Below, one piece after another: positions 1 to 64,000 of a DNA stretch of 64,000 nucleotides. Position 1 is the first letter of the stretch, and each line of letters starts with the position of its first letter. A model generated the notes under the pieces. It was not told the origin of the DNA. It saw only the letters and a list, made by a program, of their open reading frames with translations, and did not search any database. This stretch comes from Epilithonimonas sp. JDS (GTDB taxonomy: Bacteria > Bacteroidota > Bacteroidia > Flavobacteriales > Weeksellaceae). The position numbers and the translations under genes were made by a program. Where the stretch lies: contig NZ_JAJSAX010000001.1 in the NCBI RefSeq assembly GCF_021261315.1, forward strand, positions 1,178,001 through 1,242,000, in the 5' to 3' direction.

Positions 1-1
1 C

Positions 2-190
2 AGACCAGGCCACGACAAACGTTATGCTATCGATGCTACAAAATTGAACAAAGATCTTGGATGGAAACCATCTGTAACTTTTGAGCAAGGTTTAGGAAAA
101 ACGATTGATTGGTTTCTGGAAAACAAAGAATGGTTGGAAAATGTAACGTCTGGTGATTATCAGAAATATTACGACGGACAGTATTCATAA
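2..190 (+). CDS. rfbB: dTDP-glucose 4,6-dehydratase, C-terminal fragment
   Basis: This is the last 62 codons of a gene that begins upstream of the window. The visible tail reads [14 protein letters not shown], followed by a [15 protein letters not shown] stretch and an ending rich in Tyr and Asp. That is the typical C-terminus of RmlB/RfbB, the SDR enzyme that turns dTDP-glucose into dTDP-4-keto-6-deoxyglucose. The next gene, 20 bases downstream, is rfbA, which makes the dTDP-glucose substrate, so the pair supplies the 4-keto sugar used by the aminosugar genes near 15.9-19.4 kb. The NAD-binding and catalytic parts lie outside the window. Confidence 0.88.
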
Positions 191-210
191 AAAAAACACA
201 AATTACAGCT

Positions 211-1071
211 ATGAAAGGAATTATTTTAGCCGGCGGATCCGGAACCAGACTTTTCCCATTGACGATTGCTGTCAGCAAACAGTTGATGCCAGTTTACGAC
301 AAACCAATGATTTATTACCCGCTTTCAACATTGTTGTTAGCAGGCATTAAAGATATTTTAATTATCACAACGCCTCACGATCAGGCAGGATTTATCAAGC
401 TTTTGGGCGATGGATCTCAGTTGGGTTGTAATATAGAATATGTGGTGCAGCCAAGTCCGGATGGATTGGCTCAGGCATTTATTCTTGGCGATAAATTCAT
501 TGGCGATGACTCCGCAGCTTTGGTTTTGGGTGATAATATTTTTTACGGTTCCGAAATGGGAACTTTATTAAAGAATAAAACCAATCCAGATGGCGGTGTT
601 GTTTTCGCATATCACGTTTCCGATCCCGAGAGATACGGCGTTGTGGAATTTGACCAAGATTTCAAAGCACTTTCTATTGAGGAAAAACCAACAGAACCAA
701 AATCCAATTATGCCGTTCCTGGACTTTATTTCTATGATAATGAAGTCGTTGAAATTGCTAAAAACATTCAGCCTTCTCCAAGAGGCGAGTTGGAAATCAC
801 AGATATCAATAATGTTTACCTAAGCAAAGGTAAATTGGAAGTTGGTGTTCTTGATAGAGGAACTGCATGGTTAGACACAGGAACTTTTGACTCTTTGCAA
901 GACGCTTCAGAATTTGTAAGTGTGATCGAAAAAAGACAAGGTTTCAAAATTGGCTGTATCGAAGAAATTGCTTTCAGAAATGGGTTCATTAATGAAGAAA
1001 AACTTCTGGAAACTGCAGCAAAATACGGTAAAAGCGGATACGGTGAATATCTGAAAAACCTTATTAAATAA
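211..1071 (+). CDS. rfbA: Glucose-1-phosphate thymidylyltransferase
   Basis: RmlA/RfbA joins dTTP and glucose-1-phosphate to give dTDP-glucose in the cytoplasm. The 286-aa length is normal for the family. The nucleotide-binding signature [11 protein letters not shown] is at residues 8-18, LGDNIFYG at 106-113 and the EEKP motif at 157-160, all hallmarks of short-form RmlA. It follows the rfbB tail closely and precedes the ABC exporter, so it is probably in the same operon. Because an Fdt/Qdt-type aminosugar set lies downstream and no rmlC or rmlD is seen in the window, its product probably feeds dTDP-3-amino-3,6-dideoxyhexose as well as, or instead of, rhamnose. Confidence 0.96.
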
Positions 1072-1095
1072 GTTTAAAATTAATACAAAACACAA

Positions 1096-1947
1096 ATGAG
1101 TGATTCTCAAAACCAACAGTGGACAGAAACCATAGGATCCAGCCATTCTCTTTTTGATCTCAATCTGAAAGAGGTTTGGAAATACAGGGATTTGGTTTAT
1201 ATGTTCGTAAAGCGGGATTTTGTTTCCAGCTTTAAACAAACGATCTTAGGTCCTATCTGGTTTTTTATCAATCCAATTTTTACGACAGTAGTCTACATTG
1301 TTATTTTTGGAAATATCGCCAAATTATCTACAGACGGCGCTCCAAAAATCTTATTTTATCTTGCAGGGATTACACTTTGGAATTACTTTTCAACCTGTCT
1401 TTCAGCAACTTCCAATGTTTTCACGGCTAATGCGGGAATATTTGGAAAAGTATATTTTCCAAGACTTATCATGCCGATTTCCATCGTTTTTTCAAACCTG
1501 ATGAAGCTTGGCGTGCAGATGCTTCTGTTTCTGACGGTTTTCTTTTATTATCTTTTTAAAGGAGAAGTACAGCCAAACTGGTGGATATTGGCAACGCCTC
1601 TATTGATTGCCTTAATGGCTATTTTTGCATTGGGACTTGGAATGATATTCTCTTCGCTTACCACCAAATACCGTGATCTTCAGATGCTTTTGAGTTTCGG
1701 AATCAGTTTGTATATGTATGCAACACCGGTCATTTATCCGGCGTCAAGCCTTAAAGGAATTTTCAAAACGCTTGCATTTTATAATCCATTGACCGGAATT
1801 TTTGAATGTTTCAAATATGCATGGCTCGGAGTAGGCGATTTCAGTCCGATGATGTTGATGATAAGTACAGCTATTATTTTGATGTTTTTAGCGATCGGCA
1901 CCGTGATTTTCAACAAAGTGGAGAAAGGTTTTATGGATACCGTATAA
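1096..1947 (+). CDS. wzm: ABC-2 polysaccharide exporter permease (Wzm-like)
   Basis: This is a 283-aa integral membrane protein of the ABC-2 type used to move undecaprenyl-linked O-polysaccharide across the inner membrane. The N-terminus carries a cytoplasmic segment ending in LVYMFVKRDF, followed by a stretch around residues 50-55 (TILGPIWFFINP) that is characteristic of the Wzm/TagG family. About six hydrophobic segments follow. Its partner ATPase is encoded two genes downstream, with an acyltransferase gene between them. It is the main reason to classify this locus as ABC-transporter dependent, since no Wzx or Wzy was found. Confidence 0.93.
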   Translation: MSDSQNQQWTETIGSSHSLFDLNLKEVWKYRDLVYMFVKRDFVSSFKQTILGPIWFFINPIFTTVVYIVIFGNIAKLSTDGAPKILFYLAGITLWNYFSTCLSATSNVFTANAGIFGKVYFPRLIMPISIVFSNLMKLGVQMLLFLTVFFYYLFKGEVQPNWWILATPLLIALMAIFALGLGMIFSSLTTKYRDLQMLLSFGISLYMYATPVIYPASSLKGIFKTLAFYNPLTGIFECFKYAWLGVGDFSPMMLMISTAIILMFLAIGTVIFNKVEKGFMDTV

Positions 1948-1956
1948 ACTCTGATT

Positions 1957-2547
1957 ATGAATTGGATTAAATTTTTCAAAACATTAAGGAAGTATTATTA
2001 TCTGGAACCTGCCTTTGACAAATTCATTAATGAATACCGAAAAGCAGAAAGACTCAACCGACATTTTAACTGCAATATAGACCACCGCACTCAGATTTCA
2101 TTTGATGACCTCAACAATCTCGAAATCGGAAAAAATGTTTACATTGGCGCATTCAGCGTGATCTATGTAATCAATGAGAACGATAAGAAAGACTGCAAAC
2201 TGATCATCGGAGAAAATACTTATATTGGTGAACAGAATAATATCAGAGCCGCCGGAGGAACCATCAAAATAGGTAAAAACTGTTTAATTTCTCAACAAGT
2301 CAGCATCATTGGTTCAGACCATAATTATAAAAAAGGAATCAACATTCAGGATCAACCCTGGAAAGCTGAAAACAGAGGTGTCGAAATTGGCGATGATGTC
2401 TGGATCGGCTGTTCAGTACAAATTATGGCCGGTGTGAAAATCGGCAACGGCGCTGTGATTGCTGCAGGAAGCGTGGTTACAAAAAACATAGAAGAAAATA
2501 CAGTAGTAGCCGGAGTTCCGGCAAAATTTATTAAACACAGAGAATGA
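1957..2547 (+). CDS. Left-handed beta-helix (hexapeptide) acyltransferase
   Basis: This 196-aa protein has hexapeptide-repeat turns in its second half: IGKNVYIG, IGENTYIG, IGKNCLI, then VEIGDDVWIG and VKIGNGAVIAAGSVV, ending with VVAGVPAKFI. This is the maltose/galactoside O-acetyltransferase (WbbJ/WcaF) fold. A histidine at GSDHNY fits the usual active-site position. It probably O- or N-acylates a sugar of the exported polymer using an acyl-CoA. It sits between wzm and wzt and overlaps wzt by 4 bases (ATGA), so it is translationally coupled to the exporter. The sugar substrate and acyl donor cannot be read from the sequence. Confidence 0.85.
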   Translation: MNWIKFFKTLRKYYYLEPAFDKFINEYRKAERLNRHFNCNIDHRTQISFDDLNNLEIGKNVYIGAFSVIYVINENDKKDCKLIIGENTYIGEQNNIRAAGGTIKIGKNCLISQQVSIIGSDHNYKKGINIQDQPWKAENRGVEIGDDVWIGCSVQIMAGVKIGNGAVIAAGSVVTKNIEENTVVAGVPAKFIKHRE

Positions 2548-3800
2548 CAAGACCCATCGTAATAAAAGCAGAAGACATTTCTAAACAATACCGGCTTGGA
2601 CAAGTTGGTACAGGAACTTTGTCCCACGATTTGAACCGTTTTTGGCACAGAATGAGAGGCAAAGAAGATCCTTATCTGCGAATTGGCGAAGTCAATGACA
2701 GAACTACGAAAAGCCAGAGCGACTATGTCTGGTCTCTCAAAGATATCAACTTCGAAGTCGAACAAGGCGATGCAGTCGGAATCATCGGAAGAAACGGTGC
2801 CGGAAAATCGACTTTATTAAAGTTATTAAGCAAAGTTACAAAACCGACTACCGGACAAATATATACAAAAGGAAGAATTGCCTCATTACTGGAAGTTGGA
2901 ACTGGTTTCCACCCGGAAATGACCGGAAGAGAAAATGTTTTTCTAAACGGTGCAATTCTCGGAATGACGCGTAAAGAAATTACCAGAAAATTTGACGAAA
3001 TCGTTGATTTTTCCGGTGTTGAAAAATACATCGACACACCTGTAAAACGCTATAGCTCAGGAATGTATGTTCGTCTCGCATTTGCCGTAGCAGCGCATCT
3101 AGAATCCGAAATTCTGATTGTAGATGAAGTTCTGGCAGTTGGAGATCTGGAATTTCAGAAGAAATGTCTTGGAAAAATGGGCGACGTCAGCAATGGTGAA
3201 GGAAGAACGGTTCTATTCGTAAGTCACAATATGGCCTCCATCAAACAGCTTTGTAACAAAGGAATTTTTCTGGAACAAGGCGGAATCAGATATGACGGTA
3301 ACATTGATGAATGTATCAATCTATATTCAAACGATAATATTGCTGCAGACTCGTCTATTTTGGATGTTCTTAATATCAAAGATCCAAGCTTAAGCATTTC
3401 TCATTTTTCTGTCAACGGGATCAATGGAACACTGATTCCAATGAATTTTGACAACAATGAAATCAATATCAGAATAGAGGGTGAATTGACGGAAGAAGCA
3501 GAATTCGAACTGGAAGCTTTGTTTTTCAATAATTTTGATATTCCGATGATGTTTTTTGCGCCGGGACATTACGAAGGTGTGAAAAAATATCCGAAAGGAA
3601 AATTTGTGATTGAAAAAACCATTCATCTTCCTGAGGGCATCAACAAAGGAAATCTTTATATGCACGCTTATCTGGCAAATCCCGGAAAGAAAATGTACAC
3701 CGATCTGAAGAATAAAATCAGAGTGGAGTTTGAAGGAACAAGAATGCAGACCGGCTGGGTTTTCCAGATCGACAGTGCAGGCGTTTTATATTTGAAATAA
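2544..3800 (+). CDS. wzt: ABC polysaccharide exporter ATPase with C-terminal cargo domain (Wzt-like)
   Basis: This 418-aa ATPase powers polysaccharide export with the Wzm-like permease. Walker A (GRNGAGKST) is at residues 82-90, the signature YSSGM at 170-174, Walker B LIVDE at 191-195 and the switch histidine near 228. The nucleotide-binding part ends near residue 260, and roughly 150 more residues, predicted mostly beta, follow. In studied Wzt proteins of this long type (E. coli O8/O9a), such a domain binds the modified non-reducing end of the glycan and licenses export. A capped polymer is therefore likely, but the cap is not identified. The gene overlaps the acyltransferase before it. Confidence 0.93.
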   Translation: MTRPIVIKAEDISKQYRLGQVGTGTLSHDLNRFWHRMRGKEDPYLRIGEVNDRTTKSQSDYVWSLKDINFEVEQGDAVGIIGRNGAGKSTLLKLLSKVTKPTTGQIYTKGRIASLLEVGTGFHPEMTGRENVFLNGAILGMTRKEITRKFDEIVDFSGVEKYIDTPVKRYSSGMYVRLAFAVAAHLESEILIVDEVLAVGDLEFQKKCLGKMGDVSNGEGRTVLFVSHNMASIKQLCNKGIFLEQGGIRYDGNIDECINLYSNDNIAADSSILDVLNIKDPSLSISHFSVNGINGTLIPMNFDNNEINIRIEGELTEEAEFELEALFFNNFDIPMMFFAPGHYEGVKKYPKGKFVIEKTIHLPEGINKGNLYMHAYLANPGKKMYTDLKNKIRVEFEGTRMQTGWVFQIDSAGVLYLK

Positions 3801-3803
3801 ATC

Positions 3804-4625
3804 TTGAAAAAGAAATTCATCACATACGGAAGCAACGCTTTTCTTCAATCTGCCAAAAGAATTATTGAAGAAGCAAAATTTTTGAATATTTTTGACGAAA
3901 CACAGCGTTACGAATATTCCGATTTGCCGTACGCGCTGAAATCTTCACCCTTATTTCTCGACAAAAAGAAAGGCGGCCACTGGATTTGGAAAGCTTATGT
4001 GATCTTTGACAGCCTTTCGAAGCTGAACAACGGCGATATTCTTGTTTACGTAGATTGTGGCAGCGAGTTGAAAAACGCATCAGGCTGGCAGCTTCAGTTT
4101 GATAAATTAAAAAATTCTGACGCTCTGTTTTTTCAGTATCGGGACGACAAAAATTACGGCTGGAAGACATTCAATCCAAAACTTACCGACGATCCGAAAC
4201 TTAAATATTGGACCAAAAAATCAGTTGTAGAACATTTTCAGAATCTATTTGATAACGATGAGGAATGGCTGGAAAAAAATAAACTTTGGGCAGGATTTAT
4301 CATTCTGAAAAAAACACCGGAAATTACTCAACTTGTAAAAGACTGGCTGGATTTGATGATCTACAGACCGGATCTGGTTGCCGATCCCTTGATTTTTGAA
4401 AGAGATAATCAACTGGAAGGATTTGCTTCGCATCGCTATGACCAGACGATTCTGTCGGCAGTTGTGAGATATTATGACACGAAAATTAATATCGAAATTA
4501 ATGATGAAGAAAGTGAAGGCGAATATCCGGATCAAATCGTGAGAGCCACAAGAAGAGTGGATAAATCTGAAGAAAATGGTATAAAATCTTTTTTGAAAAA
4601 GACTTATTATAAAATTAAAAAATAA
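3804..4625 (+). CDS. Putative glycosyltransferase, GT-A-like, family not assigned
   Basis: This 273-aa protein begins with TTG, 3 bases after the wzt stop; no ATG exists near the conserved N-terminus. The segment [15 protein letters not shown], followed by [13 protein letters not shown], recurs in uncharacterised polysaccharide-locus proteins, and the D-C-G region resembles the nucleotide-sugar/metal site of GT-A enzymes. I infer a glycosyltransferase acting on the lipid-linked glycan. It has no signal peptide or membrane segment. It overlaps fcl by one base (TAATG), placing it in the exporter/fucose operon. The family name and donor sugar are unknown. Confidence 0.6.
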
Positions 4626-5548
4626 TGGACAAAAACTCCAAAATATATGTTGCCGGTCACAGAGGTCTTGTGGGAAGTGCTATTTATAGAGCATTAGAAA
4701 AACAAGGTTTCACAAATTTGGTGACCAGAACTTCCAAAGAACTGGATCTGCGCGATTATAAACAAACTGCCGATTTCTTCGCGGAAGAAAAACCGGAATA
4801 TGTTTTCCTAGCTGCTGCAAAAGTGGGCGGAATTCAGGCTAACAATACTTACAGAGCAGAATTTCTTTATGAAAATATGATGATTCAGAACAATGTGATT
4901 CATCAGGCTCATACGAATGATGTTAAGAAACTTTTATTCTTGGGATCCAGCTGTATTTATCCAAAAATGGCGCCTCAGCCTTTGAAAGAAGATTCTCTTT
5001 TGACAGGAACTTTGGAGCCTACAAATGAACCTTACGCTATTGCAAAAATAGCTGGAATCAAAATGTGCGATGCTTACAGAAGCCAGTACAATTCCAATTT
5101 TATTTCGGCAATGCCAACCAATATGTACGGTCCTAATGACAATTATGACCTTAACAACTCTCACGTTTTACCGGCTTTATTGAGAAAATTCCATGAAGCT
5201 AAAGAACAGAATCTGCCAAATGTAACTGTTTGGGGAACAGGAACACCTTTGCGTGAATTTCTTCATTCTGATGATCTTGCGGAAGCATGTATTTTCCTGA
5301 TGCAGAATTATGAAGATGCAGGTCACGTGAACGTTGGAATTGGGGAAGATATCAGCATCAAAGATTTGGCATTACTGGTTAAAAAAATAGTTGGCTTTGA
5401 AGGAGATCTTATCTGGGACACGTCGAAACCGGACGGCACACCAAGAAAACTGATGGATGTTACCAAAATCAATGATCTGGGCTGGAAAGCAAAAATTGGT
5501 CTGGAAGAAGGAATCAGAGATGTTTATGAGAAAAAATTCAAGAACTAA
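4625..5548 (+). CDS. fcl: GDP-L-fucose synthase
   Basis: Fcl/WcaG converts GDP-4-keto-6-deoxymannose to GDP-L-fucose by 3,5-epimerisation and NADPH reduction. The NADP-binding GHRGLVGSA motif is at residues 11-19, the catalytic serine lies in GSSCIYP (about 108-114), and the YxxxK pair is Tyr137/Lys141. The 307-aa length is normal. The gene is immediately followed by an alpha-1,2-fucosyltransferase-like gene and then gmd, so synthesis and use of GDP-fucose are encoded together. Confidence 0.96.
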
Positions 5549-6376
5549 ATGCTGATTTGTCTTTCCATATTAGGAGGCGGTCGCGGGAATGATCTTTTCC
5601 AGTTTATGCACATCGATTCTTTTTGCAGAAGAAACGGTGTGAAATTCTACTCGCCTACTTTTCATGAAAAATACTGTCCGCAGTTTCCAAATCTTCCGCC
5701 GTCATCAAAAACACCTTATCGTGTAAAAAAACTGCTTTACAACAGATATTACCGAAAGCTGAATCCCAACTGCATTTTAGGATTTACGGATGAAACCAAA
5801 ATCCCGGAATACAGAGAACAGATAAAGAAAGATTACCTTGTAACGTTCTGCTACGGCTGGTTTTTTAATAATGATGTTTACAGCGAAAACGATATTAGAT
5901 ATTATCAGAATCTTTTCGATCCAAAAGTTGATAAAGAAAGACTGAACCAAAAATATCTTCAGAAAGAAGACAACGAAAAAATAATCACAGTCCACATCAG
6001 ACGTGGCGATTACAAAGAATTTCTGGAAGGCCGATATTTTTTTGATGACGATATGTACATCAGGAAAATCAAAGAATTACTTGCAGCAATTCCGGAGGGA
6101 AAATATAAATTCCTGATCTGCACCAATGATGAAAATCTGGATCTGGAACGGTACAAAAGAGAATTCGGGAATGTGATACAATCGGAAGAAGGACCATTGG
6201 AAGATCAATATCTGATCTCTCAAACCAATTATCTTCTGGGCGCTCCATCGACATTTTCACAATGGGCAAGCGTAATGGGCGAAGTTCCTTACTACCACAT
6301 TTATGAACCGGAAGAAACCATTACCGAAGACAAAATAATTAAAGAAATAAGAGGTTACAAATACAAACAAAAATAA
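5549..6376 (+). CDS. GT11 family fucosyltransferase (alpha-1,2-type)
   Basis: This 275-aa protein has the two GT11 hallmarks: an N-terminal GGxGN-LFQ-like motif ([12 protein letters not shown], residues 9-20) and the GDP-binding HxRRGDY motif (HIRRGDY, 149-155). GT11 enzymes, such as H. pylori FutC, add fucose in alpha-1,2 linkage, usually to galactose. The start codon follows the fcl stop directly, and gmd begins one base after this gene ends. Genes on both sides make GDP-fucose, the expected donor. Acceptor and exact linkage are inferred from the family only. Confidence 0.85.
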
Positions 6377-6377
6377 G

Positions 6378-7451
6378 ATGAAAACGGCATTAATAACAGG
6401 AGTTACAGGACAGGACGGCTCATATCTGGCAGAATTGCTTTTGGAAAAAGGCTATCAGGTTCACGGGATCAAGAGAAGAGCTTCTTCTTTCAATACGCAG
6501 AGAATTGATCATTTATATCAAGATCAACACGAGAATCACGTGAATTTCAAATTGCATTATGGTGATTTGACGGATTCTACCAATATTATCAGAATCATTC
6601 AGGAAGTACAACCGGATGAGATCTACAATCTTGGTGCGATGTCTCATGTAAAAGTAAGTTTCGACTCTCCTGAATATGTTGCTAATGTGGACGGAATCGG
6701 AACTCTAAGAATTCTGGAAGCCGTTCGTATATTAGGTTTGGAAAAGAAAACAAGAATCTATCAGGCTTCGACTTCAGAACTTTATGGAGGTTTGGAAGAA
6801 AATAAAAATGCGGCAGGTTTCTATGATGAAAAGTCACCATTCTATCCAAGATCACCGTATGGAGCTGCAAAAATCTACGGATTCTGGATCACAAAAAACT
6901 ACCGTGAAGCTTATGATATGTTTGCCTGCAACGGTATTCTGTTCAATCACGAATCTCCCAGAAGAGGTGAAACATTCGTAACCAGAAAGATCACAATGGC
7001 AACTGCAGCCATCGCAAAAGGTAAGCAGGAAGTTTTATATCTAGGAAACCTTAATTCTCAAAGAGACTGGGGACACGCGAAAGATTATGTGGAAGCTATG
7101 TGGAGAATTTTGCAGCAGGATGTTGCGGAAGACTATGTGATTGCGACAGGGAAAACGACTTACGTGAGAGACTTTGTGAGAATGGCCTTTGAGGAAGCAG
7201 GCATCGAACTTAGTTTTGAAGGCGAAAATGAAAATGAAGTAGCAAAAGTGGCAAAATGCAACCACCCAGATTATCAATTGGAAATCGGGAAAGTGGTGGT
7301 GAAAATCGATCCTCAATATTACAGACCTACAGAAGTAGATTTACTAATCGGTGATCCTACAAAATCCAAAACACAACTTGGCTGGGAACCAAAATATGAC
7401 CTGGAAGCTCTTGTAAAAGAAATGGTAAGAGAAGATCTTAAATTATTTTAA
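6378..7451 (+). CDS. gmd: GDP-mannose 4,6-dehydratase
   Basis: Gmd makes GDP-4-keto-6-deoxymannose, the substrate of Fcl. The NADP-binding [10 protein letters not shown] is at residues 8-17, the catalytic TSELYG region lies around 132-137, and YxxxK is Tyr161/Lys165. The C-terminal part includes the family-typical [14 protein letters not shown] stretch. The 357-aa length is normal. With fcl two genes upstream, the complete two-step GDP-mannose to GDP-L-fucose route is present. The order fcl, GT11, gmd, GT10 is tightly packed with 0-1 base gaps, arguing for one transcript. Confidence 0.97.
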
Positions 7452-8414
7452 TTGAGCCTCAGAACCAACATAAAAAACACAATTGCTGACTACAAACGCT
7501 TCCGAAAGGATCAGCGGAAATTTAGCAATGACAGTGTCCGGTATTATAATTTTTGGTCTTTACCGAATTCTGACGCAAGTTGGTTTACACAGTTTATCAA
7601 ACATAGAAATATCAATCCAAACGGGAAGAAAATTACTTTTCTTTCCGTTGTTGGTAATCCCAAACTCTCATTTTTCATCGAAAGTCCCAAGATATTTTTC
7701 ACGGGAGAGAATATTGATAATGAGGAACATCCTTCTTTTATCTTCAAAAAATACCATCTGAAAAATCACGATTTGTCTCTTGGTTTTTCTTATTTGAATG
7801 ACGAAAAATATTTAAGGTTTCCACTTTGGATTCTATATATGATTCCTGCAAATGCAGGTTTTGAGGATATTAAAAATTTAATTAAATCTTACAATAACCC
7901 TGAACACAGGCTCAATAAGAATCGCAACAATTTCTGTTCAAACATCTCCAGAGCCGATAATAACGGCATCAGAAAGACAATCATTGATCTTCTGAATCCT
8001 GTCGAAACAGTGAAATGTGCAGGCAGTTTTCTGAAAAATACCAATGATCTTCAGGAGAAATTTGGCGATAATAAAATCGAATATCTGAAGACATTCAAAT
8101 TCAATATCTGTCCAGAGAACAGTGATACGAATGGTTATGTAACCGAGAAACTTTTCGAGGCCATCATCTCAGGAACAATTCCAATCTATTGGGGAAGTGA
8201 AAACAAACCGGATCCAATGATCATCAATCATGATGCTGTTTTATTCTTTGATCCGGAAAATCCTCAGCTTTTGTTTGATAAAGTAAACTTGCTTTGGAAT
8301 GATGAGAAAGCTTATGAAGAATTCTGCCGGATAAAGCCTTTCAAAGAGAATGCAGCTGAAGTGATTTGGGAATGGCTCAATTCCCTGGAATCCAAAATAA
8401 AATCAACTTTATGA
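7452..8414 (+). CDS. GT10 family fucosyltransferase (alpha-1,3/4-type)
   Basis: This 320-aa protein starts with TTG directly after the gmd stop. The GT10 donor-binding motif is clear: FKFNICPEN at residues 215-223, then GYVTEKL at 228-234 and GTIPIYWG shortly after. GT10 enzymes transfer fucose from GDP-fucose in alpha-1,3 or alpha-1,4 linkage, commonly to GlcNAc (Lewis antigens in H. pylori FutA/B). The C-terminus lacks the heptad repeats of Helicobacter enzymes. It overlaps the next gene by 4 bases (ATGA). Acceptor and linkage are inferred from the family. Confidence 0.87.
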   Translation: MSLRTNIKNTIADYKRFRKDQRKFSNDSVRYYNFWSLPNSDASWFTQFIKHRNINPNGKKITFLSVVGNPKLSFFIESPKIFFTGENIDNEEHPSFIFKKYHLKNHDLSLGFSYLNDEKYLRFPLWILYMIPANAGFEDIKNLIKSYNNPEHRLNKNRNNFCSNISRADNNGIRKTIIDLLNPVETVKCAGSFLKNTNDLQEKFGDNKIEYLKTFKFNICPENSDTNGYVTEKLFEAIISGTIPIYWGSENKPDPMIINHDAVLFFDPENPQLLFDKVNLLWNDEKAYEEFCRIKPFKENAAEVIWEWLNSLESKIKSTL

Positions 8415-9430
8415 AAAGGCTTGAGTACATTGACGCTTTACGCGGCTGGGCGATTTTCACAATGATTTTGGGACATTCTATCCAACAGTTCAATGACACA
8501 CATTGCTTTTTACAGGATAGAGTTTTCAGTACTATTTACGCCTTTCATATGCCGTTGTTTTTTTTTCTCAGTGGACTTTTATTCAAAAACAGTTTGAAAC
8601 AATCCCCGGCCAACTTTGTAAAAAAGAAAGTAATACAATTAATTTTACCTTCTATTGTCTGGGCTTTAATCTTTTATTTGGTTAGCTCGCTTGCGGCCGG
8701 AACTGTAGATTTAGATTTTAAAAACATCAAAAAATTGGTGTCCCCATCCTCTTGGCCATTTTGGTTTCTCGTAGAATTGTTCAAGAGTTATCTTCTGCTG
8801 TTTTTTCTTTACAAAATCTTTAAAAATCAGGCGGTTGTTTTTATCATTGCGTTATCCGTTGTATTTCTGATACATTCTCAGAGTTTACAAAGATTTTTGA
8901 TACCATTTTTTATGCTGGGGATAATGACGAAAGATTATATTTCATTTTTTGAAAAGCATCTTAAACCATTATTGATAGGTTTTTTTGCGTTATTCTTAAC
9001 GCTTTTATTTTTCTGGAAAGGAAGTTACACGATCTATTTTTCCGAATTTCCGGAGGTCTTCAGCATATATTCACATCAATTTTCTCTTAAAAATTATGAC
9101 ATCGCTTTATTCAGGTTTGTCATAGGTCTTGTAGGCTGTATCTTTTGGTTTTTATTATTTAAATATATTAATGAAAGGCAAATCATCAAAGCTCCTATGA
9201 AATGGTTTACAACAATCGGAAAAGAAACTTTAGGGATTTATATTATTCAGAAAAGCCTTTTGGAACTATTTTTAACTAATTATATCGATTTTTATTCTGT
9301 CCCAAATTGGATCACATCTCTCGTAATTTTACCAATAATTTCGATAGTTATCATACAAATTATAATGTTTATCATTCATCTGATCAACAGAAATAAAACA
9401 GCACGGCTTTTACTGATTGGTAAAGAATAA
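8411..9430 (+). CDS. Acyltransferase-3 family membrane O-acyltransferase
   Basis: This 339-aa polytopic membrane protein opens with RLEYIDALRGWAIFTMILGH, the standard Acyl_transf_3 (OafA/NodX-type) N-terminus with the conserved Arg and the His in GH. About ten hydrophobic segments follow. Such enzymes O-acetylate or otherwise O-acylate surface sugars at the membrane. The ATG at 8411 overlaps the GT10 stop and removes a non-homologous N-terminal extension, so it is preferred to an upstream start at 8366. The substrate is unknown. Confidence 0.87.
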   Translation: MKRLEYIDALRGWAIFTMILGHSIQQFNDTHCFLQDRVFSTIYAFHMPLFFFLSGLLFKNSLKQSPANFVKKKVIQLILPSIVWALIFYLVSSLAAGTVDLDFKNIKKLVSPSSWPFWFLVELFKSYLLLFFLYKIFKNQAVVFIIALSVVFLIHSQSLQRFLIPFFMLGIMTKDYISFFEKHLKPLLIGFFALFLTLLFFWKGSYTIYFSEFPEVFSIYSHQFSLKNYDIALFRFVIGLVGCIFWFLLFKYINERQIIKAPMKWFTTIGKETLGIYIIQKSLLELFLTNYIDFYSVPNWITSLVILPIISIVIIQIIMFIIHLINRNKTARLLLIGKE

Positions 9431-9463
9431 TTCTATAATTTTAACAAGATTTTTTTTGAACAA

Positions 9464-10270
9464 ATGACAGTCAGCATCATTACAGTAGCATACAACAATA
9501 GATTTGGACTGGAAGAGACCATCAAAAGTGTCATCGGCCAATCTTACAAAAACATTGAGTTTATAGTCATCGATGGCGGCTCTAATGATGGCAGCAAGGA
9601 ACTTTTGGAAAGTTACAATTCTCAGATTAATTACTGGATCAGCGAGCCCGACAAAGGAATTTATAACGCGATGAACAAAGGGATTGCAAAAGCAACCGGA
9701 GATTACCTCATCTTTATGAACAGCGGCGACCGCTTTGCCTCTCCAGAAATTCTCGAAAAAATTGCGCCTCAATTCCGCAATGAAGACATCGTCTACGGAA
9801 ATGCATATTACGAATTGGAAGACCGAAAAAAATATGAATACAGAATCCCATCAAAAATCACGATAGGCTCACTTCTGAAAGAGCCAATCTGCCATCAGTC
9901 CGCTTTCTTCAAAAAAGAGTTATTTATGAAATTCGGGATCTATGACGAGTCTAATAAAATTGCCTCTGACTGGACTTTTATGATGGATCTTTTTATTCAT
10001 CACAATATTTCTCAAAAATACATCAATGAATACATTGCTATTTTTGAAAAAACAGGTATCAGCAATACAAATACAGACCTTAGTTTCGGAGAGCAAAAGA
10101 AATATCTGGCAGAAAATGTATCCCAAGAACTACAAAATATGGCAAAGCATTTCGATGAATATTCGCAGTTCTACAACGGAAAACCAGGAACAATGCTGAG
10201 AAATTTCAAGAACAAAATCTACAGTATCATCTACAGAAAAAGGAATTACGACAGAAAATTCGTTGATTAG
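9464..10270 (+). CDS. Glycosyltransferase family 2
   Basis: This 268-aa cytoplasmic GT-A enzyme begins with TVSIITVAYNNRFGLEETI and continues with IEFIVIDGGSNDGS; this matches the WcaA/SpsA-like subgroup of GT2 common in O-antigen loci. The segment IYNAMNKGIAKATGDYLIFMNSGD holds the place of the metal-binding motif (N-S-G-D rather than the more usual D-D-D). It ends by overlapping the convergent gene by 4 bases with no terminator between, marking the first strand switch of the locus. Donor and acceptor are unknown. Confidence 0.9.
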   Translation: MTVSIITVAYNNRFGLEETIKSVIGQSYKNIEFIVIDGGSNDGSKELLESYNSQINYWISEPDKGIYNAMNKGIAKATGDYLIFMNSGDRFASPEILEKIAPQFRNEDIVYGNAYYELEDRKKYEYRIPSKITIGSLLKEPICHQSAFFKKELFMKFGIYDESNKIASDWTFMMDLFIHHNISQKYINEYIAIFEKTGISNTNTDLSFGEQKKYLAENVSQELQNMAKHFDEYSQFYNGKPGTMLRNFKNKIYSIIYRKRNYDRKFVD

Positions 10271-11274
10271 ATCTTTAGCAGCTGATTGACATATTTTGGC
10301 AGTTTCCCGTAAAGAAAAAAGCTTTCGTCATATTTCATTTTATAAAGATAATAAGCCACTTTTGGACTTAATGAAAATTCATTTTTTTGTGGGAAGTGAT
10401 TTTCAAAGGCAGTACTAATCTTCTGATAAAAGCCTTTGAAAACAGGAAATTCCAGCTTGCACACTCTGCTGAGAATGACAAGATTTGCGAAATGTTTGAG
10501 GTAATTTTCAAGCAATTTTGTTTTGTGATAAAGATCTTTAGCTTTAGCTAATTCCAGTTTTTTCTCAAGGATAATCAGGTAATGTTCAATATTTCTAAGT
10601 CCCATTGTCGCAGTCATAGATTGCGGATTGGACAGCGAATAATAATTATACGTTTCAAAATCCAGAAAGTTAACTGCCCGTGCGGGAATTGCCGTCTCAA
10701 ATGCCCAAAGCTCATCTTCGTGCAGAAGATCATCAAGAAATCTAAGCTTATTTTCATTTATAAATGAAGTCTTGTAAAGCTTATTCCAAGCGGTAACCGC
10801 CCATTGGCTGGACAAAAATCCATCGATTATTTCATTACCTAGATAAGTTCTTTTGGTATTTTTGAGTGTGTGATATCTGCTTTCTTTAGGTTCATCATTT
10901 TGAAGAAAACGGGTTTTACCGATGACAATATCCGGATCATTTTCTGTGGCTTCAATAAAATGCTGAAGGGAAAGATGATCCACCAAAGTATCATCATTAT
11001 CCATAAAAAGGATGTAATCTCCTGTTGCGAGTTCAATTCCTTTGTTTCTGGTTTTGCTGAGTCCAAGATTAATTTCGTTATTAATGACGATGAAGTTTAT
11101 GTTCAGATTTTCAGAAACATACTGATTCAGAACGTCCCAGGAATTATCCTTGCTTTTATCATTAATTACAATAATCTCGAAATTTTTATAATCCTGGATT
11201 TTGATAGAATCCAGACATTTTACAATATATTTTTCCGCATTGTAAAGTGGAATAATGATCGATATTTTTTTCAT
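10267..11274 (-). CDS. Glycosyltransferase family 2
   Basis: This protein is 335 aa from the ATG at 11274 (MKKISIIIPLYNAEKY). That start overlaps the upstream gene's stop by 4 bases; a longer frame to 11382 has no GT2 character. Motifs are DYKNFEIIVINDKSKDNS and then DYILFMDNDDTLV, giving the D-x-D-D donor/metal site typical of processive and non-processive GT2 enzymes. It is the last gene of a three-gene minus-strand block. It probably adds one sugar of the repeat unit; specificity is unknown. Confidence 0.9.
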   Translation of the reverse strand: MKKISIIIPLYNAEKYIVKCLDSIKIQDYKNFEIIVINDKSKDNSWDVLNQYVSENLNINFIVINNEINLGLSKTRNKGIELATGDYILFMDNDDTLVDHLSLQHFIEATENDPDIVIGKTRFLQNDEPKESRYHTLKNTKRTYLGNEIIDGFLSSQWAVTAWNKLYKTSFINENKLRFLDDLLHEDELWAFETAIPARAVNFLDFETYNYYSLSNPQSMTATMGLRNIEHYLIILEKKLELAKAKDLYHKTKLLENYLKHFANLVILSRVCKLEFPVFKGFYQKISTAFENHFPQKNEFSLSPKVAYYLYKMKYDESFFLYGKLPKYVNQLLKI

Positions 11275-12134
11275 TTGTGTTTGCTTTTCAGTTTGTTCAT
11301 TAAAACTTTGAAAATCAAAAAAGGATTGATTCCAAAGAATTTTTCTGTAAAAGAAGCTCCTGATTTTGAAGCAATGTCCCAATAATTCTTTGCCAGATAG
11401 AACTTCTCTGATTGTGATAAGTCATCCTGGAATCTTTCTTTTATATTTAGCAGGGAACTTTTGGGATTTTTGATCAGAAGCTGGTAATAGTTGCTCATCA
11501 ATCCGTCTTCCAGATAGTCTCCAAAGGCCAAAACCTTATCCGTAAACAATATTTTGAATTTCCGCTCTATTCTTCTGAAAACCAAAGACTCAGGACAAAA
11601 TTTTTCGTCCTCAAACTCAGGAAACATAAATTGCTGATGAATTTCGGTTTTGAAACAGTAGATCATTTCGCCGGGAAATTCCCATTCATATTCCGCTCTT
11701 CCGGAAACCAGCCATTCTATTTTTCCATATTTTTCACTATCAAAATTCGTCTTTTCAGAAAATCTGATAAAAGTAAATCCTGCAATTTGGCGATCGTTTT
11801 TAATTTTCTCAGAAAGCTTTTCCATCTCCTCAACAGCATTATCAGAAAGAAAATCATCACTGTCAATGACGGTGAAAAATTCAGTCTTAGTGTTTCTAAG
11901 TCCATTGTTGACCGCAAAATGTTTTCCTCTGTTTTCCTGATAAATATATTGTATTTCTACTAGATTTTCGGCTTGAAATTTCATGATCAAATCTTTAGTT
12001 TCATCAGAAGAACCGTCGTCAACAATTAACCAGATAAATTTTTTATTAGATTGATTAATAAGGCTTCTGTACAATTTTGGTAGAATGTAAGCTCTATTGT
12101 AAGTTGGTGTAAAAATGGTAAGAAACTTCTGCAT
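11271..12134 (-). CDS. Glycosyltransferase family 2
   Basis: This 287-aa GT-A enzyme begins with LTIFTPTYNRAYILPKLYRSL, then LIVDDGSSDET, and EFFTVIDSDDFLSDNAVEEM for the D-S-D-D metal site. This N-terminus (TPTYNRA) is typical of the GT2 subgroup that is abundant in Bacteroidota and Streptococcus capsule loci. It is translationally coupled at both ends: it overlaps the downstream gene by 4 bases and the upstream gene by 1 base. Specificity cannot be predicted. Confidence 0.9.
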   Translation of the reverse strand: MQKFLTIFTPTYNRAYILPKLYRSLINQSNKKFIWLIVDDGSSDETKDLIMKFQAENLVEIQYIYQENRGKHFAVNNGLRNTKTEFFTVIDSDDFLSDNAVEEMEKLSEKIKNDRQIAGFTFIRFSEKTNFDSEKYGKIEWLVSGRAEYEWEFPGEMIYCFKTEIHQQFMFPEFEDEKFCPESLVFRRIERKFKILFTDKVLAFGDYLEDGLMSNYYQLLIKNPKSSLLNIKERFQDDLSQSEKFYLAKNYWDIASKSGASFTEKFFGINPFLIFKVLMNKLKSKHK

Positions 12135-13132
12135 CAGGGTAAATTTATAGGTTCATAATTACCATAATCCAGGGCATAATTCAACCAGTTTTTGATGCCG
12201 TATTTCTCAACTATTTTGCGGTCAATCTTATGATAAGGTTTCTGCAAAAATTCTTCTAATCCGTTTAAATCCTCAAAATCAGTAAGGAAAATATTATCAG
12301 GATGATAGAAATCGTACTTTCTGAGATTATAATTGTTTGATACAAGTTTTTTTTCCTTCTGCAAGCATTCAAAAACTCTGAAAGATGCCCCATTGTGACT
12401 TTCCATTTTAAAATCAATAATTGCTTTGGCAGTAGACGCATATTTTTCATTTTGTTCAAGAGAAATAGCTCGATGCTGAAGACTTACAGATTCTGTTTTT
12501 ACCTCATCACGAAATTCCGGGACGGTTAAAATAGCTTTGAAAGTTAACTGATGTTTCTTTGCAAAATTTTCGATATTGTAAGCCCATTTAATCCGCTCAT
12601 CCAGGCCAACTCCCACATAAAAAAAATCAAGCACTTTGCGGGAATCATACACATTTTCCGAGTAATAAAAATTGGTAATCGGAAGGAGATCATATTGGGG
12701 AAACTTACTAATATCATTCGCGTCAAAAACAAGTTTCCTGTCAAAATACTTAAAATATTCAAAAATCCTTGGATACATTTCCAAACCGTCCCATTGGTAG
12801 CAGATCATTTTTTTGCTTTGCTTTCTGATGCGACTGATCAGTTTTTCGGAATACATATCTGCCCTGATGAAAAAGGCAATATCATATTTTTTATTTTGCA
12901 GCCTCTTCTCTGCAAATTTTTCAAAAACCTGTTTTTCTTTTTTGATGAAGTAAGTTTTATCCTTTAACACCAACCGGTAAAAAATATTTTTAATCCTGTG
13001 AACCAGCGATGAATTATCAATCATCGGTGGCAGCGAGTCTATCAAAACATCCACCTCAAAACCCATATTAATCAGCTGACTGACAATCGGTTTGGAAAGA
13101 TTAATATTTTTGTTGATGTATAGCAGCTTCAT
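12134..13132 (-). CDS. Probable polysaccharide-biosynthesis glycosyltransferase (CgeB/GT-B-like)
   Basis: I recognise this 332-aa protein only loosely. It starts MKLLYINKNINLSKPIVSQL and has YDIAFFIRADMYSEKLI, a CYQWDGLEMYPRIFEYFKYF segment and, later, MESHNGASFRVFECLQKEKKLVS, ending in DNIFLTDFEDLNGLEEFL. The late E-C-L and N-I-F-L pattern is what CgeB-like and other GT-B glycosyltransferases show around the sugar-nucleotide site. It is the first gene of the three-gene minus-strand block. A role in transferring or modifying a sugar of the polymer is inferred from context. Confidence 0.6.
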   Translation of the reverse strand: MKLLYINKNINLSKPIVSQLINMGFEVDVLIDSLPPMIDNSSLVHRIKNIFYRLVLKDKTYFIKKEKQVFEKFAEKRLQNKKYDIAFFIRADMYSEKLISRIRKQSKKMICYQWDGLEMYPRIFEYFKYFDRKLVFDANDISKFPQYDLLPITNFYYSENVYDSRKVLDFFYVGVGLDERIKWAYNIENFAKKHQLTFKAILTVPEFRDEVKTESVSLQHRAISLEQNEKYASTAKAIIDFKMESHNGASFRVFECLQKEKKLVSNNYNLRKYDFYHPDNIFLTDFEDLNGLEEFLQKPYHKIDRKIVEKYGIKNWLNYALDYGNYEPINLP

Positions 13133-13246
13133 TAAACAAAATTAACAGAAGATTGATAATATTTCCGCTAAATTATGCTTTTTTTGTACTTTTACAAATT
13201 GAAATACTCTTTATTTAAGAAGTTTCACAAATGATAAAAAAAATTG

Positions 13247-14158
13247 ATGATTTACGATTGTTTCATTTTCAACAATGAGTTGGAAATCCTAAATGTAAGG
13301 CTAGAATATCTATATGATCAAGTAGACTATTTCGTCTTGGTAGAAGCTGCCAGAACCCTGAGTGGGATAAAAAAACCACTTACTTTTATAGAGAATAAGG
13401 ATAAGTTTTCTCAATACGCAGATAAGATCATTTACATCCAAGCGGAGGAAAAGTCGGATCTTAAAGATTGGGATTATGAATGGTTCCAAAGAAATGCAAT
13501 AAAAGAAGGCTTAAAAAATTGTGGAGATGAAGACATTATTTTCATATCAGACGTAGACGAAATCATTAATGTACACGAAATCATCCGGCGCGAAAAGATA
13601 GAATCGCCTGCTTTGATAGAAGTCCCAATGTTTTACTATTTTTTCAATATAAAACTTGATGAGCCTTTTCAGTTCAATTTGGTTTCAAAATTTAAAGATT
13701 TAAAAAACCTGCACATAGGAAACAGGTTGAATTACAAAAACTTTGCAAAGAAATTAATAAAACCAAATGACTTCAATACGGGTTGGCATTTCAGTTTTCT
13801 GTATGGTTTTGATATTACAAAATATATAGAGAAAATCGAATCTTTTTCTCACCAAGAATATAATACCGCTTTTTTCAAAAACCCCAAACGGATTTATAAT
13901 AACCTTCTTGTTCATAGAGATATTTTCAACCGTACCTTTGTGAATCTCAAACGATGTAATCCTTCTGAATACGAGGAGATAAGTCCTGTTTTCAAAAAAC
14001 TTGGCTTAGAAAAATATCATTTCCGTATCACTCCAAAGATATTTTTTCAGATTTCTTATTTGAAAATTCATAGCAAGATAAATATGGCTTTGTTTTACCT
14101 TAAAAAAATTACTCCCATTATAGGTTCTTTACTATGGCAGGGCGTTTTAACAACTTAA
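13247..14158 (+). CDS. GT17-like glycosyltransferase
   Basis: This 303-aa protein (ATG 13247 chosen over the TTG one codon earlier) begins MIYDCFIFNNELEILNVRL, then YFVLVEAARTLSG and DIIFISDVDEIIN. These are the motifs of family 17, defined by the animal beta-1,4-mannosyl-glycoprotein GlcNAc-transferase MGAT3, with bacterial members in polysaccharide loci. The D-V-D-E motif is the expected metal site. It is divergent from the minus-strand block, with a 114-base gap between starts. It may transfer GlcNAc or another HexNAc; that is inferred from the family only. Confidence 0.82.
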   Translation: MIYDCFIFNNELEILNVRLEYLYDQVDYFVLVEAARTLSGIKKPLTFIENKDKFSQYADKIIYIQAEEKSDLKDWDYEWFQRNAIKEGLKNCGDEDIIFISDVDEIINVHEIIRREKIESPALIEVPMFYYFFNIKLDEPFQFNLVSKFKDLKNLHIGNRLNYKNFAKKLIKPNDFNTGWHFSFLYGFDITKYIEKIESFSHQEYNTAFFKNPKRIYNNLLVHRDIFNRTFVNLKRCNPSEYEEISPVFKKLGLEKYHFRITPKIFFQISYLKIHSKINMALFYLKKITPIIGSLLWQGVLTT

Positions 14159-14168
14159 ATAGATCTGA

Positions 14169-14972
14169 ATGATTCCTAAAAAAATACATTACTTCTGGTT
14201 CGGAAAAGGTGAGAAAAATGCACTAACCCAACACTGCATTGCAAGCTGGAAAAAATACCAGCCTGATTTTGAAATCATAGAATGGACGGAAGAAAACTTC
14301 GATGTGAATGCAATCCCATACACAAAAGAGGCTTACGAAACAAAGAAATGGGCGTTTGTCTCAGACTATGCAAGAGCCAAAATCCTATATGAAGAAGGCG
14401 GAGTCTATCTGGATACCGATATGGAAATCAAATCGCCGCTGAATGAATTTCTTGATCAGGAAGCCATCTGTGGTTTTGAAATTAAAGGCGTTCCTTTTTC
14501 CGCTTTCTGGGCAGTAGAAAAAGGTCATCCACTGGCCAAGGACATCAAAGATTATTACGAGAATGAAACATCTTTCCGGGAAATCACAAACACCGTTATT
14601 TTTTCCAGACTTCTGGTGGAGAAATATGGCGCAGATGCCGACAAAGATCAATTTCAGGAACTTAAAAATGGCATAAAACTCTATCCTTCTACTCACTTTT
14701 CTCAGGATTTGCCCAGGAATTATGTCACACACCACTTCTCCGGTTCCTGGCATGGAAACTGGAGCAATCTCGAAGACGGATACAAAGCGCTTGTCAATAC
14801 GTACGGAATTTTAAAAATGGTTCAGGATATTCCCGATGCCAAAAAACACATCAAAGACGTAGTGTACAACCAAAAGAAAATTGATATTGATGCGGTTCTG
14901 GAACAAATTCCGTTGAGATATATTCTGGAATTTGTAAAGAAAAAATTAATCTCAAAAGTAACCGGAAGATGA
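14169..14972 (+). CDS. GT32-like glycosyltransferase (DXD sugar-binding type)
   Basis: This 267-aa protein begins with IPKKIHYFWFGKGEKN, the typical OCH1/capsular-polysaccharide GT32 start. It continues with FVSDYARAKILYEEGGVYLDTDMEI near residues 60-85, where D-T-D is the metal- and donor-binding motif. A HHFSGSWHGNW segment near residue 195 matches the conserved C-terminal tryptophan/histidine motif. Bacterial members transfer galactose, mannose or HexNAc to capsule repeat units. It overlaps the next gene by 4 bases. Confidence 0.9.
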   Translation: MIPKKIHYFWFGKGEKNALTQHCIASWKKYQPDFEIIEWTEENFDVNAIPYTKEAYETKKWAFVSDYARAKILYEEGGVYLDTDMEIKSPLNEFLDQEAICGFEIKGVPFSAFWAVEKGHPLAKDIKDYYENETSFREITNTVIFSRLLVEKYGADADKDQFQELKNGIKLYPSTHFSQDLPRNYVTHHFSGSWHGNWSNLEDGYKALVNTYGILKMVQDIPDAKKHIKDVVYNQKKIDIDAVLEQIPLRYILEFVKKKLISKVTGR

Positions 14973-15853
14973 TTGGGACTTTACTTTGGAGACTTCGTGA
15001 AGCCAGAGATGTACTTTTTGGTAAGAAGAAAACTGTTCCTGTCACAAAAACAGCTTCAAAACCTCTACTGTCACAAGGAAACACTCAGAAAAACATCGTT
15101 GAGGATGAGAGAATTAAAACATTTTTAAATTCCATTTCAATCGAGTTTTTATTTTGTGAATTTGGAGAAGAAAGAGTCAACGCGGGAGGATCAGAATTTA
15201 ATTCAAAAAACAGATTAGAGCCCTCGTTATCAACCATCAGACAATTCTTTCCAAATGCAAAGTTTACAGTTTACAGCGATTTTGATTTGAATATTGAGGG
15301 CGTAAATTTAAAAAAAGTGTCCTCTCCGATTCCCGAAAAAGACCATCCAAGATATCTTTACAGAACAGCAGATTATTTTAAATTCAAATCTCTTCTGGAA
15401 TCCAACGCTGATTTCCGATGTGTTGTAGATACGGATATGTATGCGGTTTCTTCGGACATTTACCGTCTGCTTTACTTGACAAAAACATTTGGATTCTGCG
15501 CACCATACAATCCGAGAAATCTTCTGAAACGGGATATGGAAATGTCTTTGGACACCAAACAAATCCTGGACGAAAGCGGCGGTTTCGGACACTCTTACAA
15601 TCAAAGTCCAATGACGCTATGGAAAGATTCTGAGATTGGAAAATCATTCTTTGAAGAATGTTGTAATTACATGATAAAAGAACCTTCCCGGGCGTCGCTT
15701 GTAATGTGGAAAGCGGCTAAAGAAACGGGCGCCTCTCCTTATCTTTTGCCACCCGAATTCTGCGTTTGTGGTGAAGATGTAGGAATAGGAAATGAGGTGC
15801 TGCTGCATGTAGGTCATCCAAAAGTAGCCCAGTTTTATCAAGTGACATTATGA
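14969..15853 (+). CDS. Putative GT-A-like glycosyltransferase, family not assigned
   Basis: This 294-aa protein is unfamiliar. After about 55 low-conservation residues (basic, with FGKKKTVPVTKTASK), it has FPNAKFTVYSDFDL and later ADFRCVVDTDMYAVSSDIYRL. The second segment gives a D-T-D motif preceded by hydrophobic beta-strand residues, as in GT-A enzymes such as families 8 and 32. A histidine in LLHVGHPKV close to the C-terminus could complete the metal site. Its coupling to the GT32 gene supports a glycosyl-transfer role. Donor and acceptor are unknown. Confidence 0.58.
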   Translation: MIGTLLWRLREARDVLFGKKKTVPVTKTASKPLLSQGNTQKNIVEDERIKTFLNSISIEFLFCEFGEERVNAGGSEFNSKNRLEPSLSTIRQFFPNAKFTVYSDFDLNIEGVNLKKVSSPIPEKDHPRYLYRTADYFKFKSLLESNADFRCVVDTDMYAVSSDIYRLLYLTKTFGFCAPYNPRNLLKRDMEMSLDTKQILDESGGFGHSYNQSPMTLWKDSEIGKSFFEECCNYMIKEPSRASLVMWKAAKETGASPYLLPPEFCVCGEDVGIGNEVLLHVGHPKVAQFYQVTL

Positions 15854-15917
15854 TGTAAAATTATTCATCATTTAATAAAAAACGCTTTTATCTTAGACAC
15901 AAAGAAATAGAAATGCT

Positions 15918-16319
15918 ATGATCCCAAAATTAATAAACCTTCCGAAAATATACGATAAAAGAGGTAATCTGTCTTTTTTTGAATATCCAAACCAATTGCC
16001 TTTTGAGATTGAGCGGACTTATTGGATTTATGATGTACCTGGCGGAGAAACCCGTGGCAGTCACGCTTTCCGGGAACAGCAGGAATTTATCATCGCTCTT
16101 TCCGGTAGTTTTGATGTGGTTATAAATGATGGGAAAGAAGAAAAATTATTCTCGCTGAACAGATCTTATTACGGACTGTATGTTCCAAAAATGTATTGGC
16201 GGAGATTGGAAAATTTTTCAACCAATTCATTGGCGCTGATTGTTTCCGACAAAGCCTATAACGAGAATGACTATATAAGAGATTTTAAACAGTTTAAACG
16301 ATTGACGGATGAAAAATAA
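15918..16319 (+). CDS. WxcM/FdtA-like dTDP-sugar 3,4-ketoisomerase, copy 1
   Basis: This 133-aa cupin belongs to the FdtA/QdtA family, which shifts the keto group of dTDP-4-keto-6-deoxyglucose from C4 to C3 before transamination. The family segment VPGGETRGSHAF occupies residues 40-51, and the ending is NENDYIRDF. By residue number, His49 matches the first of the two conserved FdtA histidines (49 and 51), but position 51 is Phe here, so activity may be altered. It overlaps copy 2 by 11 bases. RfbA/RfbB upstream would supply its substrate. Confidence 0.86.
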   Translation: MIPKLINLPKIYDKRGNLSFFEYPNQLPFEIERTYWIYDVPGGETRGSHAFREQQEFIIALSGSFDVVINDGKEEKLFSLNRSYYGLYVPKMYWRRLENFSTNSLALIVSDKAYNENDYIRDFKQFKRLTDEK

Positions 16320-16719
16320 ACCATCAGTATTTGATTGCAGTATTATCAACTTGGGCAAAATTAATTTTGACGAAGGTAATCTGACAGTTGTGCAAAACAA
16401 CACCTCGTTTCCTTTTGAAGTCAAGCGCGTTTTCTATTTATACGATATTGCAGGTGGAGAAAGCAGAGGCGCTCACTCGCACAAAGAATGCCATCAGTTT
16501 TTGATTGCAGCCAGCGGAAGCTACGAAGTCTCCTTGGACGACGGGCATCTGAAAAGGCAGGTATTCTTAAACCGCCCTGATATCGGGCTGCACATCCCAC
16601 CAGGAATCTGGGCGTCGGAGGTTAATTTCTCTTCAGGTGCTATTTGCCTCGTTTTGGCTTCTCATACGTATAATGAGAATGATTACATCAGAGACTATAA
16701 TATTTTTATAAATAAATAA
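16309..16719 (+). CDS. WxcM/FdtA-like dTDP-sugar 3,4-ketoisomerase, copy 2
   Basis: This 136-aa cupin is homologous to the preceding gene. Its active-site strand reads [16 protein letters not shown] at residues 48-63, keeping both conserved histidines (His56 and His58), so it is the better candidate for an active ketoisomerase. The product would be dTDP-3-keto-6-deoxygalactose (Fdt route) or -glucose (Qdt route); the sequence does not tell me which. The ATG lies inside copy 1. The N-acyltransferase gene starts 1 base after its stop, and the aminotransferase follows one gene later, giving a compact A-A-C-acyltransferase3-B order. Confidence 0.9.
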
Positions 16720-16720
16720 G

Positions 16721-17269
16721 ATGAACATTAAAATTCATGCTTTGGCAGACGTTCAGTCAGAAAATATTGGTGAAAACACGATGATATGGCAGTTTTGTGT
16801 GGTTTTGCGGGACGCGGTTATAGGCAAAAACTGCAATATCAACTGTAATGTTTTTATAGAAAATGATGTTGCTATCGGTGATAATGTAACAATAAAACCA
16901 GGAGTTCAGATTTGGGACGGCGTCACACTGGAAGACAATGTTTTCATAGGCCCCAATGTGACATTTACCAATGATCTTGTGCCACGTTCCAAACAATATC
17001 CCGCACAATTTGCAAAGACTTTGGTGAAAAAAGGTGCATCCATCGGAGCAAATTCAACAATCATTGCGGGTAATACAATTGGCGAATATGCTTTAATTGG
17101 AGCAGGAAGCGTGGTGACAAAGGACGTTCCGCCCAATACTGTCTGGCTCGGAAATCCTGCGAAACATACCGGTTACATTACCAAAGACAGTGTGATCCTA
17201 AATCTGGAATTAACTGATAAGGAATCCAATATTTATCAGTTTGTAAATAATGAACTGGTTTTGAAATGA
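16721..17269 (+). CDS. FdtC/QdtC-like dTDP-3-aminosugar N-acyltransferase
   Basis: This 182-aa left-handed beta-helix protein starts with [21 protein letters not shown], and its coils read [30 protein letters not shown] and [13 protein letters not shown], then [25 protein letters not shown]. This is the arrangement of FdtC, QdtC and WlbB, which N-acetylate 3-amino sugars using acetyl-CoA. Genomic partners (ketoisomerases upstream, aminotransferase downstream) support dTDP-Fuc3N or dTDP-Qui3N as substrate. The acyl group is assumed to be acetyl, but the acyl cassette near 30 kb leaves other donors possible. Confidence 0.88.
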
Positions 17270-18324
17270 TTAAACCTTTAACATCATTAAGATTTTTTTT
17301 CGCATTCTTTGTTTTCCTGAGCCACCTCTATTTTTTAGAAAAAGAAAAAAATATGGAATACATTGTTAAAAATCTCTTTTCTGAGGGATTTTTAGGGGTG
17401 AGTTTTTTCTTTATTCTTAGCGGATTTATACTTGCTCTCAACTATCGGGAAAAGTTTCAGAATAAAACCATTAGCCTCAGAGCATTCTACATTGCACGGT
17501 TTGCAAGAATTTATCCTTTATTTTTTATCACAATGCTGGCTGCTGTTCCGTTTGCGTACAGCGGCATCAAGGTTTTGATTTGCAATACCTTTCTTCTACA
17601 GAGTTACATTCCTTATGAAAAATATTTTTTCTCTCTCAATGCGCCTTCCTGGAGTATTTCGGATGAAATGTTTTTTTATGCACTTTTTCCTTTTCTAATT
17701 GGCATTACTTATAAATTAGGATCTTTTATTAAAATATTACTGTGTTTTAGTTTTATCTTTTTAATTGTTATACTGAATGTTACATTAGCTGAAGACCAAG
17801 CACATTACTGGTTATATATTTCACCTTTTGTACGTGTTTTTGATTTTGTTCTTGGTATATTGTTGTTAGATTTTTGTCTGTATCTCAAAAAAATAAAAAC
17901 AGATTTTAATCCGAAGTTATTTTCTCTTTTTGAAGTTAGCGCATTTGCTCTTTTAATGATTTTCTTCCTGTGCAAAGATTATGTTTCAATCAGCTACCGA
18001 TATTCTATTTATTATTGGCTGCCAATGTGCCTGATTATTTTAACAGCTGCAAATTCATTTATTTTCGAAAAAAAAGAGACTTTCATTTCAAATATGCTTT
18101 CCCGGAAATGGCTTGTGTATTTGGGCGAAATCAGTTTTGGTTTTTATCTTATTCATTACCTTGTAATTTTTTATATGATAAGATATGACGGTTTTATGGG
18201 AATTCATCTTGAAGGATTGCCCCTTGCCTGCGCCATGTTTATTGTTACACTTATTACAAGTATCTTTGCTTTTGAAAAAATAGAAAAACCATTTAATAAA
18301 AAAATTAAACGTTTACTTTCATGA
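17266..18324 (+). CDS. Acyltransferase-3 family membrane O-acyltransferase
   Basis: This 352-aa protein has about ten hydrophobic segments and begins [20 protein letters not shown], with [20 protein letters not shown] near residues 40-65 and the R-F-A-R-I-Y-P-L motif near 83-91. These are the standard features of the OafA-like Acyl_transf_3 family. It probably adds an O-acyl group to a sugar of the surface glycan. It overlaps neighbours by 4 bases on both sides and lies inside the 3-aminosugar gene set. It was considered as a Wzx flippase and rejected because these motifs are specific. Confidence 0.88.
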
Positions 18325-19421
18325 TAAAATTTCTTGATCTGCAAAAAATAAATCTACTTCACCAGGCGGAGATCGAACAAAAACTGTTAGATGTATTCCG
18401 CTCCGGCTGGTACCTTTTGGGAAATGAAGTTAAACTTTTTGAAAAGAACTTATCTGCTTACACCGGGATAAAACACGCAATTGGTGTTGCCAACGGATTA
18501 GATGCTCTTAGACTGATTTTCCGAGCGTACATAGAGATTGGTTTTATGAAAAAAGGTGACGAAGTGATTGTGCCTGCCAATACCTACATAGCTTCTATCC
18601 TGGCACTGTCGGATAATGGACTGGTTCCTGTTCTTGTAGAGCCGGACATCAACACTTACAATATTGACATTTCTAAAATTGAAGAAAAAATAACGCCCAA
18701 AACCAAAGCTATATTTATCGTCCATCTTCAGGGTCGAGTGGTTTTCTCAGCAAAGCTACAGGCTCTTGCAGCGGCACACAATCTCAAAATAGTGGAGGAC
18801 AATGCCCAGGCAATCGGTGCAGAGTGGAATGGTCTAAAGACTGGTAATTTGGGTGATGCTGCAGGATTCAGTTTCTATCCCGGAAAAAATCTGGGTGCAT
18901 TAGGAGACGCTGGTGCGGTAACCACAAACGACGACGAATTGGAGCAAGCCATCAGATCTCTTGCCAATTATGGTTCTAGTGAAAAATACGTCAATATCTA
19001 CAAAGGCCTGAACTCCAGGCTTGATGAGATACAAGCTGCCGTTTTGGACATAAAACTTAAATATATTGATGGCGAAAACGCATATCGCAGAGATATCGCA
19101 AAAAAGTTTATTTCAGAAATAAACAATCCAAAAATCATTCTCCCGGAAAACCCCGAAGATGAAAAAGAACACGTGTGGCATGTTTTCGTGATCAGATCCC
19201 AGAATAGGGCAGCGCTGCAGAAATACCTTACTGATAACGGAATCCAGAATCTGATACATTACCCTATCCCCCCACATAAACAAAAAGCCTACAAAGAGTG
19301 GAATGAGCTGTCCTTTCCCATTACAGAGAGAATCCATGACGAAGTTTTAAGCCTCCCAATTTCTCCAGTGTTGGAAAAAGAAGATGTTGATTTGATAATT
19401 GATGTACTTAATAATTATTAA
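18321..19421 (+). CDS. FdtB/QdtB-like dTDP-3-keto-sugar aminotransferase (DegT/DnrJ/EryC1)
   Basis: This 366-aa PLP enzyme adds an amino group at C3 of the ketoisomerase product. The N-terminus [11 protein letters not shown] is typical of FdtB/TylB-type sugar aminotransferases. The cofactor-contacting Asp lies in [10 protein letters not shown] (Asp160), and the Schiff-base lysine is Lys189 in [14 protein letters not shown]. An HVWHVFVIR segment near residue 290 is also family-typical. It overlaps the upstream gene by 4 bases. Together with RfbA, RfbB, ketoisomerase and N-acyltransferase it completes a dTDP-Fuc3NAc or dTDP-Qui3NAc pathway. Confidence 0.93.
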
Positions 19422-19427
19422 AATATA

Positions 19428-20345
19428 ATGGAAAACCTGCCTTTGGTGAGCGTACTTTGTTTATGCTATAATCAAGAAAAATTCATCACGGAATCCCTCG
19501 AAAGCATTAAGTCCCAAAGCTACAAATCTTTCGAAATATTAATCTGCGATGACTCTTCCAAGGATGGATCTGTGGCAATTATAGAATCCTGGATTCAGAA
19601 AAATCCGGATTTGAAAATAATTTTTATTAAACATCAGCAAAACAAAGGCATCACAAAAACACTGAATGAGCTACTACAGCTGTCCAGCGGAAAGTATATT
19701 CAATTATTAGCCCTGGACGATATTTTGATGCCCGACAAATTCGAAAATCACGTCAAGATCCTCGAAAATTCATTGGATAATGAGGTTATGGTATTTTCTG
19801 ATGCGCATTTAATCGATGACGATTCGATGCTTTATCAAAACAAATTCATAGCACGGCACATGAATTACTTGAGTCTGAAATCCGAAAACTATTTCGAAAA
19901 ATTACTGACGGTCAATTTTATACCTGCAATGTCTGCTTTGATAAAAAAACAGGCCATTGAGAATCTAGGAGGTTGGGATGAAGACCTTTCTTATGAAGAC
20001 CACGATATGTGGCTGCGACTTAGTAAAGAAAATAATTTTATTTTCAGCAATCAAATTTCCTGCAGCTACAGATTACACGCCAACAATTCTCACAAAAAAA
20101 GAAGCGTCATCAATGAATCTGCAATTTTTAAAACTTTTATTAAACATAAAGAAAACGGAAATGTCCGGGATCTAATATTTAAAAATTTAGAAAGTATCTA
20201 TCTGCAGAATGCCCTTTCTGATGAACATCAATTATTTTTCAGCCATTATCCTGTAAAATCATTTCCGGAATGGCTCATCAAAAATAATTTTAATACGACT
20301 TTGTACCGAATTACAAAAAAAATAAAAAAAATAATTAATTTATAA
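19428..20345 (+). CDS. Glycosyltransferase family 2
   Basis: This 305-aa GT-A enzyme has LVSVLCLCYNQEKFITESLES at the N-terminus, EILICDDSSKDGS, and a YIQLLALDDILMPDKF segment carrying the L-D-D metal site. GGWDEDLSYEDHDMWLRLS near residue 185 matches the acceptor-side ED motif common in this subgroup. It follows the aminotransferase with a 6-base gap, so it may use the dTDP-3-aminosugar as donor; that is guilt by association only. Confidence 0.9.
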   Translation: MENLPLVSVLCLCYNQEKFITESLESIKSQSYKSFEILICDDSSKDGSVAIIESWIQKNPDLKIIFIKHQQNKGITKTLNELLQLSSGKYIQLLALDDILMPDKFENHVKILENSLDNEVMVFSDAHLIDDDSMLYQNKFIARHMNYLSLKSENYFEKLLTVNFIPAMSALIKKQAIENLGGWDEDLSYEDHDMWLRLSKENNFIFSNQISCSYRLHANNSHKKRSVINESAIFKTFIKHKENGNVRDLIFKNLESIYLQNALSDEHQLFFSHYPVKSFPEWLIKNNFNTTLYRITKKIKKIINL

Positions 20346-20354
20346 AAACACAAA

Positions 20355-21035
20355 ATGATCGTAGGTAGAGGACTTTTAGCATCCCTTTTCAATGACAATG
20401 ACAGAGAAGACACAGTTTTTTTTGCATCCGGCGTTTCTAATTCTCTTGAAAACAGACCTGAAGAATTCCTGAGAGAGGAAACTCTGATCAGAAAAACGAT
20501 CGAGGAAAATCCCGAGAAAATATTTGTCTATTTTTCAACTTGCAGCGTTTACGATTCTTCCAAAACAGGAAGTGACTACGTACTTCACAAACTTAAAATG
20601 GAGCAGATTATCAAAAACTCTTGTGAAAAACACTTGATTTTGAGAGTTAGCAATGCGGTTGGTGAAGGTGGAAATCCTAATCTTCTGATGAACTACCTCA
20701 TCCGTTCCATCAAAAACAATGAAACCATTAATGTCCATACAAAAGCAACACGAAACCTGATAGATGCCGATGATATCAAAAATATCACGTTTATGCTTTT
20801 AGACAATCAAACGCTGAACAAAATCGTAAATGTTGCCTACATTCAGAACTATGCTATCATTGAGATTCTGGAAATTATTGAGCGTTTTTACAATACAAAA
20901 CTTAATCTTAATCTAATAAAAAGTGGTTCCGGATACGATATTAATGTCCCGGATGTAGAAGATTATTTCCGAAATAATGGTCTTACAAACAAAGAATCAT
21001 ATCTTTGCAAAATCTTAGAGAAATATTACTCTTAA
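20355..21035 (+). CDS. Short SDR-family sugar-nucleotide enzyme, function unknown
   Basis: This 226-aa protein starts at the first strand of a Rossmann fold (MIVGRGLLASLF, G-x-G-x-x-A). STCSVYD and Tyr-Val-Leu-His-Lys supply the catalytic Ser and YxxxK of extended SDRs. It is about 80 residues shorter than usual NDP-sugar epimerases and lacks a normal TGxxGxxG loop. Nothing suggests a frameshift, because both ends are well formed. It precedes a UDP-HexNAc epimerase by 5 bases. It could be a reductase or epimerase for a modified sugar; the reaction cannot be named. Confidence 0.72.
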   Translation: MIVGRGLLASLFNDNDREDTVFFASGVSNSLENRPEEFLREETLIRKTIEENPEKIFVYFSTCSVYDSSKTGSDYVLHKLKMEQIIKNSCEKHLILRVSNAVGEGGNPNLLMNYLIRSIKNNETINVHTKATRNLIDADDIKNITFMLLDNQTLNKIVNVAYIQNYAIIEILEIIERFYNTKLNLNLIKSGSGYDINVPDVEDYFRNNGLTNKESYLCKILEKYYS

Positions 21036-21040
21036 AATAT

Positions 21041-22036
21041 ATGAGCAACATCAAAGAAAAACTGAATCATAAAAACATATTAGTGACTGGTGGTGCTGGT
21101 TTTATCGGCTCCAACCTTTGCGAAGAACTGCTGAATCTCGGCGCTAATGTCACTTGTCTGGATAACTTTTCTACTGGCTTGAGAGAGAATCTTGAAGCCA
21201 TCAAAGACAATCCTAATTTCAAATTGATAGAAGGTGACATCCGCAACCTGGAAGACTGCCAAAAAGCTTGTGAAAATCAGGATTTTGTGCTTCACGAGGC
21301 GGCGCTTGGCTCTGTTCCGAGATCTATCAATGATCCAATTACAAGCAATGATGTAAATGTTGGCGGATTTCTGAATATGCTAGTAGCAGCCAGAGATTGC
21401 GGTGTAAAAAGATTTGTTTACGCAGCAAGTTCTTCCACTTATGGCGATTCCGAAAGTCTCCCAAAAGTTGAAGATGTCATTGGAAAGCCACTTTCGCCGT
21501 ACGCTATTACAAAATATGTAAACGAGTTGTACGCCGATGTTTTCAAAAGAACTTATGATTTTGACACGATTGGATTGCGGTATTTCAATGTTTTTGGAAG
21601 AAAGCAAAATCCAAATGGTGCTTACGCAGCCGTGATTCCAAAATTCGTGATGCAGCTGATGAACCATGAATCTCCCGTTATCAACGGTGGCGGAGAATAT
21701 TCCAGAGACTTTACCTACATCGACAATGTCATTTTGATGAATCTTCTGGCATTAACTTCAGATAATACGGATTCTCTGAATCAGGTTTACAACACCGCTT
21801 TCGGAGAAAGAACAACTCTTAACGATCTCGTAAAGTATCTGAAACAGTATTTATCAGATTTTGATCCTAAAATTGCAGACGTAGAAATCATCTACGGCGA
21901 TTACAGAAAAGGTGATGTTCCACACTCTCTTGCAAGCATAGACAAAGCAAAAAATCTTTTAGACTATCAGCCAAAACATTCGATGCAGGAAGGATTGAAA
22001 GAAGCTGTCAATTGGTATTGGGAAAATTTAAAATAA
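21041..22036 (+). CDS. UDP-N-acetylglucosamine 4-epimerase (WbpP/TviC type)
   Basis: This 331-aa protein starts at 21041 ([18 protein letters not shown]). NAD-binding TGGAGFIGS is at residues 16-24, the catalytic serines in AASSSTYGD, and YxxxK is Tyr154/Lys158. The long N-terminal extension and [15 protein letters not shown] are characteristic of WbpP and TviC, which interconvert UDP-GlcNAc/UDP-GalNAc or their uronates. A TviB/WbpO-like dehydrogenase follows at 6 bases, so the pair probably supplies UDP-GalNAcA. An upstream start at 21005 lies inside the previous gene and is not needed. Confidence 0.9.
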
Positions 22037-22041
22037 AAAAA

Positions 22042-23328
22042 ATGAATCATAAAATAACAATAATCGGATTGGGTTATGTTGGTTTGCCGCTAGCCAGATT
22101 ATTCTCCACCAAATTTCCTGTTGTAGGATTTGATATTAATGAAAAAAGAATCGGTGAACTAAACGCCGGAAAAGACGACACTTTAGAAGTTTCCGACGAA
22201 CTTTTAAAATCTGCTTTAGTTTCTGAAAATCCAAAATCTGGAGAAACAGGCCTTTTCTGTTCCAACAAACTTGAGGATATTGCTGATTCTAATATTTATG
22301 TGGTTACAGTTCCAACACCGGTTGACAAAAACAACCGTCCGGATCTGACACCGCTTTACAAAGCCAGCGAAACTGTAGCAAAAGTCCTTAAAAAAGGAGA
22401 CATTGTGATCTACGAATCAACAGTTTATCCAGGCGTAACAGAGGAAGAATGTGTTCCGGTTTTGGAGAAAAATACAGGAATGAAATTCAATGTTGATTTC
22501 TTCGCAGGCTATTCTCCAGAAAGAATTAATCCTGGAGACAAACTTCACACGGTTGAAAAAATCCTGAAGGTTACCGCCGGTTCCAATCCTGAAATCGGAA
22601 AAATCGTAGATGATCTTTACAATTCCGTAATCGAAGCGGGAACTTATCTTGCGCCAACCATCAAAGTTGCTGAAGCTGCAAAGGTAATTGAGAATTCTCA
22701 AAGAGACATCAATATCGCCTTCGTCAATGAGCTGGCAAAGATTTTCAATTTGATGAATATCGATACGCACGAAGTTTTGAAAGCTGCCGGTACAAAATGG
22801 AATTTCCTCCCATTCAAACCAGGTTTGGTTGGCGGACATTGCATTGGCGTAGATCCTTATTACCTGGCTCAGAAAGCTCAGGAATTTGGCTACCATCCGG
22901 AAATTATTTTGGCAGGACGAAGAATGAATGATTCAATGGGTCAATACGTTGCAAGCGAAACAGTGAAACAAATGCTGAAAAAAGATCTTAAAGTAAACGG
23001 ATCCGAAGTGTTGGTTTTAGGCTTTACTTTCAAAGAAAACTGTCCCGATGTAAGAAATACCAAAGTTGTAGATGTGGTAAAAAATCTTGAAGATTATGGC
23101 ATCAACGTCAGCATTTTCGATCCTTGGGCCAATCCCGACGAAGTGAAACACGAATACGGCCTTGAAACGTCTACAAAAATGCCTTTCAAAAAATATGAAG
23201 CGGTTGTTTTAGCCGTTTCTCACAAGGAATTTGAAAACCTTAATATCAAAAATCTTCTTTCTGAAAACGGAATTATTTATGACGTAAAAGGGATTCTTGA
23301 GCAAGACGATTGCGTAACAAGATTGTAA
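22042..23328 (+). CDS. UDP-N-acetyl-hexosamine 6-dehydrogenase (WbpO/TviB type)
   Basis: This 428-aa NAD-dependent enzyme oxidises C6 of a UDP-HexNAc to the uronic acid. The Rossmann motif GLGYVG is at residues 9-14, the thioester-forming cysteine is Cys267 in [11 protein letters not shown], and a conserved lysine is at Lys213. The segment [16 protein letters not shown] is characteristic of the TviB/WbpA/WbpO subgroup rather than UDP-glucose dehydrogenase. The start at 22042 ([12 protein letters not shown]) is preferred over 22012, which is inside the epimerase gene. The gene abuts a convergent minus-strand gene with no terminator between. Confidence 0.92.
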
Positions 23329-24324
23329 CTATTTCCCGAATCTCCATCGGAACAATGGATATCCAATAAACAAAGGCAGGCGATAAAATAAGTCCTGCTT
23401 TTTTATTTTGGTAGAATAGGCACTTGAAAAATAATTAAACAAATTCAAGCCATTTAATTGATTATAAGCTTTATAACTCCGCTTCCAAAGTCCTTCATCT
23501 TTCTGCGCTTTCCAGTTCATTTCCAAAGTCGAAGCCTTGAAATCCACCAGATTTTCCAGAATTAATTTTTTATTGTACGGATTTTTTTCTGCTTTGTAAG
23601 CCTCATCCATATATCCGGCAATTGTAATCCAGTTTCCAAAATGCTTCTCACCACGGTTATGAATGATAGATGCGCCGTGGAAATAATAGAGATAAGTATC
23701 TTCCCGTAAAAAAGCAATTTTCTCAAACTTCAGCATACTCTGGAAACTCCAAAGGACATCCTGAGAGAATAGATCTTTCACGAAATAGAGCTTGTTTTCC
23801 ATCAGAAAATCCATTCTTACCAGCTTGTCACAAGCCATCACAGGATATTTACCTTTCACAAAATTCCAGACGATCTCTTTGCTGCCTTGCAGAACATCTT
23901 TTTCAGATTCAATCGGAAAGTAATTTCTAGTCCAACCCTCTTCTTCATTGATGCATAAACTTTGCCCCAAAACCATTTCTGCACCGGTTTCTTCCGCAAG
24001 TTTTACCAGATTTTGAATAGCATAATCGGTGATCTCATCGTCGCTGTCCAGGAAATAAATATACTTACCTTTCGCCAGATCCATTCCCGCATTTCGTGCC
24101 ATAGAAAGCCCTTGGTTGAAAGGCTGATTGATAATTTTAAAATCAAAATCCGGATTTTTAGAGATGAATTCCTCAGCAATTTCCATAGAAGCATCCGGTG
24201 TCACATCATTCACCAAAATACATTCTATATCTTTATACAATTGATTAACAACAGATTGCAAACACCGTACAATGAATTTTTCGACTTTATAAACGGGGAT
24301 TACGATGGTAACAAGAGGATTCAT
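23329..24324 (-). CDS. Glycosyltransferase family 2
   Basis: This GT2 is 331 aa from the ATG at 24324 (MNPLVTIVIPVYKVEKFI). The nucleotide and metal sites read ECILVNDVTPDAS and YIYFLDSDDEITDYAIQNL. It is a lone minus-strand gene between two plus-strand blocks. A CAAAnnTA box (TAnnTTTG on the minus strand) about 30 bases upstream of the start suggests it has its own promoter. The C-terminal part is rich in aromatic residues, as in other O-antigen GT2 enzymes. Specificity is unknown. Confidence 0.9.
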   Translation of the reverse strand: MNPLVTIVIPVYKVEKFIVRCLQSVVNQLYKDIECILVNDVTPDASMEIAEEFISKNPDFDFKIINQPFNQGLSMARNAGMDLAKGKYIYFLDSDDEITDYAIQNLVKLAEETGAEMVLGQSLCINEEEGWTRNYFPIESEKDVLQGSKEIVWNFVKGKYPVMACDKLVRMDFLMENKLYFVKDLFSQDVLWSFQSMLKFEKIAFLREDTYLYYFHGASIIHNRGEKHFGNWITIAGYMDEAYKAEKNPYNKKLILENLVDFKASTLEMNWKAQKDEGLWKRSYKAYNQLNGLNLFNYFSSAYSTKIKKQDLFYRLPLFIGYPLFRWRFGK

Positions 24325-24354
24325 CTGCTGTATTTTAATTTTATTAAATTTAGG

Positions 24355-24362
24355 CAAAAATA
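24355..24362 (-). promoter_or_regulatory. Promoter -7 box (TATTTTTG) for the minus-strand GT2
   Basis: On the minus strand this reads TATTTTTG, a perfect match to the Bacteroidota TAnnTTTG -7 element, about 30 bases before the start at 24324. No clear -33 TTG was confirmed. It forms a divergent pair with the plus-strand box at 24386. Confidence 0.5.
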
Positions 24363-24385
24363 GAAATAAAATCGGGCATTAACTG

Positions 24386-24393
24386 TATATTTG
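24386..24393 (+). promoter_or_regulatory. Promoter -7 box (TATATTTG) for the 24.5-27.2 kb operon
   Basis: TATATTTG matches TAnnTTTG. It lies 113 bases before the next start codon (24507), giving a long leader with no convincing reading frame. It would drive three coupled genes ending at the terminator at 27216-27245. Confidence 0.5.
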
Positions 24394-24506
24394 CCCCAAT
24401 AAAACACAATGACATTAATCTCAAATTTATTTTTAAAACTCTGAATCATAATTATTTGGAGTCGCACTTGGAAAAGATAAGTTTGAAATTTTAATCATGA
24501 AAAAAA

Positions 24507-25397
24507 ATGGATCAGAAACTCGCAATCGTTATACCTTTCTTCAAGATTGATTTCTTTGAAGATACGCTGAAAAGTCTTGCCAATCAAACCAATCCAAACT
24601 TCAATGTTTATATTGGGAACGATGCAAGCGCTGCTGATCCTCACGATCTTATCCAAAAGTACAATATCAACCACAATATTTTTTATACAAAATTTGCCGA
24701 AAATCTTGGCGGCAAAGGTCAGCTTGTGGAGCAATGGGAACGCTGCATCGCACTTTCAAAAAATGAAGAATGGCTGATGATCCTTGCAGATGATGATTAC
24801 ATCGCAGATAATTTTGTGGAAGAATTCTATAAAGTTTCGGAAGTTGCAGCCAAACAAAATTCGGAATTGATGCGTTTCAAAATGCGACGAGTGGCGGAAG
24901 ACGGTGCTTTCCTGATAGATCTGGAGCAGCCGGAGCGTTACAAAGCCGAAGATTATATTTGGGATGATCTGGAGCAGAAAATGTTTATTTCAATTTCAGA
25001 AAATGTCTTTTCAAGAAAAATGTATGATCTGAAAGGTTTCCGAAGATATCCGCTGGCCTGGAAAACCGACTTGATGATTTACCTGGATTTCGCTAATAAT
25101 CAGCCTATTTTAGGCGTTAATTCTACGTTTGTTGCCATCCGGAGAAGCAATCAGCAAATTACCAGACGGACGGATCTTACGGATCATAAGCAGATCGCTT
25201 TGGGTCAATATTATTATGATGTTTTGAATGAATTTACGTCTTTATTCAAAGATTATCAGAATCTGAAGTTTTTAAAACTTTATACATTTTATGCAAAAGA
25301 AAACCATCTTTCTGCATCCTTGAGCTCTTTATATTACAAATACGGCGGCGTAAAAGAATTATTGAAATACCGCATCAAATCTATATTTAATATTTAA
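24507..25397 (+). CDS. Glycosyltransferase family 2
   Basis: This 296-aa protein begins MDQKLAIVIPFFKIDFFEDTL, then NVYIGNDASAADP and EWLMILADDDYIADNFVEEF, where A-D-D-D is the metal site. The IPFFK start and the G-N-D-A-S replacement of the usual D-D-G-S place it in a Bacteroidota/Proteobacteria O-antigen subgroup. It overlaps the following gene by one base. It is the first gene after a divergent promoter pair and a possible start of a separately transcribed unit. Confidence 0.88.
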   Translation: MDQKLAIVIPFFKIDFFEDTLKSLANQTNPNFNVYIGNDASAADPHDLIQKYNINHNIFYTKFAENLGGKGQLVEQWERCIALSKNEEWLMILADDDYIADNFVEEFYKVSEVAAKQNSELMRFKMRRVAEDGAFLIDLEQPERYKAEDYIWDDLEQKMFISISENVFSRKMYDLKGFRRYPLAWKTDLMIYLDFANNQPILGVNSTFVAIRRSNQQITRRTDLTDHKQIALGQYYYDVLNEFTSLFKDYQNLKFLKLYTFYAKENHLSASLSSLYYKYGGVKELLKYRIKSIFNI

Positions 25398-26200
25398 TGT
25401 TATTTTCCGTTCTCATCGCCCATTATAATCATTTTGATTTTTTCATAGATTGTTACAACAGTCTTATGAAACAGACTTATACGAATTTTGAAGTAGTCAT
25501 TCTAGACGATTTTTCTACAGACGGCTCATTCGAAAAAGTGTCGGATTATGTAAAAAATGACCTGAGATTCAGGGTTTTCAGAAACGAAAAAAATGAGGGT
25601 GTCGGATTTACCAAAGGAAAACTGATTGAGCTTGCAAATGGAGAAATCTGCGGATTTCTGGATCCGGATGATGTTTTGACGCCGGACGCCATCAAAGTTT
25701 CTGTTGACAATTATTTCGGGAAAACGGTTGCAACATATTCCCAGTTTTGGGTTTGTGATCAGTCTTTACAGGTCATCAAAAAGTTTTCAGATTCGCATCA
25801 GATCAAAAATAATGATCCTCTTTTTCTGAATATTTTTTTCACAGTCAACCATTTTTTTACTTTTCGCAAAGACATTTATTTGAAAACCAGCAAAATAAGT
25901 CCGCATTACAGAATTGCAGAAGATCAGGAATTATATCTGAAACTCTATGAATTGGGCGACTTCAAATTTATAAAACAGCCGCTTCTGTATTACCGCCTTC
26001 ACAACACTGGACTTTCGCGGGACAAAAACAAAACAAAACAGCGGTATGAAGCCTGGAATAACGTTTTGAAAGAAACTTTACAAAGACGGAATATCACAAA
26101 AATATATGGAGAAAACGTGTCTGAGATTGAGAATCTACCGACATTCATCCATCAAAAACAAAATACCATTATGAGAAAAATCAAAAGAAAATTTCTATGA
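25397..26200 (+). CDS. Glycosyltransferase family 2
   Basis: This 267-aa GT-A enzyme has LFSVLIAHYNHFDFFIDCYNS, EVVILDDFSTDGS and GEICGFLDPDDVLTPDAIKVS, giving the D-P-D-D site. AEDQELYLKLYELGDF near residue 175 provides the acidic acceptor-side motif. It overlaps its neighbours by 1 and 4 bases. Donor and linkage cannot be assigned. Confidence 0.9.
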   Translation: MLFSVLIAHYNHFDFFIDCYNSLMKQTYTNFEVVILDDFSTDGSFEKVSDYVKNDLRFRVFRNEKNEGVGFTKGKLIELANGEICGFLDPDDVLTPDAIKVSVDNYFGKTVATYSQFWVCDQSLQVIKKFSDSHQIKNNDPLFLNIFFTVNHFFTFRKDIYLKTSKISPHYRIAEDQELYLKLYELGDFKFIKQPLLYYRLHNTGLSRDKNKTKQRYEAWNNVLKETLQRRNITKIYGENVSEIENLPTFIHQKQNTIMRKIKRKFL

Positions 26201-27216
26201 CCGACATCTTTATAAAATCCTTTAACAGAGCTTTTTATCTGGACAGATGCATTGCCTCGATGTATCAAAATATCACCGGCAGTTTCAAAATCAAAGTCCT
26301 GGATGATGGCACGCCGAAGAAATATCTTGACAAAATCAGGGAAAAATATCCGGAAGTAGAAATCTCTCTTTCTGACAGCTATGATAAAAAAACAAAAGCG
26401 ATTGCAGAAAATCTGATTTCGGGAAAGGCAATTAACGGCTTTGAAATCCCGACAAAATTCTGGTACGACAACGTAGAAAAAGCATCAAAATATGTCATCG
26501 TGACGGAAGATGACGTTTGGTTTACACAAGCTCTGAATATCGACGAACTTGCATCAGAATCTGAAAAACTGAATATTCATCTGCTGAAACTGGGCTGGCT
26601 TGGAAATGTGCAGGAACGCAATGATCTCAATCTAAAATCAATCAGTGAGAATATAGAATCTGCACAGCCAAAAAACCTGATGCTGATGCAGGAAAAACTG
26701 ATGGAAGCTTTCTTTTACAACCGTTACAAATTTTTCTCAATACTCTACAAATTCGGGAAAGTTGACAATCAAACACAGGTGAAATATTGGGCACTCAACT
26801 CAATATTAATGGGCTTCTTCAGAAAAGATTACTGGCTGGAAATCTGGAAAAAGATGGACGGAAAAGTGGACGAAAAAAGACAACTCATCAATGCTTCTCT
26901 GGTTTACAGAAAACACAGAGACAATCCGAATTTCATATCAAGGCTAAAAACAGAGGCAATGAAAACAACATTTCAGTCTTCCGCAGCCAATTCTTACCAC
27001 GAATATGGTTTTGATTTCGATGTCAATCAGTTCAATCATCTGATGAATGAAGCCTGGCTGAAAGGCGAATTTGACGCCATGCAGAATTATCCGAAAGATT
27101 TTTCTCTGGATTATTTTAAATCATTTCTGGCTGGGAAAACCAATCTTGAAGAATACGAAAAGTGGGTACTTCAATTTCGAAAACAGTATGAAAATACAGG
27201 CTGCGACACAAACTAA
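26197..27216 (+). CDS. Putative GT-A-like glycosyltransferase, family not assigned
   Basis: This 339-aa protein starts MTDIFIKSFNRAFYLDRCI, then FKIKVLDDGTPKKYLD, and KYVIVTEDDVWFTQALNID near residue 105. The D-D-G and E-D-D segments look like the nucleotide and metal sites of a GT-A fold, but spacing and sequence differ from ordinary GT2. The later half is alpha-rich and unfamiliar. It is the last gene of a three-gene coupled set and is followed directly by a strong palindromic terminator. I infer a glycosyl-transfer role; no family name is justified. Confidence 0.58.
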   Translation: MTDIFIKSFNRAFYLDRCIASMYQNITGSFKIKVLDDGTPKKYLDKIREKYPEVEISLSDSYDKKTKAIAENLISGKAINGFEIPTKFWYDNVEKASKYVIVTEDDVWFTQALNIDELASESEKLNIHLLKLGWLGNVQERNDLNLKSISENIESAQPKNLMLMQEKLMEAFFYNRYKFFSILYKFGKVDNQTQVKYWALNSILMGFFRKDYWLEIWKKMDGKVDEKRQLINASLVYRKHRDNPNFISRLKTEAMKTTFQSSAANSYHEYGFDFDVNQFNHLMNEAWLKGEFDAMQNYPKDFSLDYFKSFLAGKTNLEEYEKWVLQFRKQYENTGCDTN

Positions 27217-27245
27217 AAAATCTCCGAATCTATTCGGAGATTTTT
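27216..27245. terminator. Bidirectional rho-independent terminator
   Basis: A 14-base perfect stem (AAAAATCTCCGAAT paired with ATTCGGAGATTTTT) with a 2-base CT centre. It starts at the stop codon of the plus-strand gene and ends just before the stop of the convergent methyltransferase gene, so it can serve both strands. Confidence 0.85.
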
Positions 27246-27246
27246 A

Positions 27247-28023
27247 TTAATCTTTTATAATAAGTCCGGCATATTTGCCATCAAACTCTACGACGTAAGG
27301 TTTGAGATTCTTAGTCTCGCAGAAATCTTTGAAGGCTGCATTGTCGCCAATATCATCGCTCATGAAAATTCCGCCTTTTCTTACCCTGCTCAGTAACAGG
27401 TTGTAAGCCCAGATTCTTCCATCGTAGGATTTATCGCTATCATAATGGACAACATCAAAAGAACTGGCTTTGCTGAATATTTTTGGTAGAGATTCCTTAT
27501 CCGCAAAACGGTAAAGATCCCAATTGCTTTTATATTTTTCAGGAATGACGCATCCCACGAAATCCTCACTTTGATTTTGTAATAAGTAAGGCATATCAGA
27601 ACTGTAAAGTGTTCCGTTTCTGTGCACCAATGATGCCAACGCTGCGAATGAAGACCAGCCGTAAGCAACGCCTGTTTCTACAGTTTTCTGAGCATTGGTG
27701 TATTCGTTAATATAATAAATAACACTTAAAGATCCTGCGCCTCCCAGTTTTACAGGTGCTTTTGCCTGGATCTGTAAAGCTTCTGCAAACTCCTGAGGAA
27801 AGATTTTTTCAAAAGGAATAAAAGTCAGATTCAAAACTTTTTCTATAAATTCTTTTTCAGAAATTGCCAATGATGCACACCATTTTTCCGCTTCTTCTTT
27901 GCCTCGCAGTCCGGAAGAACGGTTGAAGATATTTTTCCAGATTTTTCTTCGGAGTTCCGGATAAAGATCTGGACGCTTGAGGTATGCAAAAAGGGTAGAA
28001 AGAATTTCAGAGATTTTATTCAT
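27247..28023 (-). CDS. Class I SAM-dependent methyltransferase-like protein
   Basis: This protein is 258 aa from the ATG at 28023; a start at 28053 would run into the promoter box. The central part has TVETGVAYGWSSFAALASL near residues 120-138, the glycine-rich SAM-binding loop (E-x-G-x-x-x-G). SSFDVVHYDSDKSYDGR and GGIFMSDDI supply the D-x-D and later acidic strands of a cephalosporin-hydroxylase/TylF-like methyltransferase. It probably O-methylates a sugar of the glycan, and a terminal methyl group is one known kind of Wzt-recognised cap. Substrate and cap role are inference. Confidence 0.75.
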   Translation of the reverse strand: MNKISEILSTLFAYLKRPDLYPELRRKIWKNIFNRSSGLRGKEEAEKWCASLAISEKEFIEKVLNLTFIPFEKIFPQEFAEALQIQAKAPVKLGGAGSLSVIYYINEYTNAQKTVETGVAYGWSSFAALASLVHRNGTLYSSDMPYLLQNQSEDFVGCVIPEKYKSNWDLYRFADKESLPKIFSKASSFDVVHYDSDKSYDGRIWAYNLLLSRVRKGGIFMSDDIGDNAAFKDFCETKNLKPYVVEFDGKYAGLIIKD

Positions 28024-28042
28024 TAAATTATGTTTTGAAATG

Positions 28043-28050
28043 CAAAAATA
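28043..28050 (-). promoter_or_regulatory. Promoter -7 box with -33 TTG for the methyltransferase
   Basis: The minus strand reads TATTTTTG, 20 bases before the start at 28023. A TTG (CAA at 28068-28070 on the plus strand) is spaced 17 bases upstream, fitting the Flavobacterium TTG-N17-23-TAnnTTTG pattern. Confidence 0.6.
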
Positions 28051-28074
28051 CAAAAGAATTATTCAAACAATCTT

Positions 28075-28082
28075 TATATTTG
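28075..28082 (+). promoter_or_regulatory. Promoter -7 box (TATATTTG) for the GT4 gene
   Basis: TATATTTG matches TAnnTTTG and lies 33 bases before the ATG at 28116. No good -33 TTG was found at the expected distance. It is divergent from, and interlaced with, the methyltransferase promoter. Confidence 0.55.
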
Positions 28083-28115
28083 TTTTTTTAGAATTAATTT
28101 TTTGATAACTCAGTA

Positions 28116-29258
28116 ATGCAGAAAAAAAAACAGGTGCTTTTCCGACACAGATCTATGGAAATGGGCGGCGTAGAAAAGGTAATCCTGAGCCTGTTGGAAA
28201 ATCTGGACAGGGAGAAATTTGACTTAACATATATTGTCAGTTTACATCAGGGAGAATTGAGAAACAAAGTTCCTGCACACGTAGATTACATCAAAATAAA
28301 CCGCGGAAAAGAGGATTTTTCCAATAATCCTTTGATTAATAAAATCCAGATTGCGGCAAGAGGTTTAAAAATTAAATTTCTGGAAAAATTTCCTGCTATT
28401 ATCGATCAGATTTATCTCAAGAAAAAATTCGATATAGAGATTGCTTCGACTTACGCTGATTACAATTCTGTGATCCAAAGTCCGAACAGAAATTCAAAAA
28501 AAATCGGCTGGCTGCATTCTGATATCACAGTGCAAGGATTAAAAGGTATTCTTCCGGAAATTCTGAGAAATCTTCAGAGTTTCGATCACGTGATTTATGG
28601 CTCACAGCAGTCGTATGATATTCTGCACCAGTTTTTTCCTGACATTAAGATTAAAAACGAAAGCGTTATTCTCAATCCGATTCCAATTGAAGAATTGAAG
28701 ATCAAAGCAAAAGAATTCCCGGTAGATTATGGGAAAATTCCAACTTTTGTGTCTGTTGCGAGATTACATTTCAGAAAGGGATTTCATAAATTAATTGAAG
28801 CACACAAACTGCTTCTGGATGAAGGTTTCGAACACCAAATAATCGTCGTTGGCGATGGTGAGGAAAGAGAAAATCTTGAAAATCAGATTAAACAGCTTGG
28901 CGTAGAAGAATCTTTTAAACTTCTAGGAACCAAGATGAATCCTTACCCTTATGTGAAAAATGCAGATTTCTACATTATGCCATCAGAAACAGAAGGCTGG
29001 CCGCTGATTATCGCAGAAACACTGATTCTTCAAATCCCAATTATCGCAACCAATGTTGGTGGTATTCCGGAGATGATAACCAACGGAAAAAATGGCTATC
29101 TGATTGATTATGATGCTGAAAAAATGAAGGACGGAATGAAAGAGTTTCTAATCAATTCCCAGTTAGTTGCAACCATCAGAGAAAATCTGAAAGATTCCGA
29201 AAAACAATTCGACAATCAAAAGATCTTTGATGAAGTTACCAAAATCATCGAAAGCTGA
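28116..29258 (+). CDS. Glycosyltransferase family 4
   Basis: This 380-aa GT-B enzyme opens with RHRSMEMGGVEKVILSLLENL, the standard GT4 N-terminal glycine loop. The C-terminal half holds FVSVARLHFRKGFHKLIEAHKLL, VGDGEERENLENQIKQLG and PSETEGWPLIIAETLILQIP, the E-x7-E motif that binds the donor nucleotide. It is close in sequence to the second GT4 of the window (33034-34194). It likely retains anomeric configuration; donor unknown. It ends 2 bases before the convergent acyltransferase gene. Confidence 0.93.
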   Translation: MQKKKQVLFRHRSMEMGGVEKVILSLLENLDREKFDLTYIVSLHQGELRNKVPAHVDYIKINRGKEDFSNNPLINKIQIAARGLKIKFLEKFPAIIDQIYLKKKFDIEIASTYADYNSVIQSPNRNSKKIGWLHSDITVQGLKGILPEILRNLQSFDHVIYGSQQSYDILHQFFPDIKIKNESVILNPIPIEELKIKAKEFPVDYGKIPTFVSVARLHFRKGFHKLIEAHKLLLDEGFEHQIIVVGDGEERENLENQIKQLGVEESFKLLGTKMNPYPYVKNADFYIMPSETEGWPLIIAETLILQIPIIATNVGGIPEMITNGKNGYLIDYDAEKMKDGMKEFLINSQLVATIRENLKDSEKQFDNQKIFDEVTKIIES

Positions 29259-29260
29259 TT

Positions 29261-29830
29261 CTAACGAAGTCTTTTTGCTTTTTTGAATTTATACGGCTGA
29301 TTTTTCTTGATAAATTCATCCAACGCTTTTCGGTCTTTTTCCAATTCTCGCGGATAAACAGCATTTCCTTTCAGAATAATATCGCCGTAATCCTCAATGC
29401 TGCAGACGAACTGAGCGGGGTTCCCTACAAAAACAGTATTCGGCGGCATAGATTGTGACAAAACCGAATTAGCGCCCAAAATACAGTTATCGCCGATCTC
29501 AACGTGTTCTGTAATGACGCAGTTGAGGGCAATTGTACAATTGTTACCAATTTTGATTCTTCCAAAAATACGCGCATCTTCATAACCCGGAATTCTACGC
29601 AACATCGTAGTGGTTCCGCCGTGATTTACAAATCTTACGCCTGCAGCAATATTCACATTATCTCCAATCTCGATAAGATAAGGCTCTGTTCCGAAATAAA
29701 CTTTGTCCGGCGTATTCAGATTTTTGCCCACTTTCATACCTTTATATTTGCAGATCTCAACATTGGCTTTGTTCAGCATTTGCTCGTAAACGGATTGTAT
29801 TTTCAGCAGTATTTTATAGAAAAGAATCAT
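29261..29830 (-). CDS. Left-handed beta-helix acyltransferase
   Basis: This 189-aa protein has hexapeptide coils (IEIGDNVNIAAGVRF, IKIGNNCTIALNCVITEHVEIGDNCILGANSVL) and ends with MPPNTVFVGNPAQFV. The FVNHGGTT segment carries the histidine usually found at the active site of the galactoside/maltose acetyltransferase type. It lies back to back with the KAS III/ACP cassette, sharing a short divergent promoter region, so it is a candidate for using the acyl group that cassette makes. That link is inference; plain O-acetylation is the default. Confidence 0.85.
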   Translation of the reverse strand: MILFYKILLKIQSVYEQMLNKANVEICKYKGMKVGKNLNTPDKVYFGTEPYLIEIGDNVNIAAGVRFVNHGGTTTMLRRIPGYEDARIFGRIKIGNNCTIALNCVITEHVEIGDNCILGANSVLSQSMPPNTVFVGNPAQFVCSIEDYGDIILKGNAVYPRELEKDRKALDEFIKKNQPYKFKKAKRLR

Positions 29831-29843
29831 TTTCCTGTTTTTG

Positions 29844-29851
29844 CAAAATTA
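29844..29851 (-). promoter_or_regulatory. Promoter -7 box (TAATTTTG) for the acyltransferase
   Basis: The minus strand reads TAATTTTG, matching TAnnTTTG, 13 bases before the start codon at 29830. A -33 element was not clear. Confidence 0.45.
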
Positions 29852-29901
29852 AATAATTATAAATTGAAAGCAGCAATTTTAATACTTTTCCCTATTATTA
29901 G

Positions 29902-29909
29902 TATCTTTG
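29902..29909 (+). promoter_or_regulatory. Promoter -7 box (TATCTTTG) for the acyl cassette
   Basis: TATCTTTG matches TAnnTTTG and lies 25 bases before the KAS III start at 29935. The same octamer recurs ahead of the second KAS III gene (32050-32057). No -33 TTG was found at normal spacing. Confidence 0.6.
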
Positions 29910-29934
29910 TTAAAAATTTTTTTACAAAAATACA

Positions 29935-30888
29935 ATGATCAATATTGCTGCAATCGAACATTATCTCCCGGAAAATGTACTGACAAATTCTGACTTAGAA
30001 AAAGAATTCCCTGAGTGGAATGCAGCAAAAATCAATGCCAAAATCGGAATCGACGTAAGACACGTAGCCGGCGAAAATGAAACCTCTCTGGATCTCGCTT
30101 TCGAAGCATGTCAGAAGCTGTTCAAAACCTACGACAAATCAAACATTGATTTTATCCTTTTCTGCACACAAAGTCCGGATTACTTCCTGCCAACAACAGC
30201 GTGCATGCTTCAGGATAAGCTGGAGCTGCCGAAGAAAACGGGTGCTCTGGATTTTAACTTGGGCTGTTCTGGTTTTGTTTACGGATTGGCTCTGGCAAAA
30301 GGTTTGATTTCGATTGGACTTGCAAAAAATGTTTTGCTTGTGACCGCAGAGACTTATTCCAAATTTTTGGATAAAGAAGACAAATCAAACAGAAGTATTT
30401 TTGGCGATGCGGCAGCAGTGACAATTGTTGAAAAAGACGATTCAAAAGCAGATTTTCAGTTTTCTGTAGGGACAGACGGAAGTGGTTTTGAAAATCTGAT
30501 TGTCAAAAACGGCGCTTCAAGATTCGGTAAATCAGATGATACAACCTTGTTTATGAACGGACCGGAGATTTTCAACTTCACTATAGAAAATATTCCCGGA
30601 CTGGTGGAAGACACTTTGTCTAAGAACAGTCTGACGATGGAAGATATCGACCTATTTGTTTTTCATCAGGCCAATTCTTATATGCTGAATTATCTTAGAA
30701 AAAAATGCAAAATTCCGGAAGACAAATTTGTCATCGATATGAAGGATTCGGGAAATACGGTTTCTGCCACAATCCCAATCGCTTTGGAATCTGCGCTTAA
30801 AAATGGAAAAATAAAGTCCGGAAGTAAAGTTCTGATCGCAGGTTTTGGCGTTGGCTATTCCTGGGCAGCCGGAATTATAGAATTTTAA
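29935..30888 (+). CDS. 3-oxoacyl-ACP synthase III (FabH-like), copy 1
   Basis: This 317-aa KAS III-family enzyme carries the catalytic triad Cys111 (NLGCSGF), His244 (FHQAN) and Asn274 (GNTVSA), almost the same numbering as E. coli FabH. KAS III condenses an acyl-CoA starter with malonyl-ACP by decarboxylation to give a 3-oxoacyl-ACP. It lies inside a glycan locus, followed by an ACP and a ketoreductase, so a specialised role making a sugar acyl group is more likely than housekeeping lipid synthesis. A second copy at 32080 is very similar by eye. The housekeeping fabH is expected elsewhere in the genome. Confidence 0.93.
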   Translation: MINIAAIEHYLPENVLTNSDLEKEFPEWNAAKINAKIGIDVRHVAGENETSLDLAFEACQKLFKTYDKSNIDFILFCTQSPDYFLPTTACMLQDKLELPKKTGALDFNLGCSGFVYGLALAKGLISIGLAKNVLLVTAETYSKFLDKEDKSNRSIFGDAAAVTIVEKDDSKADFQFSVGTDGSGFENLIVKNGASRFGKSDDTTLFMNGPEIFNFTIENIPGLVEDTLSKNSLTMEDIDLFVFHQANSYMLNYLRKKCKIPEDKFVIDMKDSGNTVSATIPIALESALKNGKIKSGSKVLIAGFGVGYSWAAGIIEF

Positions 30889-30908
30889 AATATATTAAAC
30901 TATAAATA

Positions 30909-31142
30909 ATGAATACACAAACGTTTTTAGAAAAACTACAGGACGAATTGGAAGAAGATGATGCTTTGACACTTGATACAAAATTCAAAGAACTGGAAAA
31001 TTATGACTCTATGTCTGTACTGTCATTGATCGCTTTTATTGACGAAAGTTTTGATAAAAGTCTTGATACTAAACATTTTAAAGACATCTCTACTGTTCAG
31101 GAACTGAAAGAACTGATTGGCTCAGAAAATTTTGAAGACTAA
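30909..31142 (+). CDS. Acyl carrier protein
   Basis: This 77-aa acidic helical protein has a phosphopantetheine site at Ser34 in NYDSMSVLSL (D-S-M, where D-S-L is usual). Length and the acidic composition fit a free-standing ACP. It holds the growing acyl chain as a thioester for the neighbouring KAS III and ketoreductase. It starts 20 bases after KAS III copy 1, and its stop shares one base with the ketoreductase start (TAATG), so expression is coupled. The D-S-M variant and the locus position suggest it is dedicated to this pathway rather than general fatty acid synthesis. Confidence 0.92.
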   Translation: MNTQTFLEKLQDELEEDDALTLDTKFKELENYDSMSVLSLIAFIDESFDKSLDTKHFKDISTVQELKELIGSENFED

Positions 31143-31903
31143 TGTCTGATTTTTTTTCACTTCAGGATAAAACCATCGTCATTTCCGGAGCTTCTTCCGG
31201 AATTGGCAAATCCTGCGCAGAACTCTGTGCAGCTTCAGGAGCGAAATTAATCCTGCTTGGAAGAGACATTTCCAAACTTGAAACTGCATTTCAGGAATTT
31301 AAATTTAAAGAAAAACCGCTCTTCCTAGAATTGGATATTACCTCAGAAGATGATGTAAACCAGCTTTCTAAAACTCTGATAGAAAAAGACATAAAAGTCT
31401 CAGGCTTTGTCCATTCCGCAGGTTTGAAACATACTTTACCTCTCAAAAATACCGGAACGAAAGTATTGAATGAGAGTTTTACTGTTAATGTATTTTCAGG
31501 ATTTTATTTGGCAAGAGCTTTCTCTCAGAAAAAACTAAAAGCTGATAATCAAAGCTTTGTCTTTATTTCATCAATTGCGGGCGTTGTAGGCGAACCCGCA
31601 AATCTGGCTTACAGCGCTACAAAAGGTGCGTTGATCTCGGGAACCAAATCTTTGGCTCTGGAACTGGCAAAACAAAAGACAAGAGTCAACTGTGTGAGTC
31701 CTGCAATGGTAAACACGCCGCTTAGCGAAAAAATGTTTGATAACATTGGCGAGGAAGCCACAAAAAATATTCTGGACAAACATCCGTTGGGAATCGGAAA
31801 TCCTGAAGATGTTGCAAAATCGGTGATTTTCTTACTTTCGGAAGGCTCCAGCTGGATTACAGGCACGAATTTGATTGTAGACGGCGGCTATTCTGCTCAT
31901 TAA
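31142..31903 (+). CDS. 3-oxoacyl-ACP reductase-like SDR (FabG-type)
   Basis: This 253-aa classical SDR has the cofactor loop GASSGIG at residues 16-22, the catalytic serine in SSIAGVVG, the YSATKGAL active-site Tyr and Lys, and the C-terminal ITGTNLIVDGGYSAH typical of FabG. It would reduce 3-oxoacyl-ACP to 3-hydroxyacyl-ACP with NADPH. No dehydratase or enoyl reductase is encoded nearby, so the 3-hydroxyl should remain in the product. It is translationally coupled to the ACP and precedes the second KAS III by 176 bases. Confidence 0.9.
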   Translation: MSDFFSLQDKTIVISGASSGIGKSCAELCAASGAKLILLGRDISKLETAFQEFKFKEKPLFLELDITSEDDVNQLSKTLIEKDIKVSGFVHSAGLKHTLPLKNTGTKVLNESFTVNVFSGFYLARAFSQKKLKADNQSFVFISSIAGVVGEPANLAYSATKGALISGTKSLALELAKQKTRVNCVSPAMVNTPLSEKMFDNIGEEATKNILDKHPLGIGNPEDVAKSVIFLLSEGSSWITGTNLIVDGGYSAH

Positions 31904-32049
31904 TTAAATCCTTTGAATCCCTTTATTTAAAGTCGATTTTCAAGATTAATTAATAAAAACAGATTATTTTTGATGAATCAATAAGCATAAAGTTTCATAA
32001 AAAACTCTTTCCGGTGGCATTCTATACATAACATTCTTTTTAAGATGCT

Positions 32050-32057
32050 TATCTTTG
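32050..32057 (+). promoter_or_regulatory. Promoter -7 box (TATCTTTG) for KAS III copy 2
   Basis: TATCTTTG matches TAnnTTTG, 22 bases before the start at 32080. The 176-base space after the ketoreductase gene therefore probably contains an internal promoter. No -33 TTG was seen. Confidence 0.58.
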
Positions 32058-32079
32058 CAAAAATTTACCCCACGCTAAT

Positions 32080-33030
32080 ATGATTAACATTGCAGCGATA
32101 GAATACTATCTGCCCAAAAATATATTAACCAACGAAGATATTGCCAATGAATTCCCGGAGTGGAATGCAGAAAAAATCAAATCAAAAATCGGTGTGGAAT
32201 CCAGACATTTCGCAGATGAATCTCAAACGGCGCTTGATTTAGCTTTCGAAGCTTGTGAGAAGCTTTTTGAAAATTATGATAAGAGCAAGATCGATTTTAT
32301 TCTCTTCTGTACGCAAAGTCCTGACTATTTCCTTCCGACGACCGCCTGTATTTTACAGGACAAATTGGGACTTCAAAAAAACATTGGTGCTTTGGACTTC
32401 AATCTTGGCTGTTCTGGTTTTGTCTATGGATTGACCTTAGCAAAAGGTTTGATTTCTATTGGTTTAGCTAAAAATATTCTACTCGTTACGTCTGATACTT
32501 ACACCAAATTTCTGGACAAAAATGATAAATCCAACAGAAGTATTTTCGGAGACGGTGCTGCTGTGAGTGTGATTGAAAAGGACGATTCCAAAGCAGATTT
32601 CCAATATGTTGTAGGAACAGATGGCGCGGGTTACAACAATCTGATTGTAGAAAACGGCGCTTCCAGAAACGCTTCCGAAAAGCCTGTTCTATTTATGAAA
32701 GGACCAAAGATTTTTACTTTTGCATTGGAAAATATTCCTGCATTAATTAGTGAAACGCTGGAGAAAAACAAACTCAGACTGGAAGACATCGACCTTTTTG
32801 TGTTTCATCAGGCAAGTTCTTATATGCTGAATTACCTTAAAAATCTTTGTAATATTCCAGACGAAAAATTCTTCCTGGATATGAAAGACATTGGTAATAC
32901 AGTTTCTGCCAGTATTCCGATTGCGCTGAAATTGGCCTTAAATCAAGGTAAAATCAAGGAAGGTTTCAAAGTGATGGTTGCCGGTTTTGGGGTTGGCTAT
33001 TCCTGGGGAGCGGGAATTTTAGAATTCTAA
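32080..33030 (+). CDS. 3-oxoacyl-ACP synthase III (FabH-like), copy 2
   Basis: This 316-aa paralogue of the gene at 29935 looks about two-thirds identical or more by eye, with long shared stretches around the catalytic cysteine. The triad is complete: Cys111, His243 and Asn273. Differences cluster at the N-terminal helices and at residues 195-230 (NASEKPVLFMKGPK here), a region that in FabH lines the acyl pocket and dimer edge, so starter preference could differ from copy 1. It has its own promoter box and is followed after 3 bases by a GT4 gene. Confidence 0.93.
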   Translation: MINIAAIEYYLPKNILTNEDIANEFPEWNAEKIKSKIGVESRHFADESQTALDLAFEACEKLFENYDKSKIDFILFCTQSPDYFLPTTACILQDKLGLQKNIGALDFNLGCSGFVYGLTLAKGLISIGLAKNILLVTSDTYTKFLDKNDKSNRSIFGDGAAVSVIEKDDSKADFQYVVGTDGAGYNNLIVENGASRNASEKPVLFMKGPKIFTFALENIPALISETLEKNKLRLEDIDLFVFHQASSYMLNYLKNLCNIPDEKFFLDMKDIGNTVSASIPIALKLALNQGKIKEGFKVMVAGFGVGYSWGAGILEF

Positions 33031-33033
33031 ATT

Positions 33034-34194
33034 TTGAAAAAGAAAATCCTTATCAGAATTGGTTCTCTGCGTCACGGCGGCGCAGAAAAAGTGCTGGTAA
33101 CTTTTCTCAAAAACCTCCCGAAAGACAAATATGAGATTGATCTGTTGTTAAATCTCTACTCCGGAAAATATCTGACAGACGTTCCGGATTGGGTCAACGT
33201 GATGTACCTCAACCGCGGCGAAATGATCACCACCAACCGCCCAAAAGATATTCCTACAAAAATATACCGTGTTGTCTATCAAAGACTTTTAAAAAAATAC
33301 CCTAAAATTCTTTATAAACGGAAACTCAAAAATAAAGTTTACGACATTGAGTTTGCTGCGATTCACGGTTTCAAAGATGAAGTTCTGAACAGCCCTTTGA
33401 AATCATCTAAAAAACTGATGTGGATCCACAACGATCTTACGCAGGTCAGCGGCTACACGCCCGAAAAGATCAGGCACTTTTTTCTTTATGACAAAGTGAT
33501 GGTCATTTCTGAGAAGATCCAGCAGACATTTTTGGATTTAGCAAAAACTGAAGCCGAAAAAAATAAAATTGTGAGAATTTACAATCCGCTGGACACCAAC
33601 GAAATTCTCGGGAAGTCAGAAGCGGGAAGTCAGAAGTCGGAAGACCTTCAACCTTCAACCTCAGACCTCCAACCTGTATTCATTTCTGTCGGAACCGTTT
33701 TTCCTCAGAAAGGATTTGACAGATTGCTGCAAGTTCATAAAAGACTTTTGGATGAAGGTTTCCAACACAAAGTTTTGATTGTTGGCGATGGTTACGATTT
33801 TGAAAATGTCAAAAAACTGAAAACAGCATTGGGTGTTGATGAAACGGCGACAATGCTTGGCTTTACAGACAATCCTTATCCTTACTTCAAGGCGGCAGAT
33901 TTTTATATTCTGAGTTCCAGATACGAAGGTTATCCAACCGTTTTATTCGAAGCGATTACTTTAAAAAAGAACATCATCGCAACTGATGTTTCGGGCGTTA
34001 CAGAAATGCTGGAAAACGGAAAACTGGGCTTGATTACAGAGAATTCCGAAGAAGGAATCTATGATGGGATGAAAAAAGCACTGACAAATCCTGAACATTT
34101 CAAATCTTATCAGGAAAATCTTGAGCATTACGAAATGCCTTTCAACCTGAAAAATTCTGTCGATAAGATTATGGAAATCATTGATAATCTGTAA
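33034..34194 (+). CDS. Glycosyltransferase family 4 with repeat-derived linker
   Basis: This 386-aa GT-B enzyme starts with TTG (no alternative ATG) 3 bases after KAS III copy 2. RIGSLRHGGAEKVLVTFLKNL is the N-terminal glycine loop. ISVGTVFPQKGFDRLLQVHKRL, VGDGYDFENVKKLK and SSRYEGYPTVLFEAITLKK give the C-terminal donor domain with its E-x7-E motif. Between the two domains, residues about 193-214 (KSEAGSQKSEDLQPSTSDLQP) are low-complexity and encoded by repeated GGGAAGTCAGAAG and ACCTTCA units that resemble intergenic repeats. The frame is intact. Compared with the sister GT4 at 28116, this linker is several residues longer. Confidence 0.92.
   Translation: MKKKILIRIGSLRHGGAEKVLVTFLKNLPKDKYEIDLLLNLYSGKYLTDVPDWVNVMYLNRGEMITTNRPKDIPTKIYRVVYQRLLKKYPKILYKRKLKNKVYDIEFAAIHGFKDEVLNSPLKSSKKLMWIHNDLTQVSGYTPEKIRHFFLYDKVMVISEKIQQTFLDLAKTEAEKNKIVRIYNPLDTNEILGKSEAGSQKSEDLQPSTSDLQPVFISVGTVFPQKGFDRLLQVHKRLLDEGFQHKVLIVGDGYDFENVKKLKTALGVDETATMLGFTDNPYPYFKAADFYILSSRYEGYPTVLFEAITLKKNIIATDVSGVTEMLENGKLGLITENSEEGIYDGMKKALTNPEHFKSYQENLEHYEMPFNLKNSVDKIMEIIDNL
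33610..33675 (+). repeat. Short-unit repeat inside a glycosyltransferase reading frame
   Basis: GGGAAGTCAGAAG occurs at 33610-33622 and again at 33624-33636, followed by TCGGAAG, then ACCTTCA twice in tandem and CCTCAGACCTCCAACC. The purine-rich half followed by a pyrimidine-rich half is the look of flavobacterial intergenic repeats. It lies in the interdomain linker of the GT4 without breaking the frame. Confidence 0.7.
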
Positions 34195-34200
34195 TTAGAA

Positions 34201-34227
34201 TTTAGATGTTAGACTTTAGATGTTAGA
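34201..34227 (+). repeat. 13-base direct repeat (TTTAGATGTTAGA x2)
   Basis: TTTAGATGTTAGA at 34201-34213 and 34215-34227, separated by one C, with a degenerate unit (TTAGAAT) before and TGATTTTGC after. It sits in the 139-base space between the GT4 and the serine-acetyltransferase-like gene. Confidence 0.7.
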
Positions 34228-34333
34228 TGATTTTGCTCAAATAAATCTGCAGAATTTGTATGATCTGCGAGAGAAATTTTGATATCTTAAATTTGTCAAG
34301 AATTAAATAGTTACAAATTCTTACTTTTACCAA

Positions 34334-34885
34334 ATGGCTTACAGCATTCTTCAAAAAGATTTTTACAGAGAAAGCGGAAAATATCTGTCTCATTTTCAGA
34401 TGCTGAAAAAATGTTTCAGTCCGAATCTGCATTACATCTACTGGTTCAGAAATGCTCAGAAACATCCGAAATCATCATTAACAGGTAAATTCTACCGACT
34501 CATTCTCCGCCATTATCAGATCAAATACGGCTTCCAGATCTATGCTGAAACCGAAATTGGCGAAGGTTTCTACCTTGGACATTGGGGCGCGCTCGTCATC
34601 AATCCGAAAGCTAAAATTGGGAAAAACTGCAATATTGCGCAAGGTGTCACCATCGCGCAGGCCAACCGTGGAAAAAATGAAGGCGTTCCTGTCATCGGAA
34701 ACGAAGTCTGGATCGGTCCAAACGCAGTTATTGTTGGAAATATTACAATTGGCAATAATGTTTTGATTGCGCCAAACGCTTATGTGAATACTGATGTTCC
34801 CGATAATTCTATTGCCTTGGGAAATCCTGCAGTGATTACCTCAAAACTCAATGCTACTGAGGGTTATATTAATAATAAGGTTTGA
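34334..34885 (+). CDS. Serine acetyltransferase-like hexapeptide acyltransferase
   Basis: This 183-aa protein has an N-terminal helical part, then KYGFQIYAETEIGEGFYLGHWG and coils AKIGKNCNIAQGVTI and VWIGPNAVIVGNITIGNNVLIAPNAYV, with a GHWGALVI histidine in the CysE-like position. CysE itself acetylates L-serine, but short versions in glycan loci usually acetylate sugars (WcaB-like). No cysteine-synthesis gene is adjacent, so a sugar role is preferred. It is the last gene of the polysaccharide locus before a terminator and a change to unrelated genes. Confidence 0.82.
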   Translation: MAYSILQKDFYRESGKYLSHFQMLKKCFSPNLHYIYWFRNAQKHPKSSLTGKFYRLILRHYQIKYGFQIYAETEIGEGFYLGHWGALVINPKAKIGKNCNIAQGVTIAQANRGKNEGVPVIGNEVWIGPNAVIVGNITIGNNVLIAPNAYVNTDVPDNSIALGNPAVITSKLNATEGYINNKV

Positions 34886-34923
34886 TTCAAAAATACTGAT
34901 TTCGAATTAGCAGCAGCCACAAA

Positions 34924-34952
34924 AAAAGTGACGCTGTCTCCAACGTCACTTT
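34924..34952. terminator. Bidirectional terminator at the end of the glycan locus
   Basis: AAAGTGACG pairs with CGTCACTTT around a 10-base loop, flanked by an A tract and followed by TTTAATAG. It lies between the convergent acyltransferase gene and the DUF4382 lipoprotein gene. Confidence 0.75.
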
Positions 34953-34979
34953 AATAGAAATGCTATTCTTTTATATTAA

Positions 34980-35756
34980 TTACTGATGTAAAGTTTTGGT
35001 TCCCAAATTGTTGATCTGGCCAAACACCACATTTACATTACTCTGATTCTCATCCATATATCCGGTTGTGTTTTCAGCATCATACGATACAGTATAATTA
35101 CCTTGCGGAAGACCTCTAAACATAAAAAAGCCGTCTGTATTTGGCAATGCAGTTGCGATGGTATCGTTTGCAACAATAACATGTATAATTGGTTTGGATG
35201 CTGCCGGCAAAACATAGCCTTTAATCTGGCCGTCAGTAAGTTCTGAAAAGGCACGTATCACAGGTTTAAGAATATATGAGCCATTTCCGGTTTTCACAAT
35301 AGATTTTCCTGCGTCGAAATCGATCCAAACATTATAGGCTCCGTTGGCCGTAAGGGTTTGATTCCAATTAAATTTCAATCCGCTTTGCTGTGCAGAAGGG
35401 GTTTGCAGCGGGTAGCTCACACCATTGACAACAATAGTGTTGTTGTTTCCTAAAATCATTCTCATCTGGCTCACACTTCCTACAGGCAGTACAACCTGCC
35501 CTAATGCGACATCAGTACCATTTTTAAAATCCAGAAGATTAAAAACACCCGGATTTGGGAACGTAATGGGAATCCATTCTCCGTTAGCATTAATTTCAAT
35601 CCGCTGAACGTCGATCTTAACAGCGTCATACATCGCCGGTCCATCGGTCAGTTTTACATTCACAGTTGCTGTTTGCCCTGCATCTGTTTCATTGTCATTA
35701 CATGAATTAATGCCTAAAGAAGCGGCAAATAATCCTAACAAAAATAACTTTTTCAT
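34980..35756 (-). CDS. DUF4382 domain lipoprotein
   Basis: This 258-aa protein has a lipoprotein signal peptide: MKKLFLLGLFAASLGINSC, with the lipid-modified Cys19. The mature part starts with an acidic linker (NDNETDAGQT), then VNVKLTDGPAMYDAVKIDVQ, the recognisable DUF4382 opening. A second, beta-rich domain near residues 180-258 (IKGYVLPAASKPIIHV to YTVSYDAENT) resembles a carboxypeptidase-regulatory-like fold. It is probably anchored in the outer membrane. No biochemical function is known to me for this family, and its neighbours do not suggest one. Confidence 0.87.
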   Translation of the reverse strand: MKKLFLLGLFAASLGINSCNDNETDAGQTATVNVKLTDGPAMYDAVKIDVQRIEINANGEWIPITFPNPGVFNLLDFKNGTDVALGQVVLPVGSVSQMRMILGNNNTIVVNGVSYPLQTPSAQQSGLKFNWNQTLTANGAYNVWIDFDAGKSIVKTGNGSYILKPVIRAFSELTDGQIKGYVLPAASKPIIHVIVANDTIATALPNTDGFFMFRGLPQGNYTVSYDAENTTGYMDENQSNVNVVFGQINNLGTKTLHQ

Positions 35757-36134
35757 AATCTGTAATTTTAATTGTTTTTAAAAATAAATATGCAAGGTTA
35801 TTTGTTTTTAGTTGATTATATTTTTCAATAACGGATTTTTACATTACAAAAACTGACCCAAACAACTTAGGTTGAAATATTTTTTTATCTTTTAACATTA
35901 AAACCATAACACTTCTAAATCAATTTTCTTTTGACTTGATATACTTTTGTCAATGTTTTTACTTGTTACAGGCTGACAAGCGTAATAACTTAAGCACTTC
36001 AATATTAAACTTTGTTAAAAACTTGGCATTTTAAATTTTTAAAGTATATTTTTGTGTTATTATTGATTTAGTCTATTAGTTTTTAAAATCAACGACAGCG
36101 AATCAAATAATGAATAACAGCAAACTTTATTGTG
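35757..36134. other. 378-base intergenic region with carbonic anhydrase promoter
   Basis: AT-rich spacer between divergent genes. The only clear element is at its right end: TTG at 36023-36025, a 21-base gap and TATTTTTG at 36047-36054, a good match to TTG-N17-23-TAnnTTTG, about 80 bases before the carbonic anhydrase ATG. I see no convincing coding frame, RNA gene or repeat in the rest. Confidence 0.6.
36023..36054 (+). promoter_or_regulatory. Complete flavobacterial promoter (TTG-N21-TATTTTTG)
   Basis: The -33 TTG and -7 TATTTTTG are spaced by 21 bases, within the published Flavobacterium range. It would start a transcript covering the carbonic anhydrase and the small secreted protein, and possibly the SulP gene. 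Confidence 0.65.
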
Positions 36135-36809
36135 ATGACAAACTCGTACGAAGGTATTTTCGAAAACAATAAAAAATGGGTTGAAGGAAAATTGGCAGAT
36201 AACCCCAACTATTTCCACGACCTTGCTAAAACCCAGCACCCGGATTATCTTTACATAGGATGCTCCGACAGCCGCGCAACGGCAGAAGAGCTGATGGGCG
36301 TAGGGCCAGGCGAAGTGTTTGTACACCGAAATATCGCCAACGTGGTCAACACTTTGGATATGAGTTCGACTGCGGTCATCCAATATGCAGTGGAACATCT
36401 GAAAGTGAAACACATCATCGTTTGCGGACATTACAATTGTGGCGGTGTAAAAGCGGCAATGACGTCTCAGGATCTTGGACTTCTGAATCCGTGGCTGAGA
36501 AACATAAGAGATGTTTACAGACTTCATCAGGAAGAATTGGATTCCATTGACGAAGAAAAGAAGTACGACCGCCTTGTGGAACTGAATGTTCAGGAGCAAT
36601 GCATCAACGTCATCAAAATGGCCTGCGTGCAGGAACGTTATATTTTAGAAGAATATCCTATCGTTCACGGTTGGGTTTTCGACCTCAGAACGGGGAAAAT
36701 TATAGATCTGGAGATCGATTTTGAAAAAATCTTGAAAGACATCCAGAAAATCTACAACCTGACAGACTCTGATTGGGTGATGAGCAAAAAAAACAAAAAT
36801 ATCAGCTAA
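36135..36809 (+). CDS. Beta-class carbonic anhydrase
   Basis: This 224-aa enzyme interconverts CO2 and bicarbonate. Zinc and catalytic residues are visible: Cys43, Asp45 and Arg47 (IGCSDSR), His99 and Cys102 (CGHYNCGG). Length and the C-terminal acidic tail ending in SKKNKNIS fit the Can/CynT group. ATG 36135 is chosen over the GTG one codon earlier. It has no signal peptide, so it acts in the cytoplasm. A small secreted-protein gene, a SulP transporter and a second beta-carbonic anhydrase follow, forming a likely bicarbonate-handling cluster. Confidence 0.94.
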   Translation: MTNSYEGIFENNKKWVEGKLADNPNYFHDLAKTQHPDYLYIGCSDSRATAEELMGVGPGEVFVHRNIANVVNTLDMSSTAVIQYAVEHLKVKHIIVCGHYNCGGVKAAMTSQDLGLLNPWLRNIRDVYRLHQEELDSIDEEKKYDRLVELNVQEQCINVIKMACVQERYILEEYPIVHGWVFDLRTGKIIDLEIDFEKILKDIQKIYNLTDSDWVMSKKNKNIS

Positions 36810-36818
36810 TTTCTTTTT

Positions 36819-37112
36819 ATGAAATTTTGGAGCATTATAACATTAACGATTTTTCTCAACTTTACGGTTCTTCCAGGGATGGCCGCAATGTTCGGTTGGG
36901 AATTACCGAGAACCAATGTTATAGTGAACGAGGAGGAAACGCATTCCAACGCTTTTGCACTCTACGAAAAGACCATTCCTAAAACGCTGGACATTCACGA
37001 TTTTCTGAAATTCCAGGAAGCTGTTCCTCAGAAAACAATTGCACCAAATTGGGAATCCAATATCTACTTTTCCCCTTACCTCAGCATTTTTTCTCCACCT
37101 CCGGAAGCTTAA
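36819..37112 (+). CDS. Small secreted protein of unknown function
   Basis: This 97-aa protein has an N-terminal hydrophobic stretch (MKFWSIITLTIFLNFTVLPGMAA by composition, residues 1-23), which should be a cleavable signal peptide. The mature part is acidic in its first third (NEEETHSNAF) and ends FSPYLSIFSPPPEA. I recognise no domain. It follows the carbonic anhydrase by 9 bases and precedes the SulP gene by 209 bases, so it is likely co-transcribed with the former. A periplasmic or membrane-associated role in this cluster is only inference. Confidence 0.7.
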   Translation: MKFWSIITLTIFLNFTVLPGMAAMFGWELPRTNVIVNEEETHSNAFALYEKTIPKTLDIHDFLKFQEAVPQKTIAPNWESNIYFSPYLSIFSPPPEA

Positions 37113-37268
37113 TCCCTATTTCGTTTTTCAATAAACGTAATCCTGTTTGCTGTTTCAATTGACAGTAAACCTTATTCTGTATTAAGTCAATCAACATTTT
37201 TTTAGAATAATTGATATTAATTGAGAACCTGTTATAAATTAAATTTCAGGGTTCTCAATTCAAAAATT

Positions 37269-37286
37269 AGCAAAAAGCCAATTGCT
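37269..37286. repeat. 18-base inverted repeat, left copy
   Basis: AGCAAAAAGCCAATTGCT, a perfect reverse complement of the sequence at 38927-38944. The two copies bracket the SulP gene. Confidence 0.75.
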
Positions 37287-37321
37287 GCCAGCTAATTATC
37301 AATGACTTCTGCTATATTACT

Positions 37322-38917
37322 ATGCAAAAATCAAAATCTTTGATTGGAGGGATCAAAGAGAATTTTCCTTCCGGTCTTGTCGTATTTCTTGTGGCATTGC
37401 CACTTTGTCTGGGAATCGCGTTAGCATCTGGAGCGCCGCCATTGTCCGGAATTATTGCCGGGATTGTGGGTGGTATTGTTGTCGGATGCATTAGCAATTC
37501 CAACATTTCCGTTTCCGGTCCGGCTGCTGGTTTGACAGCTATTGTTCTGGTTGCGATTACGGATCTTGGGGCATTCGAGTTATTTCTTTGTGCCGGAATC
37601 ATTGCGGGAATTCTCCAGTTGATTTTAGGATTTGTCCGCGCCGGAAGTATTTCCAATTATTTCCCGAACAACGTGATCGAAGGGATGCTTGCCGGGATTG
37701 GAATTATCATTATCCTGAAACAGATTCCCCACGCCTTAGGTTTTGACAGCGATTATGAAGGCCACGAATCTATTTTTGACAAAGGTCTGAATTTCGGTTA
37801 TTTTGCAGAATTAGGTGCGGCAATCACACCCGGAGCAATCATTATCACTTTGGTTTCCGTAGCTATTTTATTGGCTTGGGATCACGTTACCATTCTAAAA
37901 AGATTAAAACTTTTGCCAGGTGCACTGGTTGCGGTGATCGCAGGGATTTTGTTGAATGAATTTTTCAAAATGTCAGGAAGCTCATTAGCAATTTCTGAAA
38001 AACATCTTGTGACTTTGCCAACACCAAGTTCACTGGAAGATTTCAAAAATCTGATCACATTCCCTGATCTCAATGGATTTACCAATCCCAAAGTCTGGAT
38101 CGCCGGTGCAACGATTGCAATTGTAGCATCTATCGAGACGTTACTTTGTATTGAAGCTTCGGACAGACTGGATGTTAGAAGAAGAATCACGGACACAAAT
38201 CTGGAACTGAAAGCCCAGGGCATTGGAAACCTCGTCAGCTCATTCATCGGTGGACTGCCAATGACGTCTGTTGTGGTAAGGAGTTCAGCAAACGCAAATG
38301 CTGGTGCAACTTCCAAGATTTCCGCCATCATCCACGGGGTTTTGCTTTTGATTTGTGTTTTATCAATTCCTGTAATCCTAAATCTGATTCCATTGGCAAC
38401 ATTGGCAGCAGTATTGATTTTAGTCGGATACAAACTGGCAAAACCAGCGACTTTCAAACATTTCTGGCACAATGGCAAATATCAGTTCATTCCGTTTTTA
38501 GCAACAGTTTTGGCAGTAGTTTTTACAGATCTTTTGAAAGGTGTAGGAATCGGATTGTTGATTTCAGTTTTCTATATTCTTCAGGGGAATATGAAAAGGG
38601 CTTATTACCTCAGCAAAGAAACACTGGACGATGCAGACGAGATCACGATAAAGCTGGCAGAAGAAGTGTCATTCCTGAATAAAGCGGCCATCAAGAAAAC
38701 ATTGAAAAATGTAAAATCAGGTTCTAAAGTCATCATCGATGCAAAAACCACTTCTTACATCACGACTGATGTTCTGGAAATGATCCAGGATTTTGCCAAC
38801 GTAAGAGCAAAAGAAGAAGACATTGAAGTAGAATTGATCGGCTTCAAAACTTCTTACAGAGACTATGCTAGTGATGAAGATTCGCACGTCATCGTCAATC
38901 ACAAAAGGGCAATGTAG
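37322..38917 (+). CDS. SulP-family anion transporter (probable bicarbonate)
   Basis: This 531-aa membrane protein has the SulP (SLC26) start ENFPSGLVVFLVALPLCLGIALASGAPP by composition (residues 14-41) with the family GIIAGIVGG and SGPAAGLT motifs. About 10-14 hydrophobic segments follow, then a C-terminal STAS domain from about residue 430 (EITIKLAEEVSFLNKAAI). SulP proteins carry sulfate, bicarbonate or other anions. Flanking by two carbonic anhydrases points to bicarbonate, as with BicA of cyanobacteria. Direction and ion coupling are not visible. Its 18-base inverted-repeat flanks are described separately. Confidence 0.92.
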   Translation: MQKSKSLIGGIKENFPSGLVVFLVALPLCLGIALASGAPPLSGIIAGIVGGIVVGCISNSNISVSGPAAGLTAIVLVAITDLGAFELFLCAGIIAGILQLILGFVRAGSISNYFPNNVIEGMLAGIGIIIILKQIPHALGFDSDYEGHESIFDKGLNFGYFAELGAAITPGAIIITLVSVAILLAWDHVTILKRLKLLPGALVAVIAGILLNEFFKMSGSSLAISEKHLVTLPTPSSLEDFKNLITFPDLNGFTNPKVWIAGATIAIVASIETLLCIEASDRLDVRRRITDTNLELKAQGIGNLVSSFIGGLPMTSVVVRSSANANAGATSKISAIIHGVLLLICVLSIPVILNLIPLATLAAVLILVGYKLAKPATFKHFWHNGKYQFIPFLATVLAVVFTDLLKGVGIGLLISVFYILQGNMKRAYYLSKETLDDADEITIKLAEEVSFLNKAAIKKTLKNVKSGSKVIIDAKTTSYITTDVLEMIQDFANVRAKEEDIEVELIGFKTSYRDYASDEDSHVIVNHKRAM

Positions 38918-38926
38918 TTAGATGAT

Positions 38927-38944
38927 AGCAATTGGCTTTTTGCT
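38927..38944. repeat. 18-base inverted repeat, right copy
   Basis: AGCAATTGGCTTTTTGCT, the reverse complement of 37269-37286, starting 9 bases after the SulP stop and followed by GATAGCTTT. Confidence 0.75.
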
Positions 38945-39028
38945 GATAGCTTTAAAATCAATCTAAAAACATTGACAAACATTTAAATTATTATTTTAAC
39001 AATTAACACTTTTATTAAATTTAAAAAT

Positions 39029-39664
39029 ATGAAAGCACATACATTCGAAACACAAACGACCATTACACCTGACAAAGCACTTGATATCCTGAAAGAAGGA
39101 AACCAGAGATTTGTAAATAATCTCAAAGCTAACAGAGATCTGTTGTCTCAGGTAAATGACACGCGTGCAGGACAATGGCCGTTTGCTGTAATTTTGAGCT
39201 GTATCGACAGCCGTACGTCTGCAGAACTGATCTTCGATCAGGGTCTGGGCGATATTTTCAGTGTGAGAATTGCAGGTAATTTTGTGAATCAGGACATCCT
39301 TGGTTCTATGGAATTTGGCTGCAACGTGGCAGGTTCCAAACTGGTTGTTGTTCTAGGTCACACAAAATGCGGCGCGTTGAAAGGCGGCCTGGACTCAGCA
39401 GCAATCGAAGGTCTTGGAATGGATAATCTGAATCATTTGATTGGTCATTTTGATCACATCATCAAAGATATTATTAATGACGGCGAGGAACGTTCTTCCA
39501 AAAATGAAGATCTGTTGGAAAGACTGAATCAAAGTAACGTAAAAAATGCGCTGGATGAGATTCGCAGCCAGAGTTCTACCCTTAAGAAACTTGAGGACGA
39601 AGGCAAAATCAAAATCGTTGGCGCTAACTATGACGTGGAAACCGGCGTAGTAACTTGGATATAA
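39029..39664 (+). CDS. Beta-class carbonic anhydrase, second copy
   Basis: This 211-aa protein belongs to a different subgroup from the first carbonic anhydrase in the window. Zinc and catalytic residues are Cys58, Asp60 and Arg62 (LSCIDSR), then His111 and Cys114 (GHTKCGA). The N-terminal ITPDKALDILKEGNQRF is typical of SulP-associated beta-carbonic anhydrases. No signal peptide is present, so it should act in the cytoplasm next to the transporter's inner face, equilibrating imported bicarbonate with CO2. A hairpin follows its stop. Confidence 0.94.
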   Translation: MKAHTFETQTTITPDKALDILKEGNQRFVNNLKANRDLLSQVNDTRAGQWPFAVILSCIDSRTSAELIFDQGLGDIFSVRIAGNFVNQDILGSMEFGCNVAGSKLVVVLGHTKCGALKGGLDSAAIEGLGMDNLNHLIGHFDHIIKDIINDGEERSSKNEDLLERLNQSNVKNALDEIRSQSSTLKKLEDEGKIKIVGANYDVETGVVTWI

Positions 39665-39696
39665 AACATCTTTTTTTCATACAATTAATTAGGTTC

Positions 39697-39735
39697 GTAG
39701 GCCGGGTAATTTATTTTATCCGGCTTACTTATTTT
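39697..39735 (+). terminator. Probable terminator after the second carbonic anhydrase
   Basis: GTAGGCCGGGTAA pairs with TTATCCGGCTTAC (two G-U wobbles in RNA) around a short TTTATT loop, followed by TTATTTTAT. Confidence 0.65.
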
Positions 39736-39780
39736 ATAATTTGACTATGCGAAATCTTTAGAAATTCCGTTAAATTAAAG

Positions 39781-40065
39781 ATGAAATTATTCCGAAAAAT
39801 TGTTTTGATTTTGATCTGTATTCCAATTCTATTTTTTGTAGGATTCTACGTTTATGACTTTAATCATAATTATAAGTTTGAGCAAATCAAGGAAAATATG
39901 AAAATAGGTGACGCAAGAAATATCGTAGGAAAACCTGACGAATCAAAATATTTCGGAAATGAAATTATGGATGTTTATTATTACTTTCCTCTAGCGGAAG
40001 CCAGATTTTTCTATTCAAAGAGTGACAGTACGCTGATTCGTTCGTGGAGGACAGATGCTGACTGA
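39781..40065 (+). CDS. Small membrane-anchored protein of unknown function
   Basis: This 94-aa protein has an N-terminal membrane segment (residues 6-24, IVLILICIPILFFVGFYVY by composition), then NMKIGDARNIVGKPDES, which resembles the conserved part of SmpA/BamE-like or DUF-type small lipoprotein domains (G-x-x-x-x-x-V-G-x-P). Unlike BamE it has no lipobox Cys. The remainder is beta-rich. It converges on pth with one base between the stops. I do not assign a function. Confidence 0.72.
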   Translation: MKLFRKIVLILICIPILFFVGFYVYDFNHNYKFEQIKENMKIGDARNIVGKPDESKYFGNEIMDVYYYFPLAEARFFYSKSDSTLIRSWRTDAD

Positions 40066-40066
40066 T

Positions 40067-40630
40067 TTATTTCCCGTTGAAACCCGTCATCGTATTCTGA
40101 ATGCCTGCGAAGACAAATGACAAAGCAGCCTGGGAAAACTTTTCGATTCTTTCGGAGAGTTTTTCTTTTTCCTCGTCATTCCATTTTCCGAGTACGTAAT
40201 CGGCTTGTTTTCCTTCTGAAAATTCTGCAGAAATCCCGAATCTTAATCTTGGATAATTTTGACTGTTCAGCTGAGACTGGATACTTTTCAAACCATTGTG
40301 ACCGGCGTCTGAACCTTTCATCTTCATCCTCAAAGAACCAAAAGGCAAAGCCAAATCATCCGTAATAATCAAAATGTTTTCCAACGGGATGTTTTCTTTC
40401 TGCATCCAGAATTTCACGGCATTTCCGGAAAGGTTCACGTAAGTATCCGGTTTCAAAACGAAGACTTTTCTGCCTTTGTATTTTCCCTCAGCCAAAAGTC
40501 CGAAGTTTGAAGATTTGAAAGGCGCTTCTATTTTTTCAGCGATTTTCTCGGCTACTTTGAAACCGATATTGTGCCGCGTTTCTGCATACTCTTCCCCTTT
40601 GTTCCCGATGCCGACAATAAGATATTTCAT
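40067..40630 (-). CDS. pth: Peptidyl-tRNA hydrolase
   Basis: Pth releases peptides from prematurely dropped peptidyl-tRNA, recycling tRNA. The 187-aa protein has YLIVGIGNKGEEYAETRHNIGF at the start, including the catalytic His20 and Asn residues, then LKPDTYVNLSG and the GSDAGHNGLKSI motif, all diagnostic. A TAnnTTTG box on the minus strand at 40638-40645 lies 7 bases before the start. The gene follows a putative lipoprotein gene on the same strand by 12 bases. Confidence 0.96.
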   Translation of the reverse strand: MKYLIVGIGNKGEEYAETRHNIGFKVAEKIAEKIEAPFKSSNFGLLAEGKYKGRKVFVLKPDTYVNLSGNAVKFWMQKENIPLENILIITDDLALPFGSLRMKMKGSDAGHNGLKSIQSQLNSQNYPRLRFGISAEFSEGKQADYVLGKWNDEEKEKLSERIEKFSQAALSFVFAGIQNTMTGFNGK

Positions 40631-40637
40631 TCCCTTA

Positions 40638-40645
40638 CAAAATTA
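40638..40645 (-). promoter_or_regulatory. Possible promoter -7 box (TAATTTTG) for pth
   Basis: The minus strand reads TAATTTTG, matching TAnnTTTG, very close to the pth start (40630) and overlapping the previous gene's stop. The short distance means the leader would be almost absent. Confidence 0.35.
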
Positions 40646-41503
40646 TTTTACGTACTCAAACGCTACAGTGCCGTGTGTAGAGGTTCCCAAAATGGGATAA
40701 CCATCTAGATAATCATATTTTAAATCAGTAGTTATGGATTCTACGTTACTGGTCACTTTCATAGTTTGGGCATTATTCGAAGACAATCCGCTTGCGACAT
40801 TATTTTCAAGATCAAAGTGAGAACTCACCAGCTTGAAAGCCATTGGTAAAGTATTAAGCGGATTTTTAAAACTGTCATAATCACTGAACGCAGTTGTAAT
40901 TACAATTGGATCTATCGTTACCGGTCCGGGAGCTGTTGTAATTGTATATTTCATTCCGGAAACGTTGTTACTATTAAAAGTGTAATCCGTTTGAATGGTA
41001 AACAATTCAGTTGTATTGCTATCGTCTTTTACTTTTGTGATGATATTTTTTATCTTATCACCATTGTAATTGTAAGTTGTAGAAGATTGATAAATTAAAG
41101 CGCCATTAACTTTGGAACTGCCCGTAGATGAAGCAAGCTTACCTCCTGAATAAGTCAAATCCTGACTGTTGACAGTTTTTTCTCCTGATGTACTGTCCAC
41201 CGATTCGTAATCTATTTTGCTGATTTGGTCCGATGTGTAAAAAACCGTGTATTTGAAAGAATTATCGTCGGATGTAACACCTGTCAGCTTTGTGCCTGAA
41301 TAATTGTACGTTGCAATCACCTTCTCGCCACTGCTATCTACTGTTGTGACTTTCTTAATATTTTTAACCGTTGCGTTTGTACCGCTATTGGAGTCATAAT
41401 CCACTCCGATCAGGAAATCGCCGTTGGCATCCTGATTGGGATCACAAGACGACAGCATCAAAATTCCAAAGATAAGCGACAAATAATATGATATATTTTT
41501 CAT
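40643..41503 (-). CDS. Putative lipoprotein, beta-rich, unknown function
   Basis: This protein is 286 aa from the ATG at 41503 (MKNISYYLSLIFGILMLSSC), with lipobox L-S-S-C at Cys20. The mature part has repeated short beta segments such as TTVDSSGEKVIATYNYSG, KYTVFYTSDQISKIDYES and QSSTTYNYNGDKIKNI. This is the pattern of Bacteroidota DUF4595-like or YD-repeat-like lipoproteins. It is likely exposed on the periplasmic or outer-membrane surface. A minus-strand TAnnTTTG box lies 18 bases upstream. No reaction or partner is suggested by its neighbours. Confidence 0.8.
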   Translation of the reverse strand: MKNISYYLSLIFGILMLSSCDPNQDANGDFLIGVDYDSNSGTNATVKNIKKVTTVDSSGEKVIATYNYSGTKLTGVTSDDNSFKYTVFYTSDQISKIDYESVDSTSGEKTVNSQDLTYSGGKLASSTGSSKVNGALIYQSSTTYNYNGDKIKNIITKVKDDSNTTELFTIQTDYTFNSNNVSGMKYTITTAPGPVTIDPIVITTAFSDYDSFKNPLNTLPMAFKLVSSHFDLENNVASGLSSNNAQTMKVTSNVESITTDLKYDYLDGYPILGTSTHGTVAFEYVK

Positions 41504-41521
41504 TGTTTGATTTTCTGTTTG

Positions 41522-41529
41522 CAAAGTTA
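41522..41529 (-). promoter_or_regulatory. Promoter -7 box (TAACTTTG) for the lipoprotein gene
   Basis: The minus strand reads TAACTTTG, matching TAnnTTTG, 18 bases before the start at 41503. Confidence 0.55.
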
Positions 41530-41575
41530 GTTTTTTAAAACAAATTTTTAAATGTCTAATGATGACAGTAAATGT

Positions 41576-42562
41576 TTACTGATAATCAAAATTTTCTTTC
41601 GAATTCTGAGTTTTGAGTTGGTTCACTTCTGCGATATAAACTTTGAGTTGCTTCTCGCTCAGATTTCCATTTTTCTTATAAATTTCAACTCTTCTATTGA
41701 CTTCAGCATTGTAATACTTCTTGAATTGTTCATTCGTTTCGTAGTTCCGCCAAAGCGTGAAATATTCGCAGACATTTCCCAAAAGATCATTGATTTCCTC
41801 GCCTGTTTTTTCATCTACGTCTTTACCGAATGATGTTACGGAACAGTACATCGGCATTTCTTCTGTCTCTACTTTTTTATAAAAATCCCTGTATTTATCA
41901 TCGATCAAATATTCGATCTGTTCTTTTTTGAAATAAATATCTTCATTAATGTCTTTCAGTTTTACAAAACTGGCGGAACTGGAATTTTTATTAAAGATAT
42001 AATTCGCATAAACTACAATTTCTCCTTTGCCCAAACCCGGCGAAATGCCATAATGTTCGGAAAGATAGAAAAGTGCCGGTTCGGAATAATCGATTTGGTC
42101 TTTTAGATTCGCTACAAATATTTCTATTTTGGTTCCATCTTTGTCCGTTGCAATTCTTTTTTCCAAATCTTTGAAAGTCCTGTAACCGTACAAAGTATCC
42201 GTAGCTTTTTTGAAAGTCCTGACCGGCGATTCTGCGCTGTAAGTCCGGAATCCATTGGCCGCTGCATATTTTTTATTATAAAGAATGCCATCCATTTTGT
42301 ACATGTTTTTCCGGTACGAATAATAGAAATTAATCGTATTTCTAATATATCTTTTCTCAGAATCAAAATCAATGGAATAGACAGGAACGCTCTGATCCTC
42401 AGAATTAAATCTTACTGAAATGCCGCTCAAACTATCAGCTTCACTCAGAAAAGTCATTTCTTTGTCGTAATGGTATTTCAAAATCTGAGCTTCCCAAAAA
42501 GAAGCTGTCATTACAAATAACAACAGAATAATTTTCTTAATATGAAATAAATAATGGCTCAT
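41576..42562 (-). CDS. Secreted protein of unknown function
   Basis: This 328-aa protein has a signal peptide (residues about 9-25, with KKIILLLFVMTASFWEAQ at the cleavage region). The mature part, LKYHYDKEMTFLSEADSL then KRYIRNTINFYYSYRKNM and VANLKDQIDYSE, is rich in Tyr, Lys and Asp. A weak resemblance to Bacteroidota GLPGLI-type secreted proteins is possible but not convincing. The start codon overlaps the mfd stop by one base (TAATG), so it is probably translated from the mfd transcript. Confidence 0.78.
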   Translation of the reverse strand: MSHYLFHIKKIILLLFVMTASFWEAQILKYHYDKEMTFLSEADSLSGISVRFNSEDQSVPVYSIDFDSEKRYIRNTINFYYSYRKNMYKMDGILYNKKYAAANGFRTYSAESPVRTFKKATDTLYGYRTFKDLEKRIATDKDGTKIEIFVANLKDQIDYSEPALFYLSEHYGISPGLGKGEIVVYANYIFNKNSSSASFVKLKDINEDIYFKKEQIEYLIDDKYRDFYKKVETEEMPMYCSVTSFGKDVDEKTGEEINDLLGNVCEYFTLWRNYETNEQFKKYYNAEVNRRVEIYKKNGNLSEKQLKVYIAEVNQLKTQNSKENFDYQ

Positions 42563-45500
42563 TAATGATTCAAAATCCTGTTCAAAACCAGATTCACCTC
42601 ATCCACATTTTTCACATTGTCTTTCCGCATCATCAGCTGGTTGTTCTTTTCTTTTAACGTCGCTTCCTTCGGATTTTGTGTGAGGTAGGCAATTATTTTT
42701 TTGAATTTTTCGCTTTGATAGAATTTGTCCTGAGGATTCGCAGGGAAATAGCCGAGAAACACTTTGTTTTTCACGACCAATTTTTCAAATCCAATTTCCG
42801 CCGCCAGCCATTTCAGCTCCACAGATTTCAATAGATTGATAGCTTCATCTGGCAATTCCCCGAATCTGTCTTTCAATTCATTTTCGAAGTTTGCAAGGTC
42901 GATTGCATTATTAATCTCAGCTAATTTCTGATATAATGATAATCTTTCCTCGGTCGAACTCACATAATGATCTGGCAACATCAACTCCAGATCCGTATCG
43001 ATATTCACTTCCTTTGTCGATTTGAATAATTTCTGACGGTCTTCCTCATTCTCGAAAAGATTTTCAAAATCCTCATCATCTTTCAACTCTTCCAAAGCTT
43101 CCTGCATCATTTTCTGATACGTTTCAAATCCCATTTCGTTGATGAAACCACTTTGTTCCGCTCCAAGCAAATCGCCCGCACCACGAATTTCCAGATCCTT
43201 CATCGCGATCTGGAATCCACTTCCAAGATCCGAAAATTGCTCAATGGCTTCCAGACGTTTTCTCGCATCGGAAGTCATCATATCAAACGGTGGCGTAATG
43301 AGATAACAAAACGCTTTCCTATTGCTTCGCCCAACTCGTCCACGCATCTGGTGAACATCCGCCATTCCGAAACGATGAGCGTCATTAATGAAAATTGTAT
43401 TCGCATTCGGGACATCTACTCCACTTTCGATGATTGTTGTAGCGACCAGAACGTCATATTTTCCATTCATAAAATCGAGGACATTTTGCTCCAATTGTTT
43501 CCCTTCCATCTGTCCGTGACCGATCACGACTTTTGCATCCGGAACCAAACGTTGGATCAATCCTGCAATATCTTTCAGGTTTTCAATTCTATTATTAATG
43601 AAATAAACCTGTCCATCACGCTGAAGTTCATATGAAACCGCATCACGGATCACTTCTTCACTGAAACCAATGATACTCGTATCAACGGGCTGACGGTTTG
43701 GTGGTGGTGTTTTGATGACCGAAAGATCTCGTGCAGCCATCAAAGAAAACTGTAAAGTCCTTGGAATTGGTGTCGCCGTCAACGTCAATGTATCGACGTT
43801 GGTTTTCATCGTCTTCAGTTTATCTTTTACCGAAACGCCGAATTTATGTTCTTCATCAATGATCAATAAACCTAAATTCTTGAACTTCACTTTCTCCGAA
43901 GCCAATTGATGTGTTCCGATCACGATGTCCACTTTTCCGTCTTTCAATCCGGCTAAGGTTTCGGATTTCTGTTTCGCCGTTCTGAATCTATTCAAATAAG
44001 AAATATTGACCGGGAAATCCTTCAATCGTTCTTTGAAACTTCTGTAATGTTGGAAAGCCAGAATCGTCGTCGGAACCAAAATCGCCACTTGCTTGCTGTC
44101 CGTGGCCGCTTTGAAGGCCGCACGAATCGCAATTTCCGTTTTCCCAAAACCTACGTCGCCACAGATCAAACGGTCCATCACGCCTTCATCTTCCATATCT
44201 CGTTTGACATCGAAGGTTGCCTTCTCCTGATCCGGCGTGTCTTCGTAAAGGAAACTCGCTTCCAACTCATTTTGAAGATAAGAATCAGGCGAATATTGGA
44301 ACCCTTTCGCCGTTTTTCTCTGAGCATAAAGTTTTATTAAGTCAAATGCTATCTGCTTGACCCTCGCTTTTGTTTTTTGTTTTAATGATTTCCACGCTGG
44401 TGAACCGAGTTTGCTGAGGACAATTTCCTTTCCGTCTGGTCCATTGTATTTTGAAATTTTATGAAGCGAATGAATACTCACATAAAGCAGGTCGCCATTT
44501 TTATAGGTCAGTTTGAAACATTCCTGGATTTTCCCATCGTTATTGACCTTCACCAAACCCATAAATTTCCCAATCCCGTGATCGATGTGCGCAATGTAAT
44601 CGCCCACTTTCAAAGACATCAGATCTTTCAAAGTCAGCTGTTCGGATTTCGCAAACGTGTCCTTGGATTTGTAACGTTGATAACGGTCGAAGATCTGATG
44701 GTCCGTGTAAACCAGAAGTTTATGTTCCAGATCCACAAAACCCTGATGAAGTTCGGATCTGAAACTTTTAAATGGGATCTGATGTCCCAATTCTTCGAAG
44801 ATCGACTGCAATCTTTCTCTTTGTTTTTCTGATGAGAAAGAAATCCACGTGTCGAAACCGAGAATTTGTTTTTCCTGAAGGTCATCGATCAACAATTCAA
44901 AATTTTTGTGGAAACTTGGCTGTTGTGTTTGGTTAAGTTCCAGCGTTTTAATCTTCGGAAGTTCAAATTTGTGCGAACTGAAATCGATGGTTTTGAACTT
45001 GATCAGTTTATTCTTGAATTCATTTTCGGAAATAAACAATTCTTCCGGCTTTCTATGACTGATTTCTTTGCTTAATGTTTCAAATTTCTCAAACGATTTT
45101 TCATAAAAATCCTTGACTTTCTTCACGCCGAGAAATAGATTCTTCGAAACGATCAAACTGTCATTAGAAAGCAATTCGAAGAACGAAACCTTGCTTCCGG
45201 AAACCGAAAAATTCATATTGGAGACCAACTGGAATTCCGTGATCTTGTCCAATGAAAGTTGAGATTCGATATCAAAAGTTTTGATGCTTTCCACCTCATT
45301 ACCAAAAAATGTGATTCGGAAAGGTTTTTCATTAGAGAAAGAAAAAACATCTACAATTCCACCTCGAACAGAGAATTCTCCAGGCTCGGAAACAAAATCG
45401 GTTTGGTTGAATTGATAATGATTCAGCAACTCATCCACAAAATCAAAATTCAACTGATCGCCGACTTTTATCTGGTGAGAAATCGCTTTGAAATCTTCTT

Positions 45501-45912
45501 TCTTCAACACTTTTTCGGACAGCGCACCAACGTAAGCTACAATGACTTTTGGAGATTTTCCGGAATTTATTTTATTGATGACTTCCGTTCTCAAAACCAA
45601 ATTGGCGTTCTGCGTTTTCTCAACTTGATAAGGCTCCAAATGCGTTGCTGGAAAATAGAGTATGTTTTCTTTCCCGAGCAGATCTTCCATTTCTGAGTTC
45701 ACATAAAGCGCATCTTCCTTGTCATCGACAATGAAAAGAATATTCTTTTTGTGCGCCAGAAACAATTCTGCCGTGAAAATAGAAACCGCCGAACCAGCAC
45801 TTCCTTTCACAGAAATATGTTGATTGCTATCTAATTGTGAAAAAACCTCACTTCCAAACTCTTTCTTGAGCAAATCAGGAAGCAGATTTTCATTGATTTT
45901 TTTTAATTCCAT
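42562..45912 (-). CDS. mfd: Transcription-repair coupling factor
   Basis: Mfd removes RNA polymerase stalled at DNA lesions and recruits UvrA. The protein is 1116 aa. It has a UvrB-homology N-terminal part, the RNA-polymerase-interaction domain (near residue 470, VGDYIAHIDHGIGKFMGL), Walker A GDVGFGKTE near residue 585, motif II IDEEHKFGV, and LTLTATPIPRTLQFSL. The helicase C-terminal part includes ATTIIESGVDVPNANT and MRGRVGRSNRKAFCYL. A TRCF C-terminal domain closes it (LMLPDHYVSSTEERLSLYQ). Everything expected is present and unbroken. Confidence 0.98.
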   Translation of the reverse strand: MELKKINENLLPDLLKKEFGSEVFSQLDSNQHISVKGSAGSAVSIFTAELFLAHKKNILFIVDDKEDALYVNSEMEDLLGKENILYFPATHLEPYQVEKTQNANLVLRTEVINKINSGKSPKVIVAYVGALSEKVLKKEDFKAISHQIKVGDQLNFDFVDELLNHYQFNQTDFVSEPGEFSVRGGIVDVFSFSNEKPFRITFFGNEVESIKTFDIESQLSLDKITEFQLVSNMNFSVSGSKVSFFELLSNDSLIVSKNLFLGVKKVKDFYEKSFEKFETLSKEISHRKPEELFISENEFKNKLIKFKTIDFSSHKFELPKIKTLELNQTQQPSFHKNFELLIDDLQEKQILGFDTWISFSSEKQRERLQSIFEELGHQIPFKSFRSELHQGFVDLEHKLLVYTDHQIFDRYQRYKSKDTFAKSEQLTLKDLMSLKVGDYIAHIDHGIGKFMGLVKVNNDGKIQECFKLTYKNGDLLYVSIHSLHKISKYNGPDGKEIVLSKLGSPAWKSLKQKTKARVKQIAFDLIKLYAQRKTAKGFQYSPDSYLQNELEASFLYEDTPDQEKATFDVKRDMEDEGVMDRLICGDVGFGKTEIAIRAAFKAATDSKQVAILVPTTILAFQHYRSFKERLKDFPVNISYLNRFRTAKQKSETLAGLKDGKVDIVIGTHQLASEKVKFKNLGLLIIDEEHKFGVSVKDKLKTMKTNVDTLTLTATPIPRTLQFSLMAARDLSVIKTPPPNRQPVDTSIIGFSEEVIRDAVSYELQRDGQVYFINNRIENLKDIAGLIQRLVPDAKVVIGHGQMEGKQLEQNVLDFMNGKYDVLVATTIIESGVDVPNANTIFINDAHRFGMADVHQMRGRVGRSNRKAFCYLITPPFDMMTSDARKRLEAIEQFSDLGSGFQIAMKDLEIRGAGDLLGAEQSGFINEMGFETYQKMMQEALEELKDDEDFENLFENEEDRQKLFKSTKEVNIDTDLELMLPDHYVSSTEERLSLYQKLAEINNAIDLANFENELKDRFGELPDEAINLLKSVELKWLAAEIGFEKLVVKNKVFLGYFPANPQDKFYQSEKFKKIIAYLTQNPKEATLKEKNNQLMMRKDNVKNVDEVNLVLNRILNH

Positions 45913-45937
45913 TCTGAAATATGTGTAAACAGGAAAA

Positions 45938-45981
45938 CGATTCCGAGCTTGTTCCCGGAATCGTAATTCTGAACAAAGATA
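45938..45981 (-). promoter_or_regulatory. mfd leader: promoter box and stem-loop
   Basis: On the minus strand, TATCTTTG (45974-45981) matches TAnnTTTG about 60 bases before the mfd start. Between them ACGATTCCG and CGGAATCGT (45937-45945 and 45956-45964) can form a 9-base stem with a 10-base loop in the leader. Confidence 0.5.
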
Positions 45982-46035
45982 CTATTTTTAAGAAAATTTA
46001 GTTTTAATTTTACATTATAATAAACTTGTTCAAAC

Positions 46036-46413
46036 TTGAAATTTTCATTCAAAATACTAGCCATTCTCTCTCTGATGTCAATTCTTTTGACACAGTGCAA
46101 AGATGATGATGCCAATATCTTCCGGGCTTATGCGGAAGGAAGATTCACTTTTACGGATGGTAAATTCTTGGAAAACCCAATCCATCTTGTAGTTGACAAA
46201 AAAATCATTGCTGAAACCTTTCCCAAAGAAAGCGGGAGTTTTGTACTGGCCGGACCTTATGAAAAAGGCGCTTACAAACTGCAACTGAAAAATTTCAAAA
46301 TCAAATCTTTTTCTACAGAAACTCAGGGTTGCAAAATCTCTTCAGACTCGCTCAGCATAGAGATTCCGGACGGTGTGACTTATATTATCTTTAATGACAT
46401 CACTTTGAAATGA
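46036..46413 (+). CDS. Putative small lipoprotein
   Basis: This 125-aa protein starts with TTG at 46036; the only nearby in-frame ATG would leave no signal peptide. The signal MKFSFKILAILSLMSILLTQC ends at lipobox Cys21. The mature part is short, beta-rich and charged (KDDDANIFRAYAEGRFTF). It contains no further cysteine pair except one in TQGCKIS. It overlaps the next gene by 4 bases (ATGA), so the two are co-expressed. Function unknown; the partner is a predicted outer-membrane-like protein. Confidence 0.72.
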   Translation: MKFSFKILAILSLMSILLTQCKDDDANIFRAYAEGRFTFTDGKFLENPIHLVVDKKIIAETFPKESGSFVLAGPYEKGAYKLQLKNFKIKSFSTETQGCKISSDSLSIEIPDGVTYIIFNDITLK

Positions 46414-47024
46414 TAAAAAAATCGATTCTCTTTCTCATTGTAATGACTTCTATTTCTTTTTCGGCGCAGCGCAGAAAGCAAAGCTGGACAGAGCAGGTGA
46501 AGTTTTCCGTAGATCCGCACGTGAAAGTGATGACCGCTCTTGGTGATAATTTCCTGCACGATAATCTGGGTTATTTCTACGGTTTCGGAATCGGACTCAA
46601 TGCCAATCTTTACAAAAATTTTGGCTTGGGCGTAGAATACACGTACTTCCTTGCCAACGTGAAAAATCGGGATACTTATGGCTATCTTGGCTCACCTTCT
46701 ATGAATAATTTTGACTGGTATGTTTTCCATAAGGACAAGATCACTGAAGATTTTTTTGTAGAAGAAATCCTAGGTTACAGCACCTATCGGATGAAAAGTC
46801 CGTATCTGGATAATTCCGGAAAATTCAGCGAAGGAAACAGCGGAATCAATTTCGGAGGAAAAGCGATTTACGTTTTGGATAATGAAGGCGTGCAGCAAGT
46901 AGTCCTTGGCGCAAAGCTCAATTTCTACAATTCCAAAATCGGAAATCAAAATCCGGATATTGAAAAGTATTATTCCAAAGCAGCATTACTGAACATCAGC
47001 CTAGCTTACCGATTTAATTTTTAA
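46410..47024 (+). CDS. Predicted outer-membrane beta-barrel protein, unknown function
   Basis: This 204-aa protein has a signal peptide MIKKSILFLIVMTSISFSAQ. The mature part alternates aromatic and glycine residues in strand-like pieces: GYFYGFGIGLNANLYKNFG, LGVEYTYFLANVKN, INFGGKAIYVLDN, and ends with Phe (LAYRFNF), the usual C-terminal signature of an outer-membrane barrel. This supports a small (8- to 10-stranded) porin-like barrel. It is translationally coupled to a small lipoprotein. Ligand or role is unknown. Confidence 0.76.
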   Translation: MIKKSILFLIVMTSISFSAQRRKQSWTEQVKFSVDPHVKVMTALGDNFLHDNLGYFYGFGIGLNANLYKNFGLGVEYTYFLANVKNRDTYGYLGSPSMNNFDWYVFHKDKITEDFFVEEILGYSTYRMKSPYLDNSGKFSEGNSGINFGGKAIYVLDNEGVQQVVLGAKLNFYNSKIGNQNPDIEKYYSKAALLNISLAYRFNF

Positions 47025-47092
47025 GGAGATTTTAAGCTATTATAATTTCTGGTTAAAGTTTTATATTTCTCATTTTTAATCAATTATTACTA

Positions 47093-47100
47093 TAAATTTG
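47093..47100 (+). promoter_or_regulatory. Promoter -7 box (TAAATTTG)
   Basis: TAAATTTG matches TAnnTTTG, 21 bases before the ATG at 47122 of the repeat protein. A -33 TTG is not apparent. Confidence 0.55.
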
Positions 47101-47121
47101 TTCAACCAAAACATCACAGAC

Positions 47122-47385
47122 ATGAAAAATCTATTGACAACATTGCTGCTTACTTTTGGAGTAGGAATGGCAACAGCACAGGCAACACCAGCTGCAACTG
47201 TCGCAAAAAAAACAGTTCAGAAAACTGAGACACAGGCCAAAAAAGCCGACGCAAAAATTGATAAAACCGCTTCCGCAGCTACCGTAAAAATGAAAAAAGA
47301 CGGAACGCCGGACAAACGATACAAAGCCGCCAAAACCCTGAAAAAGGACGGAACGCCAGATAAGCGTTACAAGGTTAACAAGTAA
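47122..47385 (+). CDS. Small secreted Lys-rich protein with KKDGTPDKRYK repeats
   Basis: This protein is 87 aa from the ATG at 47122 (MKNLLTTLLLTFGVGMATAQ, a signal peptide cut after AQA or AQ). The first mature half is Ala/Lys/Thr-rich (KKTVQKTETQAKKADAK). The second half holds KKDGTPDKRYK twice, separated by six residues (AAKTL and flank). The K-x-D-G-T-P-D-x-R-Y-K motif recurs in small Flavobacteriia secreted proteins. It could be a basic periplasmic or surface-bound protein; function unknown. The frame beginning at 47098 uses a TTG inside the promoter region and is rejected. Confidence 0.82.
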   Translation: MKNLLTTLLLTFGVGMATAQATPAATVAKKTVQKTETQAKKADAKIDKTASAATVKMKKDGTPDKRYKAAKTLKKDGTPDKRYKVNK

Positions 47386-47442
47386 TTTATCTCAATCTTT
47401 GCAGAGAAGGATAATTTAATTTTTTATAACTTTTATTTTTTT

Positions 47443-47475
47443 AAGACTTTACAAAATTTGTAAAGTCTTTTTATT
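47443..47475 (+). terminator. Rho-independent terminator
   Basis: AAGACTTTACAAA pairs perfectly with TTTGTAAAGTCTT, with one base at the centre, then TTTATTTTTT. It follows the repeat-protein gene by about 57 bases. Confidence 0.8.
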
Positions 47476-47527
47476 TTTTGGTTCATGATTTGTAATCATA
47501 TTTGTATAAATCAGAAAACCCATTGTT

Positions 47528-47872
47528 ATGAATAATCCGAAACCAATGCTTACCCTTTCTCAGGTGATGGAAAAGCTAAGACAAAAAGGAATTACCAAAG
47601 AAATTCTAATGAATGAGGACAAAAAATTTGTGCTGCGGGATGAAGGCATTGTTTACAAACCGGAAGATCTGAAAATCATCCGTACTTACAGATTCGAAGG
47701 CGCAAGTGATCCTGCTGATAATGTAGCCCTGTACCTCTTGCAAGACATCTATGGTAACAAAGCAATGATCATCGATTCTTACGGCGCCAACAGCAATTAC
47801 AGCGGGCCGGAATTTGATGAGTTTCTGAAAAAAATAGAGGAAGACGAACAGAAGGAAGAATACGATTTTTAA
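47528..47872 (+). CDS. Conserved small protein of unknown function (often mis-named PRPP synthetase)
   Basis: This 114-aa protein has no signal peptide. LTLSQVMEKLRQKGITKEIL is followed by DLKIIRTYRFEGASDPADN and ALYLLQDIYGNKAMIIDSYGANS. This YRFEG-SDP-D and late Y/DAYG pattern marks a Bacteroidota family that I recall as sometimes labelled phosphoribosylpyrophosphate synthetase. It is far too short for that enzyme (about 310 aa) and lacks its PRPP-binding motif. A weak promoter-like box (CATATTTG) precedes it. It is probably cytoplasmic; no function is known to me. Confidence 0.82.
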   Translation: MNNPKPMLTLSQVMEKLRQKGITKEILMNEDKKFVLRDEGIVYKPEDLKIIRTYRFEGASDPADNVALYLLQDIYGNKAMIIDSYGANSNYSGPEFDEFLKKIEEDEQKEEYDF

Positions 47873-47885
47873 TCAATTTCTTCAT

Positions 47886-47932
47886 TAATCATAAAAACCT
47901 TGGCTTTGCAAGTCAAGGTTTTTTTATGATTA
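47886..47932. terminator. Bidirectional terminator
   Basis: TAATCATAAAAACCTTG at the left and CAAGGTTTTTTTATGATTA at the right form a long stem with small T bulges around an 11-base loop. It lies between the convergent stops at 47872 and 47930. Confidence 0.8.
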
Positions 47933-49939
47933 AATTTTGATAATGAGTAATGTTTTTTTCAAACCATCTTCAATACCTTTCCAGTAGAAATTGAAGAATG
48001 ATCGTTCCTTATTTCTTTCAACATAGATGTCCACAGATTCCGGAAATTTCTGAGAATCCTTCTTCACAAACAGATTGGCAACGCCAGAGAGGAATTTCTT
48101 TTTCTCCTTTGTCTCTTTATCAATCAGAGCCACCTTCAAATCTTTGTGCGTGATCTTGAATTTCCCATTCATAATATCATTGTTACCTTTGAAATTATAA
48201 TTGAGACTTGTAATCGTTCCAGTCGCTGTGATATTCATATAAGGTTTGATGAACGGATTGATGTCATTTGCCGGCAAATCATTGATGTAGCCACCGATTG
48301 TAAAGTTGTCTCGCAAGTCCGAAGTGTCAAAGTTCCAATTCACCTTCATTGGAGAAACGCCCATAAAATTGCAATTGATGACAATCGGAACCTTCGTATT
48401 GGCGCCTTTCTTTTTGTTTGAATTCAGGTTTTTGACATTCAAATTGAAATTTGTGAAAAATACTTTTCCAGGACCATTGTTGTCTGGCTTATCTTCCTCA
48501 TAAACCAATTTTGAATCTATAAGATTAAGATTATCAACAACCAAAGGAAATTTTATATTTCTAAGAACTTTGGAATAGAGTAACTTTTCTTTCGGATTGT
48601 CTTTTGGGATTTTGCTTCGGAAAATATTGGCGTCCACATTGTGAAGTTTCGCGGATTTCAAATGAAGGTCGAGTTCTTTTTCAAAAGTCCAATCCAAGCC
48701 AGAAAGTTGAATCCTGTTTGCTGAAATATTGAATTGGTCATCTTCCATCGGAATTGTTCTCACAAACTCGGCGCGCGACATTTTTGGAATCATTTTAAAA
48801 TTCACCAAATCAATCGATTGCGAAGACATATTGAATCTTGACAAACTGAGATTGTAATATTTACCGGAATCGTAGAAGAACGTGTTTCCTACAATTTTAT
48901 AATCTTTGAATTTGAAAGGCAACTTGTTCTTCGAAGTTTCATCGTCCATCAAAAATTCTTTTACATTCGCATCAAATTTTGCTAATGAAAGTGACTTTTC
49001 GCCGTTGGATTTCAGCATTGATAAGGTTCCATTTTTAATATCAATATTGGCAAAATTCAAATCGATGCCGTTTTTCTTTGTATTTTTTGGCTTAATGATT
49101 TTGGCATCACGATTTTGAATCACGAATTCCGGATTGATGAACTGCGCATTTTTCAGATTCAGTTTCGTCTTATCAAAAACCAAATCATTGAAGGAAATTT
49201 TCTTGCTTTTGATACTGAAAAGACTTTTTTGTTTTGTAAAACTTTTCTCCCAATCTTTAAAGTCCAAAATCGATTTCAGCTCAAAATCAGTGATTTCTAA
49301 TTGGCCATTATTTGTTTTAACATCACTAGAATTAATCGTATAAACATCACTTATTTTGGCGAAGAAATCTCTCGCGGTAATCTTGTAACTGTCGAGCGCA
49401 AACGGCAATTCGTTCGGATTATCATTCAAGCTAAGATTCTTGATTTCGAGACTGAGGTTTTTCGCAGAGAAAGCCCTTGAGTCATCCGGATTTATAACGT
49501 CGATGTTTCCTTTGGTGATGTCAATATTTCGGATGAGAAACGGCATTGGTTCTTTTACGGAATCTTTCGTTTTCTTTTGCGCCAATCTGATTTTGAGACG
49601 CGGATTCGTCAATCTAATGGAATTGGTATTGATTTTTTTATTTTTAATTAAATCAACAATACCCAATCTACTGACATTCAACCCATCAACAAAGCCATCA
49701 ATCGCCAGGACTTTTTTGTCATTCGGATTTTTGGATTTTATCAAAATATCGTCTGCCGAAATACTTCCGCTGAGAATTTCGACATTCAAAGTTTTGTAGG
49801 TAATGGCGTAAGGTGTTTTGTTTTTGATGTAATCCGGAAGCTGATACTTGAGCCAAAGCGTGAATCCGATGTTCACTATCAGGATGAGAAGCAAAATACT
49901 TCCCAGAACGATTCCGGTAACTTTTAAAGTTTTTTTCAT
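47930..49939 (-). CDS. AsmA-like inner-membrane/periplasmic protein
   Basis: This 669-aa protein has one N-terminal membrane helix (residues 7-30) followed by a long beta-rich periplasmic part. The YAITYKTLNVEILSGSISADDILI opening and NTNSIRLTNPRLKIRL match AsmA/DUF748-type proteins. The C-terminal region has ITATGTITSLNYNFKGNNDI, again typical. AsmA-family proteins are thought to bridge the envelope for lipid transfer. It stands alone on the minus strand, preceded by an intergenic palindromic repeat and a DUF2797 gene. The specific role is unknown. Confidence 0.8.
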   Translation of the reverse strand: MKKTLKVTGIVLGSILLLILIVNIGFTLWLKYQLPDYIKNKTPYAITYKTLNVEILSGSISADDILIKSKNPNDKKVLAIDGFVDGLNVSRLGIVDLIKNKKINTNSIRLTNPRLKIRLAQKKTKDSVKEPMPFLIRNIDITKGNIDVINPDDSRAFSAKNLSLEIKNLSLNDNPNELPFALDSYKITARDFFAKISDVYTINSSDVKTNNGQLEITDFELKSILDFKDWEKSFTKQKSLFSIKSKKISFNDLVFDKTKLNLKNAQFINPEFVIQNRDAKIIKPKNTKKNGIDLNFANIDIKNGTLSMLKSNGEKSLSLAKFDANVKEFLMDDETSKNKLPFKFKDYKIVGNTFFYDSGKYYNLSLSRFNMSSQSIDLVNFKMIPKMSRAEFVRTIPMEDDQFNISANRIQLSGLDWTFEKELDLHLKSAKLHNVDANIFRSKIPKDNPKEKLLYSKVLRNIKFPLVVDNLNLIDSKLVYEEDKPDNNGPGKVFFTNFNLNVKNLNSNKKKGANTKVPIVINCNFMGVSPMKVNWNFDTSDLRDNFTIGGYINDLPANDINPFIKPYMNITATGTITSLNYNFKGNNDIMNGKFKITHKDLKVALIDKETKEKKKFLSGVANLFVKKDSQKFPESVDIYVERNKERSFFNFYWKGIEDGLKKTLLIIKI

Positions 49940-50013
49940 CTAATTTTTTCTAACTAATTGATTACTAAAAACCGTTCCAACTTTAAATGCCTTTTTCTTT
50001 TAAGAATGTTCAA

Positions 50014-50141
50014 CCACAAAAGTCACAAAAGAAAATCTAAAAATAATATTCTCCACAAGTTCAAAAAAGCAAAAGCTTGAAAACAGTCTTCCTTTAACTT
50101 GTGATAAACTTAAAAAAATAAAGACTTTTGTGCCTTTTGTG
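50014..50141. repeat. 128-base imperfect palindromic repeat
   Basis: The outer arms CCACAAAAGTCACAAAAG (50014-50031) and CTTTTGTGCCTTTTGTG (50125-50141) are near-perfect reverse complements. Inner arms CACAAGTT (50054-50061) and AACTTGTG (50096-50103) pair as well. CACAAAAG-type repeats recur between genes in Chryseobacterium relatives, as I recall. Confidence 0.7.
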
Positions 50142-50152
50142 ATTTCAAATTT

Positions 50153-50944
50153 TTAAACCGTCAACTCCACCACATAACCTTCGTGACCGCGGACATTGAT
50201 GAAATCATCGCCTTCAAAAGCAAGATACTGCCCTTTGATGCCTTTCAAAACACCATTGAATTCAGGTTTTTTATCCAATGTGAAAACATTGATCTTCTCA
50301 GGTTTTTCGTAAGGAAAATCGAGTTTGATGATATTCTCCTCAATCACCGCAAATTTTTTGAAATCGTTGGGAAAATAGTCTGCGATCTTGTTTCGGAAAT
50401 CGATCAGATCTAAAGTATCCTCGTAATCATCCAGAAGCATTTTCTTAGGATTGGTTTTATCGGCCACGTGTTTTTTCAGTTCCACCTCTATCATTCCGGC
50501 TTCGTAACGGTTTTCCGTGATGGCAATCGGCAAGGCGAACGTTGCACCTTGATCGATCCATCTTGTCGGGATTTGCGCTTCTCTAGTCACGCCAACTTTC
50601 ACATCGCCTGTGTAAGCCAAATAAACGATATGCGGAACCAGCTGAATCTGTTTTTCAATCTCCAGATCTCTTTCGCCAACGCCAAGATGCGCCGTGGAAA
50701 GTTCCGGACGGATGATCGTGTCACTTGCGTATGGACTTTCGAAGAAGCATTTTTTGCAGAATCCCATTCGGTAGATCTTCTCGTCGCTCCCACAGTTCAC
50801 ACATTCGTAGCCAACGTGTTTGATGTGAAATTCTTTCCCAAAAAGCTGATTCATATTGATGAGATCGCCATTCAGGTTCAGGTAATATTGGATTGGTTTT
50901 CCGTTTTGAGAGATCATTTTCAGGATTTGTCCGGAGAATTGCAT
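50153..50944 (-). CDS. DUF2797 zinc-ribbon protein
   Basis: This 263-aa protein contains a four-Cys zinc ribbon (Cys48, Cys51, Cys63 and Cys66; CVNCG and CKKCF), then YASDTIIRPELSTAHLGVGERDLE, VYLAYTGDVKVGVTRE and PTRWIDQGATFALPIA. This is the complete DUF2797 layout; the later part resembles a GIY-YIG-like fold (the Y-L-A-Y-T-G-D-V-K-V-G run). No function is established for the family as far as I know; nucleic-acid binding is plausible. It is cytoplasmic, and its neighbours give no context. Confidence 0.88.
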   Translation of the reverse strand: MQFSGQILKMISQNGKPIQYYLNLNGDLINMNQLFGKEFHIKHVGYECVNCGSDEKIYRMGFCKKCFFESPYASDTIIRPELSTAHLGVGERDLEIEKQIQLVPHIVYLAYTGDVKVGVTREAQIPTRWIDQGATFALPIAITENRYEAGMIEVELKKHVADKTNPKKMLLDDYEDTLDLIDFRNKIADYFPNDFKKFAVIEENIIKLDFPYEKPEKINVFTLDKKPEFNGVLKGIKGQYLAFEGDDFINVRGHEGYVVELTV

Positions 50945-51069
50945 TTTGTCGTGGATTTGAAATTGGGATTAAAAGTAAACATTATTAATTAAATTTAAGA
51001 TATGATCTTAATATGAAAAGAATCGTTCAGTTTTTGTTTAATTCTTATCTTCGCAAGACAATTGATGTT

Positions 51070-52098
51070 ATGAATTATCTTATCACTGGCGGAAGTGGCT
51101 TTATCGGTTCTCATTTGGTAGAACAACTTTTGAAAAATGGACATTCTGTCATTAATATTGACAACTTCGATGGTTTTTATGATTATAAAATTAAAATTAA
51201 AAATACGCTCGAATCTTTAGGTTCAAAGTCAGAATTTAATTTTACAGATAAGGAAACCGATATTCACAAATTATCAATTGAAACAAAATCAGATTATTAT
51301 CAATTTTATTTTCAAGATATTCGGGATAAGAAAGGCTTGGAAGAGATTTTCCGTAATCATAAGGTTGACTTAGTCATTCATTTAGCCGCGTTGGCTGGCG
51401 TTCGACCGTCTATTGAAAGGCCTTTGGAATATCAGGAAGTGAATATCCGTGGCACTCAGAATCTTTACGAACTTTGTAAAGAATTTGGAGTTAAAAAAAT
51501 CGTTTGCGCTTCATCGTCAAGCGTTTATGGAAATAATGAGAAGATCCCTTTTGCTGAAACTGATAATGTGGACAATCCTATTTCGCCTTACGCAGCGACA
51601 AAAAAATGCGGAGAAATTATCGGTCACGTTTATCATAGTCTTTATCACATCGATATGATTCAGCTAAGATTTTTTACCGTTTACGGACCGAGACAAAGAC
51701 CGGATCTGGCGATTCACAAATTCACGAAACTGATTTCCGAAAATAAAGAAATCCCTTTCTACGGTGATGGTTCCACAGCTAGAGATTACACTTTTGTTGA
51801 TGATATTATTGATGGCGTTTTGAAGTCAATAAAATATCTGGAGACCAATGAAAAAGTTTATGAAATCATCAATCTTGGAGAAAGTGAAGTGGTGACACTT
51901 AATAAAATGCTGTCAGTTTTAGAAACTACCATGGACAAAAAAGCCATCAAAAAAATGCTGCCAATGCAGGCCGGCGATGTCCAGAAGACCAACGCTGACA
52001 TTACAAAAGCAAAGACTTTGATAGGGTTTGCGCCAAGCACAAACTTCCAAAATGGCATAAAAAAATTTGTGGAATGGTTTTTGGGAAATCCGCAGTAA
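51070..52098 (+). CDS. UDP-glucuronate 4-epimerase-like SDR
   Basis: This protein is 342 aa from the ATG at 51070 (MNYLITGGSGFIGSHL); the upstream ATG at 51013 adds 19 residues of no homology and is not preferred. The NAD loop TGGSGFIGS is at residues 6-14; the catalytic serines lie in ASSSSVYGN, and SPYAATKKCGE is the YxxxK site. RFFTVYGPRQRPDLAIHKF is characteristic of UDP-glucuronate 4-epimerases (CapI/GAE). It would make UDP-galacturonate for cell-surface glycans. It lies 16 kb away from the polysaccharide locus with a weak promoter-like TATCTTCG upstream. Confidence 0.87.
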   Translation: MNYLITGGSGFIGSHLVEQLLKNGHSVINIDNFDGFYDYKIKIKNTLESLGSKSEFNFTDKETDIHKLSIETKSDYYQFYFQDIRDKKGLEEIFRNHKVDLVIHLAALAGVRPSIERPLEYQEVNIRGTQNLYELCKEFGVKKIVCASSSSVYGNNEKIPFAETDNVDNPISPYAATKKCGEIIGHVYHSLYHIDMIQLRFFTVYGPRQRPDLAIHKFTKLISENKEIPFYGDGSTARDYTFVDDIIDGVLKSIKYLETNEKVYEIINLGESEVVTLNKMLSVLETTMDKKAIKKMLPMQAGDVQKTNADITKAKTLIGFAPSTNFQNGIKKFVEWFLGNPQ

Positions 52099-52196
52099 TA
52101 CGCTACGATCACAACCCAAATTAAATATTAAATAAAATAATTTTTAAATATTGTTGAAAATCAGTAGAAAAGTGTATAAAGTATCACCTAATTTTT

Positions 52197-52204
52197 TACT
52201 TTTG
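52197..52204 (+). promoter_or_regulatory. Promoter -7 box (TACTTTTG)
   Basis: TACTTTTG matches TAnnTTTG, 15 bases before the DUF2795 start at 52220. No -33 TTG at the usual distance. Confidence 0.55.
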
Positions 52205-52219
52205 CAAAAAATTTAAATT

Positions 52220-52441
52220 ATGTATTGGACATTAGAATTAGCATCTTACCTTAGCGATGCACCTTGGCCGATGACCAAGGCAGAATTAATCGATTACGCA
52301 ATCAGAACCGGAGCACCGATGGAAGTTGTAGAAAACCTGCAGGCTATCGAGGACGAAGGAGAGATCTATGACGCGATTGACGAAATCTGGAGCGACTATC
52401 CTACAGACGAGGATTACCTCTGGAACGAAGACGAATATTAA
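52220..52441 (+). CDS. DUF2795 domain protein
   Basis: This 73-aa acidic cytoplasmic protein reads MYWTLELASYLSDAPWPMTK then ELIDYAIRTGAPMEVVENLQ and IDEIWSDYPTDEDYL. The W-P-A/M-T-K-x-E-L and A-x-x-x-G-A-P/x-x-x-V-x-x-L-Q pattern is that of DUF2795, a small helical family common in Bacteroidota. Function unknown. It is 103 bases upstream of secA with a repeat between, so a shared transcript is possible but not shown. The acidic tail (DEDYLWNEDEY) is notable. Confidence 0.88.
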   Translation: MYWTLELASYLSDAPWPMTKAELIDYAIRTGAPMEVVENLQAIEDEGEIYDAIDEIWSDYPTDEDYLWNEDEY

Positions 52442-52458
52442 GACAGCATTTGGCTCCT

Positions 52459-52481
52459 GGCTTTTTGCCAATTGCCAATTG
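52459..52481. repeat. Intergenic repeat related to the SulP flanks
   Basis: GGCTTTTTGCCAATTGCC and a second CAATTG unit follow it, and CAGCCAAAAGCTGACTGC appears just before secA (52506-52523). The GGCTTTTTGC and CAATTG words are shared with the inverted repeats at 37269 and 38927. Confidence 0.55.
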
Positions 52482-52543
52482 TTCCTTTTAAATAAAATAA
52501 CGCAATCAGCCAAAAGCTGACTGCAAACCGCAAATAGCAAATT

Positions 52544-55500
52544 ATGAGTTTTTTAAATACCGTTCTTAAAAGTTTTTTGGGAGACAAAAATGCAAAAGAT
52601 CTTAAAGAAGTAAAAAAAGTTGTCGCAAAAATCAAAACAGTAGAATCTGGAATCCAATCATTGACTGATGATGGACTGAGAGATAAAACAGCAGAATTTA
52701 AAGAAAAATTGAAAACTGCCACTGCCAAGTTTACAACCCAAATCGAAGAAACTAAAGAGCAGATAAAAAACTCTACCAACGTTGACGAGAAAGAAGCGCT
52801 TTTCACAAAAATCGAAGGTCTTAAAAAAGAGTCATACGAAGTTGAAGAAAAAGTATTAGCTGAAGTTCTTCCGGAAGCATTTGCTTTAGTAAAAGAAACA
52901 TCCAGACGTTTGGCGCAAAACGGAGAAATCCGTGTTACCGCGACTGACAGAGACCGCGAATTGGCAGCAACAAAAGATTTTGTTGTATTAGAAGGCGACG
53001 TTGCCGTTTGGAAAAACAAATGGGACGCTGCAGGAACGCCTGTCGTTTGGGATATGGTTCATTACGACACGCAGTTTATCGGTGGTGTTGTGCTTCACCA
53101 AGGAAAAATTGCTGAGATGGCAACTGGAGAAGGGAAAACATTAGTTGGAACCTTACCAATCTATCTTAATGCACTTCCTGGCCGTGGTGTTCACGTGGTA
53201 ACCGTAAATGACTATTTGGCAAAACGTGACTCCGCTTGGATGGGTCCATTGTACGAATTCCACGGCATGAACATCGATTGTATCGACCTTCACCAGCCAA
53301 ACTCAGACGCCAGAAGAAAAGCTTACCAGGCAAGCATTACTTACGGAACCAACAACGAATTTGGTTTCGATTATTTGAGAGATAATATGGTGACTTCTCC
53401 AACTGAATTGGTTCAAGGAGAATTGAACTTTGCCATTGTAGATGAGGTGGATTCTGTGTTAGTGGATGATGCAAGAACACCATTGATCATTTCCGGTCCT
53501 GTTCCACAAGGCGACAGACAGGAATATGATGTTTTGAAACCATCAATCGATAGAATAGTTGAAGTTCAGAAGAAAACAGTTTCAATTCTTTTTAATGAAG
53601 CAAAAAAATTAATTGCTGCCGGAAAAACCAAAGAAGGTGGTTTCAAATTATTACAAGCGTACAGAGGTCTTCCGAAAAACAGACAGTTGATTAAATTCTT
53701 GTCAGAAAGCGGAAACCGTGCATTATTACAAAAAATTGAAGGCCAGTATATGGCTGATAACAACCGTGATATGCCAATCGTAGATAAAGATCTTTATTTC
53801 GTAATCGATGAGAAAAATAATCAAATCGATTTGACTGATAAAGGTGTTGAATACATGTCAGCCGGTAATGAAGATCAACAGTTCTTCGTTTTGACAGACA
53901 TCGGAACTGAGATTGCTGAAATAGAAAAGAAAAATCTTCCTAAAGAAGAAGAATTTGCTGCTAAAGAAGAATTATACAGAGATTTCTCTATTAAATCTGA
54001 GAGAATCCATACTTTAAATCAATTATTGAAAGCTTATACATTATTCGAAAAAGATGATGAATATGTGGTAATTGACGGTGAAGTGAAAATCGTTGACGAG
54101 CAAACTGGCCGTATTATGGAAGGCAGACGTTATTCTGACGGACTTCACCAAGCGATTGAAGCTAAGGAAAATGTAAAAATCGAAGCAGCGACTCAAACGT
54201 TTGCGACAGTCACTTTGCAGAACTACTTCCGTATGTACAACAAACTTGCGGGAATGACCGGAACTGCGGAAACAGAAGCCGGAGAATTCTGGCAGATTTA
54301 CAAACTGGATGTGGTGGTAATTCCTACCAACAGACCAATCCAGAGAGATGACAGACAAGATTTGGTTTTCAAAACCAATCGTGAAAAATACAATGCAGTA
54401 ATCGAGGAAATCGAAAAATTAGTTGAAGCCGGAAGACCTATTTTGGTTGGAACAACTTCAGTAGAGATTTCTCAATTATTGTCAAAAGCATTAAGCTTAA
54501 GAAAAATTCCTCACAACGTTTTGAATGCGAAACTTCACAAGAAGGAAGCAGAGATCGTGGCTGAAGCCGGTGGCGCTGGTGTTGTAACCATAGCAACCAA
54601 TATGGCAGGTAGAGGAACGGATATCAAACTGAAAGGCGAAGTGAAAGCCAACGGTGGTCTTGCGATCATCGGAACTGAAAGACACGATTCAAGACGTGTT
54701 GACAGACAGTTGAGAGGTAGAGCGGGACGTCAGGGAGATCCGGGAAGTTCTCAGTTTTATGTTTCACTTGAAGACAACTTGATGCGTCTTTTCGGGTCTG
54801 AAAGGATTGCGAAAATGATGGACAGAATGGGTCATAAAGATGGCGAAGTGATTCAACATTCTATGATTTCCAAGTCTATTGAGAGAGCGCAGAAAAAAGT
54901 TGAGGAAAACAACTTCGGGGTTAGAAAAAGATTGTTGGAGTACGATGATGTGATGAACAAACAGCGTGACGTGATCTACAAACGTAGAAAGAACGCCTTG
55001 TTCGGTGATCACCTGAAGTATGACATCGTGAATATGGTTTACGATACAGCTGCAGCGATTGTTTCTCAATCCAAAGCAACCGGAAGCTACAAAGATTTCG
55101 AATTCGATATCATTAAATATTTCACTATGGAATCGCCTGTGACAGAATCTCAGTTTTCAAGCACTCAGATTCCTGCGTTGACAGATTTGGTTTTCAAAGC
55201 GGCAAAAGAAGATTACGATCTAAGATTAAATCTTCTAAAAGAAAAAGCTTATCCAATCATCGAGAATGTGTTCCTAAACCAAGGTTCAATGTTCAAAATG
55301 ATCCAGGTTCCGTTCACAGATGGCATCAAAACAATGACGATTGTAACTGACCTGCAACAGGCTTACGAAACCAAATGTGAATCATTGATCACTGATTTTG
55401 AAAAGAACATCTCTTTATCTATCATCGATGAAAACTGGAAAACACACCTGAGAGAAATGGATGACCTACGTCGTTCTTCCCAAGGTGCCGTTTACGAGCA

Positions 55501-55615
55501 GAAAGATCCGTTGGTCATCTACAAACAAGAATCTTTCTACCTATTTAGCGAAATGGTTGAAAAAGTGAACAAAGAAATTGTTTCATTCCTATACAAAGGC
55601 GAGATTCCTGCATAA
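52544..55615 (+). CDS. secA: Preprotein translocase ATPase SecA
   Basis: SecA drives protein export through SecYEG. The 1023-aa protein has Walker A ATGEGKT at residues 193-199 and [20 protein letters not shown], the family signature around residues 303-322. It also has GRGTDIKL and [16 protein letters not shown] in the second helicase part, and a C-terminal scaffold region. An insertion after residue 330 with a [17 protein letters not shown] stretch is the enlarged region seen in Bacteroidota SecA. The C-terminus ends at [10 protein letters not shown] without the usual CxCxSGKKxxxCH zinc tail. A clear terminator follows. Confidence 0.98.
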
Positions 55616-55636
55616 GGAATTTTCAATATAAAATTA

Positions 55637-55665
55637 AAACCCGCTGAATATCAGCGGGTTTTTGT
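55637..55665 (+). terminator. Rho-independent terminator after secA
   Basis: AAAACCCGCTGA pairs with TCAGCGGGTTTT around a 3-base ATA loop, followed by TTTGTTTG. Confidence 0.88.
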
Positions 55666-55731
55666 TTGTATCAATTCTAAATAAAATGACAAAAATCATA
55701 AAGTTTGTTAATTTAGAATAAGTAAAAATAA

Positions 55732-55739
55732 TAACTTTG
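55732..55739 (+). promoter_or_regulatory. Promoter -7 box (TAACTTTG) for the siderophore receptor
   Basis: TAACTTTG matches TAnnTTTG, 18 bases before the ATG at 55758. A TTTG at 55704-55707 lies 24 bases upstream, slightly beyond the usual spacing. No Fur-box palindrome was convincing. Confidence 0.58.
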
Positions 55740-55757
55740 CAAAAAATTATTATAGCA

Positions 55758-57929
55758 ATGAAGAAAGTACTTGTAAGTGCAGTGGTTTTGGTTTCCGCTT
55801 TTACTTATGCTCAGGAAAGAGATACAGTTAATTCAAAAAATATTGAAGAAGTTATCATCGATGCTTTGGTAAAAAAGGATAGTGATTATTCTAACAAAAT
55901 GCCTTTAAAAGCTATTGAGGATCCTCAAGTCCTATCTTCAATTAGTTACGGAGCGATTGAGAATCAACTTATATATACAATAGATGATGCTTATAGAAAC
56001 ATTACTGGATTACAAAAAATGTGGAACGCTACCAGCAGAGCTGGAGATGGCGGATCATTTGTAATTTTGCGAGGTTTCGTTTCCTCCGGTTCTATGAGAA
56101 ATGGATTGGTAGCCCCAGTAACAACTACAGTAGATGCTATCAATCTTGAAAAACTTGAAGTACTAAAAGGTCCTTCAGGAACTTTATATGGAAGTAACGT
56201 AGCATCTTACGGAGGTTTGGTCAATAGAGTTACAAAAAAACCTTACGGAACTTTTGGAGGAAATGTTACCATTACTGGCGGTGGCTATAACACTTACAGA
56301 GCTCAGGCTGATGTCAATGCACCTTTGACTGAAGATAAAAAACTTTTATTAAGAGTTAATACAGCCTACACAAACTCTGGCACTTTTCAGAAAAGTGACA
56401 TGAAAAATTCATATTTTGCATTCACGCCTTCATTGACTTATAACGCTTCTGACAGATTACAGTTCAACGTTGAGTACGAAATGTTCAACAACAGAGCAGT
56501 CGGCGAGCAATTATTCTTCTATCTTTCTCCTGGAGGACTTAATAAAATTGATAATATGAAAGATCTGGAAAAAGCAGGTCTTGATTACAAACAATCTTAT
56601 TTAGGTGATGGATTGTACACTACAGCAAGAGTCAATAATGTTTTCGGACAAATCAATTATGAAATTAATGACAACATCAAGTCTTCAACCAATATCAATA
56701 ACTCTCACAGTTTTTCAAATGGTTTCGGACCTTATTTTGCGGCAGGCTTTGCTGGAGACCAATTGATGATTCAAAGATATGATCAAGGAACAAAAGACAG
56801 TAAGAAATCTTGGTTCCAGGTGCAGCAGAACTTCAACTTCGACTACACATTCGGTAATGGAATGAGAAACAGAACTGTTGCGGGTTTTGACTATTTGCAG
56901 ACGAAAGATAGATCTAGATTTATTTATCTCGTTAAAAATGGTTTTCCTGCTATAGCGGCGAACGGAGCAGACTATTCCGGCTTCAACGGCACTGCAATGG
57001 GCAACCTTTATAGTGATCCTGAGAATATCGGCAATTATGATATAAATTCAGATCTCAATACATATAGCGGTTATATCTCCAACGTTTTCACTCCGGTTAC
57101 TGGTCTTAACTTAGTGGTAGGACTACGTTACGAAAGCAATGATTTTAAAGGAGGCGATGTCGCGGGTAGCGCAACTGACCCTTATAATCAATCAGCGTGG
57201 TCTCCAAAAGCTGGATTGGTTTACGAAATTGTAAAAGACAAATTCTCAGTTTTCGGAAACTATCAGAACAGTTTCAAAAGCAATGGATACTACATATTCA
57301 ACAAAGCCTTAGACACGGCACTGTCAGATCCTGAAAGAGCCAATCAGTTTGAGGGAGGTTTTAAAACCAATCTTATTAATGGAAAAATCAATGCTACCGT
57401 GAGTTACTACGATATCACAGCTAAAAATTATCTTGTAACTACAGAATATGTTGGGAATTTTGCTGTTCAAAATCAAACAGGAGAGATTCGCAGCAAAGGT
57501 GTTGAACTTGAAGTAAATGCTTACTTAGTAAAAGGATTCTCATTAATTGGAGGACTTGCTTACAATGATTCTAGAGATGAATCAACAGGATTCAGACCAA
57601 GTACAGCCGGATCAAAATGGTTAGCTAATTTCAATGCAAGTTATCAGTTTATTGATGGAAGTCTGAAAGGTTTAGGATTTGGCATTGGAGGTAATTATGC
57701 AAGCGACAATAAGGTGCTTAATCAGTTTAATACAGCCACAAACGTACAGGACACTTTCACTTTGAATAGCTTTTTTGTATTAAATGCTAATGCTTATTAC
57801 GACACTAAAAAGTTCAGAATCGGAGTAAAAGTTGATAACTTTACAAACGAACATTACTGGATTGGATATTCAACAGCAAATCCACAGACTCTGATTAATG
57901 CTTTAGGAAGTATCGCTTACAAATTCTAA
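55758..57929 (+). CDS. TonB-dependent siderophore receptor
   Basis: This is 723 aa from the ATG at 55758 (MKKVLVSAVVLVSAFTYAQE, a signal peptide); an upstream TTG at 55737 lies in the promoter. The plug region contains SGTLYGSNVASYGGLVNRVTKKPYG, the typical R/K-G-P-S-G-x-L-Y-G region of siderophore receptors (FhuE/FpvA group). The barrel ends with LGSIAYKF, finishing in Phe, as required for outer-membrane insertion. It lacks an N-terminal carboxypeptidase-like domain. The next gene is a PepSY membrane protein, a common partner for reductive iron release. Ligand unknown. Confidence 0.93.
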   Translation: MKKVLVSAVVLVSAFTYAQERDTVNSKNIEEVIIDALVKKDSDYSNKMPLKAIEDPQVLSSISYGAIENQLIYTIDDAYRNITGLQKMWNATSRAGDGGSFVILRGFVSSGSMRNGLVAPVTTTVDAINLEKLEVLKGPSGTLYGSNVASYGGLVNRVTKKPYGTFGGNVTITGGGYNTYRAQADVNAPLTEDKKLLLRVNTAYTNSGTFQKSDMKNSYFAFTPSLTYNASDRLQFNVEYEMFNNRAVGEQLFFYLSPGGLNKIDNMKDLEKAGLDYKQSYLGDGLYTTARVNNVFGQINYEINDNIKSSTNINNSHSFSNGFGPYFAAGFAGDQLMIQRYDQGTKDSKKSWFQVQQNFNFDYTFGNGMRNRTVAGFDYLQTKDRSRFIYLVKNGFPAIAANGADYSGFNGTAMGNLYSDPENIGNYDINSDLNTYSGYISNVFTPVTGLNLVVGLRYESNDFKGGDVAGSATDPYNQSAWSPKAGLVYEIVKDKFSVFGNYQNSFKSNGYYIFNKALDTALSDPERANQFEGGFKTNLINGKINATVSYYDITAKNYLVTTEYVGNFAVQNQTGEIRSKGVELEVNAYLVKGFSLIGGLAYNDSRDESTGFRPSTAGSKWLANFNASYQFIDGSLKGLGFGIGGNYASDNKVLNQFNTATNVQDTFTLNSFFVLNANAYYDTKKFRIGVKVDNFTNEHYWIGYSTANPQTLINALGSIAYKF

Positions 57930-57933
57930 AAAT

Positions 57934-57962
57934 AAAAAAGCTAAGTTTGCGCTTAGCTTTTT
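57934..57962 (+). terminator. Hairpin between receptor and PepSY gene
   Basis: AAAAAGCTAAG pairs with CTTAGCTTTTT around TTTGCG, followed by CAATG. It ends just before the next start codon, so read-through may be limited or regulated. Confidence 0.72.
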
Positions 57963-57970
57963 CAATGTTT

Positions 57971-59176
57971 ATGAGGAAAAAACATCATCATAAAAAGAAA
58001 CCTGGTTTCTTCAAAAAATGGGCAGCCAAACTACATTTGTGGTTTGGCTTGTCCATTGGTACGTTAATCTTTATCATTGCGATCACTGGCGCGTTATTCG
58101 TTTTCAAAGATGAGGTAGAAAATTTCTCCAGAAAAGAATACATCTACCACCACGAGCAGAATATTGATCAAAAACAAATCCTGCCAATCCGCCAAATGGA
58201 AAAGCTGGTAGATCAGCAGACCAAAGAGAAATATCCGATCCATTGGGTGAATGTCCCGATTGATAAAACAATGTCCTATCAATTCTACTGGTACGAGCAT
58301 CAGCCCGATCAATGGAATTATTTTGATGAATTTCCAATTTATAAAGTCGCTTACGTCAATCCTTACAACGGCAAGGTTTTGCAGACTTATGATGAGAAAA
58401 ACGGATTCTTTGCCATCGTGAAATCAATCCACTGGAGTTTTCTTTTAAAACAGGATTGGGGAACTTATGTTGTTGGGATTCCGGTTGTTATTTTCTTAAT
58501 AATGCTGATTTCTGGAATCATACTTTGGTGGCCAAAAAATAAAGCAGCCAGAAAACAACGTTTCAAATTCCAATGGAAAGATACCACCAAATGGAAAAGG
58601 AAAAATTACGATCTTCACAACGTCCTCGGATTCTACTCTTCAATCTTCGCTTTGATTCTCACAATTACGGGATTGTTCTACGCCTTCTTTGTTGTTCAGG
58701 CAATGATCTACGTCGTATTTTCCGGAGGCGAAACAGCTTATCCCGATTTCTCAAAAATCACGACCAAAGCGCCAATCGAAATGAGAACCGACAGAACTTT
58801 GGATAAAATCTCTGACAAAGTAAAGGAGCTTTATCCAACCGCTTACGGATTCAGTCTGGATCTTGGTCATCCGCACATCGATGATCACGAACATCCAAAT
58901 TTTGAAGTCTATGTAAAACACCTCTCCTACTCTTATCACAAAAGCAGCAGCTTGATATTTGATGAGAACTCTGGCGAACTGCTTCACACTCACGACCCGA
59001 AGGACAAAAATTTCGGAGAAAAAACTGTAGCTGCCAATTATGATATCCACGTTGGTGCGATTCTAGGTTTGCCGACAAAAATCATCGCATTCATTGTCAG
59101 TTTAATAATTGCATCAATGCCAATCACTGGATTTATGATCTGGTGGGGACGAAGAAAGAAAACACAGATTAAATAA
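57971..59176 (+). CDS. PepSY-associated inner-membrane protein (iron-uptake partner)
   Basis: This protein is 401 aa from the ATG at 57971 (MRKKHHHKKKPGFFKKWAAK); an ATG two codons earlier (57965) is equally possible. It has a basic His/Lys-rich N-terminus, a first membrane helix WFGLSIGTLIFIIAITGALFVF by composition (residues 24-45), a long periplasmic region, then further helices and GFMIWWGRRKK near the end. Conserved His in KLHLW, HWSF and LHNVLGFY fits the haem/metal-binding layout of PepSY_TM proteins. These act as putative ferric-siderophore reductases beside TonB receptors, as gene order suggests here. Confidence 0.88.
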   Translation: MRKKHHHKKKPGFFKKWAAKLHLWFGLSIGTLIFIIAITGALFVFKDEVENFSRKEYIYHHEQNIDQKQILPIRQMEKLVDQQTKEKYPIHWVNVPIDKTMSYQFYWYEHQPDQWNYFDEFPIYKVAYVNPYNGKVLQTYDEKNGFFAIVKSIHWSFLLKQDWGTYVVGIPVVIFLIMLISGIILWWPKNKAARKQRFKFQWKDTTKWKRKNYDLHNVLGFYSSIFALILTITGLFYAFFVVQAMIYVVFSGGETAYPDFSKITTKAPIEMRTDRTLDKISDKVKELYPTAYGFSLDLGHPHIDDHEHPNFEVYVKHLSYSYHKSSSLIFDENSGELLHTHDPKDKNFGEKTVAANYDIHVGAILGLPTKIIAFIVSLIIASMPITGFMIWWGRRKKTQIK

Positions 59177-59183
59177 TTGATTA

Positions 59184-59213
59184 AAAACCTGAGTTTAATC
59201 ATCCAGGTTTTAT
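59184..59213 (+). terminator. Terminator after the PepSY gene
   Basis: AAAACCTG pairs with CAGGTTTT around a 12-base loop, followed by ATATTAATTTT. Confidence 0.65.
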
Positions 59214-59257
59214 ATTAATTTTAATTCATACTATTTTAGTATGATAATAAAGTTTAA

Positions 59258-59265
59258 TACTTTTG
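59258..59265 (+). promoter_or_regulatory. Promoter -7 box (TACTTTTG) for the second TonB receptor
   Basis: TACTTTTG matches TAnnTTTG, 19 bases before the ATG at 59285. No -33 TTG at normal spacing was seen. Confidence 0.55.
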
Positions 59266-59284
59266 CTCTCTATTTTAATAAACT

Positions 59285-61867
59285 ATGAGCAGAAATTCTA
59301 ACGTCTTAAAAAAGTGGTCATTCCTCTTTTTTACTTTCACATTCGTCCATTCATTTGCACAGACTTCCATTTACGGAAAGATTCAGGACAGCATTAATAA
59401 TAAAAATATATCAGCGGTAAAGATTTCTTCGAAATCTGATAAGAATTTATCTTTACAAACCGATCAGGATGGAAATTTTACTTTAAGTAATATCAGTCAA
59501 CTCCCTTTCGAAATTAAAATTCAGAAAAACGGTTTTGAGACAAGAACATATTTAATCAAAGAAAATCCCGGCGATACTTTATTCATCAAACTTCTGCCAA
59601 AAGATGTCGAAATCACAGAAGTCATCGTTACCGCAAGGCGACGTGAAGAAACGGCGCAACAAGTTCCGATTCCGATTAACGTCATTTCAGGAAAAAAAGC
59701 GGAGGAAACTGGGGCTTTCAATGTTAATCGATTAAAAGAACTCGTTCCGTCCGTTCAGTTCTATAGTTCAACACCCAGAAATACGAGTCTCAGCATCCGT
59801 GGATTAGGTTCTACTTTTGGTTTGACTAATGATGGTTTGGATCCTGGCGTTGGATTCTACGTTGATGGCGTTTATTATGCAAGACCAGCGGCTACAACTT
59901 TAGATTTTGTTGATATCGAGAGGATTGAGGTTTTACGCGGTCCGCAAGGAACTTTATTTGGTAAAAATACAACGGCAGGAACTTTCAATGTCACGACAAA
60001 ACAGCCAAGTTTCACAACTGGTGGGACGGCTGAAATTAGTTTTGGTAATTACGGTTTTATTCAGGCAAAAACTTCTGTCACTGGTGCTATTTCGGATAAA
60101 TTTGCCAACCGTTTTTCCGCATCAGGAACGCATCGTGATGGAACAATTTATAATTCAAGAACAAGTCAGGATCTTAATGACATTAATTCCATCGCAATCC
60201 GAGATCAACTCTTATATAAACCGAATGAAAATCTGAAATTCATCCTAACCGGAGATTATAACAGATTAAGAGCAAACGGTTATGCACAAGTAATCGCCGG
60301 CGTTGTGACCACGAAAAGAGCAGCTTACAGACAATTTGGAAATATCATTTCAGACCTTGGTTACACACTTCCCGCAATCGATCCTTTCAACAGAACTGTT
60401 GATACAGACACGCCCTGGAAAGCTGAGCAGGATATGGGTGGATTATCATTAAATGCAGAATATACTTTAGGCAAAGGAAAAATAGTTTCCACCTCTGCGT
60501 GGCGTTTCTGGAACTGGAATCCTTCAAATGACCGAGATTTCACAGGACTTTCGGCATTGGCAAAATCTCAGGCGCCAAGCAAGCATCAGCAATGGAGCCA
60601 GGAGATCCGTTGGTCGGGAAATTTCAATGAAAAACTGAGTGGTGTTTTCGGCGTATTCGGAATATGGCAAAGACTGAGAGCTGATAAAGACGGACAAATC
60701 GAAGAAGCAGGAAAAGACCAATGGCGGTTTTCTCTTGCATCAACAAATCAAACCGTAATTAACCAATGGAAAACGCCTGGATTATTGGAAGGTTACGGTA
60801 TCAAATCTTACCCAAGTCTCAATTCCTTCAGTGGTGCGGCTTACGGACAGTTGGATTGGAGTTTTACGGATCAATTAAGTTTGTTGCCAGGAATCAGAAT
60901 TAATTATGATAAGAAAGAGATTGATTTCAAAAGAATCACTTACGGCGGTTTGCAAACCAGTGACCCAGCTTTGCTTGCTTTGAAGAATTCCGTTTACAGC
61001 AATCAGGAATTCAACGCATCAATTGATGACACGAACTTTTCAGGACAACTTACTTTAGCTTTTAAACCGACAAAAAATTACAACCTTTTCGGAACTTTTT
61101 CAACAGGATTCAAACCAGTCGGACTAAATCTTGGCGGCCTTCCTACTGACACAAATGGAAATGCATTGACTGATCTTGCTGTCATTAAACCAGAAAGGAT
61201 TCTGCATTACGAATTAGGCTTGAAATCTCAGCCTTTCAAAAATTTTATCTTTAACTTAACTTTTTATAATTCAAGCATTAAAGATTATCAAGTGCAAGTT
61301 CAGGCAGCAGATCTTCAAATCAACAGAGGTTATCTTGCCAACGCAGAAAAAGTAAGAGTCCGAGGTATTGAGACTGATCTTTCGTACACTTTCAACAATT
61401 TATATTTCTATTCGAATTTGGCTTATACAGAAGCGATTTATAAAAAATTCACCAATGCGCCGCCGGCATTGGAAAATACGGGAGGACCAACTTTCGTAGA
61501 TATTTCTGGTGGCGTTTTGCCGGGCGTTTCAAAATGGGCAGGTTCTACAGGCGGCGAAATTAATTTTTCGGGGAAATTCCTTAATTATAACGGCGATTAT
61601 TTTTTCGCTCTTGACAGTTACTACCGATCAACTTTTTCATCGAGTCCTACGCCATCGCAGTTTCTGAATATTCCGGGTTATGCTTTATTTAATTCCAGAT
61701 TTGGATTTCGTGTAAGACAAGGTGTTACGACTTATCTTTGGGTTAGGAACATCTTAAACCGGAATTATTTTGAGCAATTGCTTCCTGGCGCAGGAAATGC
61801 AGGACATTATGCGGCAGTTTTAGGCGATCCACGTACTTATGGCATTACGATTAAATATAATTTCTAA
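59285..61867 (+). CDS. TonB-dependent receptor with carboxypeptidase-regulatory-like domain
   Basis: This 860-aa outer-membrane receptor has a signal peptide (cleaved near SFAQ, about residue 24), then YGKIQDSINNKNISAVKISS to ITEVIVTARRR, the CarboxypepD_reg-like domain and TonB-box-like segment (residues 25-120). The plug domain has IERIEVLRGPQGTLFGKNTTAGT. The barrel closes with YGITIKYNF, ending in Phe. The layout and ITEVIVTARR region resemble FecA-like or Oar-like receptors. No SusD gene follows, so glycan uptake through a SusCD pair is unlikely. Its substrate, perhaps a metal complex or cofactor, is unknown. Confidence 0.92.
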   Translation: MSRNSNVLKKWSFLFFTFTFVHSFAQTSIYGKIQDSINNKNISAVKISSKSDKNLSLQTDQDGNFTLSNISQLPFEIKIQKNGFETRTYLIKENPGDTLFIKLLPKDVEITEVIVTARRREETAQQVPIPINVISGKKAEETGAFNVNRLKELVPSVQFYSSTPRNTSLSIRGLGSTFGLTNDGLDPGVGFYVDGVYYARPAATTLDFVDIERIEVLRGPQGTLFGKNTTAGTFNVTTKQPSFTTGGTAEISFGNYGFIQAKTSVTGAISDKFANRFSASGTHRDGTIYNSRTSQDLNDINSIAIRDQLLYKPNENLKFILTGDYNRLRANGYAQVIAGVVTTKRAAYRQFGNIISDLGYTLPAIDPFNRTVDTDTPWKAEQDMGGLSLNAEYTLGKGKIVSTSAWRFWNWNPSNDRDFTGLSALAKSQAPSKHQQWSQEIRWSGNFNEKLSGVFGVFGIWQRLRADKDGQIEEAGKDQWRFSLASTNQTVINQWKTPGLLEGYGIKSYPSLNSFSGAAYGQLDWSFTDQLSLLPGIRINYDKKEIDFKRITYGGLQTSDPALLALKNSVYSNQEFNASIDDTNFSGQLTLAFKPTKNYNLFGTFSTGFKPVGLNLGGLPTDTNGNALTDLAVIKPERILHYELGLKSQPFKNFIFNLTFYNSSIKDYQVQVQAADLQINRGYLANAEKVRVRGIETDLSYTFNNLYFYSNLAYTEAIYKKFTNAPPALENTGGPTFVDISGGVLPGVSKWAGSTGGEINFSGKFLNYNGDYFFALDSYYRSTFSSSPTPSQFLNIPGYALFNSRFGFRVRQGVTTYLWVRNILNRNYFEQLLPGAGNAGHYAAVLGDPRTYGITIKYNF

Positions 61868-61942
61868 AATTTAAAATTAAATCAATATTTTCTGAATATT
61901 AAATTCCTTTTTTCTAAATTAGGGGTCTTAAAAATTCGATAG

Positions 61943-62914
61943 ATGTCATTAATTGATTTATCCAGACAAATCGCCATAGGTATAGATATTGGCGGAACCA
62001 ACACCAAATTCGGATTGGTGAATCACCGTGGAGAGATCCTCGCAAAAGGTAGTATTAAAACTGAAGAATACAAGCAGGTAGAAGATTTCATTGATGCTCT
62101 TTATACCAACATCAAACCCCTAATCGATAAAGCTGCAGAACATACGACACTGGACGGAATTGGCGTTGGCGCTCCCAATGCAAATTATTACACAGGAACG
62201 ATAGAATTGGCACCCAACCTTCCCTGGAAAGGAGTAGTTCCTTTCGCCAAATTGATGACGGAGAAATTCGGTGTTCCGTGCAAAATGACGAATGATGCCA
62301 ATGCAGCTGCACTTGGAGAGATGATGTTTGGTGCTGCAAGAGGAATGAAGGATTTCATTATGATCACACTTGGAACAGGTGTTGGAAGCGGCATCGTTGC
62401 CAGCGGAAGCCTGATCTACGGTCACGATGGATTTGCAGGAGAATTGGGTCACACGGTTGTAAAACCAGGCGGAAGAAAGCATTGGAGCACAGGTTCCGAA
62501 GGCAGTCTTGAGGCTTACGCATCTGCAACCGGAATTGCCATTACAGCAAAGAAATTCCGTGCTGAGTTTCCGGATTCTATGCTGAATCAATATCCTGAAG
62601 AAAATATCAATTCTAAAACGGTTCACGAATGTGCTTTGGCAGGCGATCCTACAGCAATTGAAGTTTTCAGATACACAGGACAGAAATTGGGAGAAGCTTT
62701 GGCTAACTTCGTGATGTTCTCCTCACCGGAAGCAATTTTATTGTTTGGTGGTGTTATTAAAGCCGGAGATTTCCTGCTGAAGCCTACCAAATTACATATG
62801 GAAAGAAACCTGTTACCAATTTTCAGATCAAAAGTAAAATTGGTTTTCAGTGAACTGGACGAAGCAGATGCTGCCATTCTTGGCGCAAGTGCTCTCGTTT
62901 GGGAAAATAAATAA
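61943..62914 (+). CDS. ROK-family sugar kinase or glucokinase-like protein
   Basis: This 323-aa protein has the phosphate-binding loop DIGGTNTKFGLV at residues 15-26, NDANAAALGEMMFGAARGMKDF, and LGTGVGSGIVASGSLIYGHDGFAGELGHT, all typical of ROK kinases. The usual zinc motif CxCGxxGCxE is replaced by RKHWSTGSEGSLE, so no cysteine zinc site remains. It most resembles Bacteroidota glucokinases, phosphorylating glucose or a related hexose with ATP in the cytoplasm. It lies alone between a TonB receptor and msrA. Sugar specificity is not visible. Confidence 0.9.
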   Translation: MSLIDLSRQIAIGIDIGGTNTKFGLVNHRGEILAKGSIKTEEYKQVEDFIDALYTNIKPLIDKAAEHTTLDGIGVGAPNANYYTGTIELAPNLPWKGVVPFAKLMTEKFGVPCKMTNDANAAALGEMMFGAARGMKDFIMITLGTGVGSGIVASGSLIYGHDGFAGELGHTVVKPGGRKHWSTGSEGSLEAYASATGIAITAKKFRAEFPDSMLNQYPEENINSKTVHECALAGDPTAIEVFRYTGQKLGEALANFVMFSSPEAILLFGGVIKAGDFLLKPTKLHMERNLLPIFRSKVKLVFSELDEADAAILGASALVWENK

Positions 62915-62925
62915 TTGACATAGAG

Positions 62926-62994
62926 AAATCCTTTGACGCTGTTTTTTAATAGGAATAATATTTGCTGTTAAGAACCAGGAAAATCAAAGGATTT
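62926..62994 (+). other. Long-loop hairpin upstream of msrA
   Basis: AAATCCTTTGA (62926-62936) and TCAAAGGATTT (62984-62994) are perfect complements separated by 47 bases, followed by TTC. It could be a terminator for the ROK gene or a leader structure for msrA; it lies 14 bases before the msrA ATG. Confidence 0.5.
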
Positions 62995-63007
62995 TTCTTG
63001 CTCAAAA

Positions 63008-63661
63008 ATGAAACGGTATTTATTAATATTCTTAAGCTTTTTCCTCTTCAACTGTAATGGACAGGAGAAAAAATCAAAACCTTTAACAAATCAAAAAATG
63101 GATAAAAACAATTTGGAATATGCCACTTTGGCAGGCGGATGTTTTTGGTGTGTGGAAAGTTGTTTTCATATGCTGAAGGGTGTAGAATCTGTAACTTCCG
63201 GATATTCCGGCGGTAAAACAGACAACCCAACTTATGAAGAAGTGTCAACGGGAACTACAGGACACGCAGAAGTGGTACAGATCGCTTATGATCCGAAAAT
63301 CATTTCTTACAAACAACTGCTGGAAGTTTTCTGGTTTCTTCATAACCCGACTACGCTCAACAGACAAGGAAATGACATTGGAACGCAATACAGATCGGCA
63401 ATCTTTTATCATTCCGATCAACAAAAACAACAGGCCGAGGAATCTATGAAAGAGTCTGAAGCGAAAGGAGAATGGAATGGAAAATACGTCACAGAGATCG
63501 TTCCTTTCAAAAAATTCTGGTCAGCGGAAGCTTACCACCAAGGTTATTACAATGCCAATCCAAACCAGCCTTACTGTAGTGCTGTAGTTGGACCAAAGAT
63601 CCAGAAATTCAAAAAGCATTTTGGAGAATTGGGTTGGTTACAAGAAAAAGTGGAGCAATAA
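63008..63661 (+). CDS. msrA: Peptide methionine sulfoxide reductase MsrA, lipoprotein form
   Basis: This 217-aa enzyme reduces methionine-S-sulfoxide in proteins. The catalytic GCFWCVE is at residues 44-50 (Cys45), followed by GVESVTSGYSGG and the GNDIGTQYRSAIFY motif. It begins with MKRYLLIFLSFFLFNCNG, a lipoprotein signal with Cys16, and a Lys/Ser/Asn linker before the catalytic domain. Thus it should be membrane-anchored and exported, unlike cytoplasmic MsrA. A C-terminal Cys (PYCSAVVGPK) may be the resolving residue. A hairpin overlaps its stop codon. Confidence 0.96.
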   Translation: MKRYLLIFLSFFLFNCNGQEKKSKPLTNQKMDKNNLEYATLAGGCFWCVESCFHMLKGVESVTSGYSGGKTDNPTYEEVSTGTTGHAEVVQIAYDPKIISYKQLLEVFWFLHNPTTLNRQGNDIGTQYRSAIFYHSDQQKQQAEESMKESEAKGEWNGKYVTEIVPFKKFWSAEAYHQGYYNANPNQPYCSAVVGPKIQKFKKHFGELGWLQEKVEQ

Positions 63662-63677
63662 ACTCCACTTTTTTTAT
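63646..63677 (+). terminator. Terminator overlapping the msrA stop
   Basis: AAAAGTGGAG and CTCCACTTTT form a stem around CAATAAA, which contains the stop codon TAA; a T tract follows. Confidence 0.75.
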
Positions 63678-63709
63678 GTCTAAATTAAATTTAAAATATT
63701 AAATCTTTT

Positions 63710-63773
63710 GCAGCCCGACTTGAACGGATCCCGATTTAAAATCGGGAGGGAGTGGAAGGCGGATTAGCTGCCC
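63710..63773. repeat. Intergenic imperfect-palindrome repeat
   Basis: GCAGCCCGACTTGAACGG at the left, CCCGATTTAAAATCGGG at 63730-63746, then GAGTGGAAGGCGGATTAGC and CTGCCC. The layout (GCAG ... inner palindrome ... CTGC) matches what I remember of a repeat family between genes in Chryseobacterium relatives. It is not a tRNA. Confidence 0.6.
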
Positions 63774-63778
63774 AAATA

Positions 63779-64000
63779 TTAATTCACAAATGGCTTAATA
63801 ACACCAGTCGTTGTGTCTCTATCCACTTTATATCCGAGATTATAAGTAATTCCAAAACCTAAAGTCTGCTTTCTCTGCAGTCTTTTGATTTGATCGTGGT
63901 CATAAATCATATCAATCGTCACGACACCGGAAATATATTTGTTGAATTTAAGATTCAATGCGCCGCTGTAGTTGATGTCGACTCTTTCTGTATGCTCCAG
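63779..64000 (-). CDS. Predicted outer-membrane protein, C-terminal fragment
   Basis: Only the last 73 codons are inside the window. Strand-like pieces alternate aromatic or hydrophobic with charged residues: LEHTERVDINYSGALNLKFN, KYISGVVTIDMIYDHD, RLQRKQTLGFGITYNLGYKV. The end is TTTGVIKPFVN, not the classic terminal Phe/Tyr. The YDHDQIKRLQRKQTLGFG segment resembles the closing strands of Bacteroidota DUF3078-type outer-membrane proteins, but this is weak. The gene continues beyond base 64000; its function is not known. Confidence 0.55.
   Translation of the reverse strand: MEHTERVDINYSGALNLKFNKYISGVVTIDMIYDHDQIKRLQRKQTLGFGITYNLGYKVDRDTTTGVIKPFVN

Follow-up and report, generated by a model that had tools for sequence, protein, structure and literature searches.

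A putative 3-hydroxyacyl cassette and a mostly lone KAS III paralogue in a glycan locus of Epilithonimonas sp. JDS

The 64,000-nucleotide stretch of the Epilithonimonas sp. JDS genome analysed here (hereafter the window) carries two KAS III genes (A and B), an acyl carrier protein (ACP) gene and a reductase gene (KR) within a glycan locus (Table 1). These four genes do not form one unbroken run: the reductase and B are set apart by 176 bp with a promoter-like box. On balance, we favour a division into two units, the first being a single-KAS cassette, A-ACP-KR with the divergently oriented hexapeptide acyltransferase HX1, which would place a 3-hydroxyacyl group made in one round on a sugar, and the second a separate B-GTb-HX2 unit, an arrangement found genus-wide and with its own promoter-like box. 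We infer that A would condense a short acyl-CoA, in the simplest case acetyl-CoA, with malonyl carried on the dedicated ACP, that the reductase would turn the product into a 3-hydroxyacyl-ACP, most simply 3-hydroxybutyryl-ACP, and that HX1 would pass the 3-hydroxyacyl group to a surface-glycan sugar, whereas B may have the housekeeping ACP, or CoA, as its partner.

Table 1. Features of the two putative units (positions in the window)
Feature	Coordinates	Strand	Remarks
HX1, hexapeptide acyltransferase, 189 aa	29261..29830	-	PF00132; divergent from A-ACP-KR
TATCTTTG box, fits TAnnTTTG	29902..29909	+	5' of A start codon
KAS III A, 317 aa, predicted condensing enzyme of the cassette	29935..30888	+	Lys-Lys at E. 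coli 256/257
Dedicated ACP, 77 aa, Ser34 in DSM	30909..31142	+	PF00550
SDR reductase (KR), 253 aa, read as ketoreductase	31142..31903	+	PF13561, PF00106, context
TATCTTTG box, TAnnTTTG type	32050..32057	+	5' of B
KAS III B, 316 aa, paralogue present genus-wide, usually alone	32080..33030	+	Asn-Leu at E. coli 256/257
GTb, glycosyltransferase	33034..34194	+	PF00534; directly 3' of B
HX2, hexapeptide transferase	34334..34885	+	nearest models EpsC/CysE/WcaB, under cut-off

A preliminary description of the locus had listed two KAS III with complete Cys-His-Asn triads, a free ACP with a phosphopantetheine serine and a FabG-like reductase, with no dehydratase or enoyl reductase, and this inventory is confirmed. 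Both KAS pass the model NF006829 ('beta-ketoacyl-ACP synthase 3', cut-off 249 bits; A 287.8, B 278.9) and stay under that of TIGR00747 (fabH, cut-off 292.1; A 259.1, B 249.2). The triad C112, H244, N274 (E. coli numbering) is intact in A, in B and in all 157 rows of the KAS alignment, a few of which are one locus fetched twice, and A is predicted to be a condensing KAS III, as B may be. The cassette ACP passes PF00550 (25.4 bits, cut-off 20.8), has its phosphopantetheine serine in place, scores 19.7 bits with TIGR00517 (cut-off 70.45) and is unlike the AcpP of the same genome. As for the reductase, the motifs GASSGIG and YSATK can be read from its sequence and both PF13561 (177.3 bits) and PF00106 (138.3 bits) are passed, so that it stands as an SDR protein, but it remains under the cut-off of the FabG model TIGR01830 (144.5 of 297.75). 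Its best Pfam match, PF13561, is titled 'Enoyl-(ACP) reductase' yet is a general SDR model, and the label of ketoreductase therefore rests on context. Neither the open reading frames nor the domain scan revealed a separate dehydratase or enoyl reductase gene between the flanking glycosyltransferases.

The same gene order, with HX1 on the minus strand followed by A-ACP-KR-B-GTb-HX2, is found in a second genome (G022) at 79-91% protein identity, which argues that the arrangement is not due to chance. The dN/dS values against G022 are 0.03-0.11 for HX1, ACP, KR, GTb and HX2, a rough estimate because dS is 1.1-2.7; for A and B dS is saturated, and the ratio is not computable. When compared with three relatives, B has a dN/dS of 0.011-0.019, indicating purifying selection.

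The comparison with other Weeksellaceae loci that the preliminary description had called for brought out a recurrent cassette with one KAS. Among 87 fetched loci of other genera, 64 have a single-KAS KAS-ACP-KR arrangement, and 22 have KAS and ACP without the reductase, a figure that takes in two loci (L212, L213) whose KAS is truncated. At the scale of the family, such a KAS is present in 123 of 320 genomes at E<=1e-80, and reductase relatives at >=51% identity in 68. The cassettes L125-L208, 82 of 84 of which fall in the group holding the Chryseobacterium loci L017 and L018, resemble the window genes (KAS 62-67%, ACP 55-70%, KR 50-56% identical) and have the same neighbours, HX1, GTa, GTb and HX2; they differ in having a single KAS, the B paralogue being absent. 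Literature searches found no published Weeksellaceae cassette of the KAS III-ACP-KR kind, although one may still be in print.

Both GTb and HX2 accompany such a KAS in 107 of 108 loci. HX2 is also present in 282 of the 320 family genomes, and is thus not KAS-specific: at least 159 genomes with HX2 are devoid of such a KAS (282/320 vs 123/320), and we set it aside as a transferase belonging to the cassette. Genes resembling HX1 are, taken as a whole, likewise widespread (215/320 genomes at E<=1e-30). One HX1 clade, which we call alpha, is present in 62 of the 320, and the cassette reductase occurs in 59 of these 62 genomes as against 9 of the 258 lacking alpha, the alpha HX1 being without it in three genomes. 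When relatedness is taken into account by independent pairs, this link does not reach significance; the three well-supported pairs give on average 2.4 in the same direction, 0.0 in the opposite direction and 0.6 without difference. By virtue of its clade going with the reductase, HX1 is most likely the best candidate for the predicted acyl transfer. Its nearest NCBIfam models are WbbJ, galactoside O-acetyltransferase and others; the matches to O-acetyltransferases (WbbJ, maltose and galactoside type) are no weaker than those to N-acyltransferases, all of them under the curated cut-offs, and the amino-sugar amide proposed in the preliminary description is thus one of the possible linkages.

In 19 of the 21 Epilithonimonas loci, B has neither ACP nor KR beside it and precedes the same GTb and HX2. 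The lone KAS III of the genus (L007-L016, L019, L021) are 79-97% identical to B, and their loci also contain GTb then HX2; they differ from the window in lacking A, ACP and KR. No remnant of ACP or KR was detected beside the lone B in these 19 loci at E<=1, although in one of them (L113) the sequence ahead of B is just 184 bp long; the positive control, L105, was recovered. Raising the threshold to E<=10 gave only scattered weak matches, with E of 1.7 and above. Five lone-B genomes (G002, G006, G012, G014, G017) each contain a single PF00550 ACP at E<=0.01, a count that could miss a divergent ACP, since the cassette ACP itself reaches just 1.2e-4 with this model. In 20 of these 21 loci, a TAnnTTTG box, which we take to be the Bacteroidota -7 consensus, starts 29-31 bases before the start codon of B, the gene start not being fixed in the remaining one (L124). 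Over L105 this motif is not enriched beyond chance (27 found, 23.5 expected).

In the KAS tree, A of the window pairs with A of G022 (support 100/96), this pair sits next to the 21 B sequences (100/98), and all together form a clade of 23 rows (100/99), so that A and B are placed as sister paralogues by sequence. The compared positions, which we take to be the acyl-pocket positions of E. coli FabH, bear the same residues in A and B. They differ at E. coli positions 256/257: of the 130 KAS that have an ACP within 4 kb, 124 carry two basic residues there, as against none of the 21 B and none of three other lone KAS (L211, L219, L220). Exceptions among the ACP-linked KAS are five with a single basic residue (L028, L031, L033, L035, L221) and the second KAS of L217, which has neither; L209 and L043, scored as having no ACP within 4 kb, retain the pair, yet the ACP and KR of the L209 genome are on another contig and the ACP of L043 is 4.1 kb off. 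Lys257 is presumably an ACP-docking residue. Lys256 is involved in a docking model of E. coli ACP and KAS III (PMC8036411).

In the window, B is without the basic pair even though the cassette ACP is 1.5 kb away. Since the pair is gone, and since in most species there is no ACP or reductase beside it, B would probably work on the housekeeping ACP or on CoA. A further step, that the B lineage lost docking to the dedicated ACP after duplication and now uses CoA or the housekeeping ACP to make or transfer a short glycan acyl group, unaided by a dedicated reductase, is suggested by the loss of the pair and by the like losses in the three other lone KAS, and we put it forward as a tentative possibility. 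B has also acquired lysines at 208, 211 and 270 (E. coli numbering), and its ACP face may therefore be rewired rather than lost. The 256/257 pair might be of use as a mark of dedicated-ACP dependence in KAS III. More generally, the family offers a testable set made up of one-KAS cassettes, some with a reductase and some lacking it, of two transferase clades, one of them associated with the reductase, and of a KAS paralogue that usually stands alone. Glycans compared between species that vary in this gene content would reveal how bacteria determine the acyl groups on their surface sugars.

Sugar decoration by a dedicated set of acyl genes has already been predicted in print, for wfpC-wfpD-wfpE-wfpF-wfpG, the R1-group genes of the F. 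psychrophilum O-polysaccharide locus (PMC6519341). That source lists KAS enzymes, a dedicated ACP, a ketoreductase and an acyltransferase in that locus, a content like that of the window that agrees with the earlier proposal of an acyl cassette inside a glycan locus, and an NMR-assigned 3,5-dihydroxyhexanoyl group (PMC6519341), in line with the dihydroxyhexanoyl-type amide named in the preliminary description. By analogy with the WfpC/D/E/F prediction, A could make acetoacetyl and the reductase 3-hydroxybutyryl, which B would extend for a second reduction to 3,5-dihydroxyhexanoyl-ACP. A, ACP, KR and B do co-occur in both genomes that have A (G000, G022), leaving room for cooperation between A and B, and two-KAS cassettes recur (L025, L026, L029, L034, L036, L037, L038, L041 and others; L036 and other Flavobacterium loci were equated with wfpC-F by like gene content). 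However, in each two-KAS cassette of the KAS tree the two KAS belong to separate clades, while A and B share one, and the extra KAS clade of the Flavobacterium-type cassettes has no window member in the KAS tree. The extra KAS of L036 and L025 also differ in part at the pocket positions that A and B share. In F. psychrophilum the two KAS are called different synthases, whereas A and B are sisters and B is mostly lone, and there UDP-Qui2NAc4N receives the acyl group by way of a PglD homologue (PMC6519341); among the window genes scanned, none of the Pgl set passed its cut-off, and the gene at 16721-17269 matches NeuD/PglB/VioB under the cut-off (107.7 of 160.8), the amino-sugar genes seen being of Fdt type. 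Lone B, the paralogy, the shared pocket residues and the lost basic pair led us to reject two rounds as the main reading and to regard them as unlikely; of the two outcomes envisaged earlier, a single round to 3-hydroxybutyryl is thus favoured, and the idea of both KAS as one two-round machine is not upheld.

It is still less likely that B acts as a KAS III-like acyltransferase which, as CerJ, moves an acyl group directly to a sugar with no condensation. The lone KAS adjoins a glycosyltransferase throughout the genus, Asn247 of the HQAN motif is replaced by Ser in 20 of 21 B, and B shares the KAS III fold with ChlB3 and with CerJ, which transfers malonyl onto a sugar hydroxyl (PMC9573744). The latter two enzymes, however, use a Cys-His-Asp triad and transfer acyl groups instead of condensing them (PMC9573744), whereas the third position is Asn in 21 of 21 B, which weakens this explanation; moreover, the closest solved relatives of A, from a search with A only, are named condensing enzymes. 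Alternatively, the cassette could supply the FdtC-like transferase at 16721-17269, which would acylate the amino group of a dTDP-3-amino-3,6-dideoxyhexose (genes at 15918-19421), and indeed the locus holds two FdtA genes, an FdtC-like gene and a DegT gene. FdtA-GNAT-ACP-KAS III-FdtB operons elsewhere (L216, L222, L224, and L027 in a Muribaculaceae MAG) do join KAS III and a dedicated ACP to such a sugar pathway, but they run without a reductase, have a GNAT protein in place of the hexapeptide transferase and are embedded in dTDP-3-amino-sugar synthesis, while the window cassette starts 10.5 kb past the operon end. In other genomes its constant neighbour is HX1, and the hexapeptide protein of the operon has as its closest matches a WxcM-like protein and proteins named N-acetyltransferases, all of which makes this route improbable. 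Finally, KAS III, ACP and KR are types known from fatty acid synthesis, yet it is hardly credible that these genes are non-functional or take part in ordinary lipid synthesis: they are under purifying selection, 21 of 23 whole Epilithonimonas genomes yield no cassette reductase at E<=1e-30, and, as regards the earlier concern that these might be the genome's only fabH and ACP genes, a FabH separate from A and B (43% identical to that of E. coli; FabH-like genes L230, L232) and an AcpP (63% to E. coli AcpP) adjoining a FabF-like gene (L231) lie elsewhere in the genome.

Fatty-acid-type genes are also carried by flagellin glycan islands, where the consulted part of the source yielded no KAS III match (PMC4875605). 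A foreign base composition of the cassette was rejected, as the GC content of A, KR and HX1 (39-40%) matches that of B, GTb and HX2 (38-41%); the ACP gene has 32% GC, but is short.

Two KAS III paralogues (A and B), an acyl carrier protein (ACP) and an SDR reductase read as a ketoreductase (KR) lie where the preliminary description had placed them (see table): open reading frames were found for all four, family scans back the KAS III, ACP and SDR assignments, and the catalytic residues are intact in the alignment. The stricter cut-offs of these scans (fabH for the KAS, FabG for the reductase, TIGR00517 for the ACP) are not reached. The hexapeptide transferase HX1 is oriented divergently from A, and a glycosyltransferase (GTb) and a second hexapeptide transferase (HX2) follow downstream of B. 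Among the window genes that were scanned, which are part of the window set, the wider locus includes an ABC transporter pair, the GDP-fucose genes gmd and fcl (scores above cut-offs), a TviB/TviC-like pair (scores below cut-off), and Fdt genes (two FdtA, an FdtC-like transferase and a DegT aminotransferase). The host of the cassette is therefore a surface-glycan locus.

The two FdtA-family genes of the window (PF05523, 166 and 170.5 bits) form a tandem pair, an arrangement present likewise in the relative locus L027. The window also encodes a short NAD-epimerase-like protein of 226 aa, whose PF01370 match is limited to model positions 56-240. A transporter that we take to be SulP-like is flanked by two presumably carbonic-anhydrase-like genes; several relatives also have this group downstream of their locus.

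Coordinates of the cassette, its neighbours and related gene runs
Sequence	Feature	Position	Strand	Family scans
Window	FdtA-family tandem pair	15918-16719		PF05523
Window	NAD-epimerase-like protein	20355-21035		PF01370
Window	HX1	29261-29830	-	
Window	KAS III A	29935-30888		KAS III
Window	ACP	30909-31142		ACP
Window	SDR reductase	31142-31903		SDR
Window	KAS III B	32080-33030		KAS III
Window	GTb	33034-34194	+	
Window	HX2	34334-34885	+	
Window	Transporter with two flanking genes	36132-39664		
L216	FdtA-GNAT-ACP-KAS III-FdtB run	6398-9625		
L222	FdtA-GNAT-ACP-KAS III-FdtB run	5792-9160		
L224	FdtA-GNAT-ACP-KAS III-FdtB run	5711-9390		
L027	FdtA-GNAT-ACP-KAS III-FdtB run	8350-12143		
L217	Two-KAS cassette with oxygenase	2309-8102		

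The KAS III C-terminal domain occurs at six places in the window genome, which carries elsewhere a FabH (L230, 43% identity to E. coli FabH), a FabH-like protein (L232, 37% identity), and an AcpP (L231, 63% identity to E. coli AcpP, adjoined by a FabF-like gene) to which the cassette ACP is dissimilar. These separate copies support the proposal of a dedicated acyl cassette in the glycan locus, whose genes are not the only fabH and ACP genes of the genome and are not serving lipid synthesis alone.

The dihydroxyhexanoyl group that the preliminary description mentions for Flavobacterium psychrophilum was assigned by NMR as 3,5-dihydroxyhexanoyl by Cisar and colleagues, and its synthesis and transfer were predicted to involve wfpC and wfpE (KAS), wfpD (ACP), wfpF (reductase) and wfpG (PglD-like) (PMC6519341, in excerpt). 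Several bacterial O-antigen sugars are reported to bear 3-hydroxybutyryl groups (PMC3210612, in excerpt). The general idea of an acyl cassette for surface-sugar decoration is therefore already in print; our literature search found no account of the family's single-KAS cassettes, the HX1 clade link or the lone KAS paralogue described below.

Matches to A (E<=1e-50) are present in 22 of the 23 genomes of the genus, G019 having none, and the sole match in G013 (73% complete) is a 38% identical KAS; 21 genomes have an A- or B-type KAS, and only two, the window genome and G022, have the cassette reductase (E<=1e-30). Across the 320 genomes of the family, A is matched at E<=1e-80 in 123 and the reductase at at least 51% identity in 68, the copy of G045 containing one internal stop. 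We fetched the loci with matches of at least 60% (108 including the window) and scored gene presence by tblastn (E<=1e-3, over half of the query, reductase at least 35% identical). B stands without ACP or KR in 19 of the 21 Epilithonimonas loci, the order A-ACP-KR-B being found in the window and in the G022 locus (L105). The 87 loci of other genera comprise 64 with a single-KAS KAS-ACP-KR arrangement, 22 with KAS-ACP and no KR, including L212 and L213 (truncated KAS match), and one (L209, from G247) with the KAS apart and ACP and KR on a different contig (L210). GTb and HX2 accompany 107 of the 108 loci.

In a tree of 80 KAS sequences, the A sequences from the window and G022 pair as sisters (100/96) and adjoin a clade of 21 B (100/98), the joint clade having 23 rows (100/99). 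Window B groups with B of G004, G008 and G018, and G022 B with B of G021 and G001; it therefore seems that B was inherited vertically with the species, A being present in two genomes only. No window KAS is among the six rows of a separate clade (100/99) made up of the extra KAS from two-KAS cassettes of Flavobacterium and Bacteroidales, in a tree where the program warned that some long rows, among them L217_5817 and L023_7458, were placed unsurely.

The preliminary description had proposed that the two KAS III might run two rounds to 3,5-dihydroxyhexanoyl, or one to 3-hydroxybutyryl, and the features of B bear on this choice. No ACP or KR remnant was found at E<=1 in the 19 lone-B loci, including L113 with just 184 bp visible upstream of B, and the positive control L105 was recovered. 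A single ACP was detected in five lone-B genomes (G002, G006, G012, G014, G017) and two to five in other lone-B genomes, in a search that a divergent ACP could escape, since the cassette ACP itself scores only 1.2e-4. Purifying selection acts on B, with dN/dS of 0.011-0.019 in three comparisons and saturation in a fourth, against G022. In 20 of 21 loci a TAnnTTTG box, a motif as such no more frequent than chance, begins 29-31 bases upstream of the B start.

Neither residue at E. coli positions 256/257 is basic in 20 of the 21 B rows, the remaining row having one basic residue; both are basic in the two A and in all 84 rows L125-L208 (82 from the Chryseobacterium group). Among 130 KAS that have an ACP gene no more than 4 kb away, a count that leaves out the two B near a cassette ACP, both are basic in 124, one in five (L028, L031, L033, L035, L221) and none in one (the second KAS of L217). 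Six further rows have no ACP in 4 kb: none is basic in L211, one in L219, L220 and L021 (the same locus as L109), and both in L209 (ACP on a different contig) and L043 (ACP 4.1 kb off). An E. coli docking model names Lys256 (PMC8036411, in excerpt). Lysines gained in B at 208, 211 and 270 count against simple loss. At positions 81, 87, 142, 157, 189, 205, 207 and 304, which we take to be acyl-pocket positions, A and B are identical, and the extra KAS of L036 and L025 are partly different. Judged by its pocket and 256/257 residues, B appears adapted neither to a longer second-round substrate nor to the cassette ACP. This, together with its lone state in most Epilithonimonas loci, argues against the two-KAS, two-round mechanism. 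B is a unit separate from the A-ACP-KR cassette.

We lean, by a modest degree, towards a single round in which A-ACP-KR would produce a 3-hydroxyacyl group, most simply 3-hydroxybutyryl, with HX1 as the putative acyl-transfer partner. In a tree of HX1 relatives, the window-like alpha clade has 60 rows, 57 with KR, and the 37 rows outside it include nine with KR. When alpha is assigned at at least 69% identity, it is present in 62 of the 320 genomes, 59 of them with the reductase, versus nine of the 258 without alpha HX1. In the other-genus loci, 55 alpha have KR and three do not, versus nine and 19 for the beta clade (Fisher p 1.3e-9, on related rows). Only three independent pairs are well supported, so that this test cannot reach significance; on average 2.4 go in the same direction, 0.0 in the opposite one and 0.6 show no difference. 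The association gives moderate support to HX1 as the best candidate acyltransferase. Its nearest models are mostly O-acetyltransferases, with scores under cut-off, and from these the linkage would as likely be an ester as an amide. HX1 relatives of about 50% identity with one in-frame stop within the aligned stretch occur in G114, G116, G126, G127, G134, G149 and others.

In L217 (from G045), two KAS, an ACP, an SDR and a PglD-type transferase are found with a Rieske oxygenase and a ferredoxin-type reductase, and an oxygenase within an acyl cassette would suggest additional hydroxylation; G047, G059, G154 and G171 have identical spacing of KAS and SDR matches. Finally, L216, L222, L224 and L027 carry in one run, with no reductase, FdtA, GNAT, ACP, KAS III and an FdtB-type aminotransferase, which may represent a KAS/ACP pair incorporated in dTDP-3-amino-sugar synthesis. 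The GNAT protein of L027 has a weak Pfam match, and L224 has two ACP-like ORFs.
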